The notes beneath the pieces are model-generated. The model worked only from the letters and a program-made list of their open reading frames with translations. It was not told the DNA's origin and did not search any database. This document shows positions 1-64,000 of a stretch of DNA of 64,000 nt, one piece after another. Position numbers and translations under genes: made by a program. Every line of letters starts with the position of its first letter. Within the stretch, counting starts at the first letter, position 1. The stretch comes from Clytia hemisphaerica (lineage: Eukaryota > Cnidaria > Hydrozoa > Leptothecata > Clytiidae): the NCBI GenBank assembly GCA_902728285.1, contig CACVBU010001363.1, positions 282,851 through 346,850 on the forward strand, written 5' to 3'.

Positions 1-2
1 TT

Positions 3-383
3 CTTGAAGTTAAAAAGCTAAAAAAACACATTTTGGTAGGCTGCTTATCAAATATCCCTATTGGTGGTGGCACAAACAGGAATGAGAATTTGCATAAGCA
101 GCTAAAAAGTCTAGTAAGAAAAGGGAAAATTAAAACTGAAACCACAGACATTTTTAATCATCTTTTTTATGTACATAACTCAAAGAAGAGCGGCGAAAGG
201 TATGCACACCCTGTTTTTATAAGAGGTGATCCGTGTTTTCCTTCCCAATCAAGGTCATCAACAAACACACCGAGAAGAACAACAACAATGGACATGTTAG
301 TTGAAGGTGTTGTTGAAGAATCAAGAAACAGTTCACTGGAAACACCATCAATCGGTAACACCTTATTTTCACATTTTTTATAA
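3..383 (+). pseudogene. C-terminal end of a DDE-like transposase (runs off the left edge)
   Basis: The frame is open from the window edge and begins with a block reading VGCLSNIPIGGGTNRNENLH, followed by a basic stretch and an HNS motif. A closely similar block (HGCLSGIGPGHGTENNENLH) occurs at about 14,223-14,300 at the end of a second, broken copy that also carries an SADHTFKV block and a TDNCGHD block. The two copies therefore define one transposase-like family whose Glu in the NExLH block may be the third catalytic acid (inference). The tail from about codon 75 is low in recognisable motifs and may be intronic read-through. I cannot assign a named superfamily; KDZ-like and MULE-like are possibilities. 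The 5' part lies outside the window. Confidence 0.5.
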
Positions 384-872
384 GCAATATTGATCCTATC
401 AATAATGATGGATACGTGACACCTTTTTCAAGGTTAAGTCCCCCTAAGAATTAAGGTCTCCCTGAAATCTAAGAGTACCCCTACAAAAGTCCGAGCTGTG
501 AATTTTTTTTTTGGATTCTTGCTGTAATTTGCTGAAGACCCACCGAGGATCAAATCGTGGACATTTTAGTACCCCCTAAAGTGATGGTACCCCCTGAAAT
601 TTCAGACAATTCAAGTCACCAGCTATTTGTAGTATAGTTTCAGGTGCAGCTCCCCCATTCCAAATGGGTTGAACAAAGTTTCTGATAGGGTGCATTTTTG
701 CTTGAAAATTTTAAAAAGGAGAGATTTGGGGACAAACAATGTCAGATGTTTGACCATTATTTTGTGTCTTGCTTAAAAATGTTTAAAAAAATTATAAACA
801 GGGGTCCTAATAAGGTCCAGGGTTTGGAAAAATCTGAAAAGGTTAATCTTTCTGCAAAGTACTTTCATTTCA
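384..872. other. Intron-like spacer with CCCCCT-rich short repeats
   Basis: No coding motif is visible. The stretch carries several copies of short C-tract words (ccccctaa, ccccctga) around 440-600. It ends at 861-872 in a pyrimidine run followed by CAG directly ahead of a long open frame, which fits a 3' splice site. I read it as an intron or inserted repeat between the two coding blocks of the same element. Confidence 0.35.
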
Positions 873-1972
873 GATTGCGTTCCAAAAGCTGTAGTGCAAT
901 TAGCATCCATATGGGAGAAAATAAATGCCACTTTACCAAAAGATGTCTCAAATAGGCTTTATCGTTTTCAAGGTTATGCAAAGTTAATTATTGAAATATG
1001 GAACCCGTCGACCTATTTTGATTTTTGTAAAACAAAAGAAGTATTTCCAGCTATTTTGCAAGTTTTGGCTTTGATGAATCTCGAGGTTGTTGTATCTGAA
1101 GTTGATCCTGAAGAAAGTTTCTTGTACTGTATTTTTGAAGCTATTAAAAAGAAAAATCTTGAAAACAATCTGATTGATATAACCTCCTTAGAAGAAAAAT
1201 ATTTTGCGGAAGTTCGTCAAAAAATCATTGATGTTTTGATTCATGAATACGTTGCTTTACTTATGATGGATACATCAGTTCTGAAGAAAATTGTGCTAAT
1301 TTATTAAGCCAAGGCAAATTAGCTGATGTTTATAGTGCACTTCCTTCAATTGCAGCCAATGCGTTTTCTTTACCAATCATTGTTATCCCCACATGTCATG
1401 AATTGCCGATGCTTCCTGTCATTCCTGATAGTATTGTTACTGATGAGTTTATCTTTGTTCTTTGTGATACAACTACATTTAAATTTCAGCTGCTGGTGAA
1501 GAAAGAAAATAAAAGTGACAAAGAGAAGCACTTTTGTCGTTGTGGCACCAGAATTAAAAAAAAAGAAACATCAGAACCACGATGCGTCAACGCTTTTTTA
1601 TGCTCATGCTTGAAAAACAATGTCTCATGTTCTTCAAAGTGTTCTTTTCGAAATTGTAGAAATGGTAAAGAAGCAAATGAAAGTCAATTTAAAGCTTCAC
1701 GCAGGAAAAGAACAGCAAATCTGATTTCGAAAAATATTGTTAATGAAAATGAAATAGCTCATTCATCCAAGGGTATTAGAGGAGTTCATCACTATGTTTT
1801 GGAAGCCAGCTTGCACATATTATTAAAAGAAATGCACTGCGACTTCATGTCACCTTCAGAGCAATTTTTGGTTTCTAAATTGAAGGAATTTTATGACAGT
1901 ATCAATAATCAATTAATAAAATCTGATATAAATGATCTGAACAACCTCAGTCTTGATAGTGTTAAAAACTGA
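873..1972 (+). pseudogene. TE-type protein with Cys-rich CXC-like module (OTU-like middle, frameshifted)
   Basis: From the putative splice acceptor at 872 a frame runs to about 1,265 and then continues in another frame from 1,265 to the stop at 1,972, so one small indel breaks it near 1,265. The first half has a region (EVDPEESFLYCIF, then about 90 residues on DGYISSEENCANLL and YSALPSIAANAFSLPIIVI) that recalls an OTU-like fold but lacks a clear catalytic Cys; this call is tentative. The second half has a dense Cys cluster: FCRCGTR, then CVNAFLCSCLKN, CSSKC, C and a final NCRNG, the pattern of CXC/CRC-type zinc-binding modules seen in cnidarian transposon proteins. It most likely belongs to the same gene as the transposase tail at 3-383. 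Confidence 0.45.
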
Positions 1973-2207
1973 ATTCACTGGCGCAGGTGCAAAGGCACAG
2001 TCTTACAGCAAAGGTCTTCTGATTCATAGTTTTTTTAAGATTAATTTTAACTATGCAAATTTAACATCACAAAATGTTGCTCCTGGTTGAGTGATAGCTA
2101 AGCAATTTCCACCATTTCTGTCCTTTAAGGGGCTGCTCCTAAAAACTTCTTTTACTAACCTTGTTTGCCTTTATTAATATGCCACAATTTTGTCTGCAAT
2201 TAATAAA

Positions 2208-2869
2208 CTCGGGTAAATTAATGCGTGTCCAAATTTTCGTTAATTCTTCGGACCCATCATCACCCCTCCTAGCATAATAAATTATACCTTTAAAGAAGCG
2301 CATTACAATGTAGAACATGAAAATCGGTGTTACTTAAATTTAGGTTTTGCCAATTTTGCGAAAAACCGCAAAAACCAAAAAATGCTGACGTCAGCAAAAC
2401 TTGTTTTTTAAATAACTCCAGTTTGGCTAATGGTATGAACATGAAATTTGGACCAAAGTTGCATATCAGTAATAAAAACATTTTTGCATAATCATTTTTT
2501 TCAAATTTTGCTGACGTCAGCAGAAATCAGCAAAATACGAAAATTTGCAATAAAGTGCAGACGTCAGCAACATTTCAAAAGATTTTTTTTCTCAAAATGA
2601 TCCTTTTAATGATGTGCAACTTTGGTCCAAATATCATGTTCATACCATTAGCCAAACTAGACTATTTAAAAAACAAGTTTTGCTGACGTCAGCATTTTTT
2701 GGTTTTTGCGGTTTTTCGCAAAATTGGCAAAACCTAAATTTAAGTAACACCGATTTTCATGTTCTATATCGTGATGCGCTTCTTTAAAGGTATAATTTAT
2801 TATGCTAGGAGGGGTGATGATCGGTCCGAAGAATTAACGAAAATTTTGACACGCATTAATTTACCCGAG
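2208..2869. repeat. Near-perfect foldback element with CRE-type palindromes
   Basis: The arms 2,208-2,468 and about 2,611-2,869 are reverse complements with only a handful of differences over about 260 bp. Outer ends read CTCGGGTAAATTAATGCG and its complement. The arms and the loop contain four copies of GCTGACGTCAGC or close variants (about 2,387, 2,508, 2,561 and 2,679), each with a TGACGTCA-like core. No clear target duplication flanks the ends. There is no coding capacity; short frames over the arms are by-products. It is a foldback MITE of unassigned superfamily. Confidence 0.85.
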
Positions 2870-3520
2870 AACGCCATAGAGGTTTGGCTCATGCCAAATG
2901 TTGGCCTCAAATTTATTAGTTTTTCAGGATTCATCCTTCTCATCTCAGGATATAGTGCACTTTCTGGCATTTGTTTTGTATTTTCAATAAAATAAGACTT
3001 TATAATGACTTTCTAAGAGTTTTTTCCCTTTGAGTATATATTTATCATCATCATCTTTTTGGTTCATTTTAACACCTATCTTCAATAGTCCTACTTCACA
3101 TTTTTATCCGTTTCCTTTCCATCAGACTATGAAATCTGAAAATCTGATTTAGTCTATTTTTATAATACCAGTTATTAATACATTGCTTACTTCCAAAAAT
3201 AAGTCTCCTGATTTTTCTTTTTTAGCTAGAGATAAAATTAAAAAAAATGTCAGGAGAAGAAAAGAAGGCAAAGACGAGGTGATGATTTGAATGAGTTGAT
3301 TTTGAAATCTCTTTAGAACCTTTTGATTAAAGTCCCAAAAAGGACAGTGGTGCCTCTTTACAGTCTACAATAACTATATCGAATACAATGTGTAGGTTAA
3401 TTTTTGAAAAACAAAACTTTTTAAAGTAAGCCTAGAACTAACTGTGAACATTTTTGGCTAACCAAAGAACAAGCCAGATTCGTTCCATTGAGCACTTTCT
3501 TATAATATATTTTGATTCAG
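2870..3520 (+). other. Spacer with one possible small exon (3,228-3,281)
   Basis: A pyrimidine run ending in TTTTTTAG at 3,227 is followed by an open stretch of about 54 nt rich in Lys, Arg and Glu codons and then GAG|GTGATG, a plausible donor at 3,282. Nothing else is recognisable. The exon call rests only on splice-like borders. Confidence 0.2.
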
Positions 3521-3688
3521 GAAATTAATTGACGAACTTGAGATTCAAAATGGGGCGCTAAACCTTGATGGGCGGAAGCTCACCAATTGGATCCCTGTAG
3601 TTGTTGGTGTGGTGTACAACAATGGCACCTTAGAAGGGTTTATTATACAATATAACCCAAATACAGTGGAAGATGTTGAAAAGAGAAA
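3521..3688 (+). other. Putative internal exon of an unrecognised gene
   Basis: An acceptor TTTGATTCAG ends at 3,520 and a donor GTGAGC begins at 3,689. The 168-nt stretch between is open in one frame and reads as a compact domain-like peptide including LNLDGRKLTNWIPVVVGVVY and EGFIIQYNP. I do not recognise it. It could be an exon of a host gene or of a transposon gene whose other exons were lost. No partner exon is convincing downstream. Confidence 0.3.
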
Positions 3689-4269
3689 GTGAGCTTTTTT
3701 CATTATAATAGCCTCAGATTTTACGTTTATTGAATTTATTAAATTTTAGTGATGTATATTCAACTGGGCTTTGCCTCATCACCTCAACTGTTACTTACTG
3801 AATAGTTGCTTAAAATTCAGCCTTTTTAGGTTGTATATTTCAGAAATTGATGTCACTCAACAAATTTGGTGATGATTGAGTATCTTTGACTGCCATTTTG
3901 GCAGTTGTTTAGCGATTTAAATTTATCGTTTATCGAATAACTGTTTATTATTCCCTTGTGTATTTGCATGGAGGTGAAAAAACACATGGAGAATAAACGT
4001 CTCTGTAATAGCTTTGAATGGTCATTTAATTCTTTATGAATGTTATTGAATTCAGCCATAGTGAGCAGAGGGGTATCAAGTCCCCGCTTAAAAATGGCAC
4101 CCCCTATTTTTTCGACCTTTTACGCACAAACTCTTACAATCTCTAACTATATTCCAAGGTTATTAAAATGAAGAATACGATAATATGAATCTGATGGCAG
4201 AAATTACTTTTTAACATATACAGAAAGATAATTAAGATACCAATAATGTTAGCTAGTCAATATGAAAAG
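3689..4269. other. AT-rich stretch without recognisable features
   Basis: Only short frames are present on both strands. A small GC-richer patch around 4,064-4,125 (ccccgc, gcaccccc words) resembles pieces of the C-rich MITE just downstream. I see nothing else. Confidence 0.4.
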
Positions 4270-4432
4270 TCAAATCTTCCAAGCCCCCCCCCCCTTAAAA
4301 AATTAACCCCTTTTTTTTTGTCAAAGCCACCCCTTTCATTTGAAATTTTCACAAGCCCCTTCTTGGGGGCCCCTTCTTCTAAATTCAGTAAAATTCTCAA
4401 CCCCCCTTTTTTTAAAGGGGGAGGGGGTGCCC
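4270..4432. repeat. C-rich inverted-repeat fragment, possible MITE
   Basis: A run of C residues followed by TTAAAAAA near 4,278 is mirrored by TTTTTTTAAAGGGGGAGGGGG near 4,410-4,430, with further cccc/gggg words between. The symmetry is imperfect and no target duplication is visible, so the boundaries are approximate. Confidence 0.35.
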
Positions 4433-4669
4433 ACTATGTCAGCTTTCTTTGAATACCCATCATTGAAAGAAAAATCAGTCAAAAAATAGATTATAAGAAC
4501 TAAAGTGTGAGATATTTGGAGATGTTTTGCGAATTGAAACCTACATAATTTCAAGAGGAATGCTTGTTTAATTTCATTAAAATGTATTTTATTATTATTA
4601 TTATTATTATAATGTAACAAAGTTCTAGGCGCACGAGGGCCTCTGGAACTGATCGTGATTATACGTATT

Positions 4670-5158
4670 TTACAATTGTCTTGTGTTGAATATTTTCGGG
4701 TGTTTACTCCATGCAGTGTTGAGTCTTTCTTTGAAGACTTTGACTGTCTTTGACTCAGCGACATCTTTTGGCAATTTATTCCAGGTTGGTATAGTTCGAT
4801 AAAAGAAGGAATTCGTTTGTACACCACGGAGTCCATCGCTTCCAAAGTTTGGAATCATCTCAAAGTTGTGCCTTCTGTTTGGTCGCGTTCGACGGGCTAT
4901 CTTGTTTGGGATGGTATCTTTTTCGTAATAGTTGATGTGCTTGTAAAGTTGGACCATGTCACAAAAGTGTCTTCTAAACTCGAGCGTAGGAAGATCTAAT
5001 TCACGCAATCGTTCTTCATAAGACATATCACGACATTTTTGAACAAGTTTTGTTGCCCGTCTTTGTACTCCTTCAATCAGATTTACGTGTTTACGTAGAA
5101 ACGGAGACCATACTGACTGAGCGTACTCCAGATGCGGGCGAACAAACGCACAATACAA
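4670..5158 (-). pseudogene. LINE ORF2 C-terminal domain
   Basis: This frame begins with the VRPHLEYAQSVWSP motif shared by CR1-like elements and continues with EGVQRRATKLV, EERLRELDLPTLEFRR, FCDMVQLYKHIN and TIPTWNKLPKDVAES. It ends at a stop at 4,670 shortly before the 3' UTR. It is the ordinary C-terminal part of the ORF2 protein, offset by one frame from the RT part. Confidence 0.8.
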
Positions 5159-5846
5159 TGTTTTTAAATGTACTTGTACTCATATTTACAAATCCTCGAT
5201 TGATTATGCCAAGTATCGCGTTTGCTTCTTTGACTTGCTTTGCAATGTGTTCTTCAAATGTAAGTTCTGAGTCAATGAGGATTCCAAGATCTTTTTCTTC
5301 AAAGACGTGTTCCAATTGGCGTCCATCTAGGGAATATGGATGAGCATGTTTGATGTTTCCAAACTTTCCTAGCGTCAGAACGTGACACTTTTCAGGATGG
5401 AATAGTAATAGCCAGTCTTTCGACCATTCTACAAGTGTGTCTATATCATTCTGAAGGGAAACAGAGTCTTCGATGCAATTGACTTCTTTGAAGATTTTGG
5501 TATCATCAGCAAACAGTAGGATCAATGAGATGACCTTTTCAGGAAGATCATTGATGTATAGCACGAACAGCATTGGTCCCAGTACACTACCCTGTGGAAT
5601 ACCACTCACTACAGGGTCTGTAGTCGAGAAGGACTGGTTCACTTTTACTGATTGAGTTCGACCTGTTAGAAATGACGTTATCCATTTTAAGATTGAACCG
5701 TTGATGCCATATGCTGATAGTTTCTTGCATAGTCGACGGTGGGGTACAGTGTCGAAAGCCTTCGCAAAATCGAAGTAGACACTATCAACAACGTTTCCTT
5801 TAGAGATGCTCTCATAACATTTATCCAGATAGTAATGAGCCTTCAA
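5091..5846 (-). pseudogene. LINE reverse transcriptase, palm domain
   Basis: The frame contains VYFDFAKAFDTVPHRRL (RT block with the first catalytic Asp), SGIPQGSVLGPMLFVLYIND, and LLFADDTKIF holding the catalytic FADD. It continues with DWLLLFHPEKCHVLTLG and EKDLGILIDSELTF of the thumb region. The N-terminal RT blocks are missing because of the deletion at the upstream junction. The frame is lost near 5,155 and the protein goes on in a second frame (VRPHLEYAQSVWSPF). A second fragment of a similar RT is present at 41,655-42,790. Confidence 0.85.
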
Positions 5847-6774
5847 CTAAAGATTTGTTCATGATTACAGCCAAGGGTAGAGACAGATAGTCAGATAATT
5901 CCGCTAGTATCCTAGGGTGTATTTCGTCTGGACCGAATGACTTATTATGGTTGAGCTCTTTCAATCGATTCTGTACCATCTCCTCAGAGATATGAATATC
6001 TCTGATGGATGAATCAGTTCTCTTTTCAAATGCAGGAAGCTCACCTACTGCTTCTTTTGTGAATACACTGCAGAACTGTCGTTGAAGTATATTAGCTTTT
6101 TCGTGATCTTCATGCTTTAACGAGGTTTTGACATTTGGTGATTCAAGTAGTGATGAAACTGTACTAGAAGATTTCATCTTGTTACGCACATGTGACCAGA
6201 AGATCTTCGGTTTGGTCTTTGCGTTATCACAAATTCTTTGTTCGTAGTTCCTGTGAGCTTGCTTCATCAATTTGCTCACTCTGTTTCTTACAGGGGTGTA
6301 TTTTGCTCGATTGTATTCTTTTTCTTCGGGCGATGATTTCATCCATTTCCGATGGAGGCGTCTCTTCTCTGCTATTTCTTTCCGAAGTTGAACTCCAATA
6401 GGTATTTTACCTTTCTTCCTCCAGTTTTGACCACCGATGATCTTTATGGGTACAAAACGGTTTCGTATATCCAAAATCTTCTTTCGGAAAAGCTGCCAAA
6501 GCTCCTCGGTTGACTTAGAATCAGCCATCTCCGGGAATTGCTTGTACCAATCATCAGAGTTGAGATCTTGTTTCATTGCTTCAAAGTCTGCGTCCTCGTA
6601 CTTGTATCTTTCTGATTTAGGTTTCAATACAGCATCACATTTGATAGTGAAGGTCAAGCAACTATGATCGCTTAAACACAAAGGACTGAGATACTCTAGA
6701 CATAGAGCTTGGTTAGCTTCACCTGTTAGAATGAGATCGACTAAAGATGGGTCGTCAGTCCCACGGCACCTGGT
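5821..6774 (-). pseudogene. LINE ORF2, end of endonuclease and linker to RT
   Basis: Starting from the SDH motif of the endonuclease, this frame runs through the linker typical of CR1-like ORF2 proteins: a basic segment (RNRVSKLMKQAHRNYEQRI), PKIFWSHVRNKMKS, and the start of the RT domain with NHNKSFGPDEIHPRIL and MNKSLVEG. The residues that should follow, the WK-NV-P and NYRP-SL blocks, are absent. The sequence instead joins to YYLDKCYESISKG, which belongs well inside the RT. An internal deletion of roughly 200 bp therefore lies near 5,835. Confidence 0.75.
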
Positions 6775-7552
6775 TGGTTTCTTCTACACTTTGGTGGAGA
6801 AAGGAGTCGCGAAGGGCATCAAGAAATTTTTCTTCTTTACTTTCCTCGAGATGTGGCGTCGTCCAATTTTTCCAATTGATTGTTGGGAAGTTAAAGTCCC
6901 CGACAAAGCATTTATGAGAGTATTTGTTGTTTGAAGCGATATCTTTGATTAGATGATTCAACTTGTTGTTGTTATTTTCAGCTGACGTGTCATTGTTCGT
7001 AGGGGAGCGATAGATACAGGAGAAGACCAGGAGATCGTTTCCGGATAGACGAATTTCGATTGTGGATACTTCATTGAAATTGACTTGGTTCATTGATTGG
7101 TTGACATCGGTGACCAAATGTTTGATCGATGAATGAGCAAGAATAATTATCCCGCGACCGATGCCAGTGGTCATGTTCGTATGACTGACACATTTATAAT
7201 GTTTAAGCTCGTGTTCGTGTAGCTCTCGCAGTCCATCGTGCTTTGGTTTCACCTCACATATCGCAATGATGTGGGGATGATGTTTCTCTACATCAAGCAC
7301 CAGTTGTCGCTTCTTCTCAGGTGTTAGCGTGTCGGCGTTGCAATAAAAGATCCTGATTTCGTTTATCTTTATTTCAACATCATCTACTTGATTTACGTTA
7401 TGGTTTTCTTGAATTATTGTTCTCCGATTGTTTTCGTTTGAGCAAGATTCTTGGCGAATACTACATTCTTCGTGTCTGTCTTCTTTGTTTGGGATCTGAT
7501 TTTGACCTTGATGATGTCGAATCCGTTTTTTGAGTCCCCTCGAACTCTCCAT
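6755..7552 (-). pseudogene. LINE ORF2, apurinic endonuclease domain
   Basis: After a charged N-terminus the frame shows an exonuclease-endonuclease-phosphatase fold signature: IRIFYCNADTL at the start, AICEVKPKHDG around the usual metal-binding Glu, CIYRSPT, and FVGDFNFPTINW containing the conserved GDFN. The frame ends in a stop at about 6,755, but the same protein continues in another frame across 6,774-6,680 (DDPSLVDLILTGEANQ, then SDHSCLTF with the conserved SDH), so a one-base shift separates the parts. This domain nicks target DNA in APE-type LINEs. Confidence 0.8.
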
Positions 7553-7970
7553 TTATAGATATCAGAGTTATCATTCTCATTTCTAGTTTTAGCTTTGAAC
7601 GATAGTTCCCTTACGTTCTTTCTTTCATCTGGTGTTAGATCTTCAGTTATACTCGTTGTCTTGTATTTAGGTCAGAAAACTTTGTACTTTAATCGGTTAT
7701 ACTTTTCCAAGCAATTTTTTTGTGAATTTAGGGTGGTTTTAATTGAAAGTCTCTCACAAATATCTCAATGTTTAAAGTTAGTAGGAGCTGTTTTAAATTT
7801 TTTGTATGTGATAGGTTGAAGGTTGTCAATCATGTATATCTAAAAATATTCAAAATTTATGGGCGGTTTTACAAGAAGGAACGCTTAGAAATAAGGAATT
7901 TTCTGTTTACTTTTGCAAGTTTGTCTCGTTTTTTATTAATAAATGTGTTATATTTCAATTCAACAAAAGT
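7553..7970. other. Probable 5' portion or flank of the minus-strand LINE
   Basis: No ORF1-like coding sequence is visible. The stretch is bounded on the right by the 8-bp target duplication of the next element. It may hold a truncated 5' UTR of the LINE, but nothing in the sequence proves it. Confidence 0.3.
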
Positions 7971-8505
7971 ACGGTTTGTGTAAACCGCAGGTTAAAAGTC
8001 ACAGGTTACAGGTCACAGGTCAGTGATGACAGGTTGACTCTAATCAATGTCACTGCAGAGGAAAATGCTTGGAAAACACAAAGAATTATCAAAAACATAA
8101 TTCTCAAGCAATTTCATATAAAACCATTTCAAACATCAAAATTTAACCATGTGCTTTTAGCGATCTTTTGCAGTTTGCGCCGTGTATAACGCAGACCAGA
8201 AAATATTTGAAACCATATTATACGTATAACAGGTATATATATTACATATTGTAATGTTTGTAATGTTATATGATGGTTACATATAATAAAACACATCGCT
8301 CTAAAACTACCTTCTCAGAGATCCACGAGCTTCTGATTGGTGTAATTTTATATCCAGCCATATTGTTATCATCACATTCGGTATGCTAAATATTTTTGGT
8401 GTTTTTCTCTTGTAAGACATGATATTTTGTGATTCTGTCAATATTTTTGTCAAAAATTGTCATTAAGTCATTAAAATAACAATTGAATGATTAATTAGTT
8501 TCATC

Positions 8506-8759
8506 CAGTGCCGTAGTAACTGGGGGGACAAGGGGGGCTATGTGCCCCCCTAATAATCCTAATAATCAAAAATGGTTATTTGCAAAATGCAAAGTTTTTC
8601 TTTTTTAATTTGTCATAATTGTCACAATTGAGTGCATTTTCAAGCTATCTAGAGCTCAAATTTTCAAAATCCCCCCCTCGGCCCAAACCATGGTTGGCCC
8701 TCGCGGTGTCACTAAACTTCAGCCCCCCCCCAGTATGGAAATGCTTCCTACGGCACTGA
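8506..8759. mobile_element. Short TIR element (CAGTGCCGTAG ends) nested in a direct repeat
   Basis: The ends CAGTGCCGTAG (8,506) and CTACGGCACTG (to 8,758) are inverted repeats, with G-rich then C-rich tracts just inside. It splits one copy of the local direct repeat. The uninterrupted copy at about 10,785 (ttccatccttctaaaacc) shows the empty site and suggests a duplication of only about 3 bp (ATC), so a hAT assignment is not supported despite the hAT-like terminus. Confidence 0.6.
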
Positions 8760-9324
8760 ATCCTTCTAAAACCACTCACTTAGGGACCTCACAAGCTTCT
8801 GATTGGTGCCGTTTTATATCCATTCACACTATCAACATCACATTGTGTATTCAGTGAAAATTCGAAGCACTTTTCTCTTTCTCAATTTTAAATTGAGTTT
8901 TGAAACTCAATATTTGAAGAAAAAAATTTTTTTGAGTCATAAAAAGTCGTTTTGTTGATTTACTAAGAAGGCCGCTAGAAATATGTCCCATTTTCTGATC
9001 AATTTTTCCTTTATACACGTTTGTTTTTTTTAAGAAACACACTTTTAAGAAACATGAGGCTCAGAATGCCTAAAAACTAAGAAACATCTAAGAAACATAC
9101 TGAGGCTGAGAATGAGAAAATAGCATTTTTCAATTCGTTTTTTTTTAAGAACCTTCCAATCAAGGTTCCAGAAATATACATACATAACAGTTAGAAACAC
9201 TTGAGAAAGTCAGAAAATCAATATAGAAGATAGGAAAGTACCGTAGATTAGTCAATTAGACTATTGTATTATCGACATGCGTCCTTTAAGCTTGACAAAG
9301 TTTAGAAACATCTAAGAAACATTT

Positions 9325-9985
9325 TTGGCATTTTCTCAAGATTTCATCATTAGTTTTTTCTGATTTTTTTGCACAAAGATGCGTATTAGCAATGCCCAAA
9401 ACTTGGCCGAGTCCGATTTTTGAGAAAAAATCTTTTCCGGTCGAAAATGCCGGAAATATGTCGGAAATCGCCGTTTTTGCAGATTTTCATCGGACTTTTT
9501 CCTTATATTTCGTTGTTTTTTCATGTCCACGATCAAGCATGATTCAATTGTCAATAAAACTGATTTTTGAAGCCGGAACTTTCTAAAAATCGCCGGAACA
9601 GCCGATTTTCGCCGGAAAAACGGTATTTGTTGAATTTCTTGAGCTTTACTTTATATTTTTTCATGAAATTTTGCACACTGATGTAAAATGTCAATACCTA
9701 AATTGTGACGAAGCCCGATTTTCGAAAAAAATTCATTTCCGGTCGAAAATGCCGGAAATATGCCGGAAAAACTGTTTTTTGGCATTTTCTCGAATTTTTA
9801 GTTTTAGTTTTTTCTGATTTTTTTGCAGAAAGATGCGTATTCGCAATGCTCAAAACATGGCCGAGTTTGATTTTTGAGAAAATTTTTTCCTTATTTTTCT
9901 ATGTTTTTCACACAAAAACATTATTGATAACAATGCTCACCATCAAGCATGATTCAATTGTCAATAAAACTGATTTTTGCGACCA
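9325..9985. repeat. Two long direct repeats rich in GCCGGAAA words
   Basis: A block beginning ggcattttctc and containing GATGCGTATT-GCAATGC, GGCCGAGT and CAAGCATGATTCAATTGTCA occurs at about 9,325-9,575 and again at about 9,779-9,985, with a more diverged partial copy at about 9,655-9,775 that keeps TTTCCGGTCGAAAATGCCGG. Open frames over this region are repeat by-products. No function is evident. Confidence 0.6.
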
Positions 9986-11228
9986 GAACTTTCTATTTAT
10001 TTATTCCCTACAACCCTTCCCTCTCCCCCCACCATCAATCAATGATGAATTTCTTGCGTTATGCATTTTCGCTAAACGCTATGTTTTCTGACTGATTTTT
10101 TTCATTTTTCTCCTTGCATTGCTATCTAACTTTCATCATCAGGTAGGTCATTCAGCATCTAGCTTGTTTATTTTGAAATCTTACTTTAATAAATAAAGCT
10201 TTGTTTCTTTTGTTCTTGAAGCATTTCTTTTGTTCTTCAAGCATTTCTTCGCATCAGGGGCCGTAAGCTTTAAAAAAGACCTGTTTTAACCAGTCTAGAA
10301 GGGCTAATTTTCAAAAAATTTCTCCCGTCCGGTCGGCGCCAACCATCGTGGCGCCTCCTTAGACACTAATTAAGGGACACTAAACTACGGCCCTATCACC
10401 CTAACACCTACCACTTTCAAAGTGGAGCCGCGGCCCCTATCCATGCATGGTTAAAGTGTATTCTACTATAGTTACTAGTAAACGATAATTTTGTTTATGT
10501 CACGAAAGAAAAGTACTTATTTTTGTTGCATTTTAATTCTTGATATCATAATAAACTCTTAACTAGGAGTCCGTTAGGGGGGGGGGTCTCAGATAATAGC
10601 AATGTCATGGCTGAAACTCAATTTCTAGATCAAAAAACGGCCAGTGGGAAAAGTGCTTGGAATTTTGCCTGGTATAAATATTTTTCGTGTTTTTGTCTTT
10701 TCTTACATCAGATTTTATGATTCTGTTAATATTTTTGTCAAAAATTGTCATTAAGACATTAAAATAATAACTGAATAATTAATTAGTTCCATCCTTCTAA
10801 AACCACTCTCTTAGGGACCTTGCAAGCTTCTGCTTGGTGCCATTTTTTATCCATTCACACCATCCACATCACATTTTGTATAATAAATATTTTCCGTGCT
10901 TTTGTCTTGTTAGGCATCATATTTTATGATTTTGTCATTTTTTTTGTAAGTAAGTGTTGTTATGCTATTCAATTGTCATTTTATAATGTCTAAATAACAT
11001 GTATTACTTTTTTGTAATTTAATGCGTTATGTATTGATGTTATTTTATGTATATGTTATGATCTTATTATCTTTTTTCCGGTCTGCACTTTGTTGACCTG
11101 TAACCTGTGTCCTGTAACCTGCGACCTGTAACCTGCGACCTGTAACCTGCGGTTTACACAAACCGACAAAAGTGTATAGAATTTTCTATTCCCACCAGTT
11201 TTTTACTTATTCTTACTTTTCGAATGAC

Positions 11229-11354
11229 TGGATAGTGCTTTTCAAGGTTTTTAACGATTTTTCAAGGTTTTCAAGGTTTTTCCCAGAAAATTGATAGTTT
11301 TCAAGGTTTACAAGGTTGGGTGGTTCATTTTCAAGGTTTTCAAGGTTTTCAAGG
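11229..11354. repeat. Degenerate TTTTCAAGG tandem repeat
   Basis: About a dozen copies of TTTTCAAGG or TTTCAAGGT follow one another with a few interruptions. It lies immediately beyond the right end of the 3.2-kb element. Confidence 0.8.
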
Positions 11355-11369
11355 TCCCGTAGACACCCT

Positions 11370-11545
11370 GTTTAAACGCATGTGGAAAATGTCCAAATTC
11401 ACAGCAAAAATTTCCACGTTTTAAACGCACGTGGAAGAAATTGTCCAAATTCACAGCAAAAATTTTCCACGTTTTAAAACACACGTGCAAGAAAATGTCC
11501 AAATTCACAACCAAAAGTTTTCCACGTTTAAAATGCATTTTAAAA
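11370..11545. repeat. Three tandem copies of a 52-54 bp unit
   Basis: The unit carries TGTCCAAATTCACA, CAAAAATTT, CCACGTTTTAAA and a CACGTG-like word. The landmark TGTCC recurs at 11,390, 11,442 and 11,496. The frames reading through it on either strand are repetitive and not genes. Confidence 0.8.
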
Positions 11546-11565
11546 TACCAAGGGAAATTCAATCA

Positions 11566-11842
11566 TTAACCCTTAGAAGCCAGAATACGTATATATACGT
11601 TTTGAAAAGGTCATTTTACCGATACACAGTCTTTTGGTCATAACTCCTGACCACTTGAGATTCAGAGAAAAAAAAATCTGCTATTTTTTGTAGCTGAGAG
11701 AAAGAGCTTTCCAACGATACCAAAGTTGATACCTGAATCCTTTGTCCTGGTCGAGAAATTGCCTTTGAAAAAATAAATTTACAGAAAAAAATGATGAAAT
11801 TTTTGGCCTTTTTCAAAAAAGACAGCGGCTTCTAAAGGTTAA
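11566..11842. mobile_element. piggyBac-type MITE, copy 1
   Basis: A 277-bp unit including TTAA at both ends, with inverted termini TTAACCCTTAGAAGCC and GGCTTCTAAAGGTTAA. TTAA target sites and ends starting CC are the hallmark of piggyBac-type elements (Kolobok also uses TTAA). It contains the palindrome ACGTATATATACGT and no coding sequence. A nearly identical copy lies 114 bp downstream in the same orientation. Confidence 0.85.
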
Positions 11843-11956
11843 TAAAAATTTTTTAAATCTTTAAAACTGGTCCAAACAGTCCAAAATGACTACTGGTACT
11901 AAGAGAAAGTAGATAAAGGCATTTTAAATGAAAAAGAAAAAAACATTGAGTCTCTG

Positions 11957-12233
11957 TTAACCCTTAGAAGCCAGAATACGTATATATACGTTTTGAAAAG
12001 GTCATTTTACCGATACACAGTCTTTTGGTCATAACTCCTGACCACTTGAGATTCAGAGAAAAAAAATCTGCTATTTTTTGTAGCTGAGAGAAAGAGCTTT
12101 CCAACGATACCAAAGTTGATACCTGAATCCTTTTTTCCTGGTCGAGAAATTGCCTTTGAAAAAATAAATTTACAGAAAAAAATGATGAAATTTTTGGCCT
12201 TTTTCAAAAAAGACAGCGGCTTCTAAAGGTTAA
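11957..12233. mobile_element. piggyBac-type MITE, copy 2
   Basis: Same length, ends and orientation as the copy at 11,566. By eye the two differ at only a few positions, chiefly an A-run length and one T-run difference, so they arose recently by transposition or duplication. Each has its own pair of TTAA sites. Confidence 0.85.
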
Positions 12234-12378
12234 TCAGTAAATTCAGCTCCGGGTTTAAATTTTTACTTCAAAGCTTACCAGTTCTTATCCAACCACAACC
12301 ATTTGCATTTGAGTGCTGCATTATCTACCATCTGTGTGTGATCTGACAACCATCATAAAAAAGTGAGTTCAAACTTTT

Positions 12379-12672
12379 TTGATGTTGCAAGTATTTAATT
12401 TTTCAAATATACCTAGCATGGTCAGATTTATCCACAAATATTTAGTCCTTGTTAGAATTTGTGTAAATGAAAGTTTGTTGTGGAAAGATGATAAAATGTC
12501 CTGTTTTTCATCAAGAATACAAGAGATTGCATCTCTCTTGCCAAACCAAACGAAGCATCAAATCCAGGAAAGAATAATGATAAAACTTCATCATCAACCA
12601 TTTCTTGTAACAACCACACTAAAATCAAATCAATTAGACTCATTTAAAAGCATAAAAAGCAAAGAAAAATAG
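12379..12672 (+). other. Short open frame with faint SANT/Myb-like spacing
   Basis: The 97-codon frame includes WKDDKMSCFSSRIQEIASLL and PNQTKHQIQERI, spacing that faintly recalls a Myb/SANT helix set (W, then an IA-LP-RT-Q pattern). It lies upstream of the broken transposase at 12,973 in the same direction and might be its N-terminal DNA-binding exon. The evidence is weak and chance is possible. Confidence 0.2.
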
Positions 12673-12972
12673 CTAAAGAGCAGTAGCAACCAGTTGTTTA
12701 TTTTTTGCCGCCATCTTTATTTTGACTGTTATAAAGCAGTATGGGCCGATCATAGATACGCTTCCGAACCGGGCGACGTTTCCCGATCGGCAAGGAACCG
12801 TAGGCATGTTTTCCGGTGACGTGTCTCAAAAGAAACGTACTCCGCCTCGAAAAAAGAACACTATACTGTTTTCCCGCTCGGAGCTCGATTCAAAAAGAGA
12901 CTTGGAAAAAAAATCCATAATGGCTTCCCCACGGCTCATAGAAAATTAGACTTTTAGTATATAGATAGAGAA
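12673..12972. other. GC-richer spacer, nothing recognised
   Basis: A patch at about 12,745-12,880 is richer in G and C than its surroundings (ccgaaccgggcgacg, cccgatcgg), which could mark an inserted piece of other origin. Its frames match nothing I know. Confidence 0.3.
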
Positions 12973-14310
12973 ATGATCCTGTCAATTAGATTGGTGTTTA
13001 TTTTCTCGATTGCAAAATGTATTACATCTGTAGTAATTGGAGTTGAATTCCAAAACGTTCTTGACGATATTGTTAAGAAATTCAATGAAGATCCAACTAA
13101 CCTACGATATCAACAACCCTTTCGTTTAACAAGTTCAGAATACAGCAAGCCGATTCACATCTTTATTTGGTCACCTCAAGAACAGCATTGGGGATTTGAA
13201 CTTAGGTGCTTCCAGCACAATTCTAACTTTCAGCCTTATCAACTAACAACTAATATTGTAAAACAAAACTGGTTGAATCCTCGTTTGCTATTCTATGTCA
13301 GGAACAATATACTTTTGGTTCAACAGATTTACAATGCAATGGAGATAAAAATTGTAAATTGTTTGCATTGCATTGTTGGATGAAAAAATTTCAAAGACAT
13401 TTCAAATGTCTCTTTACAATAGATCAGGCTATTCCTATGCACTGATTGAGCTTTTGTTTGAAATGATCAGCAAAGGAAATAACTTCCAACAAGTATCGCA
13501 AATTCTTGCAAACCTTAGAATGAGGCACTACCATAGTTTTCAAGAAGAAGAGGCCCTAAGTAGTGTACTTACAAGCTTTTTTAGTGCTGCGAAACTTGAA
13601 GTACTATTATTTGAGTTCTTTTAAAATGGAAAGGTGCATTTGAATTTCCTGTCAATGAAGTCAAAGGAAGTGTATTGATTTCTGCAGATCATACTTTTAA
13701 AGTTTCTAAAAAAGTTGGGGCCTTTAGAACTTTGGATGGTAAAGTCGTCAAGTCGGACATGAAACTCTATATTGCTATGATTGAGTCAAGTGCCATAATT
13801 TCATGGAAATTAACGGATTCAACAGGTCACAATGAATTGGAAAGTGTATTGGATCATCTATCTCAGAAATGTGGTGATTTGGAATATAAATGTACTGACA
13901 ATTGTGGTCATGATTCCAGTCTATATCAAAAAAGATTTCCCACCAAAAAGGTTAAATTGGACTTATTCCACGCCGTCAAAAGGGTTACTCAACGTTCCAA
14001 ACCGGAAAAAGTGTATAAAAGCAAGAAATTTTGTGAACGATTTTCGGTTAATATTCAGACAAAATTATGATATAGGTTCCATTAGGACAAAAGCAACTCC
14101 TGAGCCAAGCATCATCATTAGAAATTTGGAAACCTTTCTTACCCTGCACAAACCCTTTTTGTCAGAACTTCCATCTAAAAATCTCGAAGAAATAAACAAA
14201 GAAATTGAAAATTAAAAAAAAAACATGGTTGTCTCTCCGGAATTGGACCTGGTCATGGTACAGAGAACAATGAAAATTTACACAGACTACTCAATCGGAG
14301 CTTATTAAGA
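12973..14310 (+). pseudogene. Broken DDE-like transposase, second copy of the left-edge family
   Basis: The protein is spread over at least four frames. In order: an N-terminal segment to about 13,300, then a frame change into FGSTDLQCNGDKNCKLFALH with the C-x-G-x-x-x-C knuckle, MSLYNRSGYSYALIELLF, a stop at about 13,622, then SADHTFKVSKKVGAFRTLDG with a candidate first Asp, TDNCGHDSSLYQKRFP with a candidate second Asp, LDLFHAVKRVTQRS, a shift near 14,045, and finally HGCLSGIGPGHGTENNENLH with a candidate Glu. The DDE assignment is by analogy with cnidarian transposase-like proteins carrying the same blocks. It cannot be functional. Confidence 0.6.
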
Positions 14311-14395
14311 GGTTTGTCTGATTTTTTTCATTTCTGTTTTAAACTGTCAGTTCTGTTGAAATGCTAACACCCTTTTTCAAAGAAAACCTGAGATT

Positions 14396-14520
14396 GACGC
14401 TAATTTTAGATTAAATACCTTAAAGGAAGAAATTTTGACAAAATGATATGAGAAAACTTGGTGGGAATTAATTTGGTGTTTGTCAAAGAAAAATTTCTTC
14501 CTTTAACGTTGCGTTAGCGT
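14396..14520. repeat. Small inverted repeat
   Basis: CGCTAATTTTAG plus TAAAGGAAGAAATTTTGACAAA on the left is mirrored by TTTGTCAAAG plus AAATTTCTTCCTTTA and TTAGCG on the right, making a 125-bp hairpin-prone unit. It is probably a MITE remnant. Confidence 0.6.
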
Positions 14521-15057
14521 TAGCAAGTTATTTATCATTAGTTTTTTGCTGCTTTTTTGGTTTAACAAAAAAATATTTTCCCAAGCTGTAGAACCGAAAA
14601 TAGTGTCAGAAATCGTCGTTTTCTGGGTTTTCATGCCTTTTATTATTTCTTTACTGGAAAGGGTTCTTAATAGTTACGCCCAAAACTAGCATGGTTTGAT
14701 CATTTTGAACTCCTTAAACAATCGGGATGAGCTGGACTTTTTACAAGATTCTCATTGGTTACTTGAAATAAAAAAAATGATACGTTCTTTAGAAAAAGTA
14801 ATAAAAAGCAATAAATTGTCCTATTGACGATCTATCAAATCACCAAAGATCTTGTAAAAACTCCAGCCTCGCCCAAACAATCGCCATAACAGCTGAAAAC
14901 GGCAAAACGGGTACAAAACAGGTTTTCTTCATGTTTGCAGGCTGCAGTCTTTTTAAAAATTTCCCGATTCTAGGGAAATTTTTCTTAAAACGGCTCTTTT
15001 CTGATTACTCAAAGTTCAACGATCACTTCTATTGAAAACTCTATTGTAAAAACGTTG
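14521..15057. other. No recognisable feature
   Basis: AT-rich, short frames only. The last 8 bases before 15,066 are the target duplication of the next element. Confidence 0.4.
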
Positions 15058-15065
15058 ATTAGGTC

Positions 15066-16007
15066 GAGTGTGATAATTTACGTGGGTCCCGTGCCCTCGT
15101 GGGTTCGTGCCCCTGTGGGTCCAAAAAAAAAACTTGTGGGTCCGAACAAAAAACCCGTGGGTCCAAAAAAAAACCCGTGGGTCCGAAAAAAAAAACCCGT
15201 GGGTCCAAAAAAAAAACCCGTGGGTCCGAAAAAAAAACCCGTGGGTCCGAAAAAAAAACCCGTGTGTCCAAAAAAAAAACCCGTGGGTCCAAAAACAAAA
15301 CCCCGTGGGTCCAAAAAAAATCCCGTGGGTCCAAAAAAGAAATCCCGTGGGTCCAAAAAAAAACCCCGAAAAAAAATCCAACTTCGTGGATTTCATTGGT
15401 TGGTTTGGTTCCGGAAAAATAAATGTCTCGAAACATTCTATCGTTTGCTTGTGTGTTTTAAACTGCGGGTCGGTTTTAGATATTGTCTGCGGGAGACTGA
15501 GTGTTCGAAAGTCTTTTTCTTGAGTTCAAGGTAGGACAAAACAGTCAAATATCAACTCTTTCAATACCGCCAGAAAGAGAAAGTTTCCGGATTCTAGCAA
15601 TTGACAAATGAGAAAGTTTGTTGCAGGGCGATTTCTCATTGCTGTTTAATATACGCGTGGGAGCTCTGTCTACATGCCAGCCCCCAAAAAGACATCTCTT
15701 ATATGAGTCTCAAAGATATGCTCGAGAGAGAACTCTAATAAAGAGACATACATGAAATTTTTGATGAAAGCTTAAAAAATTGATTACGATATAAATGTAT
15801 TGAAAGACAATATCTAAAACCGACCCGCAGTTTAAAACACACAAGCAAACAATAGAATGTTTCGAGACCTTTAGGGGTTTTTTTTCGGACCCACGGGTTT
15901 TTTATTTGGGACCCACGGGTTGTTTTTTTGGACCCACGGGTTTTTTTTTTGGACCCACGGGGGCACGAACCCACGAGGGCACGGGACCCACGTAAATAAT
16001 CACACTC
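15066..16007. mobile_element. Foldback element with GTGGGTCC minisatellite arms and 8-bp target duplication
   Basis: Ends GAGTGTGATAATTTACGTGG and its complement are flanked by exact 8-bp direct repeats ATTAGGTC (15,058-15,065 and 16,008-16,015). Inside the left end about 13 units of CCCGTGGGTCC plus an A-run (about 20 bp each) extend to about 15,370. The right arm holds only about four complementary units (15,885-15,965). Next inside, AACTGCGGGTCGGTTTTAGA and its complement form a second paired block. The unequal arms show that the minisatellite expands or shrinks independently on each side. Long frames through the array are artefacts of the repeat. Confidence 0.9.
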
Positions 16008-16224
16008 ATTAGGTCATTAAATGAAAGTCCAGAAAAGACGGCTCGCCATACAAATCGTCCGATTTCTACATGATTTGACGATAAAAATTATAATTTGTTT
16101 TTCCTTTTTTGCCGACTACTAGTTCAATTTTTAAGAATAAGGTGCAATATTTTTACAATGTATAGCAAAAGAAATTCTTAACGCAATGATATTAAATTGG
16201 TTCTTGTAAAACTGTCAGTCATTT

Positions 16225-18535
16225 CATGTCAGTCCATATCTTTTTATCTTAGCCATGGAAATGAGTTGAAACTTTGTAAATATACTCAAAAGAAGTAGTA
16301 AAACAAAAAAACTTCGAAAAATGTTTTCCAGACCCTCTTTAACAAACTACACGTTTTAAAATACTCAAAAACTCGACAAAAACTTTGAAAATGTTGGACT
16401 TGATCGAAATCTTTAAGACTACGTTGTCATTACTGGCCCTTTTTAACGTGCTAATGCTAAATGCTATTTTTACCTATATTTCGCCTATTTTGCTCACCTA
16501 ACCTAGTTCGAGAGCGCATCGTCATTCGTCATTCGAAACAGCCTTGACCGACACAATCGCCAAGGCTTAGTAATGAGGAGCAAGGGTAAACAACACTTTA
16601 CGGCCCCCTTTACGACCTAAGCATTAAAACAAAAAAGTCCGTTACAAGAAATTTCCCAGATATCTGCTTGGATATATTGTCGAACAACCCGTACGATACA
16701 GTTCCTTAGACATGAAATAAGTAATTTGGACCCAACTTTTCCGCCCGATAAAAATCAACTTGCTATACAGTCAATTGCGAACCCTGAAAACGAAACGTTG
16801 AAGGGAACCATAGTGTAAAGATGGAATACTTGGCTACGATGCGCGAGGTCGTAGGTTCAATCACTGGTCGGGTCATTTGTACTTGAAACCTCACTGCTTA
16901 ATGCTCAGTATTAAGAGAAAGAAAAAGGGTAAGTGGAGTAGTCCAGGGAGAAAGAGTGGCACTTTCCTCCACCTTTGGGTTGATAGCCAGGCTTTCGGGT
17001 CGCATTCGAATGCAGACATGGTCTATTAATACAAGTGCATATCGTAACAAATAAATAAATCAGATTCTTGTAAGAGTAATTACCATGATGCCACATTTTT
17101 TCAATTCAACAAACATTGTGTTGAACTCATGCGGGTTACTAAAAAATGACCTAGGTCTTCATATCATTAAGAAAGAATTGGTGAATTAGTGAACGTGAGA
17201 AAAAAAAACACAGTTATTATGTTCAATGATATAGGTACCTACTTACCGGTAGAGAGAATACTGACACCAAAACATCACCTCAATCAGAACATGACTACCG
17301 CGAAAATGGCGAAATCATATTCCAACCTGTGACAGCTATTATCAAATTTCTTCAGCGCACAATCAACGCTGTAAAAAGTAAGCGTGACGACAATCTAAGA
17401 TCTTGGATTAAGTTTAAAGTTGATACTTTTACTCGCGTGGCGGAAAGCATATCTCAAAAATATCATCGACGCTTTTTAAAAAGAGTCAGTGATAGAGAAT
17501 GATAACATAAAGATCAGTGTATTATTTCGATTCCATTGAAGTATAATTAATAGTTTAATACAATTACTGTAATACATTTGGAATGATGTAGAGGATTTCT
17601 TTTGAAAGAAACACATTTCAATTAAACTCGGAGGTTTATGGGGGAATTCTTCAATAGTAAGCATGTATACTGATACAATTTGTTAGACATTAATACGGCA
17701 ATCATTTGCTCTTCATCTTTGATTCTCTCTATAGTGATTAGATTGACACCTGCACGATAAAATTTCTATACTTCGTCGTCCTGAGGTTGATACTCGTGTA
17801 CAACATGGCACGGAGAATGCCCCGAATTTTGCCCACTGAGATGCCAAAAAGTGCAAATAAACGTGTCGTGAAATTGTAGTACGAGTTTTATATTGGTCAA
17901 ACCTTTCTCACTTCTGTCCAGGATTTTAAACATATTTTGAGCTCTTCATTGTTCGATTAGGTTATGTAGCCAATATAGGCAAAAAAAGGTAATGTGCGCA
18001 TTATTACCCCTAAAGAGTCAAAAAGTGCTTGCAACAATGTCACATCCTGGTTGAGTTTTGTATGATTTTTAAATTGGCCGCACTTCTATGAGGTTTTTGA
18101 ACTAGTTAAGTTGTGAAAAATAGGCAAAAGTTTATAAGTTCAATATTAACCACACTTCTATGAGGTTTGTGAGCATTCTTGAGCTCTCCAACTAGCTTAG
18201 GTAAGCAAATTAGGCGACATATAGGTAAAAATAGCTTTTTTTACCCCCTGAAACGTTGAAAATTGCCAGAAATGACAACGTCACCTTAATTTTCTTAACG
18301 ATTTTGATTAAGTCCAACGTTTTCTATGTTTTTGTTGAATTTTGAATATTTTAAAGCGTGTAATTTGTTAAAGAGGGCTAAACAGGCTAAAAATCGGCCG
18401 TTTTTCTCCAGGCGAGCCCCCTGAAAACATTTTTCGAAACTTTTTTCTTGAAATTGTTTTACTTTACTTGTTTTGAATATATTTACCAAGTTTCAAGACA
18501 TTTCCATGGCTAAGATGTCACTGACATAAAACGGC
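16225..18535. repeat. Large diverged inverted repeat (about 2.3 kb)
   Basis: The left arm (about 16,225-16,520: atcttagccatggaaatg, ggtaaatat-type words, GGACTTGATCG, CCTATATTTCGCC) is matched in reverse complement by the right arm (about 18,190-18,535: AGGCGACATATAGG, GATTAAGTCCAACG, CATTTCCATGGCTAAGAT). Similarity is patchy with several indels, so this is an old element. The ends and target duplication could not be fixed. A tRNA-derived SINE lies in the interior. Confidence 0.6.
16808..17060 (+). mobile_element. tRNA-derived SINE
   Basis: The head reads like a degraded tRNA gene: TAGTGTAAAGATGG in the A-box position, GGCTACGATGCGCGAGGTCG, and the B-box GGTTCAATCAC at 16,854-16,864, then ACTGGTCGGGTCA. 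An unrelated body follows and ends in an AACAAATAAATAAATC simple tail. This is the typical arrangement of an RNA polymerase III SINE mobilised by a LINE. It is not a functional tRNA because the A box and acceptor pairing are not preserved. Confidence 0.6.
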
Positions 18536-18877
18536 TTCTCAATAGTAATAATTCCTTAGCCGAGTTCTTCTAGGACCCCTTAATTCAAAAGCCCCCTTAA
18601 AACGCTATTTACCTCTTCATTCCATAAACTGGATGTTGAGGAGCACGAAAATCGTTTTGAAAATTACTACCCCCCGGTTTTAAACTGTCCGAAAAAGTGG
18701 TTTCCCCTGTCCGGATTGATGGGGCTTTTTTTTTGGTAACTCAGTATACCCTAAAGAACATCTGTGCCAATTTTCAGCTTGATGGCAATTTTGTCCAGGT
18801 CTCAGGCTAATTCTACCTGACTATACAGCCATGCTTCAAACTATCTTCTTATTAACGCTGAAAATAAATTTAAATAG
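18536..18877. other. Spacer, nothing recognised
   Basis: Short frames only; no paired ends or tandem structure that I can see. Confidence 0.4.
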
Positions 18878-19015
18878 TTTTTTTGCTAGCAACTTGCGAA
18901 TTGAGGTGGAGTCTGGATCGCTTCGCAACCCTTATACAATACGGCTAGTTTTGCTAGCAACTTGCGAATTGAGGTGGAGTCTGGATCGCCTCGCAACCCT
19001 TATACAATACGGCTA
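18878..19015. repeat. 68-bp tandem duplication
   Basis: The unit with GCTAGCAACTTGCGAATTG and CAACCCTTATACAATACGG is present twice head to tail (landmark GCTAGC at 18,885 and 18,953). Only one or two differences separate the copies. Confidence 0.9.
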
Positions 19016-19807
19016 GTTCGTTTGAATGATACTTCTATCTGTGTACACTTCCTGAGTTAAGAATTTGTTTGGTGTGATTTCCCTTGCTACTCGCGCTACC
19101 ATTTTGGCGCTCTAATATTATCTAATTTCTTATTGTTCTTTCAACCAATCAGATTTCGTCAATGTCAATATTATGTTTTGCCGTAGAAATACACACTTCC
19201 TTTAAAGACTGAATATAGCTAGATGCACTCTTCTTTTTGAAGATGTTCTGCCCAGAATTTCAGAACTTTTCAAGCGCAAAGATCTTTCTTGCGAAAACAA
19301 ATTGTACAGTGTTTTGATAGATTTCCAGAGACTTTTACAAAATTCGGATAATCTGTAAATGATTTTTTAGCGCAACTGTTGGTTCTGGGCCTACTTTTTG
19401 AAAATTTGTGTTTTGTGATACTTGTATTTTGTTGTTTGTCTTGTTCTTGTCTGCTGTTTAACCCTTTTTTGTTTCTTTGTATTTGTGTGCGAGTTTTTGT
19501 TTATTTTTCTATGTTTGTTAGTTTGTTTGGACTGCAGGTCGGTTCAGGGTTATGGAGCCTGGGGGAGGCTGAGTGTTGGACGTCCTTAAAACATGTTTAA
19601 AGCCGCTGCACCTGTCGCAAGTCGGGGACTCCAGATTGCTGTTTTGTTTTTCTGCTTGGCTTTTTAAACTTTATGTCTATCGGTTTGTTGATTCTTTTTC
19701 GCAAAAAATTCTCATTTCTTGACAGAATGTTTGATTGGTTTGATTTATATATTCAGAAAAATTCAAAAAAATGGAAAAAAAGGTATAATTATAAAAATAT
19801 TAGTCCA
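19016..19807. other. T-rich spacer
   Basis: No paired structure or coding motif. Around 19,530-19,590 the words CTGCAGGTCGG and GGGGGAGGCTGAGTGTTGG resemble the interior of the 15,066 element (CTGCGGGTCGG, GGGAGACTGAGTGTTCG), so a relic of that family may sit here. Confidence 0.35.
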
Positions 19808-20211
19808 TTTCTATGTCGGTCTGTGTAATTTACGATGCGCGATCCAACGATCCATGCATGATTTATGTCGATTTATTTTAATTATTCTAATTATGCACGA
19901 ATAAGTTTTTATAATGCTAGCTACAAACATCATATAACAATAACGAAAGAGAAATTAAAATAAGAAGGGGAAATAATTTATCATAATCAGAATGATTTTC
20001 TATGTAGAAAAAACAAAAATTGATAGCGAGAGAAAGAAAAATGTTTGCCGCATGCCTCACTCGTTTTCGTTTTTAAAATGAAAGAAAAAGCTTTGACGTC
20101 ATAGAAAAGATTTGGCGCGAAAAATTTATTAAAACACAAACTCATTTTTGTACTTTTACTATTTTTTTAAGAACAGTGAATAAGGTAAATAAGGAATCAT
20201 TGGCTACATTA

Positions 20212-20551
20212 CTCTTGTCTCCAGAATAGACGTCCCCCCGCTAATTGTTGAGAGCAAAAAAAATCCACCCCCCCCGCTCTTATTAAGACCCCCCGCTAAT
20301 TAAATTTGAATAATTAAATTTTTTATTACAGTGTAGATAGAAAATTTTCCTTTTTGTTAGTATTGGTTCTTATTTTACGTGTTCATTTGTTAAAGTTTCA
20401 CTTTTGTTGTTGAAATTGATATCAGTTAAAAAAAATTAAGTCTTCAAATTACCCCCCCCCTCTTATTCCATCCACCCCGCTTATTAGAATTTAGAAAATT
20501 TTCCTACCCCCCTACTTATTCGGACCCCCCCGTCTATTCGGGAGACAAGAG
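20212..20551. mobile_element. Tc1/mariner-type MITE with TA sites
   Basis: Ends CTCTTGTCTCCAGAATAGACG and the complement of CTCTTGTCTCCCGAATAGACG are flanked by TA on each side (20,210-20,211 and 20,552-20,553). Interior C-runs (cccccgctaatt, ccccccgtct) alternate with AT-rich DNA. About 340 bp, non-coding. Confidence 0.75.
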
Positions 20552-20717
20552 TACTTTTGGCATGTTCTTATAAAAGCCTTTCACCAACTGAATTGCAACT
20601 GGTGTTTTTATTTATTTGATATTTTTCTTTGTTTGATGATCAAGTCATTTGATCTTTCTCAAAAAAAGGTGAGTTTATACATGCCGCGCTATTCATTAAA
20701 AACGGGCAGGTCTAAAA

Positions 20718-21014
20718 CACAGATATCTAAGCCCGAAGGGCTAGATTTGCAGCTTTAAGCTTTCTCCAGCAAAAAAAAGTGAAGCTAAAATTTGACTTTT
20801 TAAATTTCGTGCCGATGGATAGGATCTAGCATTTTGATTGTTTTCGGAGCGCGATATCAAAAAAATTAGGCGGCAAACGCTATTTCACATCTCTCAAACC
20901 GGTGAAATTGCATATTTTAGTCACGTGACTCTGGTAGGAAATCCTTCCAAAGATGAGCTTCACTTTTTGAACAAAGCTGCAAATCTAGCCCTTCGGGCTT
21001 TACAGATATCTGTG
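20718..21014. mobile_element. 297-bp MITE with 8-bp target duplication GTCTAAAA
   Basis: Inverted ends CACAGATATCTAAGCCCG and CGGGCTTTACAGATATCTGTG, each continuing into AAGGGCTAGATTTGCAG or its complement. GTCTAAAA is duplicated exactly at 20,710-20,717 and 21,015-21,022. The opposite arm of the host element (21,830-21,850) retains the unoccupied sequence ggcgttttagacctgcc, confirming the insertion point. Confidence 0.9.
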
Positions 21015-21059
21015 GTCTAAAACGCCTAATACCTACTACTTAATACTTAATACTGACTG

Positions 21060-21780
21060 ACTACCTTATCCGTTTAGATACTTTACAGACCAGAACTTCC
21101 AGGCCCTGGCTCTCCTTCGTCTGTTCGAAATCTATATTCTAAGAAAATTGGTTTCGTGGAATGTGTTATCTAAAAGAATATTTGAATATTAAAGTAAATA
21201 TTTTCTTCGCCTCGTATAAGTACAAAGCAAAAGGTTATTATCTTTATCTAGTTTTTCTTCCTTTTACTGCTCTTTCTATTATGACTTTGATTTAATTATA
21301 AGAACACATGTGCAAATATCTAAAATCAGTTATTCTTATATACCCCTGTCTCCTTTATAAAGATCCAAATGGCTAAAATGTATTTAAACGTTATTTGAGA
21401 TTAAATATAAACGTCATTTAATTGTATAATTTTTTTATATATCTGCATCAATTCGAGTAAAGTGTCATACTACTTCTTGAGATTGGTTTGATGGGCTTTA
21501 TCATCTCAACTGATTCTTATAAATAAAACTAATATGAATGAGCAAGCGAAATATTTTTCTCCTACGAAAAAGTGTGTCTCGACAAAATGTGTGTAGTCTG
21601 TAAACTTCATAGAAAAAGCGCGGGAAAATGAAGTGAAGAGAAAAAAGAGAGAAAATATTCTCATGTTTTCTAAACGCTGTAAGACAAATACTTGAAATTT
21701 TTTTAACACCAAAATTTCAGATTTGGTCATATTTGGCATGCTGATTATTTTAAAGGTATTTTCGAGCAACTTTGAGGTAT
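21060..21780. other. Central region of the 2.25-kb element
   Basis: AT-rich, with no coding motif and no further pairing that I can see. Confidence 0.4.
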
Positions 21781-22133
21781 ATATAGTAAATATTAAGTAT
21801 TAGGTAGTAAGTATTAGGTAGTAAGTATTAGGCGTTTTAGACCTGCCCATTAAAAAACGTCTTCCCTACTTTACATTGATTTGATTTGATTGTTGAGGTT
21901 AAAATATATACATTGATTTTCCAGGAATACAAAAGAAGGAATTAAAATATGTGATTACTAAAACTTCCTTGCTAAAACCTGTAAATGCATAATTAGAATA
22001 ATTAACATAATATATGCACGGATCGTGCATCGTGAATCGTTGGATCGTGCATCGTAAATTACACAAACCGTTTTTATGTTTCATCTTTATTTTATTTAGT
22101 ATTTTCAACACTTTCTCTCTTTGAGGTCAGATC

Positions 22134-22482
22134 CGGGGGGGGGGTACTTAGGCAAAAATAGGTGCTGGGTATGTGCGGACGGTAAGGGTCGGGTTTTTCA
22201 CCTTTCAAAGTCTCTCTAAGGGTTACAAAAATCAGGAAATTTCAAAGTAGTCTCTCTAAGGGTGGGAAAAATCAAGATTTTTGAAAAAAAATTGATTTTG
22301 AGAGGAAAAATTACAAAAAAGTCTCACTAAGGGTAGGAAGTTTTTGAAAATCAGAGGAAATTTTTCTAAAAAGTCTCTCTAAGGGTCACTTTTTCACTAA
22401 AATTTGGTCTCTCTAAGGGTCGGTTTTCGGAGGTCCCGTCCGCACATACCCCTCATTCACCAACCCTAGAACCCCCCAGGGG
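22134..22482. mobile_element. MITE with internal GTCTCTCTAAGGGT repeats and 8-bp target duplication
   Basis: A G-run at the left end and CCCCCCAGGGG at the right end are flanked by exact GTCAGATC octamers (22,126-22,133 and 22,483-22,490). Inside, GGGTATGTGCGGACGG pairs with CCGTCCGCACATACCC. The core has five copies of GTCTC(T/A)CTAAGGGT in one orientation, separated by about 45-bp A-rich spacers, with a CGACCC-type complement near the end. 349 bp, hAT-like by target-site length. Confidence 0.8.
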
Positions 22483-22490
22483 GTCAGATC

Positions 22491-22827
22491 TTTGATCTTC
22501 ACCATATATACTGGTGGGTATTAAATATTATCCACAAAGAGATTACAATCGTCTGTTTTACATCCTCCCCCATGTACGCAAGTGTACGCATTTGCTCTGA
22601 CCCCCTTGTTAGAACATACTCATTCTTGGCTACCCCCTCCTTTCTCCAAAGATTATATTATTTGTGTGGATCATTTACTAAACATGATGTAGTAATTGCT
22701 TCATAATATTAAAACTAGTTGGATATAGGGGGAAAAATAATTTGATTTGTAGACAACCGCTTTCATTATGATTGAGGTAATCGTTCTTGCGTTTTGAAAC
22801 TTTTCCACTTTTGGAGCCAGGACAAAC
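22491..22827. other. Spacer, nothing recognised
   Basis: Short frames only. Confidence 0.4.
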
Positions 22828-23203
22828 TTAAATGATTAAATGATCGCATGACAATTTTTTGAGAGTGAGGTGTCTTCTGTAGTACGACCCCCCCACATAA
22901 TCTACAGTGTCAAATGAGGGATCAAAATAAATTACAAACTCCACGTTTAGAACATTAACATCAAAACCAAAAGCGCTAGTGGCCAAAACAACTTGACTTG
23001 ACCAAAACGAAAAGGAAGTTAAGAACTTTTTCCTTGTCATCATCAAAAGAACAAGAAATGAATGGTTTGATGATACGTTGTGTCACCAACGATCTGTGCA
23101 AAATGTCAGAGGCAATGAATTCTCCATGCAACCAGCTGGCAGTATTGATGATCCTACAATAAATCAATGTCTTAGGAGTCCCAGCTCCAATTGTGGTAAG
23201 CAT
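22828..23203 (-). pseudogene. RecQ-like DNA helicase fragment
   Basis: On the minus strand the first frame reads GAGTPKTLIYCRIINTASWL and FDDDKEKVLNFL, then a frame change at about 23,030 leads to SSQVVLATSAFGFDVNVLN, VEFVIYFDPSFDTVDYV and a worn GSYYRR. In order these match helicase motifs IV to VI of superfamily 2 RecQ-type enzymes (TxxFC, ATxAFGMGVD, Y-QE-GRAGR); the motif VI glycine-arginine finger is destroyed. Only the second RecA-like domain is left. Large, transposon-like expansions of RecQ-like genes occur in cnidarians, so it may be a TE relic rather than a host pseudogene. Confidence 0.6.
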
Positions 23204-23348
23204 GTGTAAAAGCCAGCCAAAGCAACGCCCATACCTGATTTATATTCTTGATGACACTGAGTCCAGTGAAGTAGGCGTGCGGATGTCCTCTTAGAAAGCA
23301 TTTTGTGAAAAGGGTGGATTTTTAAAGTGAAGTTTTTCTTTTTGTAAA

Positions 23349-24011
23349 ATGGTTTACACTAAAAATGATTTGACAAGCTTAAAGAAGGATCAACTTATTG
23401 ACATAATACTTGAACAGCAAAAGACTCGAAGCGAATTAAATGATTTGAACATTAAACTTGGATCTCTGGAGAAGAAAATCGATGAAATACAAAGTATCAG
23501 TTTGGTCAGGGAGAATGCTTCTAATTTACTTTTTTGTAAAGTCAAAGAGCTAGAAAAAGCATTACTCAAATCAGAACAATATAGCAGGCGTGAATGTCTC
23601 GACATTACTGGTTTGGGAGATGACAGTGACGAAGACCTTGAAACAAATGTATGTACTCTTTTTTCGAACATCGGTGTGGCTCTGGACAAGGACAAGGATG
23701 TACAAGCTTGTCACAGATATGGCAAGAAAAAAACTGTCATTATTAAGTTTACAAACCGTAAACATGTTCATAAGATTCTATCCTTGAAATCTGAGTTGCC
23801 TAAAGAAATATTTGTCAATGAAACTCTTTGTCCGAGAAACAAACTTATTCGTGGGAGGTGTGGTTTGCTCAAAAAAGAAGGTCAGCTTGCCAACGTAGCA
23901 ACACGAAATGGAATGGTGAGAGTCAAAAAGGTTGGAGGCAATGGTTATATAAACATTGAGCATGAACATGACATTCAGGATATGTTTCCTAACTTTAAGT
24001 TTCCCTTCTAA
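23349..24011 (+). CDS. LINE ORF1 protein (coiled coil plus RRM-like nucleic-acid binding domain)
   Basis: 220 codons from ATG to TAA, intact. Residues about 15-80 are heptad-rich and charged, a likely coiled coil for trimerisation (LNDLNIKLGSLEKKIDEIQ). They are followed by SEQYSRRECLDITGL, HRYGKKKTVIIKFTNRKHV and NETLCPRNKLIRGRCG, the pattern of the L1 ORF1-type (transposase_22-like) RNA-binding domain found in several LINE clades. ORF1 proteins coat the element RNA and act as chaperones. The ORF being intact while ORF2 carries small indels suggests a young copy. Confidence 0.85.
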   Translation: MVYTKNDLTSLKKDQLIDIILEQQKTRSELNDLNIKLGSLEKKIDEIQSISLVRENASNLLFCKVKELEKALLKSEQYSRRECLDITGLGDDSDEDLETNVCTLFSNIGVALDKDKDVQACHRYGKKKTVIIKFTNRKHVHKILSLKSELPKEIFVNETLCPRNKLIRGRCGLLKKEGQLANVATRNGMVRVKKVGGNGYINIEHEHDIQDMFPNFKFPF

Positions 24012-24409
24012 ATCTGATTTTTGACTTTCACGGCAACACACAAATTGTTTTTGTTTTTTTTTTTCGATTAAACTCCTCTGAAGTCTTAAATACAAAATTT
24101 CACACACAGTTCGCTTTGTAGGAAATCTTTTTTATGTTCACATTTTGAGATATATATTTTTTCGATTAATAATGGCCCTTTCACTAAGGTAGGTTTGTCA
24201 TAAACAACTTACGCGCATCTATTGTGTTTATATATGACTTTTTGTATCATGAATGACATGATATTAAAGGTTCCTTTAATGACCATTTCTTTCAGTTTAA
24301 ATGTATTTAGTTATTTTTTTATTATGTTACTTTTTTTTGGTTTAGCGAGCAGTGGGAGCAAATTTTTTGTGTTATGTTGTTTGAGGGTTGTTGAACACAG
24401 CAGGATGTT
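24012..24409 (+). other. Spacer between LINE ORF1 and ORF2
   Basis: No coding motif. ORF2 starts in a different frame about 400 bp after the ORF1 stop, so ORF2 is not read by simple stop-restart coupling. A T-run at about 24,053-24,063 is the only simple sequence. Confidence 0.5.
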
Positions 24410-24696
24410 ATGGGTGTAAGTCTTAGACAGTACAGAGCATGCATTGGATGTTTCAATAACTTACGTTTGAAATACCATGGTAAGCTTAGTTATTCTTCTG
24501 GCTTATGTACCCTACAAAACCTACTTTTTATATTCATATTTCTTTGCCTTATTTTATCCGGTGACGTTGAAGTTAACCCTGGGCCGGAAAAGGAGACCAC
24601 GCTAAGTATTTGTCACTGGAATCTGAATAGTGTTTGGGTTGAAGATTCTGTGGGAGATTTTATTAAGATCAAGCAATCAAGCAACTTTCTGCATTT
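24410..24696 (+). CDS. LINE ORF2 N-terminus with hydrophobic segment and 2A-like ribosome-skipping peptide
   Basis: The ATG at 24,410 opens a 96-codon frame. Residues about 33-50 are strongly hydrophobic (LCTLQNLLFIFIFLCLILS) and run straight into GDVEVNPGP (24,560-24,586), a full match to the D-x-E-x-N-P-G-P 2A-like consensus. The endonuclease begins right after (SICHWNLNSV). 2A-like peptides at the start of ORF2 are known from APE-type LINEs of multicellular animals, where the ribosome skips the Gly-Pro bond. The frame is lost at about 24,668-24,685, where ATCAAGCA is present twice in tandem; the endonuclease continues in the next frame. Confidence 0.85.
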
Positions 24697-25707
24697 TTGA
24701 ACATTTACAAATTTGACATCGTTTGTTTGGGTGAAACTTTTTTGAATTCTGAGATAAAAGATGACGATCCTAGGCTGGCTATTGATAATTATGAGATCAA
24801 AAGATGCGACCATCCCTCTAATAATAAGAGAGGTGGTGTTTGTATCTATTACCGAGATCATCTAGATCTCGATGTGAAACCACAACTCACTACATTGGAC
24901 GAATGTCTTGTAGCTGAGATGAAAACCGGTGGGAACCGGTTTTTTCTTTCTCTTTGTTATCGCTCCCCCAGTCAGACTTCTGATGAGTTTGAGGTTTTCT
25001 CTCGTAAATGGGAGGAGACAATTATAAACATTAATAATTTTTCTCCGACTGCTACAATTTTTCTTGGGGATTTTAATGTCAAGAATTCTGACTGGTGGGG
25101 CGGTGACGTCACTGATCCTGTTGGTAGAGATATTCAAAATCTAGCTACCCAGCATGGTCTGCGTCAATTAATTGATGGACCTACTCACCTCCTTCAAAAT
25201 TCTTCTTCTTGCATCGATCTAATTTTCTCATCAGCAGATCATTTGGTCTTGGATTCTGGTATCCTTCCCTCTTTGCACCCTAAATGCCATCACCAGATAA
25301 CCTTTTGCAAATTAAATTTTAAAATCCCTTTAGCTCCATCTTATGAACGTAAAATTTGGGACTTTTCCAGAGCAAACCCCATTCCTATTCGGAGGGCATT
25401 AGACATGGTAGACTGGGATGTATGTTTTGAGGGTCTTGATGTCGACGGGAAGGTTTCTCTTATGACTGAAACTATAATCAATATCATGTCAAATTTCGTG
25501 CCAAATAAGGTCATAACCGTCAGGAACAAGGATGCAGTATGGATGACGGCTGGGATAAAGAGAGCCCTACTTGAAAAATCTAAAGTCTATAAGCGGTATG
25601 TCAAAAATGGGAGGAGGGTAGAAGATCTTGAAACCCTCCATGAACATCAGTCTAGGTGTAGAAGGGTAGTCAGAGAGATGCAAAAAATTATTATTTTTCT
25701 CGTTTAG
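24676..25707 (+). pseudogene. LINE ORF2, APE-type endonuclease and linker
   Basis: Motifs in order: FDIVCLGETFLNS with the catalytic Glu, RGGVCIYYRDHLDL, LSLCYRSPSQT, TIFLGDFNVKNSDWW with the GDFN block, SSSCIDLIFSS, and HPKCHHQITF at the position of the final His block. A DNA-binding linker follows (NKDAVWMTAGIKRALLEKSK). The frame ends at 25,707, but coding goes on in another frame from about 25,688, after a run of six A at 25,682-25,687 where one base appears to be missing. This could be a true mutation or a base-calling error. Confidence 0.85.
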
Positions 25708-26921
25708 CAACTAATTTTAGTGATCCAAATCTGGGAACGAAAAAATACTGGTCCATTTTAAATCAATTTCTTCATAAGAGGAAGACGCCAAGGATTCCCC
25801 CTGTTCGAGACTCCAGCAATAATCTCATTGCTGATGTTCCAACAAAAACAAATATGTTTAACAAATTTTTTGCTAATCAGTGCTCTCTCATAGACACTGA
25901 TAGTGTTTTGCCACAACAAAGCTTTGCTACAAATCTTGAAATAAACAATATTGCTCTTGATGAAGCAAAAATTTTAGCCCTTATACGCGCACTTACATCT
26001 AACAAAGCGCATGGTTGGGATGACATCTCCATACAGATGATTAAGATCTGTGATGAATCCTTGGTTAAACCTCTTATGAAAGTTTATCAATTTTCCCTAG
26101 ATTCTTGTGTTTTTCCATCGAATTGGAAAAAAGCAAATGTTGTCCCTGTTTATAAAAACAAAGGGGACAAGAGTGTGTTAAAAAACTACAGGCCAGTATC
26201 TCTTCTACCTATTTTTGGTAAAATCTTTGAAAAATGCATCTTTGACTCTGTTTACACCTATTTTGAAAACAACAATCTCTTTACTAATTCCCAGTCTGGT
26301 TTCCGCAAGGGTGACTCTTGTGTGTCCCAGCTTTTGTCCATAACGCACGACATCCTGGTAGGTTTCGATTCAAATCCACCTCTAGATACTCGCGGAGTAT
26401 TTCTTGATATTTCCAAAGCTTTTGACAGAGTTTGGCATGATGGGCTGATTTTCAAACTTAAGTCGTATGGTGTGTCCGGGCCCCTTCTCTCATTACTTCA
26501 AAATTTTCTCTCAGGTAGGTTGCAGCGGGTGGTTCTTGATGGCCAAGCTTCCAATTGGACGGAGGTCTTGGCCGGTGTACCTCAAGGCTCTATTCTAGGA
26601 CCGCTCTTCTTTCTGATATATATTAACGACCTCCCTGAAGGAATTATTTCCATGATCAAAATTTTTGCTGATGACTCGTCAATATTCTCCCTTATCCTTG
26701 ATCATATTCGCTGTTCAAACGAATTGAACAGTGACATGCAGAAGGTTAGTGAGTGGGCTCATCAATGGAAAATGACCTTCAACCCTGATCCTTCTAAACA
26801 GGCTGTTGAAGTGTACTTCACTCGGAGGATAAATCTACCTGATCTTCCAGAAATTTATTTTAACAAACAACGCAGCCATTGCTCGACAAGATCATCAAAA
26901 ACATCTTGGTCTCATTCTTGA
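25688..26921 (+). pseudogene. LINE ORF2, reverse transcriptase
   Basis: All RT blocks are readable in one frame: LTSNKAHGWDDISIQMIK, NWKKANVVPVYKNKGD, LKNYRPVSLLPIFGKIFEK, SQSGFRKGDSCVSQLL, VFLDISKAFDRVWHDGL with the first catalytic Asp, AGVPQGSILGPLFFLIYIND, IKIFADDSSIFS with the catalytic FADD, and WAHQWKMTFNPDPSKQ. The domain is thus complete and could be catalytic. The frame is lost near 26,865, where AAC-rich sequence (aacaaacaac) seems to have gained 4 bases. Confidence 0.9.
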
Positions 26922-27888
26922 TCATGAGCTGGCTTTTGACCGTCATCTTGATGAAAAAATTAAAAAAGCCAATCAAGGTATTGGTCTTATTCGTCGGCTT
27001 CGTGCATTCCTACCTAGGGATTCACTAGTCACGATATTTAAAACCCATATTAGACCACATTTAGATTATGGAGATGTCGTGTATGATCGTCCAGGTAATT
27101 CCACTTTTTCTGAAAAACTAGAATCAGTTCAATATGATGCTTGTTTTGCAATAACTGGATGTTTCAGAGGAACTTCCAGAGAAAAAATTTATCTTGAGTT
27201 AGGTCTTGAAAGCCTGTCGGACAGGCGACTAAGTCGAAGACTAATTTACTTTTATAAAATAATCAATGGCTTTGCACCTGCTTATCTCTCAAATGTTCTT
27301 CCTCCCCAAAGAGGGGAGGAGGAACGTAGGGCAGGGCGGAGGATACAACCACCATTTGAGGCACCATTTTGTAGGACTGAACGTTACCGTGCCTCATTTT
27401 TCCCCTTTTGCATCAATGAATGGAATAACCTGGGCGAAAATATACGAAATCTTCCTTCTATTTCATTATTCAAACAAGCGATTCTTAAATTTCTCAGACC
27501 TTGCGCTAACTCAGTTTTCAGGGCTAGTGACAACGATGGCGTGGTTCTACTTAACCGATTAAGGGTTGGTTTCAGTCATCTTCGGGACCACAAATTTAGA
27601 CATAACTTTACAGACACAATCGACCCATTCTGCAACTGTCGAAGTAATTCTGTTGAAACGACACAACATTTCCTGATGCATTGTTCTGATTACTCCAATA
27701 ACAGACTTGTTATGTTCGACAGCCTTCTTCAACTTGACATAACCTTGTTTCCATTTAATCCCAAAACATTGTGTAGAATACTTCTTTATGGCGACCCCGA
27801 TTTTAGCATTATCCAAAATCATGATATATTGAGTATAACGATAAAATTTATCTGTGATACAAGCCGTTTTGGGGGACCGTTATTTTAG
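26868..27888 (+). pseudogene. LINE ORF2 C-terminal domain with zinc-knuckle-like cluster
   Basis: The protein resumes with HLGLILDHELAFDRHLDEKI, IRPHLDYGDVVYDRP and KLESVQYDACFAITGCFRGT, then YRASFFPFCINEWNNLGENI. Near the end CNC followed by HFLMHC forms a C-x-C-x(13)-H-x(4)-C type knuckle, and the protein stops after FGGPLF at 27,888. This long tail is typical of the clade. The sequence is well preserved. Confidence 0.85.
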
Positions 27889-28111
27889 TCTACTCCAACT
27901 GCTCTCCTAGCTTCTTTTAGTTTTTGTTTTTTATTTCTGTTAGTATTTATCCTCTGTTGTTTGTTTTCTATTTTCCATTTATTAGTTAATTTAATAGTTT
28001 ATTGTTAGCTTAGTAGGGTTCCTACCTCCTGGCGGTATGATCTGGTGGTCCTTTTGCGGGAGGTTAGGAACCTTTAGTTTTGTACTATTTGTTCGTGTTA
28101 CCTATATATAG

Positions 28112-28148
<37 letters not shown>
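27889..28148 (+). other. LINE 3' UTR and poly-A tail
   Basis: About 225 bp of T-rich 3' UTR with GGCGGTATGATCTGGTGG, ending in TATATATAGAT followed by about 34 A residues. The long pure A tail indicates a recent insertion. Confidence 0.85.
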
Positions 28149-28151
<3 letters not shown>

Positions 28152-28152
28152 G

Positions 28153-28580
28153 ACAAGAAGCGTTTGGCGAGGTCGCCATTTTGAAAAAGAATGTTTAAAA
28201 TCCAAATAACAAAAAAACTACTTGCAGTTGAAAGATTTCATCAAAAATGAGAAATAAACATCAATAACACATTTGCAATCCCTTATTCTCATATAAAAAC
28301 GTTGCTTCATACTGTTTTTACCTTCCAAAAACAACTTAACATATACTACCGGGACACTTAATGGCGCCATCCAGTCTATAATCCCGTATGTGTTCACCTT
28401 TCTTGAGACATTCTCTTTAATTGATCATATCTTTAGAACAACAAATTTTTATATATTAAAAGTATATATTTTCTGAAAGCCAATAATATTCTCTTTCTAA
28501 TAGTAAAAGTTTCAGCTGAATTAAAAAAACTGGGCAGGATATAATTAAAATCTTAAGATTTTTAACCTTATCTACTTCAA
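28153..28580. other. Interrupted repeat downstream of the LINE
   Basis: The first 60 bp (AGAAGCGTTTGGCGAGGTCG, CCATTTTGA, AAAATCCAAATAA) match about 49,065-49,120, so the LINE jumped into a copy of that interspersed repeat. The rest is AT-rich without a recognised feature. Confidence 0.6.
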
Positions 28581-28893
28581 AGAAGTTAAAGTCACCCATA
28601 GCTTTTGAATTTTGAAATAATATTTTCGATACTATGTTCCCAATAGATTGAACTAAAAAAGTGTCTTTGGATTTCTTTTGGGATTGACTTTAACTCTTTA
28701 AATCCTAAATTCTGTAAAAATATCGATAAAAGAGTAAATTTAAATGTGATTTTTTCAGTTATCTGTAAATTGAGGAAAAACAACTCAGTTAAAAATAAAA
28801 TCCTAAGACACTTTTTAAGTTTGATTTTTTTGGGAATCTCATAAAAAAATGAAGTCGATATCTAAATGCTATGGGTGACTTTAACTTCGTTAA
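28581..28893. repeat. Foldback MITE with AAGTTAAAGTCACCCATAGC ends
   Basis: GAAGTTAAAGTCACCCATAGC on the left is repeated in reverse complement as GCTATGGGTGACTTTAACTTC on the right; TTCCCAA, AAAGTGTCTTTGGAT and their complements pair further in. About 313 bp, non-coding. No clear target duplication. Confidence 0.75.
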
Positions 28894-29770
28894 TAGTAGA
28901 ATGGTGTGGTAAAATTTCGTTTTTTTCTACATCAATTTGAAATTTTTAACGAGATGATTGCTGTTTATTCGAGTAATCAGTGAAATGTGTCAAAAATATT
29001 ACTATTCAATAGAGGTGACAATAAACATCAGCTGAATTCTCTCTTTTGTCTTTGTTGTTTCCGAAAGAGACCATTATTTGAGTAAATAATACATCATAAG
29101 ACAAACTTTGTTTTGAAATTTAAATGGTTATAACTCTGGATCAAAAAAAGATTTTAAGATTGCGATTTTACCAAAATGAAATCCAGTAACTTTTCTTCCA
29201 CTTTGACTGAAAAAAGAAATTTGACAAAAAATCGGAAAAAGGTGTACACATACCTTAAGTGAACCCCGGGCTACACCAAGGGGTTAATTATGATATTGCT
29301 GGATGAATGTTGCTTGAATGTAGCTTCGCTAGGCAGTACTTCCACCAGTCTTTGAAGGGCAGTAACATGAAATTTGTGAGTTTGTTTCAAGCTGGTAGAT
29401 CGTTCAGATAGCCCCCAATCCAGGAAGTCTTTGCCTAATACAGAAGCAAAGGTTACTCGTGTGTCTGTGATTGGAATTGTCTTGAAATGCGGATTGACTA
29501 TTTTTAGTATTGTGGCTTTTTAACTTTTTAAATAAAACTTTTTTCAATCGGGTACAAGAATCATTAAAGTGTCTGTTGTATTTTCAATTCTTGAAACCAT
29601 CTTTCACTCTTCGACTCTTTCAGCCAATGTAGTCAGTCGATTTCCACTGGATTAAACTCTTTTTTTATTTAAAGAAGTAGACCAAATTTTTAGTCTACAG
29701 AGCAGAGTATTCAAATATTTTCCTGAAGATCTTTTTGTTAATCTTCAGTGTTTGCGTGTTATTATAATAG
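28894..29770. other. No recognisable gene
   Basis: AT-rich with short frames only. A GC-richer word (GAACCCCGGGCTACACCAAGG) at about 29,260 stands out but has no partner. Confidence 0.4.
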
Positions 29771-29861
29771 GTAAGTATTGTATCCATCTTTGGTAGGATA
29801 GGATAAGTATTTTGGTAAGTAAGCATTGTACCCATCTTTGGTAGGATAGGATAAGTATTTA
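29771..29861. repeat. 48-bp tandem duplication
   Basis: GTAAGTATTGTATCCATCTT plus TGGTAGGATAGGATAAGTATT is repeated head to tail with period 48 and two or three differences. Confidence 0.85.
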
Positions 29862-32102
29862 AAAGAGGATAAATCTTTTAAATACGTAAGTGTTGGTATC
29901 AAGGAAAAGAATTTTGAGGTCTTCTGTCGAAAGTCTTTCACTCAAGCAAAGTTTTCGGCCCTTATTTCGATAACTTCTCGTGAAGGTTGGGCCAGACTAC
30001 CTGGTGTGGTAGAATCCTCTCTTATCCTTATTTTTAGTCAGAGTCTTATAGCATGCTAATAGTCTGTGAGGGGAATTTAAAAGTGTAATCTTACCTGTCA
30101 TGTCGAAATCTTCAATCTCGCTTGTTCTGTCTTTATTTTCCATGTTGAAATTAGTTTTGTTGGTTTATAAATATAACTTGAAGTGTTTATCTCTGAGGTT
30201 GGATTTGGAAAGGAACTGCTCGCTTAGGTGCTTCCATGTGTTGCCTCGGAGAGCCTGGTTTTTATCCGTCTTTCATAATCAGTGATTTGATTGGTTAAAT
30301 TTTAAATGTGCAATATGATTGGCTGAAATAATGGTCAGGGGAGATGGTTTCTATTGTGTATGAAGCTACAAGGCTTGTGATTGGTTTGTATATCGTGACT
30401 GAGTATTCATTGGCTGGGTTATTTTTTTTAAAATATTTTTTTCGAAAAGGATCTTTTGTGTCCGTAGTTTTGATGTTCCGTAGTTACCTCCCAGGTCGTT
30501 TTCGTTGGCTTTTGTGTGACGGAAAAGAGTAGGATAGAGTGTATTCTTTAGGGAAACACGTTTATGGGGGGGGGGCGGAAAATCTATTCTTAAGTGTGAA
30601 AATTATCCGAAAATTTCTTGAAATATCTTCCACCCCCACGGTTCCCTCTGAAAAGGCCTGATAGGTTCAAGTTTTCTCTTTGGTCTGCAGACCAGAGGAG
30701 CATCAAGTGTTATAGATATGTTAAGTATAATGAAAATTTTCTTTTAGTATTATTGAAATATCTACAAAAAATGTATATATACATGTCTATGTTTCTAAAA
30801 TTTAAATTTGTGAGTGGAATGTCATTTCTCATGATAGCGTGTACGGATTAGAATGTTTTTCATATTTCTATGTCTTTTGTATACGATGTAGGGTTTGGTT
30901 GGGAAGACGCCTTTAAGTTTTGCATCATTTTGAATTAAGTGCCAGTGTCTATTTAGTATTAATTTCAAAGGAGAAAGATGCTCATAGAATTCTGTAATGA
31001 AAGGTAATGAATCCTTCCTTTGTCTGAAGTTATTGTTATGTTTTATCCTTTTCTTTCACTTTCCCGCAAAACTTCCGAAGTACCTCCTTTGACGATGAGA
31101 GTGATTTTGATAGTTATTTTCAAATCTAATTTTTAAATCTAAAAAGAACATTTCCTTTTATATAAAAGATTGTACGAGGTTTGCTCTTTTTTATTTGTTG
31201 GCGAGTTCCCTCGACCAATGAAAACGTGAGAAATGGGCCCTGAGTACAAGATTTAATCATTTTTCTGATGATAATAAACAAAGAAATCATTAAGGTCAAA
31301 TGTCTTCATGCGAGGCTGCATTTGTTGATGGCAATGATCCCTGAGAATTATGTATATATTCCATAATTCAAATTCTGATAAAAAATGCTGCATTAATTAA
31401 AAATTTTTAAAAGATCTTGCTTTCGATCAACTTCTTGCCAGCTTTCCTCCAAAAGTCCTTCCATAAGACCAATAACTGCTTATGAAAGTTGTATTCTTTA
31501 TTTAACGAGTAGAAGTTAATATTGTTCACTGTTCAAAGTTTTTCCGTCTTAGCGAGGTGCAAAAAGAGGCTTTTCTGTCTTCAAATTCAACAAAATTTTG
31601 AATGAATGAAGAATCTGGCCAGATTTGTTGTTTAAAGTCCATTTCCGTCTGTAATAAAAACTGTGCCTTGACCACTGATTGTTAACTTTGACTTCTTCAG
31701 GAAGCTACATTATCTTGGGAGTCACTTTCACCTTTAAGCACATCAACAGTTTCTTTCTGTTTGACATCGTTCGTATAATGTCGTTCTGTCGATTGTGTTC
31801 AACTTCGATGCAACAGGTATTCATTCTTTTCAAAGCTAAATGAAATGTAAATAGGTTTTCTACTCATAAAAAACCATTCTGATGACCAATTTAAAAACCT
31901 TACTTAAAATTTCCTCAATAAAAAAACTACATATAGACATGACCTCGAAACACAGACTTTAGTGTCTTAAAAGAGACTAATATTTCTATAAACCCTTACC
32001 GTTCACATTACCCAGCACTTTTCTTTCCTAATTACACCTGCCTCAGGACCTTTAAATTTCAATTACAAATTACTCTCTGAAAACAAGTTTGACGGCTATA
32101 GT
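29862..32102. other. 2.2 kb without recognisable genes
   Basis: No frame shows a known motif, and I see no paired ends or tandem arrays apart from a G-run near 30,566-30,575. It may be host intergenic DNA or an element too old to recognise. Confidence 0.4.
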
Positions 32103-32564
32103 CAGGCAGCTGAGGTCACATAAAAAAGTGCAGTAGCTAGAAAGTTTGTGAGCAAACTTTAAACAGTTGTTTTCAATAGATATGACCTTTCTGGACACAA
32201 AATCATCAACCGGACAGTTTGAAAATATTTACCGGACGCGTCCGAAAATTTTTTCGTATTTGATGACAACTTTTTATAGCAAAATTTTCAGATATGGTTA
32301 CTGACCATTTTCTTAATCTACGTTAAAAAACGCTTCGATCAGTATATAATTTTAATATGTCTATGTTGGTTCTCAAAATTTTTTCAGTTAGCCTATGGGC
32401 ACGCATGACGTCATCAGGTTCTAAAATATTACCGGACACGTCCGGTAATTAATTTCAACAACTCCGGTTGATGGTTTCTAGATATTTAGGTTGTATATTT
32501 TCAATTAAAAGTGGTTTGGGATTGTTCGCACCACGTCCAATTTTTTTGTGACCTCAGCTGCCTG
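32103..32564. repeat. Foldback MITE with CAGGCAGCTGAGGTCACA ends and ACCGGAC repeats
   Basis: CAGGCAGCTGAGGTCACA at 32,103 is exactly mirrored by TGTGACCTCAGCTGCCTG ending at 32,564. Inside, accggac-gcgtccg, accggacacgtccggt and ACCGGACAG/AACTCCGGTTGATGG words pair across the centre. The flanks share GCTA but no convincing target duplication. 462 bp, non-coding. Confidence 0.8.
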
Positions 32565-33181
32565 TCTGCTACCAACATGTCACCCTACAGCAACCCTTCC
32601 TGTATTGCTTCTCGCCGATGGTTTCCACCAAGCGTTTGATATTGGAAGCTTATATTGAGCAAGCAAAGAAAAGGTTTGACATCTCTTCATAAAGCGTTAA
32701 AACAAAGTCGTTGTCAATTCTTTGTACTAGAAATTCCTCTCCCGGTTTGCAAAGGGATTTTAATTAAACATCATGAAAGAGGCCTTAACAAATTCCAAGC
32801 TTCTAAAAGTTAAGTCACAAAGAGAACTCTAAACATCAAATTTAATGTTAATTTTGGTTCTAACCAAATTAAATTCACAAAAACTATAAACAAATACTGG
32901 ATTAAATTTGAAATTGAATGCGAATTCAAAGGAGTGTAATAATGAAATTACTTGTCTGTAGTAGAGTATTATTTTATCCTAAATTGAATTTTACATTACA
33001 AAAGTTTTCCTTTTTGTTGCAAATTTTGATGAAATGACTCCAAGGAGAAGCAAGGGTCACAATCCGTGAGTTGTCTTTTCCTCTTTCTTGCTGGGGTTAT
33101 GCTTGTCAATGAAACATACTGAGCCTGAGTTCGGTTGAATTTCGTTTAAGAATTTCTTTTTGAAATGATCAATAATGTTTG
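32565..33181. other. Spacer, nothing recognised
   Basis: Short frames only. Confidence 0.4.
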
Positions 33182-33387
33182 CTTTGTTGAGTACAGATTT
33201 GAAATGATCAATAATGTTTGCTTTGTTGAGTACAAACTGTCCCATCTCTTTGCATTGGTCGTTTTTTTTAAATTCACCGTTACGTTTTGTTGAGTACAGA
33301 TTTGAAATGATCAATAATGTTTGCTTTGTTGAGTACAAACTGTCCCATCTCTTTGCATTGGTCGTTTTTTTTAAATTCACCGTTACG
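33182..33387. repeat. 103-bp tandem duplication with a 39-bp sub-repeat
   Basis: The unit GTTGAGTACAGATTTGAAATG through AAATTCACCGTTACG appears twice with period 103. TGAAATGATCAATAATG plus TTTGCTTTGTTGAGTAC also occurs once more just upstream at 33,161. The copies are identical by eye, so the duplication is recent. Frames across it are repetitive. Confidence 0.9.
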
Positions 33388-34374
33388 TTAGTAACTCACT
33401 TACAAGAAAACCTAAAAAAGAAAAGAAAAATTGACCATTTAAAAATCAGTATTAAGTCTATAGGTATAGATAGGTATATACTCTTTTTTTCAGAACAAAG
33501 ATGAATTGAATATTTTAAGTAAGTTGTAAAATACAACTAAAAACCTAAATTTTGCTCTAAAAGAAGAACATAAGACGAACAATTTTAAACTTAAAGTGTC
33601 AAAAATACATTATCTTAACTTTTCTTAAGAACCACTACTACTACTCTACTTTTGTAGAACCATAAAAAATATATATCCGTAAAAGTTATTTCACTTACAT
33701 TGATATCATTTTCGCCTTTCCTTCCATCCATTATTTTTAAAACATGACCAATCTCTTGTTCTTGGCTGATAGAGGCTTTTCAGTCGCGGCATAGTAAAAA
33801 AACTTTTCTTCTCTTACTTAAAAAAACCATTTCAATTTATCCATTTATCCATTTTACTTGGTTAAACTTGATCTCCACGATAGTGCTTCGAAATTACAAC
33901 GTTCACATGTTCACAGTTTTCTTGAGATGAATTGATGTGCACCTATACCCCCTGTTTTAATAATCGGACATGAAGCTAATATAATGGAAAAATTCGCATA
34001 ATCAGGGGGTAACTGCCTTAAAGTTTTCATTTTGAACAAAGGTGCCATGAATTTTTTAACGCCTTTTAAAAAAGAAAATAATCAATCAAGAGAAAAAAGA
34101 CTTGCGTAAAAAACAACCCCTATCGTTCATTGATAGATGTAGATAGAGAAATATATTTACCGATAAATGCTCTACTGTAAAATTTTCATTTCGGTTGGAT
34201 GAAATATTTGCAGTTTTAAAACTTTATACATGTGATGTAGTTACATAATAATAGCTTAAGTTGTCCCTCACTATGGAAAATGAAAAACATAGAAGCTTAA
34301 TGTGTACTGGTATCATTAATGGTTGAATGGAAAAACGAAGGGAGACAACGAGGATAGTTCCCAAAAACTAGTTA
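33388..34374. other. No recognisable gene
   Basis: AT-rich. A short imperfect inverted repeat (ACCCCCTGTTTTAATAATCGG, CGCATAATCAGGGGGTAA) at 33,948-34,010 may be a tiny MITE. The last part flanks the LTR element. Confidence 0.4.
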
Positions 34375-34507
34375 ACGCCAAATAATTGAAATGGCAAGAT
34401 TCCGTGATATAGCAATTATTAAACCCAGAACAATAATATGTATATCTGTATGTATATCTAGCTGAAATGAAATAAAATAACAAAATATAATATCAAATAT
34501 ATGGCGT
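34375..34507 (-). repeat. 3' LTR
   Basis: 133 bp, identical by eye to the copy at 39,753. It starts ACGCC and ends GGCGT on the plus strand, so the termini are short inverted repeats but not the usual TG..CA. A purine-rich word on the minus strand (GAGTGGAAAGTGACC) just inside could be the polypurine tract. Confidence 0.8.
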
Positions 34508-34907
34508 GGTCACTTTCCACTCAGCCTATGCTGACATAGTGTAAGTATCAATAATCAACAAACCATATAACATGTCTCAATAACAAAACCATTGTACCAA
34601 TAGCAATAACCAGTAAATATAATATCAACATGATGCCAGCAAATATAACATCAATTCAATGCCAGCAAATGAAACATAATTTCAATACCAGCAAATAATA
34701 ATAGCTCAACAATAACTTGATGCCAGTGAAACAATAATAACTCAATACAAGCATATATAACAATAACTCAATTTCAGTGAACATAACCAAATACCAGCAA
34801 AAAATAACGCCAGTAAGTAATAACTCAATGCCCATATAGCAATGGATTGGCATCAAGAAATGAAACAATAACTCATATCAAGTTCAATATATACAACGGT
34901 GATGGAC
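34508..34907 (-). other. Untranslated 3' region of the LTR element with degenerate tandem repeats
   Basis: From about 34,540 to 34,850, words like TGCCAGCAAATATAACA, CAATAACTCAAT and ACCAGCAAAT recur at 25-40 bp intervals, a worn tandem array. No coding motif is seen. Confidence 0.6.
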
Positions 34908-35429
34908 TCATGATCGGTCCCAGATATCGTCCAGGAGCCAACGAGGCTCACGTCGATTACGTTGTGGTCGAGCAGCGACCGGGGCTTCGTTCTCGATTGC
35001 GATGTCATCATTATCGGATGGTGATACGTCTTCATCTTCGTCTTCGTCTTCATCGGATTCGCTTTCGATGGTCGGATTTTGTGGACGGAAAGATATTTCT
35101 TCAGGCTGGACTGGGTAGATTGATGTTAAAGGCACCTCGTACCGTCTCGACATAAATGAGGAACCGTTGATCTTCTGGATTATAGCGACACTATTTCTGA
35201 TTTGCATCACTATATAACGTTCACGCGCTTTGAACTTGTCTTTATCGTTCTTAATATAGACAAGATCTCCAACATGGATGGATTTTGTTGGTAACTTTAT
35301 TGGATGTCCCTTGATTTTCGAAAGGGCACTAGCAGCGTGATTACGATGACGGTATTCCTTTTGTTGGTTACTGAGATGGTTGTCGTCAATATCAAGACTT
35401 TCTCCAGTGATCTGATCGCGACGGAACAA
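34908..35429 (-). CDS. Integrase C-terminal domain of the LTR element
   Basis: Continues the integrase in a new frame. It has a basic segment, then HVGDLVYIKNDKDKFKARER, the SH3-like C-terminal fold of retroelement integrases, SRRYEVPLTSIYPVQP, a run of alternating Asp/Glu, and a basic end RPQRNRREPRW. It stops at 34,908. The acidic run has a counterpart in integrase tails of related elements that may contact chromatin (inference). Confidence 0.7.
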   Translation of the reverse strand: MFRRDQITGESLDIDDNHLSNQQKEYRHRNHAASALSKIKGHPIKLPTKSIHVGDLVYIKNDKDKFKARERYIVMQIRNSVAIIQKINGSSFMSRRYEVPLTSIYPVQPEEISFRPQNPTIESESDEDEDEDEDVSPSDNDDIAIENEAPVAARPQRNRREPRWLLDDIWDRS

Positions 35430-37845
35430 AAATTTCTTTGGCTGAGAGTCCTCGGTTGCGTATTCGTGAATTGATGGTGTTTACAGCCAATGATAGCTCG
35501 GAGAATGAAACGGCTTTACCGGATGGATTGATTCGCAAAAGCTCTTCCTCAAGTTCTTGAACGGCTCTCTCAGCTACCGGGTTTTTGTTCGGATTTTTGA
35601 TACGTCCAAGATCAATAGTGATCCCATGTTGATGAAGGATCCCGTCATTGTGGAGCGCTTGGAATCCTGGGGCGTTGTCGACTCTAATAAAGCATTGATC
35701 CTTGCGAACGAGTGATGTTGTGGAGATCAGTGATGCACGAAGGGAGTCAGCGGTTTCATCTGGAATGGTTGTGGCCGTCGTGAAGGATGAATGTACGTCA
35801 CGAGTTAGCAGAATTTTCTGTTTGGCACGTCGGATAACGTCAGAAGCAAACTGTTCGCCGGGAGATTTTGGTGATGGTGAGGAACTTTGTTGCACGAGTT
35901 CCTTGGGAAGTCGTTGGAGTGAGGTACATTGGGCGCAGTTGGTAACGGTGTTTTTGACTGCGTCGTCACAGTTCAAAGCATAGAAATAGCGGTTGAAGAG
36001 TTGAAGCAGTTGGTTACGGGTGGCGTGTCTGAAGTGTAGGTGTAACGCTGTTAAGAGTCCCGGTAGAATCTGTTGAGATACGATGATGAGCTTTCGCTCT
36101 GCAACATATGGATCTTGTTTGCGGTGAATCAGCAATCCATCGGAACTAATGGAAGCAACTTGAAGGTACCGCCGCAAATTTCGGATGTTTCTGGTTTTTC
36201 GAGAAGGTCGGGTTCCTTTGGACAGATGTGCGTAGGTACGACGAAGATCGTTGCAGTCATGCTGAGCTGATCTCCATGCGTTTGAATTCAAGAATGGCAT
36301 ACGAGCTTGACCAGATAGAACGTCAGATACCTGGACGGATGCAACAACAGAGGATGCAGTATCGTTAACGAATTTGCAGATCTGACACGAGGAATCAGAG
36401 CACTCTTGAGGATGTCTTGATGAAAAATCGCTGGTCGGGTTTGACGTTCCCTTAAGATGGCACATTGTGATGGGGTAGTTGCTCAGACACGCTAAAAACG
36501 TAGATACTCGTGATGATGCTGAAAAATGTCCTTGCTTCAACTTGGCAAATGCCTGGACACACGGCTTATTGTCCGAAAGAAGTTGTAAAGGGTTTTTGGA
36601 TTCGCGGATGTACGGTGAGAAGTGTTTCACACCCGCAGTTATGGCTAGAGCCTCATGTTCGCAAGGCTGCCATCCGTACTGGTGCTCCTTCAGTTTGAGG
36701 CTGAAGTTGTCTGCAAGAGAACGTTTGTTGTCTCGTAGGATGTAGAGGGTGGCACCAATACCATTGTTCACTGGAGCGGCATCGACAGTCATGATAAGTT
36801 GATCATCAGGAGTCGGGATGGTAAGGATGCTTGGTGATTTGAGAGCATCTTGAGATGACTTGAAATGAGCTAAGTCCTCAGGTGACCAATTGATTTTCTG
36901 AGAACCGTCCATGTTTTTGATGATTGCTTCTAGTGGCGATAACAGCGATGAGTGTCGAGGGATACATCTAGCGATTGCTTTGTATGCACCGATATAAGAA
37001 CGCATAGCAGTGCACGTTGTGGGTGGTGCTGATGCAACCAAAGGCGAGATCTTGTGAGGAGTGACAGACAGCTGTCCGGATGTCCATCTCCATCCAAGCA
37101 CGGTGGTAGATTTGGGGCAGATTACGGTTTTACTGGCCGAGAGAGTAAGGTTGTTCTCTCTCAATCGATGGAGTACGCGGGACCAATTAATAAATGTCTC
37201 TTGGATAGTGTTTCCTCCAACGTGAAGGTCGTCGGCAAGGACAGTAACAAATCCTTCTTGGATAAAATCACCAAGAACACGGGATGTCAGTTCTTGCAAA
37301 TGTTCCGAAGAGCCTGGCATACCCATAGCGGAACGAAGGTAGATACGCAGTCCTTTAAACGGTGTTACTGTTCCTAGATACGGTACGGAAGCGGAATCTA
37401 AAGGAATTTGAAAGAAACTTTTGGTGAGGTCGGTCTTGATTAAGTACTTCCACGATGACAAACGGCGTAGGACGTCATCGCAGCTTTGAGAAGCGACAGG
37501 TAAGACTTTCGTGTACTGACACAATTCGTTGAAAGCAGTACAGAATCGAAAGGAGCCGTCTGGTTTCTTTACGAGTAGACTTGGAGAAGCAAACTGTACG
37601 TCGACACCCACGTCTTCAGGTTTTGCGAGTACTCCCAGGGCTTCCAACTTATCGGCTTCCTCCTGTAGTTGTTTGTAACTGAGTGTGGTTGTAGAACGGT
37701 AACTTTGGTTTTCGTGGAGGAGGGTCAACATTACCGAAATTGAGTTTGGCACGTATTCTTCCACTGTTGTCGTTATAGACACCGAATTGTGGGTTAAAGA
37801 CATTGTCGTAGTCTTTATGTAGTTGGAGAAATTGTCCCTTCTCAC
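35392..37845 (-). CDS. Reverse transcriptase, RNase H and integrase of the LTR element
   Basis: 817 codons. RT: SPSLLVKKPDGSFRFC, LIKTDLTKSFFQIPL with the first catalytic Asp (about residue 139), and VLADDLHVGG with the catalytic pair at about 205-206, unusual in having L-A before DD. RNase H: TVDAAPVNNGIGA (Asp about 354), CEHEALAI (Glu about 398) and LLSDNKP (Asp about 425). Integrase: an H-H-C-C zinc domain (HLHFRHATRNQ to TNCAQC), Asp in ASDVIRR, Asp in RVDNAPGFQAL and Glu in NPVAERAVQ. The frame shifts near 35,425 in a T-run, after which the C-terminus continues in another frame. Confidence 0.85.
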   Translation of the reverse strand: MRRDNFSNYIKTTTMSLTHNSVSITTTVEEYVPNSISVMLTLLHENQSYRSTTTLSYKQLQEEADKLEALGVLAKPEDVGVDVQFASPSLLVKKPDGSFRFCTAFNELCQYTKVLPVASQSCDDVLRRLSSWKYLIKTDLTKSFFQIPLDSASVPYLGTVTPFKGLRIYLRSAMGMPGSSEHLQELTSRVLGDFIQEGFVTVLADDLHVGGNTIQETFINWSRVLHRLRENNLTLSASKTVICPKSTTVLGWRWTSGQLSVTPHKISPLVASAPPTTCTAMRSYIGAYKAIARCIPRHSSLLSPLEAIIKNMDGSQKINWSPEDLAHFKSSQDALKSPSILTIPTPDDQLIMTVDAAPVNNGIGATLYILRDNKRSLADNFSLKLKEHQYGWQPCEHEALAITAGVKHFSPYIRESKNPLQLLSDNKPCVQAFAKLKQGHFSASSRVSTFLACLSNYPITMCHLKGTSNPTSDFSSRHPQECSDSSCQICKFVNDTASSVVASVQVSDVLSGQARMPFLNSNAWRSAQHDCNDLRRTYAHLSKGTRPSRKTRNIRNLRRYLQVASISSDGLLIHRKQDPYVAERKLIIVSQQILPGLLTALHLHFRHATRNQLLQLFNRYFYALNCDDAVKNTVTNCAQCTSLQRLPKELVQQSSSPSPKSPGEQFASDVIRRAKQKILLTRDVHSSFTTATTIPDETADSLRASLISTTSLVRKDQCFIRVDNAPGFQALHNDGILHQHGITIDLGRIKNPNKNPVAERAVQELEEELLRINPSGKAVSFSELSLAVNTINSRIRNRGLSAKEIFVPSRSDHWRKS

Positions 37846-39100
37846 TAGGTGTCAATTGACTGTCAGGATCGACTAAGATATTGCTGGAAAAAAGGATGGA
37901 TTTCGGTTTGCAGTCTGTGATCAGTTGTTTAGAAGCTGGAGAGATGACTTCAGACTGATGAAAAGGTGTTGGCGGTGTTGGTGTTGTGACACGTCGTATA
38001 GTTGCAATGTGTTGTGACTTGGATACATAGACAGGAGAGTTCGTTTCGTTTGGAATTCTGACCGTTCCATTAATCACACGAGAGATAGTAGGTGGTGGCC
38101 AATTACCATTGGCTGGCGAGTCAGTTCTAGGTTCGATAGCAACCTCACCTTCGTAATGTGAAATTGCTTGGTTATGAATCTCAAGGAATTCTCCTGGGTA
38201 CACAACGGATGTGGAATCATTTCGTAAAACAGTTGATTGGACTCGGTAGATGTCGTGTTGAATGGAATTGGGTCTTGAACCATACGGTATGCGTTTCTGG
38301 TTTAACGAGATCTCTTCTGTACCAAGATGCACGTCGATGTTGTTAGACTTGCAGAAAGGGACACCTGCAAGGATGTCGCAATCTAATGATTCAGTCACTA
38401 ATGCCTCAATAGGAAGTTCATAATCGCCAAAAAATAATTTAAACTTTGCTTCGCCGAGGAGGTTGAGAGGAGTCTTATCAATTTGACGAGCAGCATGAGA
38501 TGTAGGAGTTAGTTTGATCCCTGCTCTTGCGATAAAATCAGCAGAAACTAACGAGGATGTGGCGCCCGTGTCAATAACTACGCGACATGTATGGTGTTTC
38601 AGAAACGCGTAGAAGAATGGCGATGAGTTGGATTGAACTCGAGCGATGGATGTACCTTGTTCGAGTTTGTCGGGTGGAGGCGCTGATGTACACGATTTGA
38701 CGTCACTGTGATCTAGAGGATCTTCAAGATCGTTACCAGGATCTACTTCAACAGCTAGTGCGCTTGCGATCTCCTTCTTGTCAAATTTACTGATGAACCA
38801 GCATGTGGAAACATCATGTCCTTGGTAGGGTCGACTTGCAGCCTTACACAGAATGCAGGTTTTCGACTTTTGATGTGATTTTTGAGGATGTGAATTTCGT
38901 TGACTTGGTTTTCCAGGATAACGGCGATTGTTGTAGCTCGAGCGTGAGTAGTTGACTTGAATATCCTCTTGGACATTTAATTCGGTAAGTAAGGAGTCCA
39001 TTGCCGCACATATCTGTGGTTGGATATCCTTTAGCGAGCGTGATTGTAGATCGTGAGCAAATACTCTAGCGACATAAGATGGAAGACGCTCGTCAATCAA
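37649..39100 (-). CDS. Gag C-terminus, zinc knuckle and aspartic protease of the LTR element
   Basis: Begins with the end of gag (DERLPSYVARVFAHDL). Residues about 82-100 form a Cys-His knuckle, C-x2-C-x9-H-x4-C, longer than the classical spacing. Residues about 174-190 hold the protease active site VVIDTGATSSLVSADFI, with DILAGVPFC as the partner block. The C-terminal part (FNPQFGVYNDNSGRI) leads to the RT, which lies in a different frame and overlaps this one by about 200 bp. The overlap suggests ribosomal frameshifting for pol, though a mutation is possible. Confidence 0.75.
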   Translation of the reverse strand: MIDERLPSYVARVFAHDLQSRSLKDIQPQICAAMDSLLTELNVQEDIQVNYSRSSYNNRRYPGKPSQRNSHPQKSHQKSKTCILCKAASRPYQGHDVSTCWFISKFDKKEIASALAVEVDPGNDLEDPLDHSDVKSCTSAPPPDKLEQGTSIARVQSNSSPFFYAFLKHHTCRVVIDTGATSSLVSADFIARAGIKLTPTSHAARQIDKTPLNLLGEAKFKLFFGDYELPIEALVTESLDCDILAGVPFCKSNNIDVHLGTEEISLNQKRIPYGSRPNSIQHDIYRVQSTVLRNDSTSVVYPGEFLEIHNQAISHYEGEVAIEPRTDSPANGNWPPPTISRVINGTVRIPNETNSPVYVSKSQHIATIRRVTTPTPPTPFHQSEVISPASKQLITDCKPKSILFSSNILVDPDSQLTPSEKGQFLQLHKDYDNVFNPQFGVYNDNSGRIRAKLNFGNVDPPPRKPKLPFYNHTQLQTTTGGSR

Positions 39101-39120
39101 ATTTAGCCATAGATATACGG

Positions 39121-39699
39121 CTAGTCTCTCTCAGTGGTTGGGGACATTTCTTCTTCGTTTTCTGTTACCAGGGCTCCGTCATGCGTTAACCCTGATTCTG
39201 TTGTTAGTAAATTGTCCTCAATATGGGCAACGATTCTTTGGAATAATGTCTCAAATCTTTCTCCTTCTTGGCGTTTGATAGTCGAAAGTTTTAAAAAGTT
39301 AACTTCAGACTGGCAAAATGAGTAGTGCTTTCTGATTCTCTGCCATATCCATTGAAGACTGGTGCTACGTTTGATGATGTCCGAGCGTAATAATGAAGGC
39401 GAGAATTGTGCTATTAGTCCCAGCATTTGATCAAGGAGTATGTTCTTTTGCAAAGCGGTTCGTCTGCGGTTTTCTGGGACTGTATTTGGGTCGTTGGCGA
39501 GACCCCTGTTTGTAACGGATTGCTTTTGCCAAGCAGCAGTCGGTTCGATGAACTGAGCAAATTCATTGTTCAGACTCAGATGGTAAATAATATTGCTTTG
39601 CCAACTTGCAAAGGAAGTGATTGTCTCTTGTTCAGTTAACACCCATTGCTTTGGTGGTTTAAAGCTAGCCATATTAAAGTCTGGGTTTCTGTGGTACAA
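39121..39699 (-). CDS. Gag-like protein of the LTR element
   Basis: The likely start is the ATG of MASFKPPKQWVLTEQETI at about 39,672; the frame itself opens slightly upstream. Features include a SFASWQSNIIYHLSLNNEF helix, STSLQWIWQRIRKHYSF and a region around FLKLSTIKRQEGERFETLFQ resembling retrotransposon capsid (UBN2/DUF1759-like) folds. It stops after an acidic tail at 39,121. The downstream protein continues the gag region in another frame, with the frame change falling in a GAGAGAGA run. Whether that is programmed or a mutation cannot be told from one copy. Confidence 0.7.
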   Translation of the reverse strand: MYHRNPDFNMASFKPPKQWVLTEQETITSFASWQSNIIYHLSLNNEFAQFIEPTAAWQKQSVTNRGLANDPNTVPENRRRTALQKNILLDQMLGLIAQFSPSLLRSDIIKRSTSLQWIWQRIRKHYSFCQSEVNFLKLSTIKRQEGERFETLFQRIVAHIEDNLLTTESGLTHDGALVTENEEEMSPTTERD

Positions 39700-39732
39700 T
39701 TACAGTATGTCTATCTTGTGAAGATGGCGGAG

Positions 39733-39753
39733 GATCGTTTCGTGCTGTCACCA
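39733..39753 (-). promoter_or_regulatory. Candidate tRNA primer-binding site
   Basis: On the minus strand, immediately after the LTR, the sequence is TGGTGACAGCACGAAACGATC. Its complement ends GTCACCA, as expected for a tRNA 3' end with CCA. The position next to the 5' LTR is right. The tRNA identity is not determined. Confidence 0.5.
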
Positions 39754-39885
39754 CGCCAAATAATTGAAATGGCAAGATTCCGTGATATAGCAATTATTAA
39801 ACCCAGAACAATAATATGTATATCTGTATGTATATCTAGCTGAAATGAAATAAAATAACAAAATATAATATCAAATATATGGCGT
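39753..39885 (-). repeat. 5' LTR
   Basis: Identical partner of the 34,375 copy. At 133 bp it is short for an LTR and must carry promoter and polyadenylation signals in little space. The outer flank reads AAGTT and the flank beyond the other LTR reads AGTTA; an AACT word on the minus strand appears one base out from each end, which may be the target duplication. Confidence 0.8.
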
Positions 39886-40222
39886 AAGTTTTCTGTGTAG
39901 ATTATTCCAATCTTTAGTTATCTGGGAAGTTGTGTTATAAGAACCATACTTTACCGTCTTTGTTTTCGAAGGTTCCAGTTTGTGTTGTGATTGTCTTGTT
40001 CCTTCATGGGCAGGAGAGTATCTAAGAAAGTCAGCAAAATATTTAGGTAGTTTATCATGTAAAAAATGAAAGGCAAATAGACAGTTCTTCACCTGGAGTT
40101 GTTTCTTGATAGGCAGAATAGCAGATTTAATAAAAAGATGACGCGAAGAGTGTCTTGGAGGCTTGAAATTAATTATTCTCAGTGCTTTATTTTGAAGAAC
40201 TTCGATTTTATCAAATGAGGCC
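39886..40222 (-). pseudogene. LINE RT C-terminal fragment split by the LTR element
   Basis: Read on the minus strand: KIEVLQNKALRIINFKPP, ILPIKKQLQVKNCLFAFHFL, LPKYFADFLRYSP, TRQSQHKLEPSKTKTVKYGS and DWNNLHRKL, then the LTR begins. These are C-terminal blocks of a LINE ORF2 unlike the two other LINEs here. A short remnant may continue on the far side of the LTR element at about 34,374 and below, but it is too short to prove. Confidence 0.65.
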
Positions 40223-40524
40223 TAAATTAATTTGTAAATAATAGTTGATCTTGAGTATCAACCCTCTAGATAGATTTGTAAATAACAGTTGATATTGATT
40301 AGCCTCGAGCTAAGTACACATTGTACTACTTTACATCAACTTTAAATAACAGAAAAATAACACAAACATAAACTGTACACTGTTAGATATCATTCAACAT
40401 TCTAACTACTCCATCTGAAGAGCTTTAGATTATTGATGGCTTACAGTATGGGGCAAGAGAAATAAAACTCAACACTTGCTACAACATCGATCGTCTAGCC
40501 CTCATTTAAGAAGAAGGAAATTAA
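40223..40524. other. Spacer, nothing recognised
   Basis: A partial internal echo (TTTGTAAATAATAGTTGAT, TTTGTAAATAACAGTTGAT) at 40,231 and 40,272 is the only structure. Confidence 0.4.
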
Positions 40525-40526
40525 TA

Positions 40527-41518
40527 GTGAGGTCTGTTAGCACAAAAATACTTCAGACGGTGATTAAAGCATGGAATTTGGCACAGATGATCCTTAGAGG
40601 GTCTAAAACTTAATTTTAAACAGTAACACCAAATTTTGCCACCTGGCCACCTGCCAGATGACGTCATCAGGTGGCTTAGCAAAAATTTATTTTTTTGAAA
40701 ATATTTAAAATCTGATGGTGTCAGCGGAAAGGGCATGAAATGCTGATGAAAATTGAGGTATAAAACATGCCTTCAAATCTTCCTATCAAAAGTTATGAAG
40801 GTTTAAAGTTTTGTGATGACGTCATCATAAGCCTTTCCAGGCAAAACCTAAAATCCCGTAATAACGGAACTAGTTGACTAAATTTAGTGTTTTATACATG
40901 AATCCATGTCAAAATTTGAAGTTCCATCTGATGCTTGGGTCTAAACAGCATAGGAAGGCTTAAAACAGCCAAAAAAATTAGTTGGTTGTACACTGTGTTC
41001 CTGAAGGGAGAACGCTGCATTGATTTGCCTTGTAAAGCTCAAAATCTAAGTTTTAGTATTCTGTAGGATTTAAAGCTTTTAATATAATTTGAACATCAGA
41101 ATCGGAAAAAGCAATGAATTTTGATATGAATTCATGTATAAAACATGAAATTTGGTCAATTTGTACCAAAATTACGAGGTTTTTAAGTTTTGCCTGGAAA
41201 GGCTTATGATGACGCCATCACAAAACTTTAAACCTTCGTAACTTTTGATAGGAAGATTTTCAAGGCATGTTTTATACCTCAATTTTTATCAGCATTTCAT
41301 GCTCTTTCCGCTGGAACCATCAGATTTTGAATATTTTCAAAATAATAATTTTTTGCCCAGCCACCTGATGACGTCATCTGGCAGGTGGCCAGGTGGCAAA
41401 ATTTGGTGTTACTGTTTAAAATTAAGTTTTAGACCCTCTAAGGATCATCTGTGCCAAATTTCATGCTTTAATCACCATCTGAAGTATTCTTACGTTTTTA
41501 TGTGCTACCTGACCTCAC
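40527..41518. mobile_element. 1-kb foldback element with TA sites and TGACGTCA palindromes
   Basis: Arms about 40,527-40,930 and 41,090-41,518 are reverse complements with modest divergence: GTGAGGTC ends, AAACAGTAACACCAAATTTTG, CACCTGCCAGATGACGTCATC, GTTTTGTGATGACGTCATCA. TA flanks both ends (40,525-40,526 and 41,519-41,520), fitting a Tc1/mariner-type foldback. Each arm has two TGACGTCA (or TGACGCCA) cores, like the 2,208 element, though the sequences are otherwise unrelated. Confidence 0.8.
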
Positions 41519-41654
41519 TATAACCAAAATGGATGTGGGTTGACGATTGAAAACACATTTGATCTTATAGTATTTATCTTTTTTCTCGTTGATGAGGTTG
41601 ATGATAAATGGGTGAATGGAAAATTTGTTGAAAGATCAAATAATGAAACACCTC

Positions 41655-42790
41655 ATTGATGAGAAATTATTATCAAACAAGCAACATTGCTTCATGGGAA
41701 AGAGATCAACAGTGACACAGTTACTTAGCTAATTAGGTAAATGTACGGATTCAATATCAGAAGACAAAGTAGTAGATGTTATATAGTACCGGGTGACCCA
41801 CGAAAAAGTTCAGACGTTTCCCGACATCTTGAGGCCGAACAAATGTCCCAAAGTGCTTGGAGTTTAGATATTTAGAAAGTAGATAACCTTACTTAAAATT
41901 TGAGCTATCACTTTTTAAATTTGACCAATTTGTTCTCTACTTATAAGCTTTTAAAGTCAAAATTCACTTTTCGGAAAATGTAAAAAACACATAAAAAAGA
42001 GGTATTAAATTTATGCAATCAATTAGAAAATCACTTACAAATTGACTTATTTAACGAGTTTTATGACATTAATAATAAATAAAAACACCTTTAAAAGTAA
42101 TTTTTGTTTAAAACAATACTAGTTTTTATAAAAATTGGCGCTTTTCTAGATTTTTCAGATTTTTTTTCAAAAACTGTATATCAAAAACGTCTAAAAATAC
42201 CAAATTTGATGCCCCTTTTTTACGTGTTTTTTACACTTTCCGAAAAGTGAATTTTGACTTTAAAAGCTCATAAGTAGAGAACAAAATGGTCAAATTTAAA
42301 AAGTGATAGCTCAAATTTTAAGTTAGGATATCTACTTTCTAAATATTTAAACTCCCAAGCACTTTGGAACATTTGTTCGGCCTCGAGACGTCGAGAAACG
42401 TCTGAACTTTTTCGTGGGTCACCCGGTATATACCTCGACTTCGCTAAGACGTTTGACACAGTTCCACATCGAAGACTCCTGAAAAAGCTCGATGCATATG
42501 GAATTAAAGATTTGGATAAAGTCCTTTCTGTCGAATCGACATCAATACGTAAGATGTCAATGGAAAACTGTCAAAAAAACGAAGTATAGTTCTATAGGGA
42601 AGTGCTCTTGTTCCATTGCTCTTTGTTGTCTACGATCTTCGTGAGGTAACGAAGGCTTATATGTTCCTGTTTGTTGATGATACGAAACTTTTAGAATAGA
42701 TTAATAACGCTCAAGATGCAATCGAGCTACAACAGGACATTTGCGCAAGACTGGCTACTTAAGTTTCATCCAGATGAATGACCCTGGGAA
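41655..42790 (+). pseudogene. LINE RT fragment interrupted by a MITE
   Basis: Left piece (41,655-41,788): LIDEKLLSNKQHCFMGKRST, VTQLLS, a stop, LGKCTDSISEDKVVDVI. Right piece (from 42,431): YLDFAKTFDTVPHRRLLKKL, DAYGIKD, then decayed blocks (a worn FVDDTKL near 42,675, then FHPDE near 42,765). The two pieces join in frame when the 640-bp element between them is set aside. The RT is CR1-like and close to the minus-strand copy at 5,091-5,846. Multiple stops and frame changes make it inactive. Confidence 0.75.
41789..42430. mobile_element. Foldback MITE (TACCGGGTGACCC ends) inserted in a LINE RT
   Basis: TACCGGGTGACCCACGAAAA on the left is mirrored by TTTTCGTGGGTCACCCGGTA on the right. The arms extend over 200 bp (CAAATGTCCCAAAGTGCTTGG, AAGTCAAAATTCACTTTTCGG and complements). 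TATA lies on both outer sides, consistent with a TA or TATA target. The surrounding coding sequence proves that it is an insertion. Confidence 0.85.
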
Positions 42791-43020
42791 AGCTTTGGAA
42801 CATCAAATATGTTCCAGAATAATATACTGCGCGCATGTATAAATCCTCCTAGCCTGGGAATCCAAGCGTTAAACTTTTTTCACAGTCTAGTTTATGATAT
42901 TTTTGCTGCTGGTTTAACTGGTTTAGCTTGGCGCAGGTAGCTCGCCTGCAGGGAGATTTTTCCCTGCAATGCAGGTTCGGCCTGATTGGCCAGCTTTCGG
43001 CGTATTAGTTCCATATTCAG
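42791..43020. other. Spacer with a perfect small hairpin
   Basis: TGCAGGGA at 42,948 and TCCCTGCA at 42,961 form an 8-bp stem with a short loop, next to CGCCTGCAG/CTGCAATGCAGG words. The spacer ends at an AG (43,020) that serves as the acceptor of the first recognisable exon of the next gene. Confidence 0.5.
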
Positions 43021-45263
43021 AAGCAATCGATCAGAAGAAGAGTGCAAAGAGAAATGATGAGAAGACTTTTAATGACGCCATAAAAGCCATCTCAACAGGA
43101 CAAAAAGTAACTCATTCACATTTAAAGTATTATCATATCTTTTAGCTTGCTTTTCTTTTTTTATCTTTCATTTTAAGTATTTTATTTAAAAAAGACATAA
43201 GAGTATTATTGTATCACACGTTATCTTTTTAGGTCAATAGTATCAAAGGGCCATCTTCCCTTCACCTTATACCAGAATTCAGTATAATAGACGGTGTTGT
43301 CCCTGACTACATGCACGGAGTTTTATTGGGTGTCGCAAAGGTCTTAGTTGCATGCTGGTTTGACCCCTCAGAGCATAGAATCTTTTATAAAGAAAACAGG
43401 ACATACCCAGAATATTATATTGGACACATGGTATGAATTTAAACTAATAAAAATTATGTTTTTCTCAGATATCTTGCTTGCAGCGAGAACAGTTTTTTAA
43501 TGTTCTAGTTAATTAACCTTTGTACACAATCATAAGAGACTGAATTTTATCTAACTATATCCAGATTCATGATGTAGATGTACGATTAGAAGGTATGAGG
43601 CCAGTGGATTATATATCACGCAGACCAAGACCACTGTCTGGAAACCTTGGACATCTAAAAGGTTTATAGTAAAGTACTTTTACAAAAAATGATAAACTTG
43701 TTCTTTTAAATTCGAAATTCCTAACTACTTTTATGATAATGGGTTTCAACTTCCAGTTCTTTTATTTTCATGATGTAATAACATTAGATCTTGAAAAAAG
43801 CAACTAACTAAACTATTCATGGAAAAAATGATTTATTGTGCTTTTTCTGCCTACATTGTATCATTATTATGTTGTTCTAGCTAATGAATTAAGAACTTGG
43901 TTACTGTATTATTCGCTACCCTGTTTGGAAGGTATACTTTTGCCAATCTACTGGAATCACCTAGCGCTGCTTGTAGAAGCAACACATATTTTACTTGGCG
44001 AAAAAATCAGCAAGACAGATTTGGAATGGGCAAATGATTGCTGACAACTCTTCTACAAATATTTTAGTGAATTTTATGGTATGATTTTTAAAACTCATTC
44101 GCAAACCTTTTTTTTACCATAGAAAGCTCTCTTCTATTTAAAGCATTTTATAAAAATTTTCATTTTTGATTATTGTAATGACTGAATCGTTTTATTAATA
44201 GAACGAAGAAAAAGTGGATTGAATATCCACAATTTGATTCACCTTCCACTTTATGTTGAGTACTGGGGACCTCTATGGGCATATTCATGTTTTGGTTTCG
44301 AAAGCTTGAATGGATCAATTATTAAGCAGGTCCATGGAACGAAAAATGGTAGTACACAGGTAATTCTATAAAGGTCATGTCCAAACCGTACTCTGTCCTG
44401 TCAGAATTTTTGTATTGAAAACTGACTTTCTTTTAGAATTTTGGTTGTTCTCATTTGTTGTTGTTGATATTTAATGATGTTAAATACTCTACAATTTGTT
44501 TCCATAGATCATTAAGACTTTCAATGCACTCAAAGCAATCCATATCATGATGCAATCACAAAATACCAAGGAAATTGTGCGAAATGCCTTGTCATCCATG
44601 CTTATGAAAAATCGTAGGTTAGCAAATTATTTGTGTCTTATCTTTGTAAGTATCATAAACTATATGCACAGATTTCAAATAATCAAAGTAATGTTTCTTG
44701 ATTATTTAAATGTATTTTTTTCTACATTAGAAACACAAATTCCTGGACAGCTGTAAATGAAAAAACAATGCATCTTGATAAGAAAGAACTTGAAAAGTTC
44801 AAGTTGAAATCACATTGTAAAAAATATTTGCAGCTTAAAAAAAAGGGAGTTTATTTCACCTCATATCAGTACAAACGTGCCGTTAAAACGGTTAACTATT
44901 TTGCTATGTGCCACAAGGACGGAGAAAAGGTCATTGCAAAAATTCACTATTTCGTTGTTGATGATGAAAGAGTATATTTTTGTGCACAAGAAGTACAAAG
45001 AAACAGTGAATGGAAAGTTGTTCCACAGTGGAATCGTAGTTGCATCATTACAATCGAACCTAATGAAAGGTTAAAACATTTGATTTTGCTAATTCTTTAT
45101 TAAATTTAAAAAACCAAAATGATATGAAACAAATTTAAATTATGTATCCTTTGTATTCTTTCTTTACAGTGCTCCACTGTTTCTCGCACCATCAGATTTC
45201 CTGAATGAAAAGCTATTTTTAATGGATGGCAATTTGGATTTTGTGTGTTTGCAAGATTCCTAA
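43021..45263 (+). pseudogene. Multi-exon TNP2/CACTA-like transposase gene with an in-frame stop
   Basis: Seven exons can be threaded with GT-AG borders: 43,021-43,106; 43,233-43,430; 43,565-43,661; 43,881-44,078; 44,202-44,359; 44,508-44,617; 44,731-45,069; and a last one 45,170-45,263 ending in TAA (eight in all). Motifs in order are SIKGPSSLHLIPEF, VPDYMHGVLLGVAKV, ISRRPRPLSGNLGH, ANELRTWLLYYSLPCL, HNLIHLPLYVEYWGPLWAYS with CFGFESLNGSI, and VHGTKNGS. These are the blocks of tnp2/DUF4218-type proteins of CACTA (En/Spm) elements. A TGA at 44,041 interrupts exon 4. The N-terminal exons are missing, and no CACTA ends or matching TIRs were found. The donor at 44,618 is weak. Confidence 0.7.
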
Positions 45264-46083
45264 CACAGTTGAAGGAGATTGATATAACAAAGATGTGTTC
45301 TATTGGATTTTTCACTAGACTTTTGTAATCTTCTAATTAATAATGTAATTTGTAAAATATATTGGTTGTTTACTTGTCAATTTTTGATCATTTTCTATAA
45401 AAAAAATGAATATTATAAAGATGGGGGATTTTTGCCTATTATTTGGGCTACCAGGGAGTATTAGGCCAGCAACAATTATTCTGAGCCATTATTGGTCATG
45501 AATGAAGTAAGTTTTTTAAGTTGAGAAGTTTTGAAATACTTTAAAGTTATTACATAGGCTGTAAATATGCTAATAATCTAAGAAATAGCGTGAAAATGTG
45601 AGCTAGATACATGTAATCAACAAATGCTAGAAAACTTGGATACCGTTTTTTCATAATCACTTTTTGCTATCATATATGTCCGACCAGTTGCAGTTGTAGG
45701 TGGTTCTATTTGAAGAATGATGTTTTTTCATGGCACAAAACAAGTATCAACATGTTCTGGCCATTTAAAAGTTTTTCTAGGTTAATGTAGATGCATAAAA
45801 TCAACTTGCACATCACCTTCTTTTTGGTCGATCTTTTTTATGAGACCTACCCACCAAAAGGAGTTATATTTACAAGTTACGTAGGTAGGGTAGATCGTCA
45901 ACTCCCATTTTTAGCATGATGTCAAAAAATTCAAAGTGTAGTATCTTTTTGTGAAAATTTAATCTATTGTAAGACATTTTGCGCAAATTTTAACCTCCTA
46001 GGTAAAAAATCCAGCATTCCCCAGGGGGGTCTTTGATTCGCACTAAAGCAAAAAATGAGTAAAAATGGCATTTTTTGCCCATT
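45264..46083. other. No recognisable gene
   Basis: AT-rich, short frames only. GC-richer scraps (ACCTCCTAGG, CCCCAGGGGGG) near 46,000-46,025 are isolated. Confidence 0.4.
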
Positions 46084-46512
46084 TTAAGACTATAAAAAGC
46101 CCTTTACATGATCAAAGGTGGAGTTTGTGCATTTCTTGGATATTTCTGAAGCCAGTAAAACTTTGTTGTCTTCCCATGATGTTTCAGTGTTACCGTTAAA
46201 CGGGATATTTCTGAAGATCAGTGTAGATCTCATACTTCTGTCTTTAATGTGAGCAATTTCTTGCTTAAGGTTACCAATGACGTTGGTTGCTTCTTTTAAT
46301 TCGGTGTTGATGGTACGAATTTGGTTCTGGTAATCGGCTTTGACGGTAGATAATTTCTTGTCAAAAGAAGAAGACAATTCTGAAATGATTTCATCCCTAA
46401 TTTTGTTGGTGATATCTTGTTTGAGCCTGCTAAGCTTTTCTTCAAAGAGGACATCAAGTTCGTTGAACTTCTTCGTGATGAGATGATCAATGTCTGTGAT
46501 CGAAGCCTTTAT
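46084..46512 (-). pseudogene. LINE ORF1 fragment (coiled coil plus start of RNA-binding domain)
   Basis: One frame open on the minus strand: ASITDIDHLITKKFNELDVL, EEKLSRLKQDITNKIRDEI, TINTELKEATNVIGNLKQEI form a long coiled coil, then DRSMRSTLIFRNIPF and TSWEDNKVLLASEI begin the L1 ORF1-type RNA-binding domain. It stops at 46,084 before the usual ERAHR block, so it is truncated. There is no start Met, and a TAA lies just upstream. It differs from the intact ORF1 at 23,349. Confidence 0.65.
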
Positions 46513-46838
46513 AGATTATTGAGATAAAGATAGATTTGTGCAGATTTTAGTTGTAGATATTTTGGGTTTTAGAGGTCAGCCATTTTCTCGTTCGCACTAC
46601 TCGGCTACCATCTTGGAAAATATTGTACATAAAAATGACAACAAAATTATATAGCACAATGTATTTTTCGTGAACAGCGATTTTGACAATGATTAATAAT
46701 AACATAGCGAAAAGTAAAAACATTGATTATATGACTTCTTTTTGTAATCAGGTATTTTATAAAGTCAAAAGCCATAAAAGCATGCTTTGTGTGCACAGAA
46801 TTGTTAAAAGCAAACTAACTTTTTTAAATGATCAATTA
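46513..46838. other. Spacer, nothing recognised
   Basis: Short frames only. Confidence 0.4.
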
Positions 46839-47180
46839 GGACCCTGCCGACACACCGGACTGTCCGGTGTATTTGTCTGGTGGCAAAAGTATCCTTTCGC
46901 TACACCGGACGCAATAAGTCCGGTGTCATTCCGGTGTTTCATACAGGGAATTTTGGACGCCTGACATTTATGAAACAAAAAATTAAGAAACTCCGGACAC
47001 ACCGGACTGGTCATGTCCGGTGTTTTGATTGTCCGGTGGGAAAAAATATCCTTCTCCGACACCGGACATCCGACTTCCTTAAGTCCGGTTTAGAAATTGT
47101 CCGGTGGGAAAAAAATTCTCATTTCACACCGGACTTTCGCGTGTCCGGTGTTCGTTAAGTCCGGTGCGTCGGCAGGGTCC
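46839..47180. repeat. MITE made of CCGGTG/CACCGGA repeats
   Basis: GGACCCTGCCGACACACCGG at the left is mirrored by CCGGTGCGTCGGCAGGGTCC at the right. Between lie about a dozen TCCGGTG or CACCGGA words in both orientations, spaced 10-40 bp. The frames that cross it on both strands are repeat artefacts. No target duplication is evident. It resembles the 32,103 element in its use of accggac words, but the ends differ. Confidence 0.8.
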
Positions 47181-47836
47181 TGGTCTCAAAAACGAGTGGT
47201 GAGAAAAATTTTGACCATTTTGCTGGTCATCACTTTTGCTGGGGCTTGAAAATGAAATTGAAAATTAGAAGCTCATATATGGCTCAAATGAAAGATATTT
47301 ATCCAAGGATTCCAAAAAATATCAGAACATATACTTGAAAATCAATATTTGAGAAGCTATAAAAAAGGAAAATAGTTAGAAAAAATGACGCTCTCTCTAA
47401 ATCTCATAAATCATGATATACAAAACTATTGAAAAAAGGGATTTAAAAAACACCAAGTCAGAAATGATGCCACAGAATGAAAGAGAAATGCGTTGAACTT
47501 CCCACCTAACTGTTGCCTCTCAAATCTTAAGGATTTTAGTGTCTAATACAAGGCAATGTAGTGCAATGAAAATATACTGAATATCTGTCAAGAGCAGCCG
47601 CCGGCGCATTTTTTCGAAATATCTGTTCTGTTTTACTAGGAGGAAAGATTTATGGGTGTTTTCCAGGAAACACGTCATCGCTGAACACCCAGTCGAAATC
47701 TAGGAAACAGTACACCAAACCTGTTCAGAAAATCCAGGAACTGTCTCGAATGGCCTTGTATCTGTTTGAAAAATCTAGGAGCCCCATGAGGAAAGAACAC
47801 ATCGAATTTTCCAGCAGCCATTAAAATATGATGATA
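47181..47836. other. No recognisable gene
   Basis: Short frames only; no paired or tandem structure seen. Confidence 0.4.
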
Positions 47837-47838
47837 TA

Positions 47839-48874
47839 CCGTATTACTTCGGATTTAAACGCCCCCTCTTTTAAACGCCCTCCTAAAAGCAAAATTATTA
47901 AATAAACGCCCCCTTCGAATGAACTCCCCGGCCCCTAGGGGAGGGGCGTTTATTAGAAACTTGATACTTTAATACTTCAATACTGTAGTTCACAACCTCC
48001 CTTAGTCTCCTCCTTCTCCCTTTGTTTGGTCACATTCTTTCCTTGAGGATTATACTCCTTGCCAGTCCTTTAGCTCACCAGTTCCTTTAGCCCCTTTTCT
48101 GGCTTGTCGGTATGATTGAGGCTGTCTATTTTCAGTTTTTAAACATTAAAATATATTATAATACATTGATAATTAAAACGAAACTTATATTTTATGTATA
48201 TTTTGTTAGTGTAGTGTAGGTCAGGGTCTTTTTGACTTTATCACATTTTTTTTGCCTACCTTTCCTTTTGGTCCCCTTTCCATTCCTCCTATTTTCAGGG
48301 CGATTTCCCTCCTATCAGGATTTCCTGAAGAGTTGCCTGAAGTGGGTCTCCAGTCATGCATGGATAGGCCCCATAGCTCACTGCAGCCTTCTTCAGGCAT
48401 AGTAGGTCCCCCTTTACCCTTCTTTGGGTAAATTTTTATCTTATATATATGATAGTACACGGGTAGGATATTTTTTTATTTTACCTTAAAAACGAAATTT
48501 TTACTGTACATTGTAGGTAGACGCTCTTATTTATTTTATTTTAAGGGACAGTAGTATTATACCAAAACGTTATTTGGTGATGAAAGAGAATTTAATAAAA
48601 ATACCAGTATTGATTGGGTTTGAAAAGGAAGATTATAGTAATTTCTTGTAACCAGAGCAGTTTTCGATGCAATTTTAGTCGTTGAACCAAAGAAATTTTG
48701 CACTAAAATTCTGATAAATAACTAAAACAAAGGGTATATTTGGTATTTACTCTAAATATTCGACTTAAGACTAAAATAATTTTATAAACACCCCTTACTT
48801 TTAAACGCCCCTCCTAAAATCGAAAATATTAAATAAACGCCCCGCCCTGCGCGTTTATTCAAACTAATATACGG
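47839..48874. mobile_element. Tc1/mariner-type non-autonomous element with TAAACGCCCC arms
   Basis: Ends CCGTATTA and TAATATACGG are flanked by TA (47,837-47,838 and 48,875-48,876). Just inside are paired TTTAAACGCCCC / GGGGCGTTTA blocks on each side (47,855-47,950 and 48,790-48,850), with AAATATTAAATAAACGCCCC on both. The roughly 800-bp middle has no transposase; a GC-richer segment at 48,250-48,430 encodes a frame (GCSELWGLSMHDWRP) that I cannot place. Confidence 0.7.
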
Positions 48875-48878
48875 TATT

Positions 48879-49216
48879 CAAATTCAAAATTATTAACACT
48901 GACAAGGGCACTTTATTCACCATTTACTCGGGACCCGCTAATTAATTTTTTGAAAATGTTCCATCCAGGACATTCTTATTCCAGCCCCCCTAGACTAGAG
49001 TCTACTTTTGGCTGAACTTTGCTTTTTGATGATTTTTTATGACGCTGATTCCAGTGAAGTAGCCTAGGAGCGTTAGGCGAGATCGCCATTTTGAGAGAAA
49101 AATGTTAAAAATCCAAATAAGGGGCCGTCCACATAAGTACCTTATTGATTTTTGGGAAAATATTTTTGAAAGTTCCCTCTTTTTCCCTAATTCTGCTTTA
49201 AGTAGTACCCGAGGGT
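48879..49216. other. Spacer with a copy of the repeat that hosts the poly-A LINE
   Basis: TGATTCCAGTGAAGTAG, GGAGCGTTAGGCGAGATCG and CCATTTTGA at about 49,045-49,120 match the sequences on either side of the LINE at 23,275-28,148, here uninterrupted. Confidence 0.6.
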
Positions 49217-49560
49217 ACAACCCAATTCAGTAGAAGCCAAAGGCTAGAAGTCAATCTCTTTGGTGGGATTTGAAGCATTGAGTTTAAAGCCCGTAGGGCT
49301 AGAGTTCAATTTCCAACCTTTCTCAGGCAAGAAAAAGTGAAGCCTTAAAAAATGCGCCGCATTTTTGACGACAGATTGAATCTAGCAATTCCTTTGTTTA
49401 TGATTCATATTCTTTTCGAAATTTAGCGGTAAATTTTAGTTTCAATCTGTCATTTGTGTAAAAACCAGGCGAGCCGCTCAAGGCCGCGCAACTTTGGTAG
49501 GATTTGTTGGCTTCAAATCCTACCAAGGAGATTGACTTCTAGCCCTTCGGGCTTATACTT
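49217..49560. repeat. Foldback repeat with AGCCCGAAGGGCTAGA motifs
   Basis: GGCTAGAAGTCAATCTC plus TTTGGTGGGATTTGAAGC pairs with GCTTCAAATCCTACCAA plus GGAGATTGACTTCTAGCC. AAGCCCGTAGGGCTAGAG and TCTAGCCCTTCGGGCTT are the same core words that end the 20,718 MITE, and GAAAAAGTGAAGC also recurs in both. A shared family is likely. Confidence 0.7.
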
Positions 49561-49594
49561 CATTGGTATAGCCTTATCAAACGCACCTATAGCC

Positions 49595-50011
49595 CGGGGT
49601 CCACTTAAAGGTTTTTTTATAGACTGGATGGCGCGATTAAGATTATTTCACTGGACTCAGCGTTATAAAAAATTATCAAAGCAAAGTTCAGTGTTAGGTG
49701 TTGATTGGAGAGATCATCCCAACCTCGCCCAAATCTACCAAGGTCTCCCTAGAATCTCTTCTGTTCTTTTTTCCAGGAGGCTAACTTTCTCCGGCCATTG
49801 TTTCAGAGCAAAATCTGAAATCATTTCAGATATCTTATTGTGGTGCCCTACTGGTCCTAGACGCTCAAGGAAGCGAACTTTCCTCGACAATTTGAGGCGG
49901 GAAACAGGGCTCGAGTTAGAAGAACTGAAAACAGTTATGTCAGACCGTGAGCTGTGGAAAGAGAGATACTCGGTATTTCCGACCTAACGGTCGAAGGATG
50001 ATGATGATGAG
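49595..50011 (+). pseudogene. 3' end of a non-LTR retrotransposon with GATGATGATGA tail
   Basis: The frame reads GVDWRDHPNLAQIYQGLPRI, RRLTFSGHCFRAKSEI, ILLWCPTGPRRSRKRTF and LRRETGLELEELKTVMSDRELWKER, then a stop and a short GATGATGATGATGAG tail at about 49,997-50,011. This is the conserved C-terminal end of RTE-like ORF2 proteins, and tails of short simple repeats are usual there. The copy is truncated at the 5' side near 49,600. Confidence 0.7.
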
Positions 50012-51943
50012 GGGGCGTCGTTTTTTAAGATTTTTTCTCAAGAGGAGCGTTTATTCGGTTTTCTGTTAAGCCCGATGGAGTTGCTAGATAAAAAAAAATA
50101 TCGCAAAAATTGTTGCTAGTGTTTTCGAAAGTCCGCGAAGCTTTTGATTGGTCTTATTATTCTTATTAATATTATTCTTGATTTCCTACCGAAATACGAC
50201 ACGTCCAGCGGAAGAAGATGGCGAATAACACGACTCGAAAAGGGCTGGATGGACCTAAATGATAAGCTCAACGGCAAATTAATAGAGATCGACCTTTATT
50301 TACCCCTGCTACAGATAAATAGACTAAATTTAGTGTGACTTTCAAAAGATGCTTTTCGATGTCATAGAAATGATTTAGCAAAAAGGGATTCAACCCCGTT
50401 CCAACAATCTAAAGGAAATTTCTTATTTCTGTCATTGAAAAAAAAGAATTTCAAGAGAAACTGAGAAAAGAAGAACACAAATGTTTTTTTTAGGTGGTGG
50501 CATATTTTCTTTTTAAAAAGACCTTGGGACTGCAGCCCAATTCCGGACCCAGTCCCCAAGGCCGTCCGGCTTGTCGGGTGGTGGCCCGCTTTTACAGCAA
50601 GGAGGAACCTTGTACTCGTTCGACAAATAGAATTACAGAAAATTGTATTAAGAAAAGGAAAAAAAAAATTCAGAACAATTTTGGATTCCTTAGAGCCTAA
50701 ATTCATTAAATGTAGGAAGCCAATCCTTTGTTCAGTAGCCTTTGTGGGACGCACCGCAGTGATTTTTGAAAGTAGAGTTTTGATTTTTTTGCGCGGGGCC
50801 ACCAAGTAGGCCTAGCAAAAGATTTATGATCGATATCAGCAATGAAATCAGGAGCAAAAGAGTATAAAACAATAAAGAAAAGGCTTTCAAATTTCAAAAT
50901 TCTATCATTAGAGTACGATTGACTTCGAATTTTGTCTAAAATACAGATTCCACAGATTTGAACTTTAAATTGTCATATCTTTCTGGTGTTTGAGTGTAAG
51001 CAAGACTTGTTTCAGTAAACCTTTTTTTCTCAAAATTTCATGCTCCATCATCCAATGAATAACAATCTTTTGTGGGTTTGACTAAATCGTTATTGTTCTT
51101 GGGGGGTGTAGAAGTTTGCCTACAACGTCAGTTTTTGGGCTTCTCAAAAAAGCTTCAAAATCGTATCTTCTTTCGAACTAAGCAATGCGGTTGAGCCCAA
51201 CCAAAGAGGCTAAGGATCAAGGAGAACCCTACTAAGGAGACCAAAAGATAACCCCATTTTAATTTTTGTTATAGACAATGAAAAAAGATTTGGATGGATT
51301 GAATAACTTACCAATGCTTTTTCTCCGATGCTCCTTGACGAGCTCCTTCGTTCCTCTGCGTTCTTGAGGCTTAAGAAGAAAAGAAAAAAACAGTTACAGT
51401 CACCTGAAAGCANCTGCGTTGACTAAGGTATATGAAGTTGTTATTTTATCAAATTTGCACTTCTTCATAAAAATACATGCTATTTAAATGCTCCATCATG
51501 AACTACCTGTAGGCTACTTCATGACCTAATAGACATGCATCATTAAGTTATTTATTTTTATTTTCATCTCACTTCTATGATTGATCTAGTATAACAGTTA
51601 ATGTCCTTGCCTCAGTTTACAAAATCAGAGAAAGACGTAATTTTAAGAAGTCTGAATTCAAGTTCAATCCTATCCCCTTCATATCCTTTATACCCTGGAC
51701 CAAAGCTTTATCTGCAATCTTTGAAATTTTAGTTTAAGAATATGCTCATCAATATTGAGAAGTAGGTACCCAATTAGGGTACCCTTTTCAAAAAACTTTA
51801 ATCTAAGATTTCGCTTGGCCAGGATCGAGAAACTGGGTCCAGGGTAAAGGTTAGTGTCTCTCACTAAGATTTTACCACAAGAGAGATTATGTTTTTTCAT
51901 ATGATTCCTCATTTCCTCAAAATGCATTATTTACTTTGAATAG
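50012..51943. other. 1.9 kb without a recognised gene; one ambiguous base
   Basis: A single N is present at 51,413. AAGATGGCGAATAACACG at about 50,215 looks like a good start context but the frame closes after 14 codons. A GC-richer patch at 50,525-50,600 has no partner. If the host gene at 51,944 has more 5' exons, they should lie here or further left, but I could not identify them. Confidence 0.4.
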
Positions 51944-54900
51944 ATCAACCATCGAACGGTAAAACGAAGAGAAGATAACTATTTTTTCAATCCTTATGGG
52001 TGGACTCTACAACACCAATATGAACCAACCACACTTCAGAAGGGAATGGATGGTTTGACAGGCAATGACTTTGCATTAGCCTCGTACCTACAGATGGCTA
52101 ATTCGAAGCTGGAGAAAAAAGACCAAGCATCTTTTTATATTGGGAAATTGTGTCGTTGGGTGAAAGATGAAGGAGGACTTGGTGTCGATGGAAAAACTTT
52201 CATAGGTATATTCTTTAGGGTCTAAGTATGAAGTATGTTCAATCTTAGTTGGGTTTTTAAAAATCTATGCCAATTTATCATAGCACTTATAAATCATTTT
52301 TAAAGCGTTTCAAATAGGAAGGAGAGGAAACAGTAAATCAGCAATGATTTTTCTCAATCACACGATTTAGAAAGTGGAACTTGAAATTCATACAATACTT
52401 TACATAAACTAATGGGGAGCCTCACAATATAGATTTGCACTGTTACATGCTGAATTATTCCAGGTGGTAATCAGAAATAATTTTAAATAAAAAACAGTCT
52501 ATTTATCAAATATGTTTTCTTCCCTTATTTTAAGCAAACGACGAACCAGTGCGTGAGGGAACCAAAATTTTCGGAGCATTCAGCTTCGATGGTAAAATAA
52601 AGAACAGCAACTTTCGGCGAATATCCTTCTCTCCGTCAATTCATATGTGTACCCATGGCAACCAGCAACCATTATTCTGGGAAGACAAAAAGGAAAAGAT
52701 CAACAAAGAAGAATATTCTCATTCTGCAACTCGTGAACGTTGGTATTACCGATACATAATCCTCTGTTTACCAAAACACTCTCAGCTAGAGTTATTCACA
52801 CAAAAAGAGATGTGGTATGAAAGTCTGTGCTTTATCAAAGATGAAATCCAAGTCTCGTCACCAAGATTCATATCTTCAATCAAATCAGTTATAGAGAAGG
52901 CATCAAGTAGTTTTTTCAAGCAATCAAGATATAACGATTTAGATGATGGACCTTTCGTCGAAGAAGAAGAAGAGGGATTATGGTACCCTGATGATGAACC
53001 TTTACTCACAATGACCCAGTTATTAGTCAATGCTGATGATGTTGAAATGGCCAAAATGTTTCTACGAAAATTCTATGCTGAAAAAATTGATTATGACGAA
53101 AAATTTGTCGACAAAATGCCAAAAAGCTCAGAACAAGCCCTCGCTAAACTTCTGAAATCTTTTCAGTGGAAAGATCTTGAAGACACTATTGACGATATTA
53201 TTTCTCACACGCAGGTGGAGGAGCTTTTTCGATGGATCGATATTTCTTCTGATTGCGGAATTAAAGAAATTACAGATAAAGTCATCAACATTTGTTTAGA
53301 AAAGCTTCCAGAATTTCACGAAATCAGCACAGCTCCTATAACTTCCTACCCAAATGGATCGGAGCCATATTACCCGCTGTGGACAAAGATCTTTCAAAAA
53401 GTGTTCACAGATGAATATTTCTCCAATCTTTGGTGGGAGAAATTATCAACATGTCAACAAATTATATCAAATATTGGGCTTGTGCTGCAATTTTGTGCTG
53501 ACTTGCCAACAGAGTGTCATTCAAAGTATTCCATTGTTAACAAATTCCTAATCAAATGTTTGAAAATGAGGCTGTCCGTCGACGCCTACACGCCATTGCT
53601 ATATGCTGCTATTAAACCACTATTTAAAGATACTGTTACTTACAAGAACGAAATACATGATATTTTTAATCAGCTTCTCAACACAAATAATTCACGTTTG
53701 GTTGGGAAAGTATTACTTCTTATAACTGAACGAGAGAAAACCTACAGCAGTACAGAAGTCTTCAAATCTGTTATTGATCTTTATATGAACTGGCTTCTTA
53801 TAGCTCCTGAAATGACTGCTGCCTTTGACGATGAAATAACATTTCTGACTGAAATCATTTATGTTCGTGGTGTTGTTATCGAAAACCCCAAAAAGTTGGT
53901 GAAAATTTGTAAGAGAATCACAGATTTAAAGGAATTTAGTGGTTTGATTGATAAACTTTTCCGTGTTTTACCGAAAGAGAAAGAGAAATCACATTGCAAG
54001 TTCATGACAGAATTGGTGAAAGTTGTTTACTGTGCTTTACCAAATTGTACCTGGGATGATACAGAAGATCTGTGTTGGGTTTTGACTGCACTTTTTGAAC
54101 GTGGCGATTCTTACCATTATATTCTGAGCAAGATGCTTGCCACAGAAGCTGTCACCCTAGACGATGACATAATGGGATACACTCTTTGGTCACTACTCAC
54201 AGACCCTGATATAGATATCCAGAAACTGAAATCGAATACTAATTTTCGCTTACTGCTTGTCAATTATTCTCTTCTTTTACAAGATCCACAATACCCCGAA
54301 CCAGACATGGAACCTGATCACGCTTACTACCGGACTGTTATTAAATTTCTCCTATCACAGCCTGATTTTCCACTCACCCATGAGTTACTACCAGCCTTAT
54401 TACAAATCCCATTCTACAAGAAGAATTGGAAGAAATTCTTAAAGCTCGTGGCGAAAGTTAATCTAGAGAAAACGGAGACTTGTAAAATGCTTCTAACGTT
54501 GGCTGTTGAAATCTTTGAAATCGTTCTTGAAGAAGAAAAACGTGTTGGGAGACTGTCGTCGGTACGGTATAAAGCCATTCTACGCGTTTTTAAAACTGTG
54601 TTTCAAGATGATTTTTATTCAGATATAGCTTGGCAGTTGACTTCTTTACAAGCTTTCCAAATAAACGGTCAAAGCAATATAAACAAAGAGAAACAAAGTT
54701 TAGAGAAACTTATTCGTGACTTGAAAGAGGATTTCTCTCAGCATGAATCTTATGCTCGACTTGTATCCATTCGTGTCGAGAATCTAACATCTCTTTACCA
54801 AGAAGGTCAACCCAGACTTCATTGGGACCAACCTAATGCAGAATTTCCCACTGATGAAAACATCCAAGCGTTCTTAAGAGGTCAGCAAACAACCTACAGT

Positions 54901-55191
54901 GTTTTGGGCAAATTCCCTGATTTACAAGCGGCTGGACATTGGATTGACGCGTACTGTAGGCCAAGCTTCATTCAATCTCACAGCTTCTCTGGTATAGCTC
55001 GTATTTCAAACGTCGGGTCGGTTGAGTTGATACTGCAGAAAGAACGCCATATCTATGAGAAAGAGAACATTGCTTTTCGTCTCTTGATGGAAGAATTGAC
55101 TGATTTGCAGGATGAGTTAAGAATGTTTCCGAAGTTTCATTCAAAATTGCAAGCTAGTGGTGTTAAAAGAAAAAGAGAAGTCCGGTTGTAA
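51944..55191 (+). CDS. Host gene: large alpha-helical protein, start resembles the end of a 2OG-Fe(II) oxygenase-type module
   Basis: Two exons: 51,944-52,205 and 52,535-55,191, with an AG before 51,944, donor GTATAT at 52,206 and acceptor TTCCCTTATTTTAAG before 52,535; the phase-1 junction joins cleanly. About 973 codons are visible. The first 150 residues (TLQHQYEPTTLQKGMDGLTG, FGAFSFDGKIKNSNFRRISF, RERWYYRYIILCLPK) resemble the region C-terminal to the catalytic core in large 2OG-Fe(II) oxygenase-like proteins, where an H-Y-T-L-G-D block and a WYR-A-V-WP block occur. An acidic linker and about 550 residues of helical repeats follow. The end (QAFLRGQQTTYSVLGKFPDL, then SFSGIARISNVGSVELILQK) is a compact domain. 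Intact and without decay, so probably functional. The N-terminal catalytic part is not found. Confidence 0.75.
52206..52534 (+). other. Intron of the host gene
   Basis: Begins GTATATTC and ends in a pyrimidine tract plus AAG. Its removal keeps the frame (ATA-G|CA-AAC). AT-rich, no other feature. Confidence 0.75.
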
Positions 55192-55937
55192 TTGATTATT
55201 ATGAAAGTTTATTTTACTTATACTTTGTTCCTTATTGAGATTTTAAATCTGGTACATCTTAAGACTACTTAAACCCTCTGAGAGATTCGACCGTGGACAT
55301 AACTTTTTGAATTGAATTACGACTCTTTTTGTACAGTGCACTAATTAAACTACTAGGGTAGTAAATTAAACTAACTAATAGTTTAGAATAGTTTTAAAAC
55401 ATAAGCCCACCTAGGTATGACCCAGTAAACTGTCTAAGCCTTTTTAGAAATTTTTAAACTAGAGTTCTATGTAATATATTCAATAATACACTAGAGATTG
55501 TATAATTCACTGTTTTTTTTTAATTTCTTTACATTTCATTCTACATAACTCGATATAGGCTACGTCATAATGTTCCTTCCTTTCCGAGTTATGGCCACTA
55601 CTCTTCAGCCTTTGCCTATAGATCGAGCGCAAGATTTAAATATTGGAGCTGTCTTTTGTGTAAACAACACTGATAATACCTTCGTCTGTTCGCATATTTT
55701 AAATGTGCTTATTTTTATTTCTTTTTTATTTTTCGATATTTGAAACATAAGTTTGAAACATCTTTGAAGCATTGAAACACGTTCAAACATTTAGGCACTT
55801 GAATTGAAATAAAATCGCTGATGATAAAAAATTGAGCAAAACAAAGTTCAAGTAGATAGAAAGAAAAAAGCTTTTAAGACCGTGGCTTTTTATAAGGACT
55901 ACGGTATTTTCCAGAGTAATCTATCTTCCAGGACATC
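55192..55937 (+). other. 3' UTR and downstream flank of the host gene
   Basis: AT-rich, no coding motif. No AATAAA with an obvious cleavage site stands out within the first 300 bp; GAAATAAAATCG at 55,805 is a possible variant signal. Confidence 0.35.
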
Positions 55938-55945
55938 TGTTTTTT

Positions 55946-56895
55946 ACGGAAGCCGAGAAGGGACATCCAAACTTTCTTTTTTGTCGACTTTTTTTCTTTT
56001 TTTGCCGACTTTTTTTCTTTTTTTGTCGACTTTTTTTCTTTTTTGTCGACTTTTTTTCTTTTTTTGCTGACTTTTTTTCTTTTTTTGCCGGATTTTTTTC
56101 TTTTTTGATTGAAGAGGTTTTTTTTCTTTTTTTTGTCAACTTTTTTTCGTTTTTTTTTTTGCTTTTTTGCGAATTTTTTTTTCTTTTTTTTTTTTTTTTT
56201 GTTTTTGACTTTTTTTTTCTTTTTTTTGTAAAAAAAAACCCCCGGGTTTAAAAATGGTATGGTTTGTTATGTTTTAGTGTCTAGATCTCGAGATAATTCA
56301 TATCTTAAGGCGTATACATACTGAAAAACTGCTGACTCAGCTGAAAATATCGATAATTTTCAATACTTAAACCAAAAATATCTGTCGAGATCTAGACATC
56401 GAAAACTTTTCACACTGAATCCGTTGGTAGCCTCAGATATTTGATTTTCAGACCTCGAAAAAAACTAGCTGATGTTAGTATTTAAGGGGGGACTCTTGAT
56501 AAGTTCTATTGATTAACTAAAAATTGATTCACTCGAAAACTGCAGGAGATTCGAAGGGCAATTTTTCCTTGCCAATTCTTTTTTGTCAATTCTACACTTT
56601 ATTAGGAGCATAATATCAAAAATTTGCCCTTATCAACTAAAAGAAAGCAGTCTCGAAAAGAAAAGTTAAATTAAAAAAAACCTTTTTTTGAAAAAAAAGA
56701 AAAAAGTCCGCAAAAAAAGAAAAAAAGTTTTCAAAAAAAGAAAAAAAGTCCGCAAAAAAAGAAAAAAAGTTTTCAAAAAAAGAAAAAAAGTTGACAAAAA
56801 AGAAAAAAAGTCAGCAAAAAAAGAAAAAAAGTCGGCAAAAAAAGAAAAAAAGTCGAAAAAAAAAGAAAGTTTGGATGTCCCTTCTCGGCTTCCGT
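55946..56895. mobile_element. Foldback element with CTTTTTTTC-GTCGAC minisatellite arms
   Basis: Ends ACGGAAGCCGAGAAGGGACA and its complement TGTCCCTTCTCGGCTTCCGT are followed by TCCAAACTTTCTTTTTT on each side. The left arm holds a T-rich minisatellite with periodic GTCGAC/GCCGAC words (to about 56,240); the right arm holds the complementary A-rich version (about 56,680-56,865). Flanking octamers TGTTTTTT (55,938-55,945) and AGTTTTTT (56,896-56,903) match at 7 of 8 positions. The layout is the same as in the 15,066 element. Lys-rich or Phe-rich frames here are artefacts. Confidence 0.8.
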
Positions 56896-56979
56896 AGTTT
56901 TTTCAGTTTTATTTGGGATCCAGAAATACTTGTTATTTTATTTATCTTTTCAGCATAAACAATAAAAAAACAAGGAAAC

Positions 56980-57216
56980 ATGGATACAAAGAATATTATG
57001 TTGGCGTCAAAGTTGATGCATGATTTAGGGCTACCACATCTTTGGCGGAAAGCAAGAAGTTTACCAGAAAGACTCCACATAAACAAATACATCAACTTCA
57101 TCAAAAAGTTCCCGATTGAAGAAATACACACTAGTGATTTGGAATTAGAATTTGGATTTTTACTAATGCCATGGAATGTTTTTCCAAGACTTAAATTGAT
57201 CCACGTCGACCATTAA
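56980..57216 (+). CDS. Small unrecognised open frame
   Basis: 78 codons from an ATG in a good context (GGAAACATGG), with balanced composition: MLASKLMHDLGLPHLWRKAR, FIKKFPIEEIHTSDLELEFG, LLMPWNVFPRLKLIHVDH. A pyrimidine tract and CAG lie about 30 bp upstream (56,952). I recognise no family. It could be a terminal exon or a chance frame. Confidence 0.25.
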   Translation: MDTKNIMLASKLMHDLGLPHLWRKARSLPERLHINKYINFIKKFPIEEIHTSDLELEFGFLLMPWNVFPRLKLIHVDH

Positions 57217-57933
57217 AAAGATGAATGGTTATATCAATGCCAGGGTTTCGACTTCAGATTTTTGAAACCTCTCATCTTGCATACGAAGACATAGCTGCTT
57301 TCAGAAAAGGTACATGTTGAACAATTAGTTCTTATACTTAAATGAGAAATTTTTGCAGGCATTAAATTTCGTTGTTCAGCTAATCCGCGAAATTTTAAGA
57401 TTTCACGTAGGCTGCTGGCATCCACTAACGGATTCGTGCTCCTTATAGAGGATGCTTAATAAGCGATATTTCCTTTGTCCAGAGATTTGCCGCCTTTAGC
57501 CGATATACGGCTAAAGACATTTTTAGCTGGCGAGTGTCTACAAATATAACATTACGTAATGTTTAAATTTTCTGTGAGGCACCAAATCATAGATTGGAAA
57601 ATATATTTGGATTTCGAAAAAAAAGTAGGCGGAAGGAAGTTTGCTTCTTTTTTTTCCTCATTTCTTGTTTAATATGGAGATTTTGTAAAAGATTAGAAAT
57701 TAGATATATTGAATTTAAGTGCCCTGATGTATCTTCTGTGTGCACCAACAAAATTTTGCTTCATAAAACTACATTTTGATGCTTGAATTTGGACTTGCAT
57801 GAGTGCATAATTTTTTACCACACTGGATTCGTTGATCACTTTGGCTCCAGATAATTGTTTTGTCAGTTTTACAGATATGTTGCAGATTATTTCAAGGTAT
57901 TTTAGTTATGTATATTTTGTGGGTTATATTGAA
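57217..57933. other. Spacer, nothing recognised
   Basis: Short frames only. TA at 57,934-57,935 is the target site of the next transposon. Confidence 0.4.
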
Positions 57934-57935
57934 TA

Positions 57936-58108
57936 CTTTAACCGGATTAATTTTCGCGAGATTAAATTTCGCGAGTTAAAAAATTCGCGAAATTTTTTGG
58001 ACTTATTTTCGCGAATGAGCCCTTTGAAAAATTTCGCGTGGATTTAATTTCGCGAATGAGCCTTTTCAAATATTTCGCGTGGATTTAATTTCGCGAAGGG
58101 AAGAAATT
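57936..58108. repeat. Left terminal and subterminal repeats of the two-gene transposon
   Basis: After the 40-bp terminal repeat come further copies of TTCGCGAA-type palindromes and of the phrase TTTCGCGTGGATTTAATTTC followed by GCGAATGAGCC (about 58,005-58,100). Repeated subterminal words of this kind are usual transposase-binding sites in pogo and related elements (inference here). Confidence 0.8.
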
Positions 58109-58192
58109 CAAAAAAAATTTACTTCGGTCATCTTTACGATTTTCTTGAAACTCGACAATTTTGCTAAAAACAATGGTACAATGGTACAAAAA

Positions 58193-60055
58193 TTACAATT
58201 CTTTCTCATCATCAAAAGTTTCAAAAATGTCAAATGCAGAGCGTTGCTTCTCTGGCAAAACCCACGCGTCCTCGTCGTCATCTTCGCCGTTATCTTCTTC
58301 CTCCGTATCTTTCTGATTTCCCTTGATCTGTTCTTCGCTGAGATTGCACACGGCATTGATATCAGTACTCACATCAAACTGGTCAATCAATGGATCAATA
58401 TCGTCAAAGGGGTCAAGGGATGGAAGCGCTTTCGAACCAAGCCGTATAGCATCAGCTATTCCTGCAGCTTCCCATCCACTTTCAATAACTTTTCTTCCTT
58501 CCTCTGACGTTATGTAGTTGTAGAAATCAACGATCCATCCCGCGTGAGTTTGAGGGTCGATAAGCGCAACTTCACATCCACATCCTCCAATGATTTTCCA
58601 CTCTCCAATTGTTTTGAAATTTCTTCAGAATACCACTTGTTGAATTTCTTTGCCATGAATCTTTTGGCATGACCATTTACGGTCAAGTCGAGGGGCTGGT
58701 AGAATCTTGTCATATTTGCTGGTACTTTGGTGACAAGAATGTGATTATCATCCAAAAGCTTGGTTACGTCGCTCGTCATCTGACCAGTGAAAACGTCCAT
58801 TATCACTAGTGCCTTGTGCTCTGGCTCCAACCCTAAATCCAACCGTTGCTTCTTTACAAAGGGAATGATAACTTCGCTAAGCAATTTTATCGATTCTGCA
58901 GTATTCGAGAAGTGCTTAGGATTAACACTAAGAGAGAAACCATCTGGAAATTTGTATCGTGGTAAGCTTTTCTCAGTCTTACCTCCATAAATTAATTGCA
59001 TCGGGAGGAAGGTACCAGCAAGTGTTACGGCGAAAGTAGCGGTAATCGATCTCTTGTCTGCAGAACCCGCTATGGTTACTTTGGAACTGTTCCTTTTGGC
59101 AAGAGTGTTATTTCCACATTGTACTAGCTTTACTGGTGTTTGATCTAGGTTGATAATCAAAGATTTTGGAATCTCGTGCTTTTCCACTCTGTTTACGATT
59201 TCATAAAGAAAGATATACTCGATCTCCTTCCTTGCAGCATCAGGTATATCGACTTTGCTTGAAGTTTTTCTACGTCTCACATAACCCATTCGTCTGAAAA
59301 GACTTTGTCCCCAAGAAGATGATTCGATGTCAATTTCTCCAACCATCCCAGGGTACTTCCTCATCAGAGCTTTGGCAGCAGCATTGGCAATAGCCCAAGT
59401 TATGACGGCTCCTCTGTTGCTCATAGATTGGATGTATTTCTGAACCATGGAATCCAATGGTCCCATAAGAAGAGGCCTTCCTCGTTTGTTGGAAGCGATG
59501 ACTTTGGAAGGGTTGGCACCTGATTTCTTTTCTGCAACCAATTGGCTCTCATATTTTGTTTTGAAGGTACGCACAGAGCTCTCTTTCAGCTTGGGGAAAA
59601 TCTTACTGTAATGGCGTACAGCATTCGCATTTCCAAATTCAGATGCGTACTTCCCAATGTTAAAACGATCAGTGTCATTGTATTTAATATATTTGGTACT
59701 GCGCTGGTTACTATTCTTGGCTGATACTTGTATCACATCGAAATCCACTTGACCGAGTGTGGTATCGTTCTTTGAGGTCGAGTCTTTGCTATCACCTTAA
59801 AGAAAAAATAATTTTTATAAGAAAAATACCAGGATGCCATACCAATCAAACCTAAGACAGTCATAAATTCGTCACAAAAAATGCTAGCAAATTGGATGAA
59901 CATTTGGGATATGTATAAAAAACTGCATTCATGTAGTTCTATGTAAATACCTTAGCCTTACCTTTGTTTTTCTCCGCAGAATAGTCTATACTAGTATTAC
60001 TGGCATCTTGTTTTTTCCCCTCACTTTCTTTGACTGATGCTCTGAAGAACGACAT
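58193..60055 (-). pseudogene. pogo-like DD35D transposase, one intron, one frame break
   Basis: Exon 1 (60,055-59,962) starts at the ATG of MSFFRASVKESEGKKQDAS and ends at donor GTAAGG; exon 2 begins at 59,795 after TTTCTTTAAG. Exon 2 has a helix-turn-helix-like N-terminus (IGKYASEFGNANAVRHYSKI), KRGRPLL, then the DDE_1 core: SLIINLDQTPVKL, ALVIMDVFTGQ and FYQPLDLTVNGH. The second and third Asp are 35 residues apart. A base is missing near 58,540, where the frame changes to WIVDFYNYITSEEG, AAGIADAIR and a long acidic tail ending at 58,193. Apart from that break the protein is well preserved. It would cut and join the element ends. Confidence 0.85.
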
Positions 60056-60461
60056 CTTTACTTTCAGAGCAAGTGTCGTGTGTGTGGTGTGTGTTTTTAC
60101 AAAAATGGAAATAGCAAACATTCGAATGTTCGATTTCTTATGTAAGGCACTGTTTTCACGAAGAAAATACTTAGACAAACTTTCGATTAAGTGAGAATAC
60201 AGCCTTCACTGTAAAAAAAGAACGGAAACATTCGAATGTTCGATTTCTCATGTAAAGCCCTGTTTCCACGAAGCAAATACTTTTTTAGATTCACAGATGG
60301 AAAAGGTAAACATTCAATTGCAATCTTTGTTAGACAAGTGAGAACAGAGCCTTTAGTATAGAACGTAAACATTCGATTTTGTTAGACACTTCTCGCTGCT
60401 TTCTTTTACGTTTACTCTGGTCTTGCAACAAACAGAAGTTTTCAAACAGGAGTTTTCCAAG
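60056..60461. promoter_or_regulatory. Shared divergent promoter region with tandem repeats
   Basis: Lies between the two start codons (60,055 leftward, 60,462 rightward). A unit with AAACATTCGAATGTTCGATTT, CTTATGTAAGGC or CTCATGTAAAGCCCTG, TTTTCACGAAG and AAATACTT occurs at about 60,110-60,175 and 60,225-60,285, with a third partial copy (TAAACATTCAATTG, GTTAGACAAGTGAGAACAGAGCC) to about 60,375. The palindrome ATTCGAAT is at the heart of the unit. Repeated palindromes between divergent genes suggest sites for a shared regulator, possibly the transposase itself (inference). Confidence 0.55.
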
Positions 60462-61076
60462 ATGCCACTCAATAAAGAGTTTCAATCTGCTGTTCGTGGC
60501 TTTCATTATTATAAAAGATATTGGAGCCCAAGACTGGAAGAAGAACTATTTTGCTCTCACGAAAGAGATAATGCTTTTGATGTTTTTGCAATAAAAATCG
60601 CTGACCAATGTGGTAATATTCGAGGGCACCTACCACAGGAGATAGCAAGAATAACCAAGTTTCTGTTGGACAGAGGAGCGAAACTAACACTGACTCTGAC
60701 TTCTGATCGTTATCGAAGGTCTCCATTAGTCCAAGGTGGATTGGAAATACCCTGCCTTGTGAAAATTGTTATGATAAATACCAATAAAAACAATAAGATT
60801 TTGGATCGATATTTGGAATTGATAAATACGTTTTACACTGAGCCGACCCTTCCAGTTGTCCTTGGTTCTATACTATGCGATGACCTCTTGGTTGAATGCA
60901 GTGAACCAAAACAGAAGAAAAAATGCGTTGCAAAGAACCCCTCCTTGTCCAAGAAGCCTAAAGAGACAAAGTCCATGGACATAAGAAAACTATTTCTGAA
61001 CGCGGGAAAAAAATCTCAAGAGAAAAAGTCCCAAAATGTGGAAAATGAGGAAAGTGATGTAGTCACAATAGATTAG
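60462..61076 (+). CDS. HIRAN-domain protein of the two-gene transposon
   Basis: 204 codons from ATG at 60,462 (AAGATGCC context) to TAG. Residues about 8-105 match a HIRAN domain: FQSAVRGFHYYKRYWSP, ELFCSHERDNAFDVFAIKI, GNIRGHLPQEIARITKFLLD, and LVQGGLEIPCLVKIV. HIRAN domains bind 3'-OH single-stranded DNA ends in HLTF-type fork-remodelling enzymes. The C-terminal 60 residues are basic and hold SMDIRKLFLNAGKK, a weak match to a PCNA-interacting motif, then an acidic end. Divergent arrangement with the transposase inside shared TIRs marks it as part of the mobile unit. Known roles of HIRAN suggest a job in end recognition or in repair or replication coupling, which is inference. Confidence 0.75.
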   Translation: MPLNKEFQSAVRGFHYYKRYWSPRLEEELFCSHERDNAFDVFAIKIADQCGNIRGHLPQEIARITKFLLDRGAKLTLTLTSDRYRRSPLVQGGLEIPCLVKIVMINTNKNNKILDRYLELINTFYTEPTLPVVLGSILCDDLLVECSEPKQKKKCVAKNPSLSKKPKETKSMDIRKLFLNAGKKSQEKKSQNVENEESDVVTID

Positions 61077-61186
61077 ATATTTTCAATTTTAAAGATGTAT
61101 TATTCATATATATGTATTATTCATATCATTGTGTCATAAAAAGAAAAGAAAAGTGAACTAAAAAAAGCAAAATTAAAAAAAAACCT

Positions 61187-61347
61187 AGGTGGATTTATTT
61201 TCGCGAATGACCCCTTTGAAAAATTTCGCGCGGATTTAATTTCGCGAACGAGCTATCCCAAACGATTTCGCGAGTTTTATTTTCGCGAAAATGGCGAAAA
61301 TTCGCGAAACCGCGAAATTTAATCTCGCGAAATTAATCCGGTTAAAG
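61187..61347. repeat. Right terminal and subterminal repeats of the two-gene transposon
   Basis: Contains GGATTTATTTTCGCGAATG, TTTCGCGCGGATTTAATTTCG, GATTTCGCGAG, AAATGGCGAAAATTCGCG and then the terminal repeat. At least seven TTCGCG words occur in 160 bp. The phrase TTTCGCG-GGATTTAATTTCGCGAA is shared with the left end but in the same orientation, so the subterminal words are arranged partly as direct and partly as inverted copies. Confidence 0.8.
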
Positions 61348-61349
61348 TA

Positions 61350-61939
61350 TTTCTGACATCACCTCTTTATGATTCTACAAAAGAGAGTGTTGTTGTTTTG
61401 GTTGTTCGGCCTTGTTATATGTTAAAACAAACAAAAAACTTTTCTTCAGCTTTGGCATTTCACTATTCGATACTGTGTGGCCTTTGTGTTTATCTTTTTC
61501 ATGTACTTAGCTTCAATTCTTTTGAAGATTGGAGTTTTTTTGGTTGTTTTCTTTCACTTTTTTGTTCATATTTGTATTTTTGAGCTTCGACCGAAGAGCT
61601 GAAGGAAAAGTTTTGATAAATTTACAGACCAGATATCTTATAAAAGCAAAAGTCAAAAATAAATTTACAGACTGTACAAAATGCGCGCATCAGATTGTTT
61701 TTTAACTTTCTTTCTGTTTTGTTTTTCTGGTCTGGGATTCGAATTTCGAATGTAAACATTCTATTGAAAAAGTTCGAAACGATCGTTTTTGCGCGAACAT
61801 CAATGTGAATCAAATTAATAACTCGCCAAGATTCTGTAAAATACATCGAATTAAAAAAAAACAAATCGGAAAGCGGTTGGTAGATCATTAAGCAGACCTA
61901 TACTACCTGGGGTTTTGTAGAGGTCTGCGATTCAGACTA
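61350..61939. other. Spacer, nothing recognised
   Basis: Short frames only. Confidence 0.4.
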
Positions 61940-62200
61940 GATTTCACGGGGATTTAATTTCGCGGATGACATTTTCGGGAAATGATATTTTCATGTGTCT
62001 TTTTACTGCCAAATTATACACACTGGTCGTTAAAATACGCATTATTAGCGCTTCTTTGATGTCAGTTAACATTATAAAAGTAGTTATTCGAGATTTTTTG
62101 AGTTTGGTTCAAAAGAATTTCGTGGATAAGACCTTTCTATATTTCCATTGGGACTTAATTTCGCGAATGACACCAAAACCCGCAAAATTTAATGCCATTG
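61940..62200. repeat. Remnant related to the TTTCGCG transposon ends
   Basis: CACGGGGATTTAATTTCGCGG at about 61,947 and GGGACTTAATTTCGCGAATG plus AACCCGCAAAATTTAATGCC at about 62,150-62,205 echo the subterminal words of the element next door. It is probably a degraded non-autonomous copy. The ends are not identifiable. Confidence 0.5.
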
Positions 62201-62299
62201 AAGGTTTAAAGTCTGGGAATATTGCACCAATACTGATCAATCGTCATGAGACACGAATCCATTGATAGGAGGAATCATTTTATGGACACTTGAACAATT

Positions 62300-64000
62300 G
62301 AAAATAGTTTCTTTGCAATCAAATTTCATATTTATGCTATTTGCAAGCCCTTTCGCCTATTTTCGTGGATTCAACACTACCTTCACTGAAGCTTTAGGTC
62401 AATTACAGATTTGGCGTCTTTTCCGATAAAAGTCGCCGTATCTGTTACGAGTCTTTCGTGACAATAGAACATCTAAGGATTGTTTCTTTGCAATCAAATT
62501 CTTAAATTTATGCTATTTGCAAGCCCTTTCGCCTATTTTCGTGGATTCACCACTACTTTCACCGAAGCTATAGATCAATTACAGATTTGGCGTCTTTTTT
62601 GATAAAAGTCCCCGGATCCGTTACGAGTCTTTAGTGACAATAGAACATCTAAGGATTGTTTCTTTGCAATCAAATGTCTAAATTTATGCTATCTGAAAGC
62701 AATTTGGTTTATTTTTGTGCGCTCATGACTGCTTTCATTGAAGCTGTAGCTCAATTACAGATTTGGCGTCTTTATCGATAAAAGTTGCCGTATCTGTTAT
62801 GAGTCTTTAGTGCCAATGGAACTTCTTAGGATTGTTTCTTTGCAATCAAATGTCTAAATTTATGCTATTTACAAACCCTTTGCTCTATGTTTGTGGATTC
62901 ACCACTACTTTCACTGAAGCTATAGGTCAATTACAGATTTGACGTCTTTTCTGATGAAAGTCGCCGTATCCGTTATGAGTCTTTAGTGACAATGGAACAT
63001 CTGAGGATTGTTTATCTGTAATCAAATATCTAAATTTATGCTATTTGCAAGCCCTTTGCTCTATTTTTGTGGATTCACCACTACTTTCACTGAAGCTATA
63101 GGTCAAATACAGATTTGGCGTCTTTATCGATAAAAGTTGCCGTACCTGTTATTAGTCTTTCGTGGCAAAGGAACATCTAGGAATTGTTTCTTGCAATCAA
63201 ATTTCTAAATTTATGCTATTTGCAATCAAGTTTCATATTTATGCTATTTGCAAGCCCTTTGCTCTATTTTTATGGATTCACCACTACTTTCACTGAAGCT
63301 ATAGGTCAAATACAGATTTGGCGTCTTTATCGATAAAAGTCGCCGTATCTGTTATGAGTGTTTCGTGGCAAAGGAACATCTTAGGATTGTTTCTTCTCTA
63401 TCAAATTTCTAAATTTCTGGTATTAGCAAGCCATTTCGTCTATTTTCGTGGATTCACCACTAATTTCACTGAAGCAATAGGTCAATTGCAGATTCAGCGT
63501 CCTTTCCGATGAAAGTCGCCGTATCTATTTTGAGTCTTTCCTGAGAAAGGAACATGTTATGATTGTTTCCTTGCAATCAAATGTCTAAATTTATGCTATT
63601 TGCAATCAATTTTCATATTTATGCTATTTGCAAGCCCTTTGCTCTATTTTTGTGGATTCACCACTACTTGTACTGAAGCTATAGGTCAATTACAGATTTG
63701 ACGTCTTTTCTGATGAAAGTCGCCGCATCCGTTATGAGTCTTTAGTGACAATGGAACATCTGAGGATTGTTTCTCTGTAATCAAATATCTAAATTTATGC
63801 TATTTGCAAGCCCTTTGCTCTATTTTTGTGGATTCACCACTACTTTCACTGAAGCTATAGGTCAAATACAGATTTGGCGTCTTTATCGATAAAAGTTGCC
63901 GTACCTGTTATTAGTCTTTCGTGGCAAAGGAACATCTAGGAATTGTTTCTAGCAATCAAATTTATAAATTTATGCTATTTGCAAGCCATTTCGTCTATTT
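62300..64000 (+). repeat. 176-bp satellite array with higher-order structure (runs off the right edge)
   Basis: A unit containing GATTGTTTCTTTGCAATCAAA, AAATTTATGCTATTTGCAAG, GTGGATTCACCACTACTTTC, ACTGAAGC and AGATTTGGCGTCTTT recurs from about 62,305. The landmark GATTGTTT falls at about 62,479, 62,654, 62,830, 63,006, 63,182, 63,384, 63,561, 63,765 and 63,941, giving steps of 175-177 with two of about 202-204. The long units carry an extra 27-bp partial duplication (GCAATCAA-TTTCATATTTATGC). Non-coding. Confidence 0.9.

What the first reader, a model, noticed from the sequence alone, without database searches (positions are those of the whole stretch)
57936..61347. Two-gene transposon: pogo-type transposase paired with a HIRAN-domain protein
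Seen: shared TIRs, TA sites, a DD35D transposase and a divergently oriented, intact HIRAN gene, with nothing else in the 3.4-kb unit. Known: HIRAN binds free 3' ends of DNA in HLTF-like proteins; most Tc1/mariner and pogo elements encode only a transposase. Inferred: the HIRAN protein is a transposition accessory, perhaps handling 3' ends at excision gaps or steering insertion to replication forks. I know of no description of this pairing, but I could not search.
Basis: partly seen in the sequence, partly recalled or inferred. Interest (0 to 1): 0.8.

Follow-up and report, generated by a model that had tools for sequence, protein, structure and literature searches.

The report
Two-gene pogo transposons carrying HIRAN-PIP protein
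This is a mobile DNA element that carries, beside the usual cutting enzyme, a second protein that looks built to grip loose DNA ends and perhaps the replication clamp; at least seven distinct element families in the same genome hold both genes, so the second protein probably helps the element move.

Summary
A 3,412-bp unit (57936-61347) with ~38-nt inverted ends and TA on both sides encodes a DD35D pogo-type transposase (predicted intron; frameshifted near its C-terminus) and a divergent, intact 204-aa HIRAN protein. The host genome (417 Mb, unnamed) shows that the pairing recurs: a second near-complete copy has both genes; 13 of 18 related HIRAN loci, and 13 of 15 loci of a second, very diverged HIRAN group, lie divergently beside a related transposase; nine units of seven families have inverted ends around both genes. 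HIRAN and transposase distances correlate (r 0.94, 66 non-independent pairs). New: in six of six group-1 families the HIRAN protein has a lysine-rich C-terminal tail with DIR(K/S/T)(F/L)(F/L), resembling human RFC1's PCNA-binding box MDIRKFF; group 2 lacks it. I propose an adaptor joining 3'-end recognition to the sliding clamp, working like Tn7 TnsE; that function is inferred. Copies lacking one gene exist: C208, C566, C292 (no HIRAN) and C771 (no transposase) derive from two-gene families; C899 may be a real exception. Seven literature searches naming HIRAN, six of them with transposon terms, showed no description of the pairing.

The parts
57934..57935 (.). TA, left target-site duplication
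   Evidence: TA on both sides in 17 of 19 short copies of the family fetched
57936..57973 (+). left terminal inverted repeat, ~38 nt (CTTTAACCGG...)
57998..58097 (+). left subterminal ~41-nt direct repeats rich in TTTCGCGAA
   Evidence: 86% identical, same orientation, to 61190-61289; 13 of the 14 TTTCGCGAR in the window lie in the element
58196..58560 (-). C-terminal part of the transposase, now in a shifted frame, with acidic tail
58513..59795 (-). transposase exon 2: DD35D catalytic domain (DDE_1) and HTH_Tnp_Tc5-like domain
   Evidence: frame change near 58545-58590
59796..59961 (-). predicted transposase intron, 166 nt, GT-AG
   Evidence: splice sites and continuous frame read from sequence; no transcript evidence
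59962..60055 (-). predicted transposase exon 1 (starts MSFFRASV...)
60056..60461 (.). intergenic region between the divergent genes with a 57-nt direct repeat (60116-60172, 60226-60282, 91%); presumed two-way promoter
   Evidence: repeat also in the C630 copy
60462..61076 (+). HIRAN protein gene, 204 aa, intact, no intron
60972..60995 (+). codons of SMDIRKLF, PIP-like motif in the lysine-rich tail of the HIRAN protein (residues 171-178)
61190..61289 (+). right subterminal direct repeats
61310..61347 (-). right terminal inverted repeat
61348..61349 (.). TA, right target-site duplication

Best explanation
The unit is one copy of an autonomous-type, two-gene pogo-superfamily transposon. Shown: inverted ends, TA sites, a DD35D transposase, a divergent HIRAN gene, and recurrence of the pair in seven families. 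Inferred: the transposase cuts and joins, and the HIRAN protein is a dedicated accessory. Its HIRAN domain would bind the 3'-ended single-stranded tips made at excision, or nascent 3' ends at gaps and forks. In group 1 its tail (lysine-rich, then DIRxFF) would bind PCNA. The protein would thus couple the transposition complex to clamp-loaded DNA with free 3' ends, either directing insertion there or handing the donor gap to clamp-dependent repair. It would work like Tn7 TnsE, without being related to it. It may act in trans, which would allow copies without HIRAN.
For: Pairing: 13 of 18 group-1 HIRAN loci (window included) plus one with only a fragment, and 13 of 15 group-2 loci, have a divergent transposase or part of one. 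Nine units of seven families hold both genes between inverted ends. HIRAN/transposase distances: r 0.94 over 66 pairs of 12 units, 0.92 over 21 pairs of seven group-1 loci, pairs not independent. Each of the six group-1 families has at least one HIRAN copy without stops, and in the three deep pairs tested synonymous sites are saturated while HIRAN dN is 0.34-0.53. DIR(K/S/T)(F/L)(F/L) is seen in 6 of 6 group-1 families, 9 of 18 loci; 0 of 20,000 shuffles of each of six tails held DIR[KSTN][FL]F. MDIRKFF is the human RFC1 PIP-box, KD 145 nM in a p21 peptide (PMC10672205, passages). The HLTF HIRAN cavity takes one single-stranded dinucleotide (PMC4666394, one section) and HIRAN binds a 3'-OH end (PMC11237066, passages). 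Drosophila pogo transposase binds PCNA, and TnsE joins recessed 3' ends to the beta clamp (PMC5371812, passages).
Against: No binding, transposition or expression datum. The group-2 HIRAN protein has no DIRxFF and scores below Pfam's HIRAN cut-off (E 0.066). The window's own motif is DIRKLF, with one aromatic, and with a generic PIP pattern it was not significant (P 0.53). HLTF's N90 is D here, and two alignments disagree at Y72. Rad5's HIRAN has no 3'-OH preference (PMC7804152, passages). Close pairs show HIRAN dN/dS of 1.0, 0.9, 5.7 (few changes) and 0.7, no evidence of selection by themselves. HIRAN-less copies exist.
Confidence: 0.45

Rival explanations
1. HIRAN decoy. The free-standing HIRAN protein covers the 3' ends of the cut element and donor site and so keeps host HLTF from evicting the transposase or opening the ends to resection.
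For: The isolated HLTF HIRAN domain acts as a dominant negative: it inhibits HLTF's removal of Cas9 from post-cleavage complexes and inhibits resection (PMC11237066, passages). The transposon protein is a HIRAN domain without a motor domain found by Pfam. It also fits group 2, which has no PIP motif.
Against: Does not by itself explain the recurring DIRxFF tail of group 1, although a clamp-tethered decoy would. The host HLTF gene was not examined.
Confidence: 0.25
2. Structural cofactor. The HIRAN protein is a DNA-binding or nuclear-import partner of the transposase, as the second protein of Harbinger elements is, with no special link to forks.
For: Divergent two-gene layout and a basic tail. 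That Harbinger elements have a Myb-like helper is recalled, not from a call.
Against: HIRAN is not known as a sequence-specific duplex binder (recalled). DIRxFF is unexplained.
Confidence: 0.2
3. Passenger: a host HIRAN gene captured by chance and carried along.
For: Copies lacking it exist (C208, C566, C292), and no direct test of function was possible.
Against: The same pairing and orientation in seven families whose HIRAN proteins differ by 44-71% and transposases by 36-77% between families. Similarity to HLTF is only E 0.029.
Confidence: 0.04

Closest known systems
pogo superfamily, Passer family (DD35D)
   Same: TA duplication, short inverted ends, DD35D DDE_1 domain, HTH_Tnp_Tc5-type DNA-binding domain (PMC7386202, passages and one section; PMC9976928, passages)
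   Different: Passer is described as having a single ORF and mostly very short TIRs under 30 bp, and pogo elements as having one or two ORFs that encode transposases; here there is a second gene that is not a transposase, a predicted intron and ~38-nt TIRs. BrkDBD was not detected. No tree with named Passer sequences could be built.
Tn7 TnsE (bacteria)
   Same: A transposon-encoded accessory that joins 3'-end recognition to a sliding-clamp motif (PMC5371812, passages)
   Different: Homology not tested and not claimed; for the present element both activities are predicted, not measured.
HLTF/Rad5 HIRAN domain
   Same: HIRAN domain; N91, D94, H110 and an aromatic at Y93 kept in seven of seven full-length group-1 proteins read (window, C914, C224, C55, C564, C36, C898)
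   Different: Free-standing, no motor or RING domain found by Pfam; own tail with PIP-like motif; N90 not conserved.
Tec and TBE elements of ciliates
   Same: Tc1/mariner-group elements with additional ORFs (PMC7325037, passages)
   Different: Their extra ORFs are described as a recombinase, a zinc-finger protein or of unknown function, not HIRAN.

Membership tests
pogo superfamily | DDE_1 catalytic domain | tested here: met
   E 2.4e-5, 24.4 bits against cut-off 22; group-2 transposase 1.5e-25
pogo superfamily | TA target-site duplication | tested here: met
   window copy; 17 of 19 short copies; C630 by the printed ends. In the seven further units the end scan demanded TA, so those are no independent test
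pogo superfamily | CENP-B/Tc5-type helix-turn-helix DNA-binding domain | tested here: inconclusive
   HTH_Tnp_Tc5 E 0.011-0.041, below cut-off, in the window copy; 1.3e-9, above cut-off, in group 2
Passer family | DD35D spacing | tested here: met
   spacing 35; D-D-D in 8 of 9 units where all three columns were covered, the ninth (C630) D-D-E
Passer family | BrkDBD motif | tested here: inconclusive
   not reported for 183 N-terminal residues, but HMMER's filters drop most matches above about 0.1; some Passer transposases have only HTH_Tnp_Tc5
Passer family | single ORF element | tested here: not met
   second gene in nine two-gene units
Passer family | groups with named Passer transposases in a tree | not testable with these tools
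   no collection of named eukaryotic transposases on hand
HIRAN domain PF08797 | score above Pfam gathering cut-off | tested here: met
   window 28.2-28.4 bits, C224 30.2, cut-off 24.7; the group-2 protein tested scores 13.5, not met
PIP-box proteins | hydrophobic residue at position 4 and aromatics at 7-8 | tested here: met
   DIRSFF/DIRTFF in C914, C74, C564, C224, C898; one aromatic only in window, C55, C672, C36; absent in group 2
PIP-box proteins | binds PCNA | not testable with these tools
   needs protein
TnsE | sequence homology to TnsE | not tested
   only a functional analogy is claimed

The most novel reading that the evidence does not exclude
A lineage of eukaryotic pogo transposons encodes its own HIRAN-PIP adaptor, a counterpart of Tn7 TnsE that steers transposition or its repair to clamp-loaded DNA with free 3' ends.
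Probability: 0.33. Interest if true: 0.88.

Novelty: new variant of a known kind. Interest (0 to 1): 0.72.

Why it matters
Drosophila pogo transposase was found long ago to bind PCNA, and the review read here says the functional relevance of such motifs remains unclear (PMC5371812, passages). A family that keeps a separate protein joining a 3'-end-binding type of domain to a clamp-like motif makes the link between eukaryotic cut-and-paste transposition and replication or repair directly testable. It would also show that bacterial and eukaryotic transposons converged on the same targeting logic.

Tried and rejected
Viral contigs with the HIRAN protein, the transposase and three DNA patterns: nothing. 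A fourth pattern gave one contig; its match is 32 residues at 56% (E 1.5e-4) in a frame that does not look like a transposase by eye. Genome contigs with the transposase: nothing; with a degenerate QGGLE[VI]PC-type pattern: 37 stretches, best tblastn E 0.007, taken as chance. Phage records: no match to HIRAN. PHROGs: one family of unknown function for HIRAN at E 0.0063; NCBIfam: nothing.

AlphaFold2 on the HIRAN protein alone gave mean pLDDT 38 and was not used. PDB search with the short tail: no match.

A passenger-gene reading was set aside on the recurrence of the pair. dN/dS on close copies is uninformative. A first comparison of short copies mixed orientations and is replaced. An earlier count said 10 of 10 group-2 loci; the right count is 9 of 9 (L089 belongs to C594).
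Full report
WHAT IS THERE. The element spans 57936-61347 (3,412 bp). TA flanks both ends; the ends are inverted over about 38 nt with one indel. Inside the ends lie ~41-nt units with TTTCGCGAA boxes, in the same orientation at both ends (86% over 101 nt). A transposase gene runs leftward: predicted exon 1 59962-60055, a GT-AG intron, exon 2 from 59795. It carries DDE_1 (E 2.4e-5) and a sub-threshold HTH_Tnp_Tc5; the second and third Asp are 35 residues apart. A frame change near 58545-58590 separates the catalytic part from the C-terminal tail, so this copy is probably inactive. A HIRAN gene runs rightward, 60462-61076, 204 aa, intact (E 1.5e-6 to 1.7e-6). Its codon-usage score is above that of 98.4% of random window segments.

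THE FAMILY IN ITS GENOME. The window is C932:282851-346850 of a 417,433,876-base assembly of 951 contigs, unnamed here; the host taxon was not determined. The DNA search scored 40 of 1,602 candidates and listed 143 matches, so counts are lower bounds. It found a second near-complete copy on C630 (94%) with both genes, TA at both printed ends and a ~6.5-kb insertion in the transposase, and, by my count of its table, 37 short places with the same end sequence, several of them only partial. Size classes include ~672, 755, 551 and 335 bp, formed by internal deletion (e.g. 1-363 joined to 3079-3412). Of 19 short copies fetched, 17 have TA on both sides; one has a mutated right end and one right end was not matched by my pattern. 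Ten copies of the ~672-bp class differ from each other by 1.7% on average, so that class spread recently.

HIRAN CENSUS. The HIRAN protein gave 41 matches (86 of 86 candidates scored), which I count as 38 places: 18 group-1 loci (window included), 2 tail-only matches (C805, C722:34391), 15 group-2 loci of almost equal score, and 3 weak ones not followed (C430, C455, C628). One query misses diverged pieces: C857 was seen only. A divergent transposase or part of one lies beside 13 of the 18 group-1 loci (C932, C630, C224, C914, C55, C672, C564, C36, C898, C432, C74, C374, C632); in C432 it is 3.8 kb away. C594 has only a short transposase fragment. C428, C771 and C760 have none in about 4.5 kb upstream; C647 was looked at over 1.5 kb only. 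In group 2, 13 of 15 loci have a divergent transposase 1.06-1.2 kb away by the two tables; C472 and C494 have no such row. tblastn on the nine group-2 loci held found it in 9 of 9.

ENDS OF THE OTHER FAMILIES. Twelve loci were extended and scanned for inverted ends of at least 10 identical nt bordered by TA, so TA is built into this scan. Seven gave long inverted ends around both genes: C224 3,370 bp, C564 3,150, C36 3,448, C898 3,419, C55 3,992, C74 2,821, C34 (group 2, 19 identical nt) 2,890. With the window copy and C630 that makes nine units in seven families. The scan gave nothing for C914, C428, C432 and C771 and only a 10-nt match for C760. By eye, C914 shows a right end of C74 type and C771 is a 1.26-kb element with C55-type ends that keeps 111 residues of HIRAN and no transposase. 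TTCGCG/TTGGCG-type boxes cluster in the outer 250 nt of the seven group-1 elements counted (window, C224, C55, C564, C36, C898, C74): 12-24 in 500 nt against 0-3 inside; C34 has none.

CO-INHERITANCE. Over 66 pairs of 12 units, HIRAN and transposase distances correlate at 0.94; over 21 pairs of seven group-1 loci (six families), 0.92. Pairs are not independent, so this is descriptive. In three deep pairs (C914-C224, window-C224, window-C564) synonymous sites are saturated while HIRAN dN is 0.34-0.53 with open frames, which implies purifying selection between those families. Close pairs: HIRAN dN/dS 1.0 (window-C630), 0.9 (C36-C898), 5.7 on very few changes (C914-C74), 0.7 (C55-C428); transposase 0.6-0.8, 0.4 and 1.5 for the first three. 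They fit decay of dead copies and prove nothing.

COUNTER-EVIDENCE ON THE PAIR. The transposase census gave 65 rows (83 of 83 candidates scored). C208 is a C55-type copy (94%) with a stop-free frame over residues 108-408; its HIRAN side is deleted up to a 22-nt right-end remnant, and an exact right end was not found. C566 (C564-type, two stops) and C292 (C55-type) lack HIRAN in the DNA held. C899, a lineage of its own, shows no HIRAN within about 2.6 kb upstream except a 17-residue match at E 0.3. C409, C533, C75, C832 and C34:1555265 are partial, and further weak rows (such as C924, C797, C327, C912, C225, C823, C508) were not examined for HIRAN. C857 keeps parts of both genes inside C55-type ends.

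THE TAIL MOTIF. In one search I saw SMDIRKLF in the window protein; a generic PIP pattern was not significant (P 0.53), a narrow RFC1-like one was (P 0.002) but was chosen after looking. The family alignment then gave a separate check: DIRSFF in C914, C74 and C564, DIRTFF in C224 and C898, DIRTLF in C55 and C672, DIRTFL in C36. That is 9 of 18 group-1 loci and 6 of 6 families, in a tail where little else is kept; the remnant C857 has DIRTLF too. The other nine loci are truncated, shifted or do not reach the tail in the frame read. None of the group-2 proteins read has it. Human RFC1's PIP-box is MDIRKFF (PMC10672205, passages). Of confirmed PCNA motifs, 34% lack the Gln and 43% lack one aromatic (PMC6881253, passages).

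HIRAN POCKET. HLTF's cavity is bordered by Y72 and Y93, and the N90/N91 double mutation abolished function (PMC4666394, one section). In the seven full-length group-1 proteins read, N91, D94, H110 and an aromatic at Y93 are kept; N90 is N, D or S; the Y72 column depends on the alignment. Residue numbers D94 and H110 are my count along the HLTF sequence printed. Group 2 keeps D94 and H110 but not N91.

HOW IT MAY WORK. Tc1/mariner-type cutting leaves short 3' overhangs (recalled), and Passer leaves 0-4 bp footprints like Tc1/mariner (PMC9976928, passages). A protein that grips a 3' dinucleotide and the clamp could hold cut ends, call clamp-dependent repair, or direct insertion to replicating DNA, as TnsE does with the beta clamp (PMC5371812, passages). 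Rad5's HIRAN domain itself contacts PCNA (PMC7804152, Discussion). The main rival is a decoy against host HLTF, since the isolated HIRAN domain inhibits HLTF at 3'-ended nuclease complexes (PMC11237066, passages). Both can be true together.

NOVELTY. Seven literature searches named HIRAN with transposon, transposase, transposable element or pogo terms, or as 'HIRAN domain-containing'; the other three were about pogo families, HLTF and RFC1. HIRAN with pogo as whole words gave 0 papers. One search showed 20 of 377 papers and also matches longer words, so it is weak evidence; the lists were complete and judged by title and abstract start, with one paper opened at passages (PMC11090510). The two pogo surveys have no 'HIRAN' in their main text (PMC7325037, PMC7386202). 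Supplements, Repbase entries and most subscription papers were not seen. From memory only: free-standing HIRAN-like proteins are common in invertebrate protein databases, so the lineage is probably widespread.

Noticed in passing
window 61941-62212: Decayed piece with two TTAATTTCGCG(G/A)ATGACA units 201 nt apart and an end resembling CTTTAAACC, perhaps an old relative of the element outside its right end.
   Followed up: partly
window 62321-62672: Two tandem copies of a 176-nt unit, 91% identical, with partial further copies of its parts.
   Followed up: no
window 60116-60172 and 60226-60282: 57-nt direct repeat (91%) in the presumed two-way promoter between the genes; also present in the C630 copy.
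   Followed up: partly
L047 positions ~967-7490 (C630): A ~6.5-kb insertion with inverted GGGAGCG... ends and a 1,091-aa open frame that by eye begins with a zinc-binding, PHD-finger-like stretch splits the transposase of the second copy.
   Followed up: partly
C195:197057-197362 (L088): A group-2 HIRAN match lies in a 1,909-aa open frame, much longer than the ~198 aa of most sisters.
   Followed up: no
L087-L096 except L089; C34 unit: Group-2 element: 15 HIRAN loci of almost equal score, TIR ATTTCTCTAATTTAATACG (one unit), transposase frames of ~470-511 aa in most; may have been active recently.
   Followed up: partly
window 35392-39100, minus strand: Retroelement with aspartyl protease, reverse transcriptase, RNase H and a weak integrase zinc-binding match.
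   Followed up: no
window 24697-26921, plus strand: Non-LTR retroelement: endonuclease domain followed by a reverse-transcriptase-like ORF (by eye).
   Followed up: no
window 52549-55191, plus strand: 880-aa ORF without a Pfam match at E 0.001.
   Followed up: no
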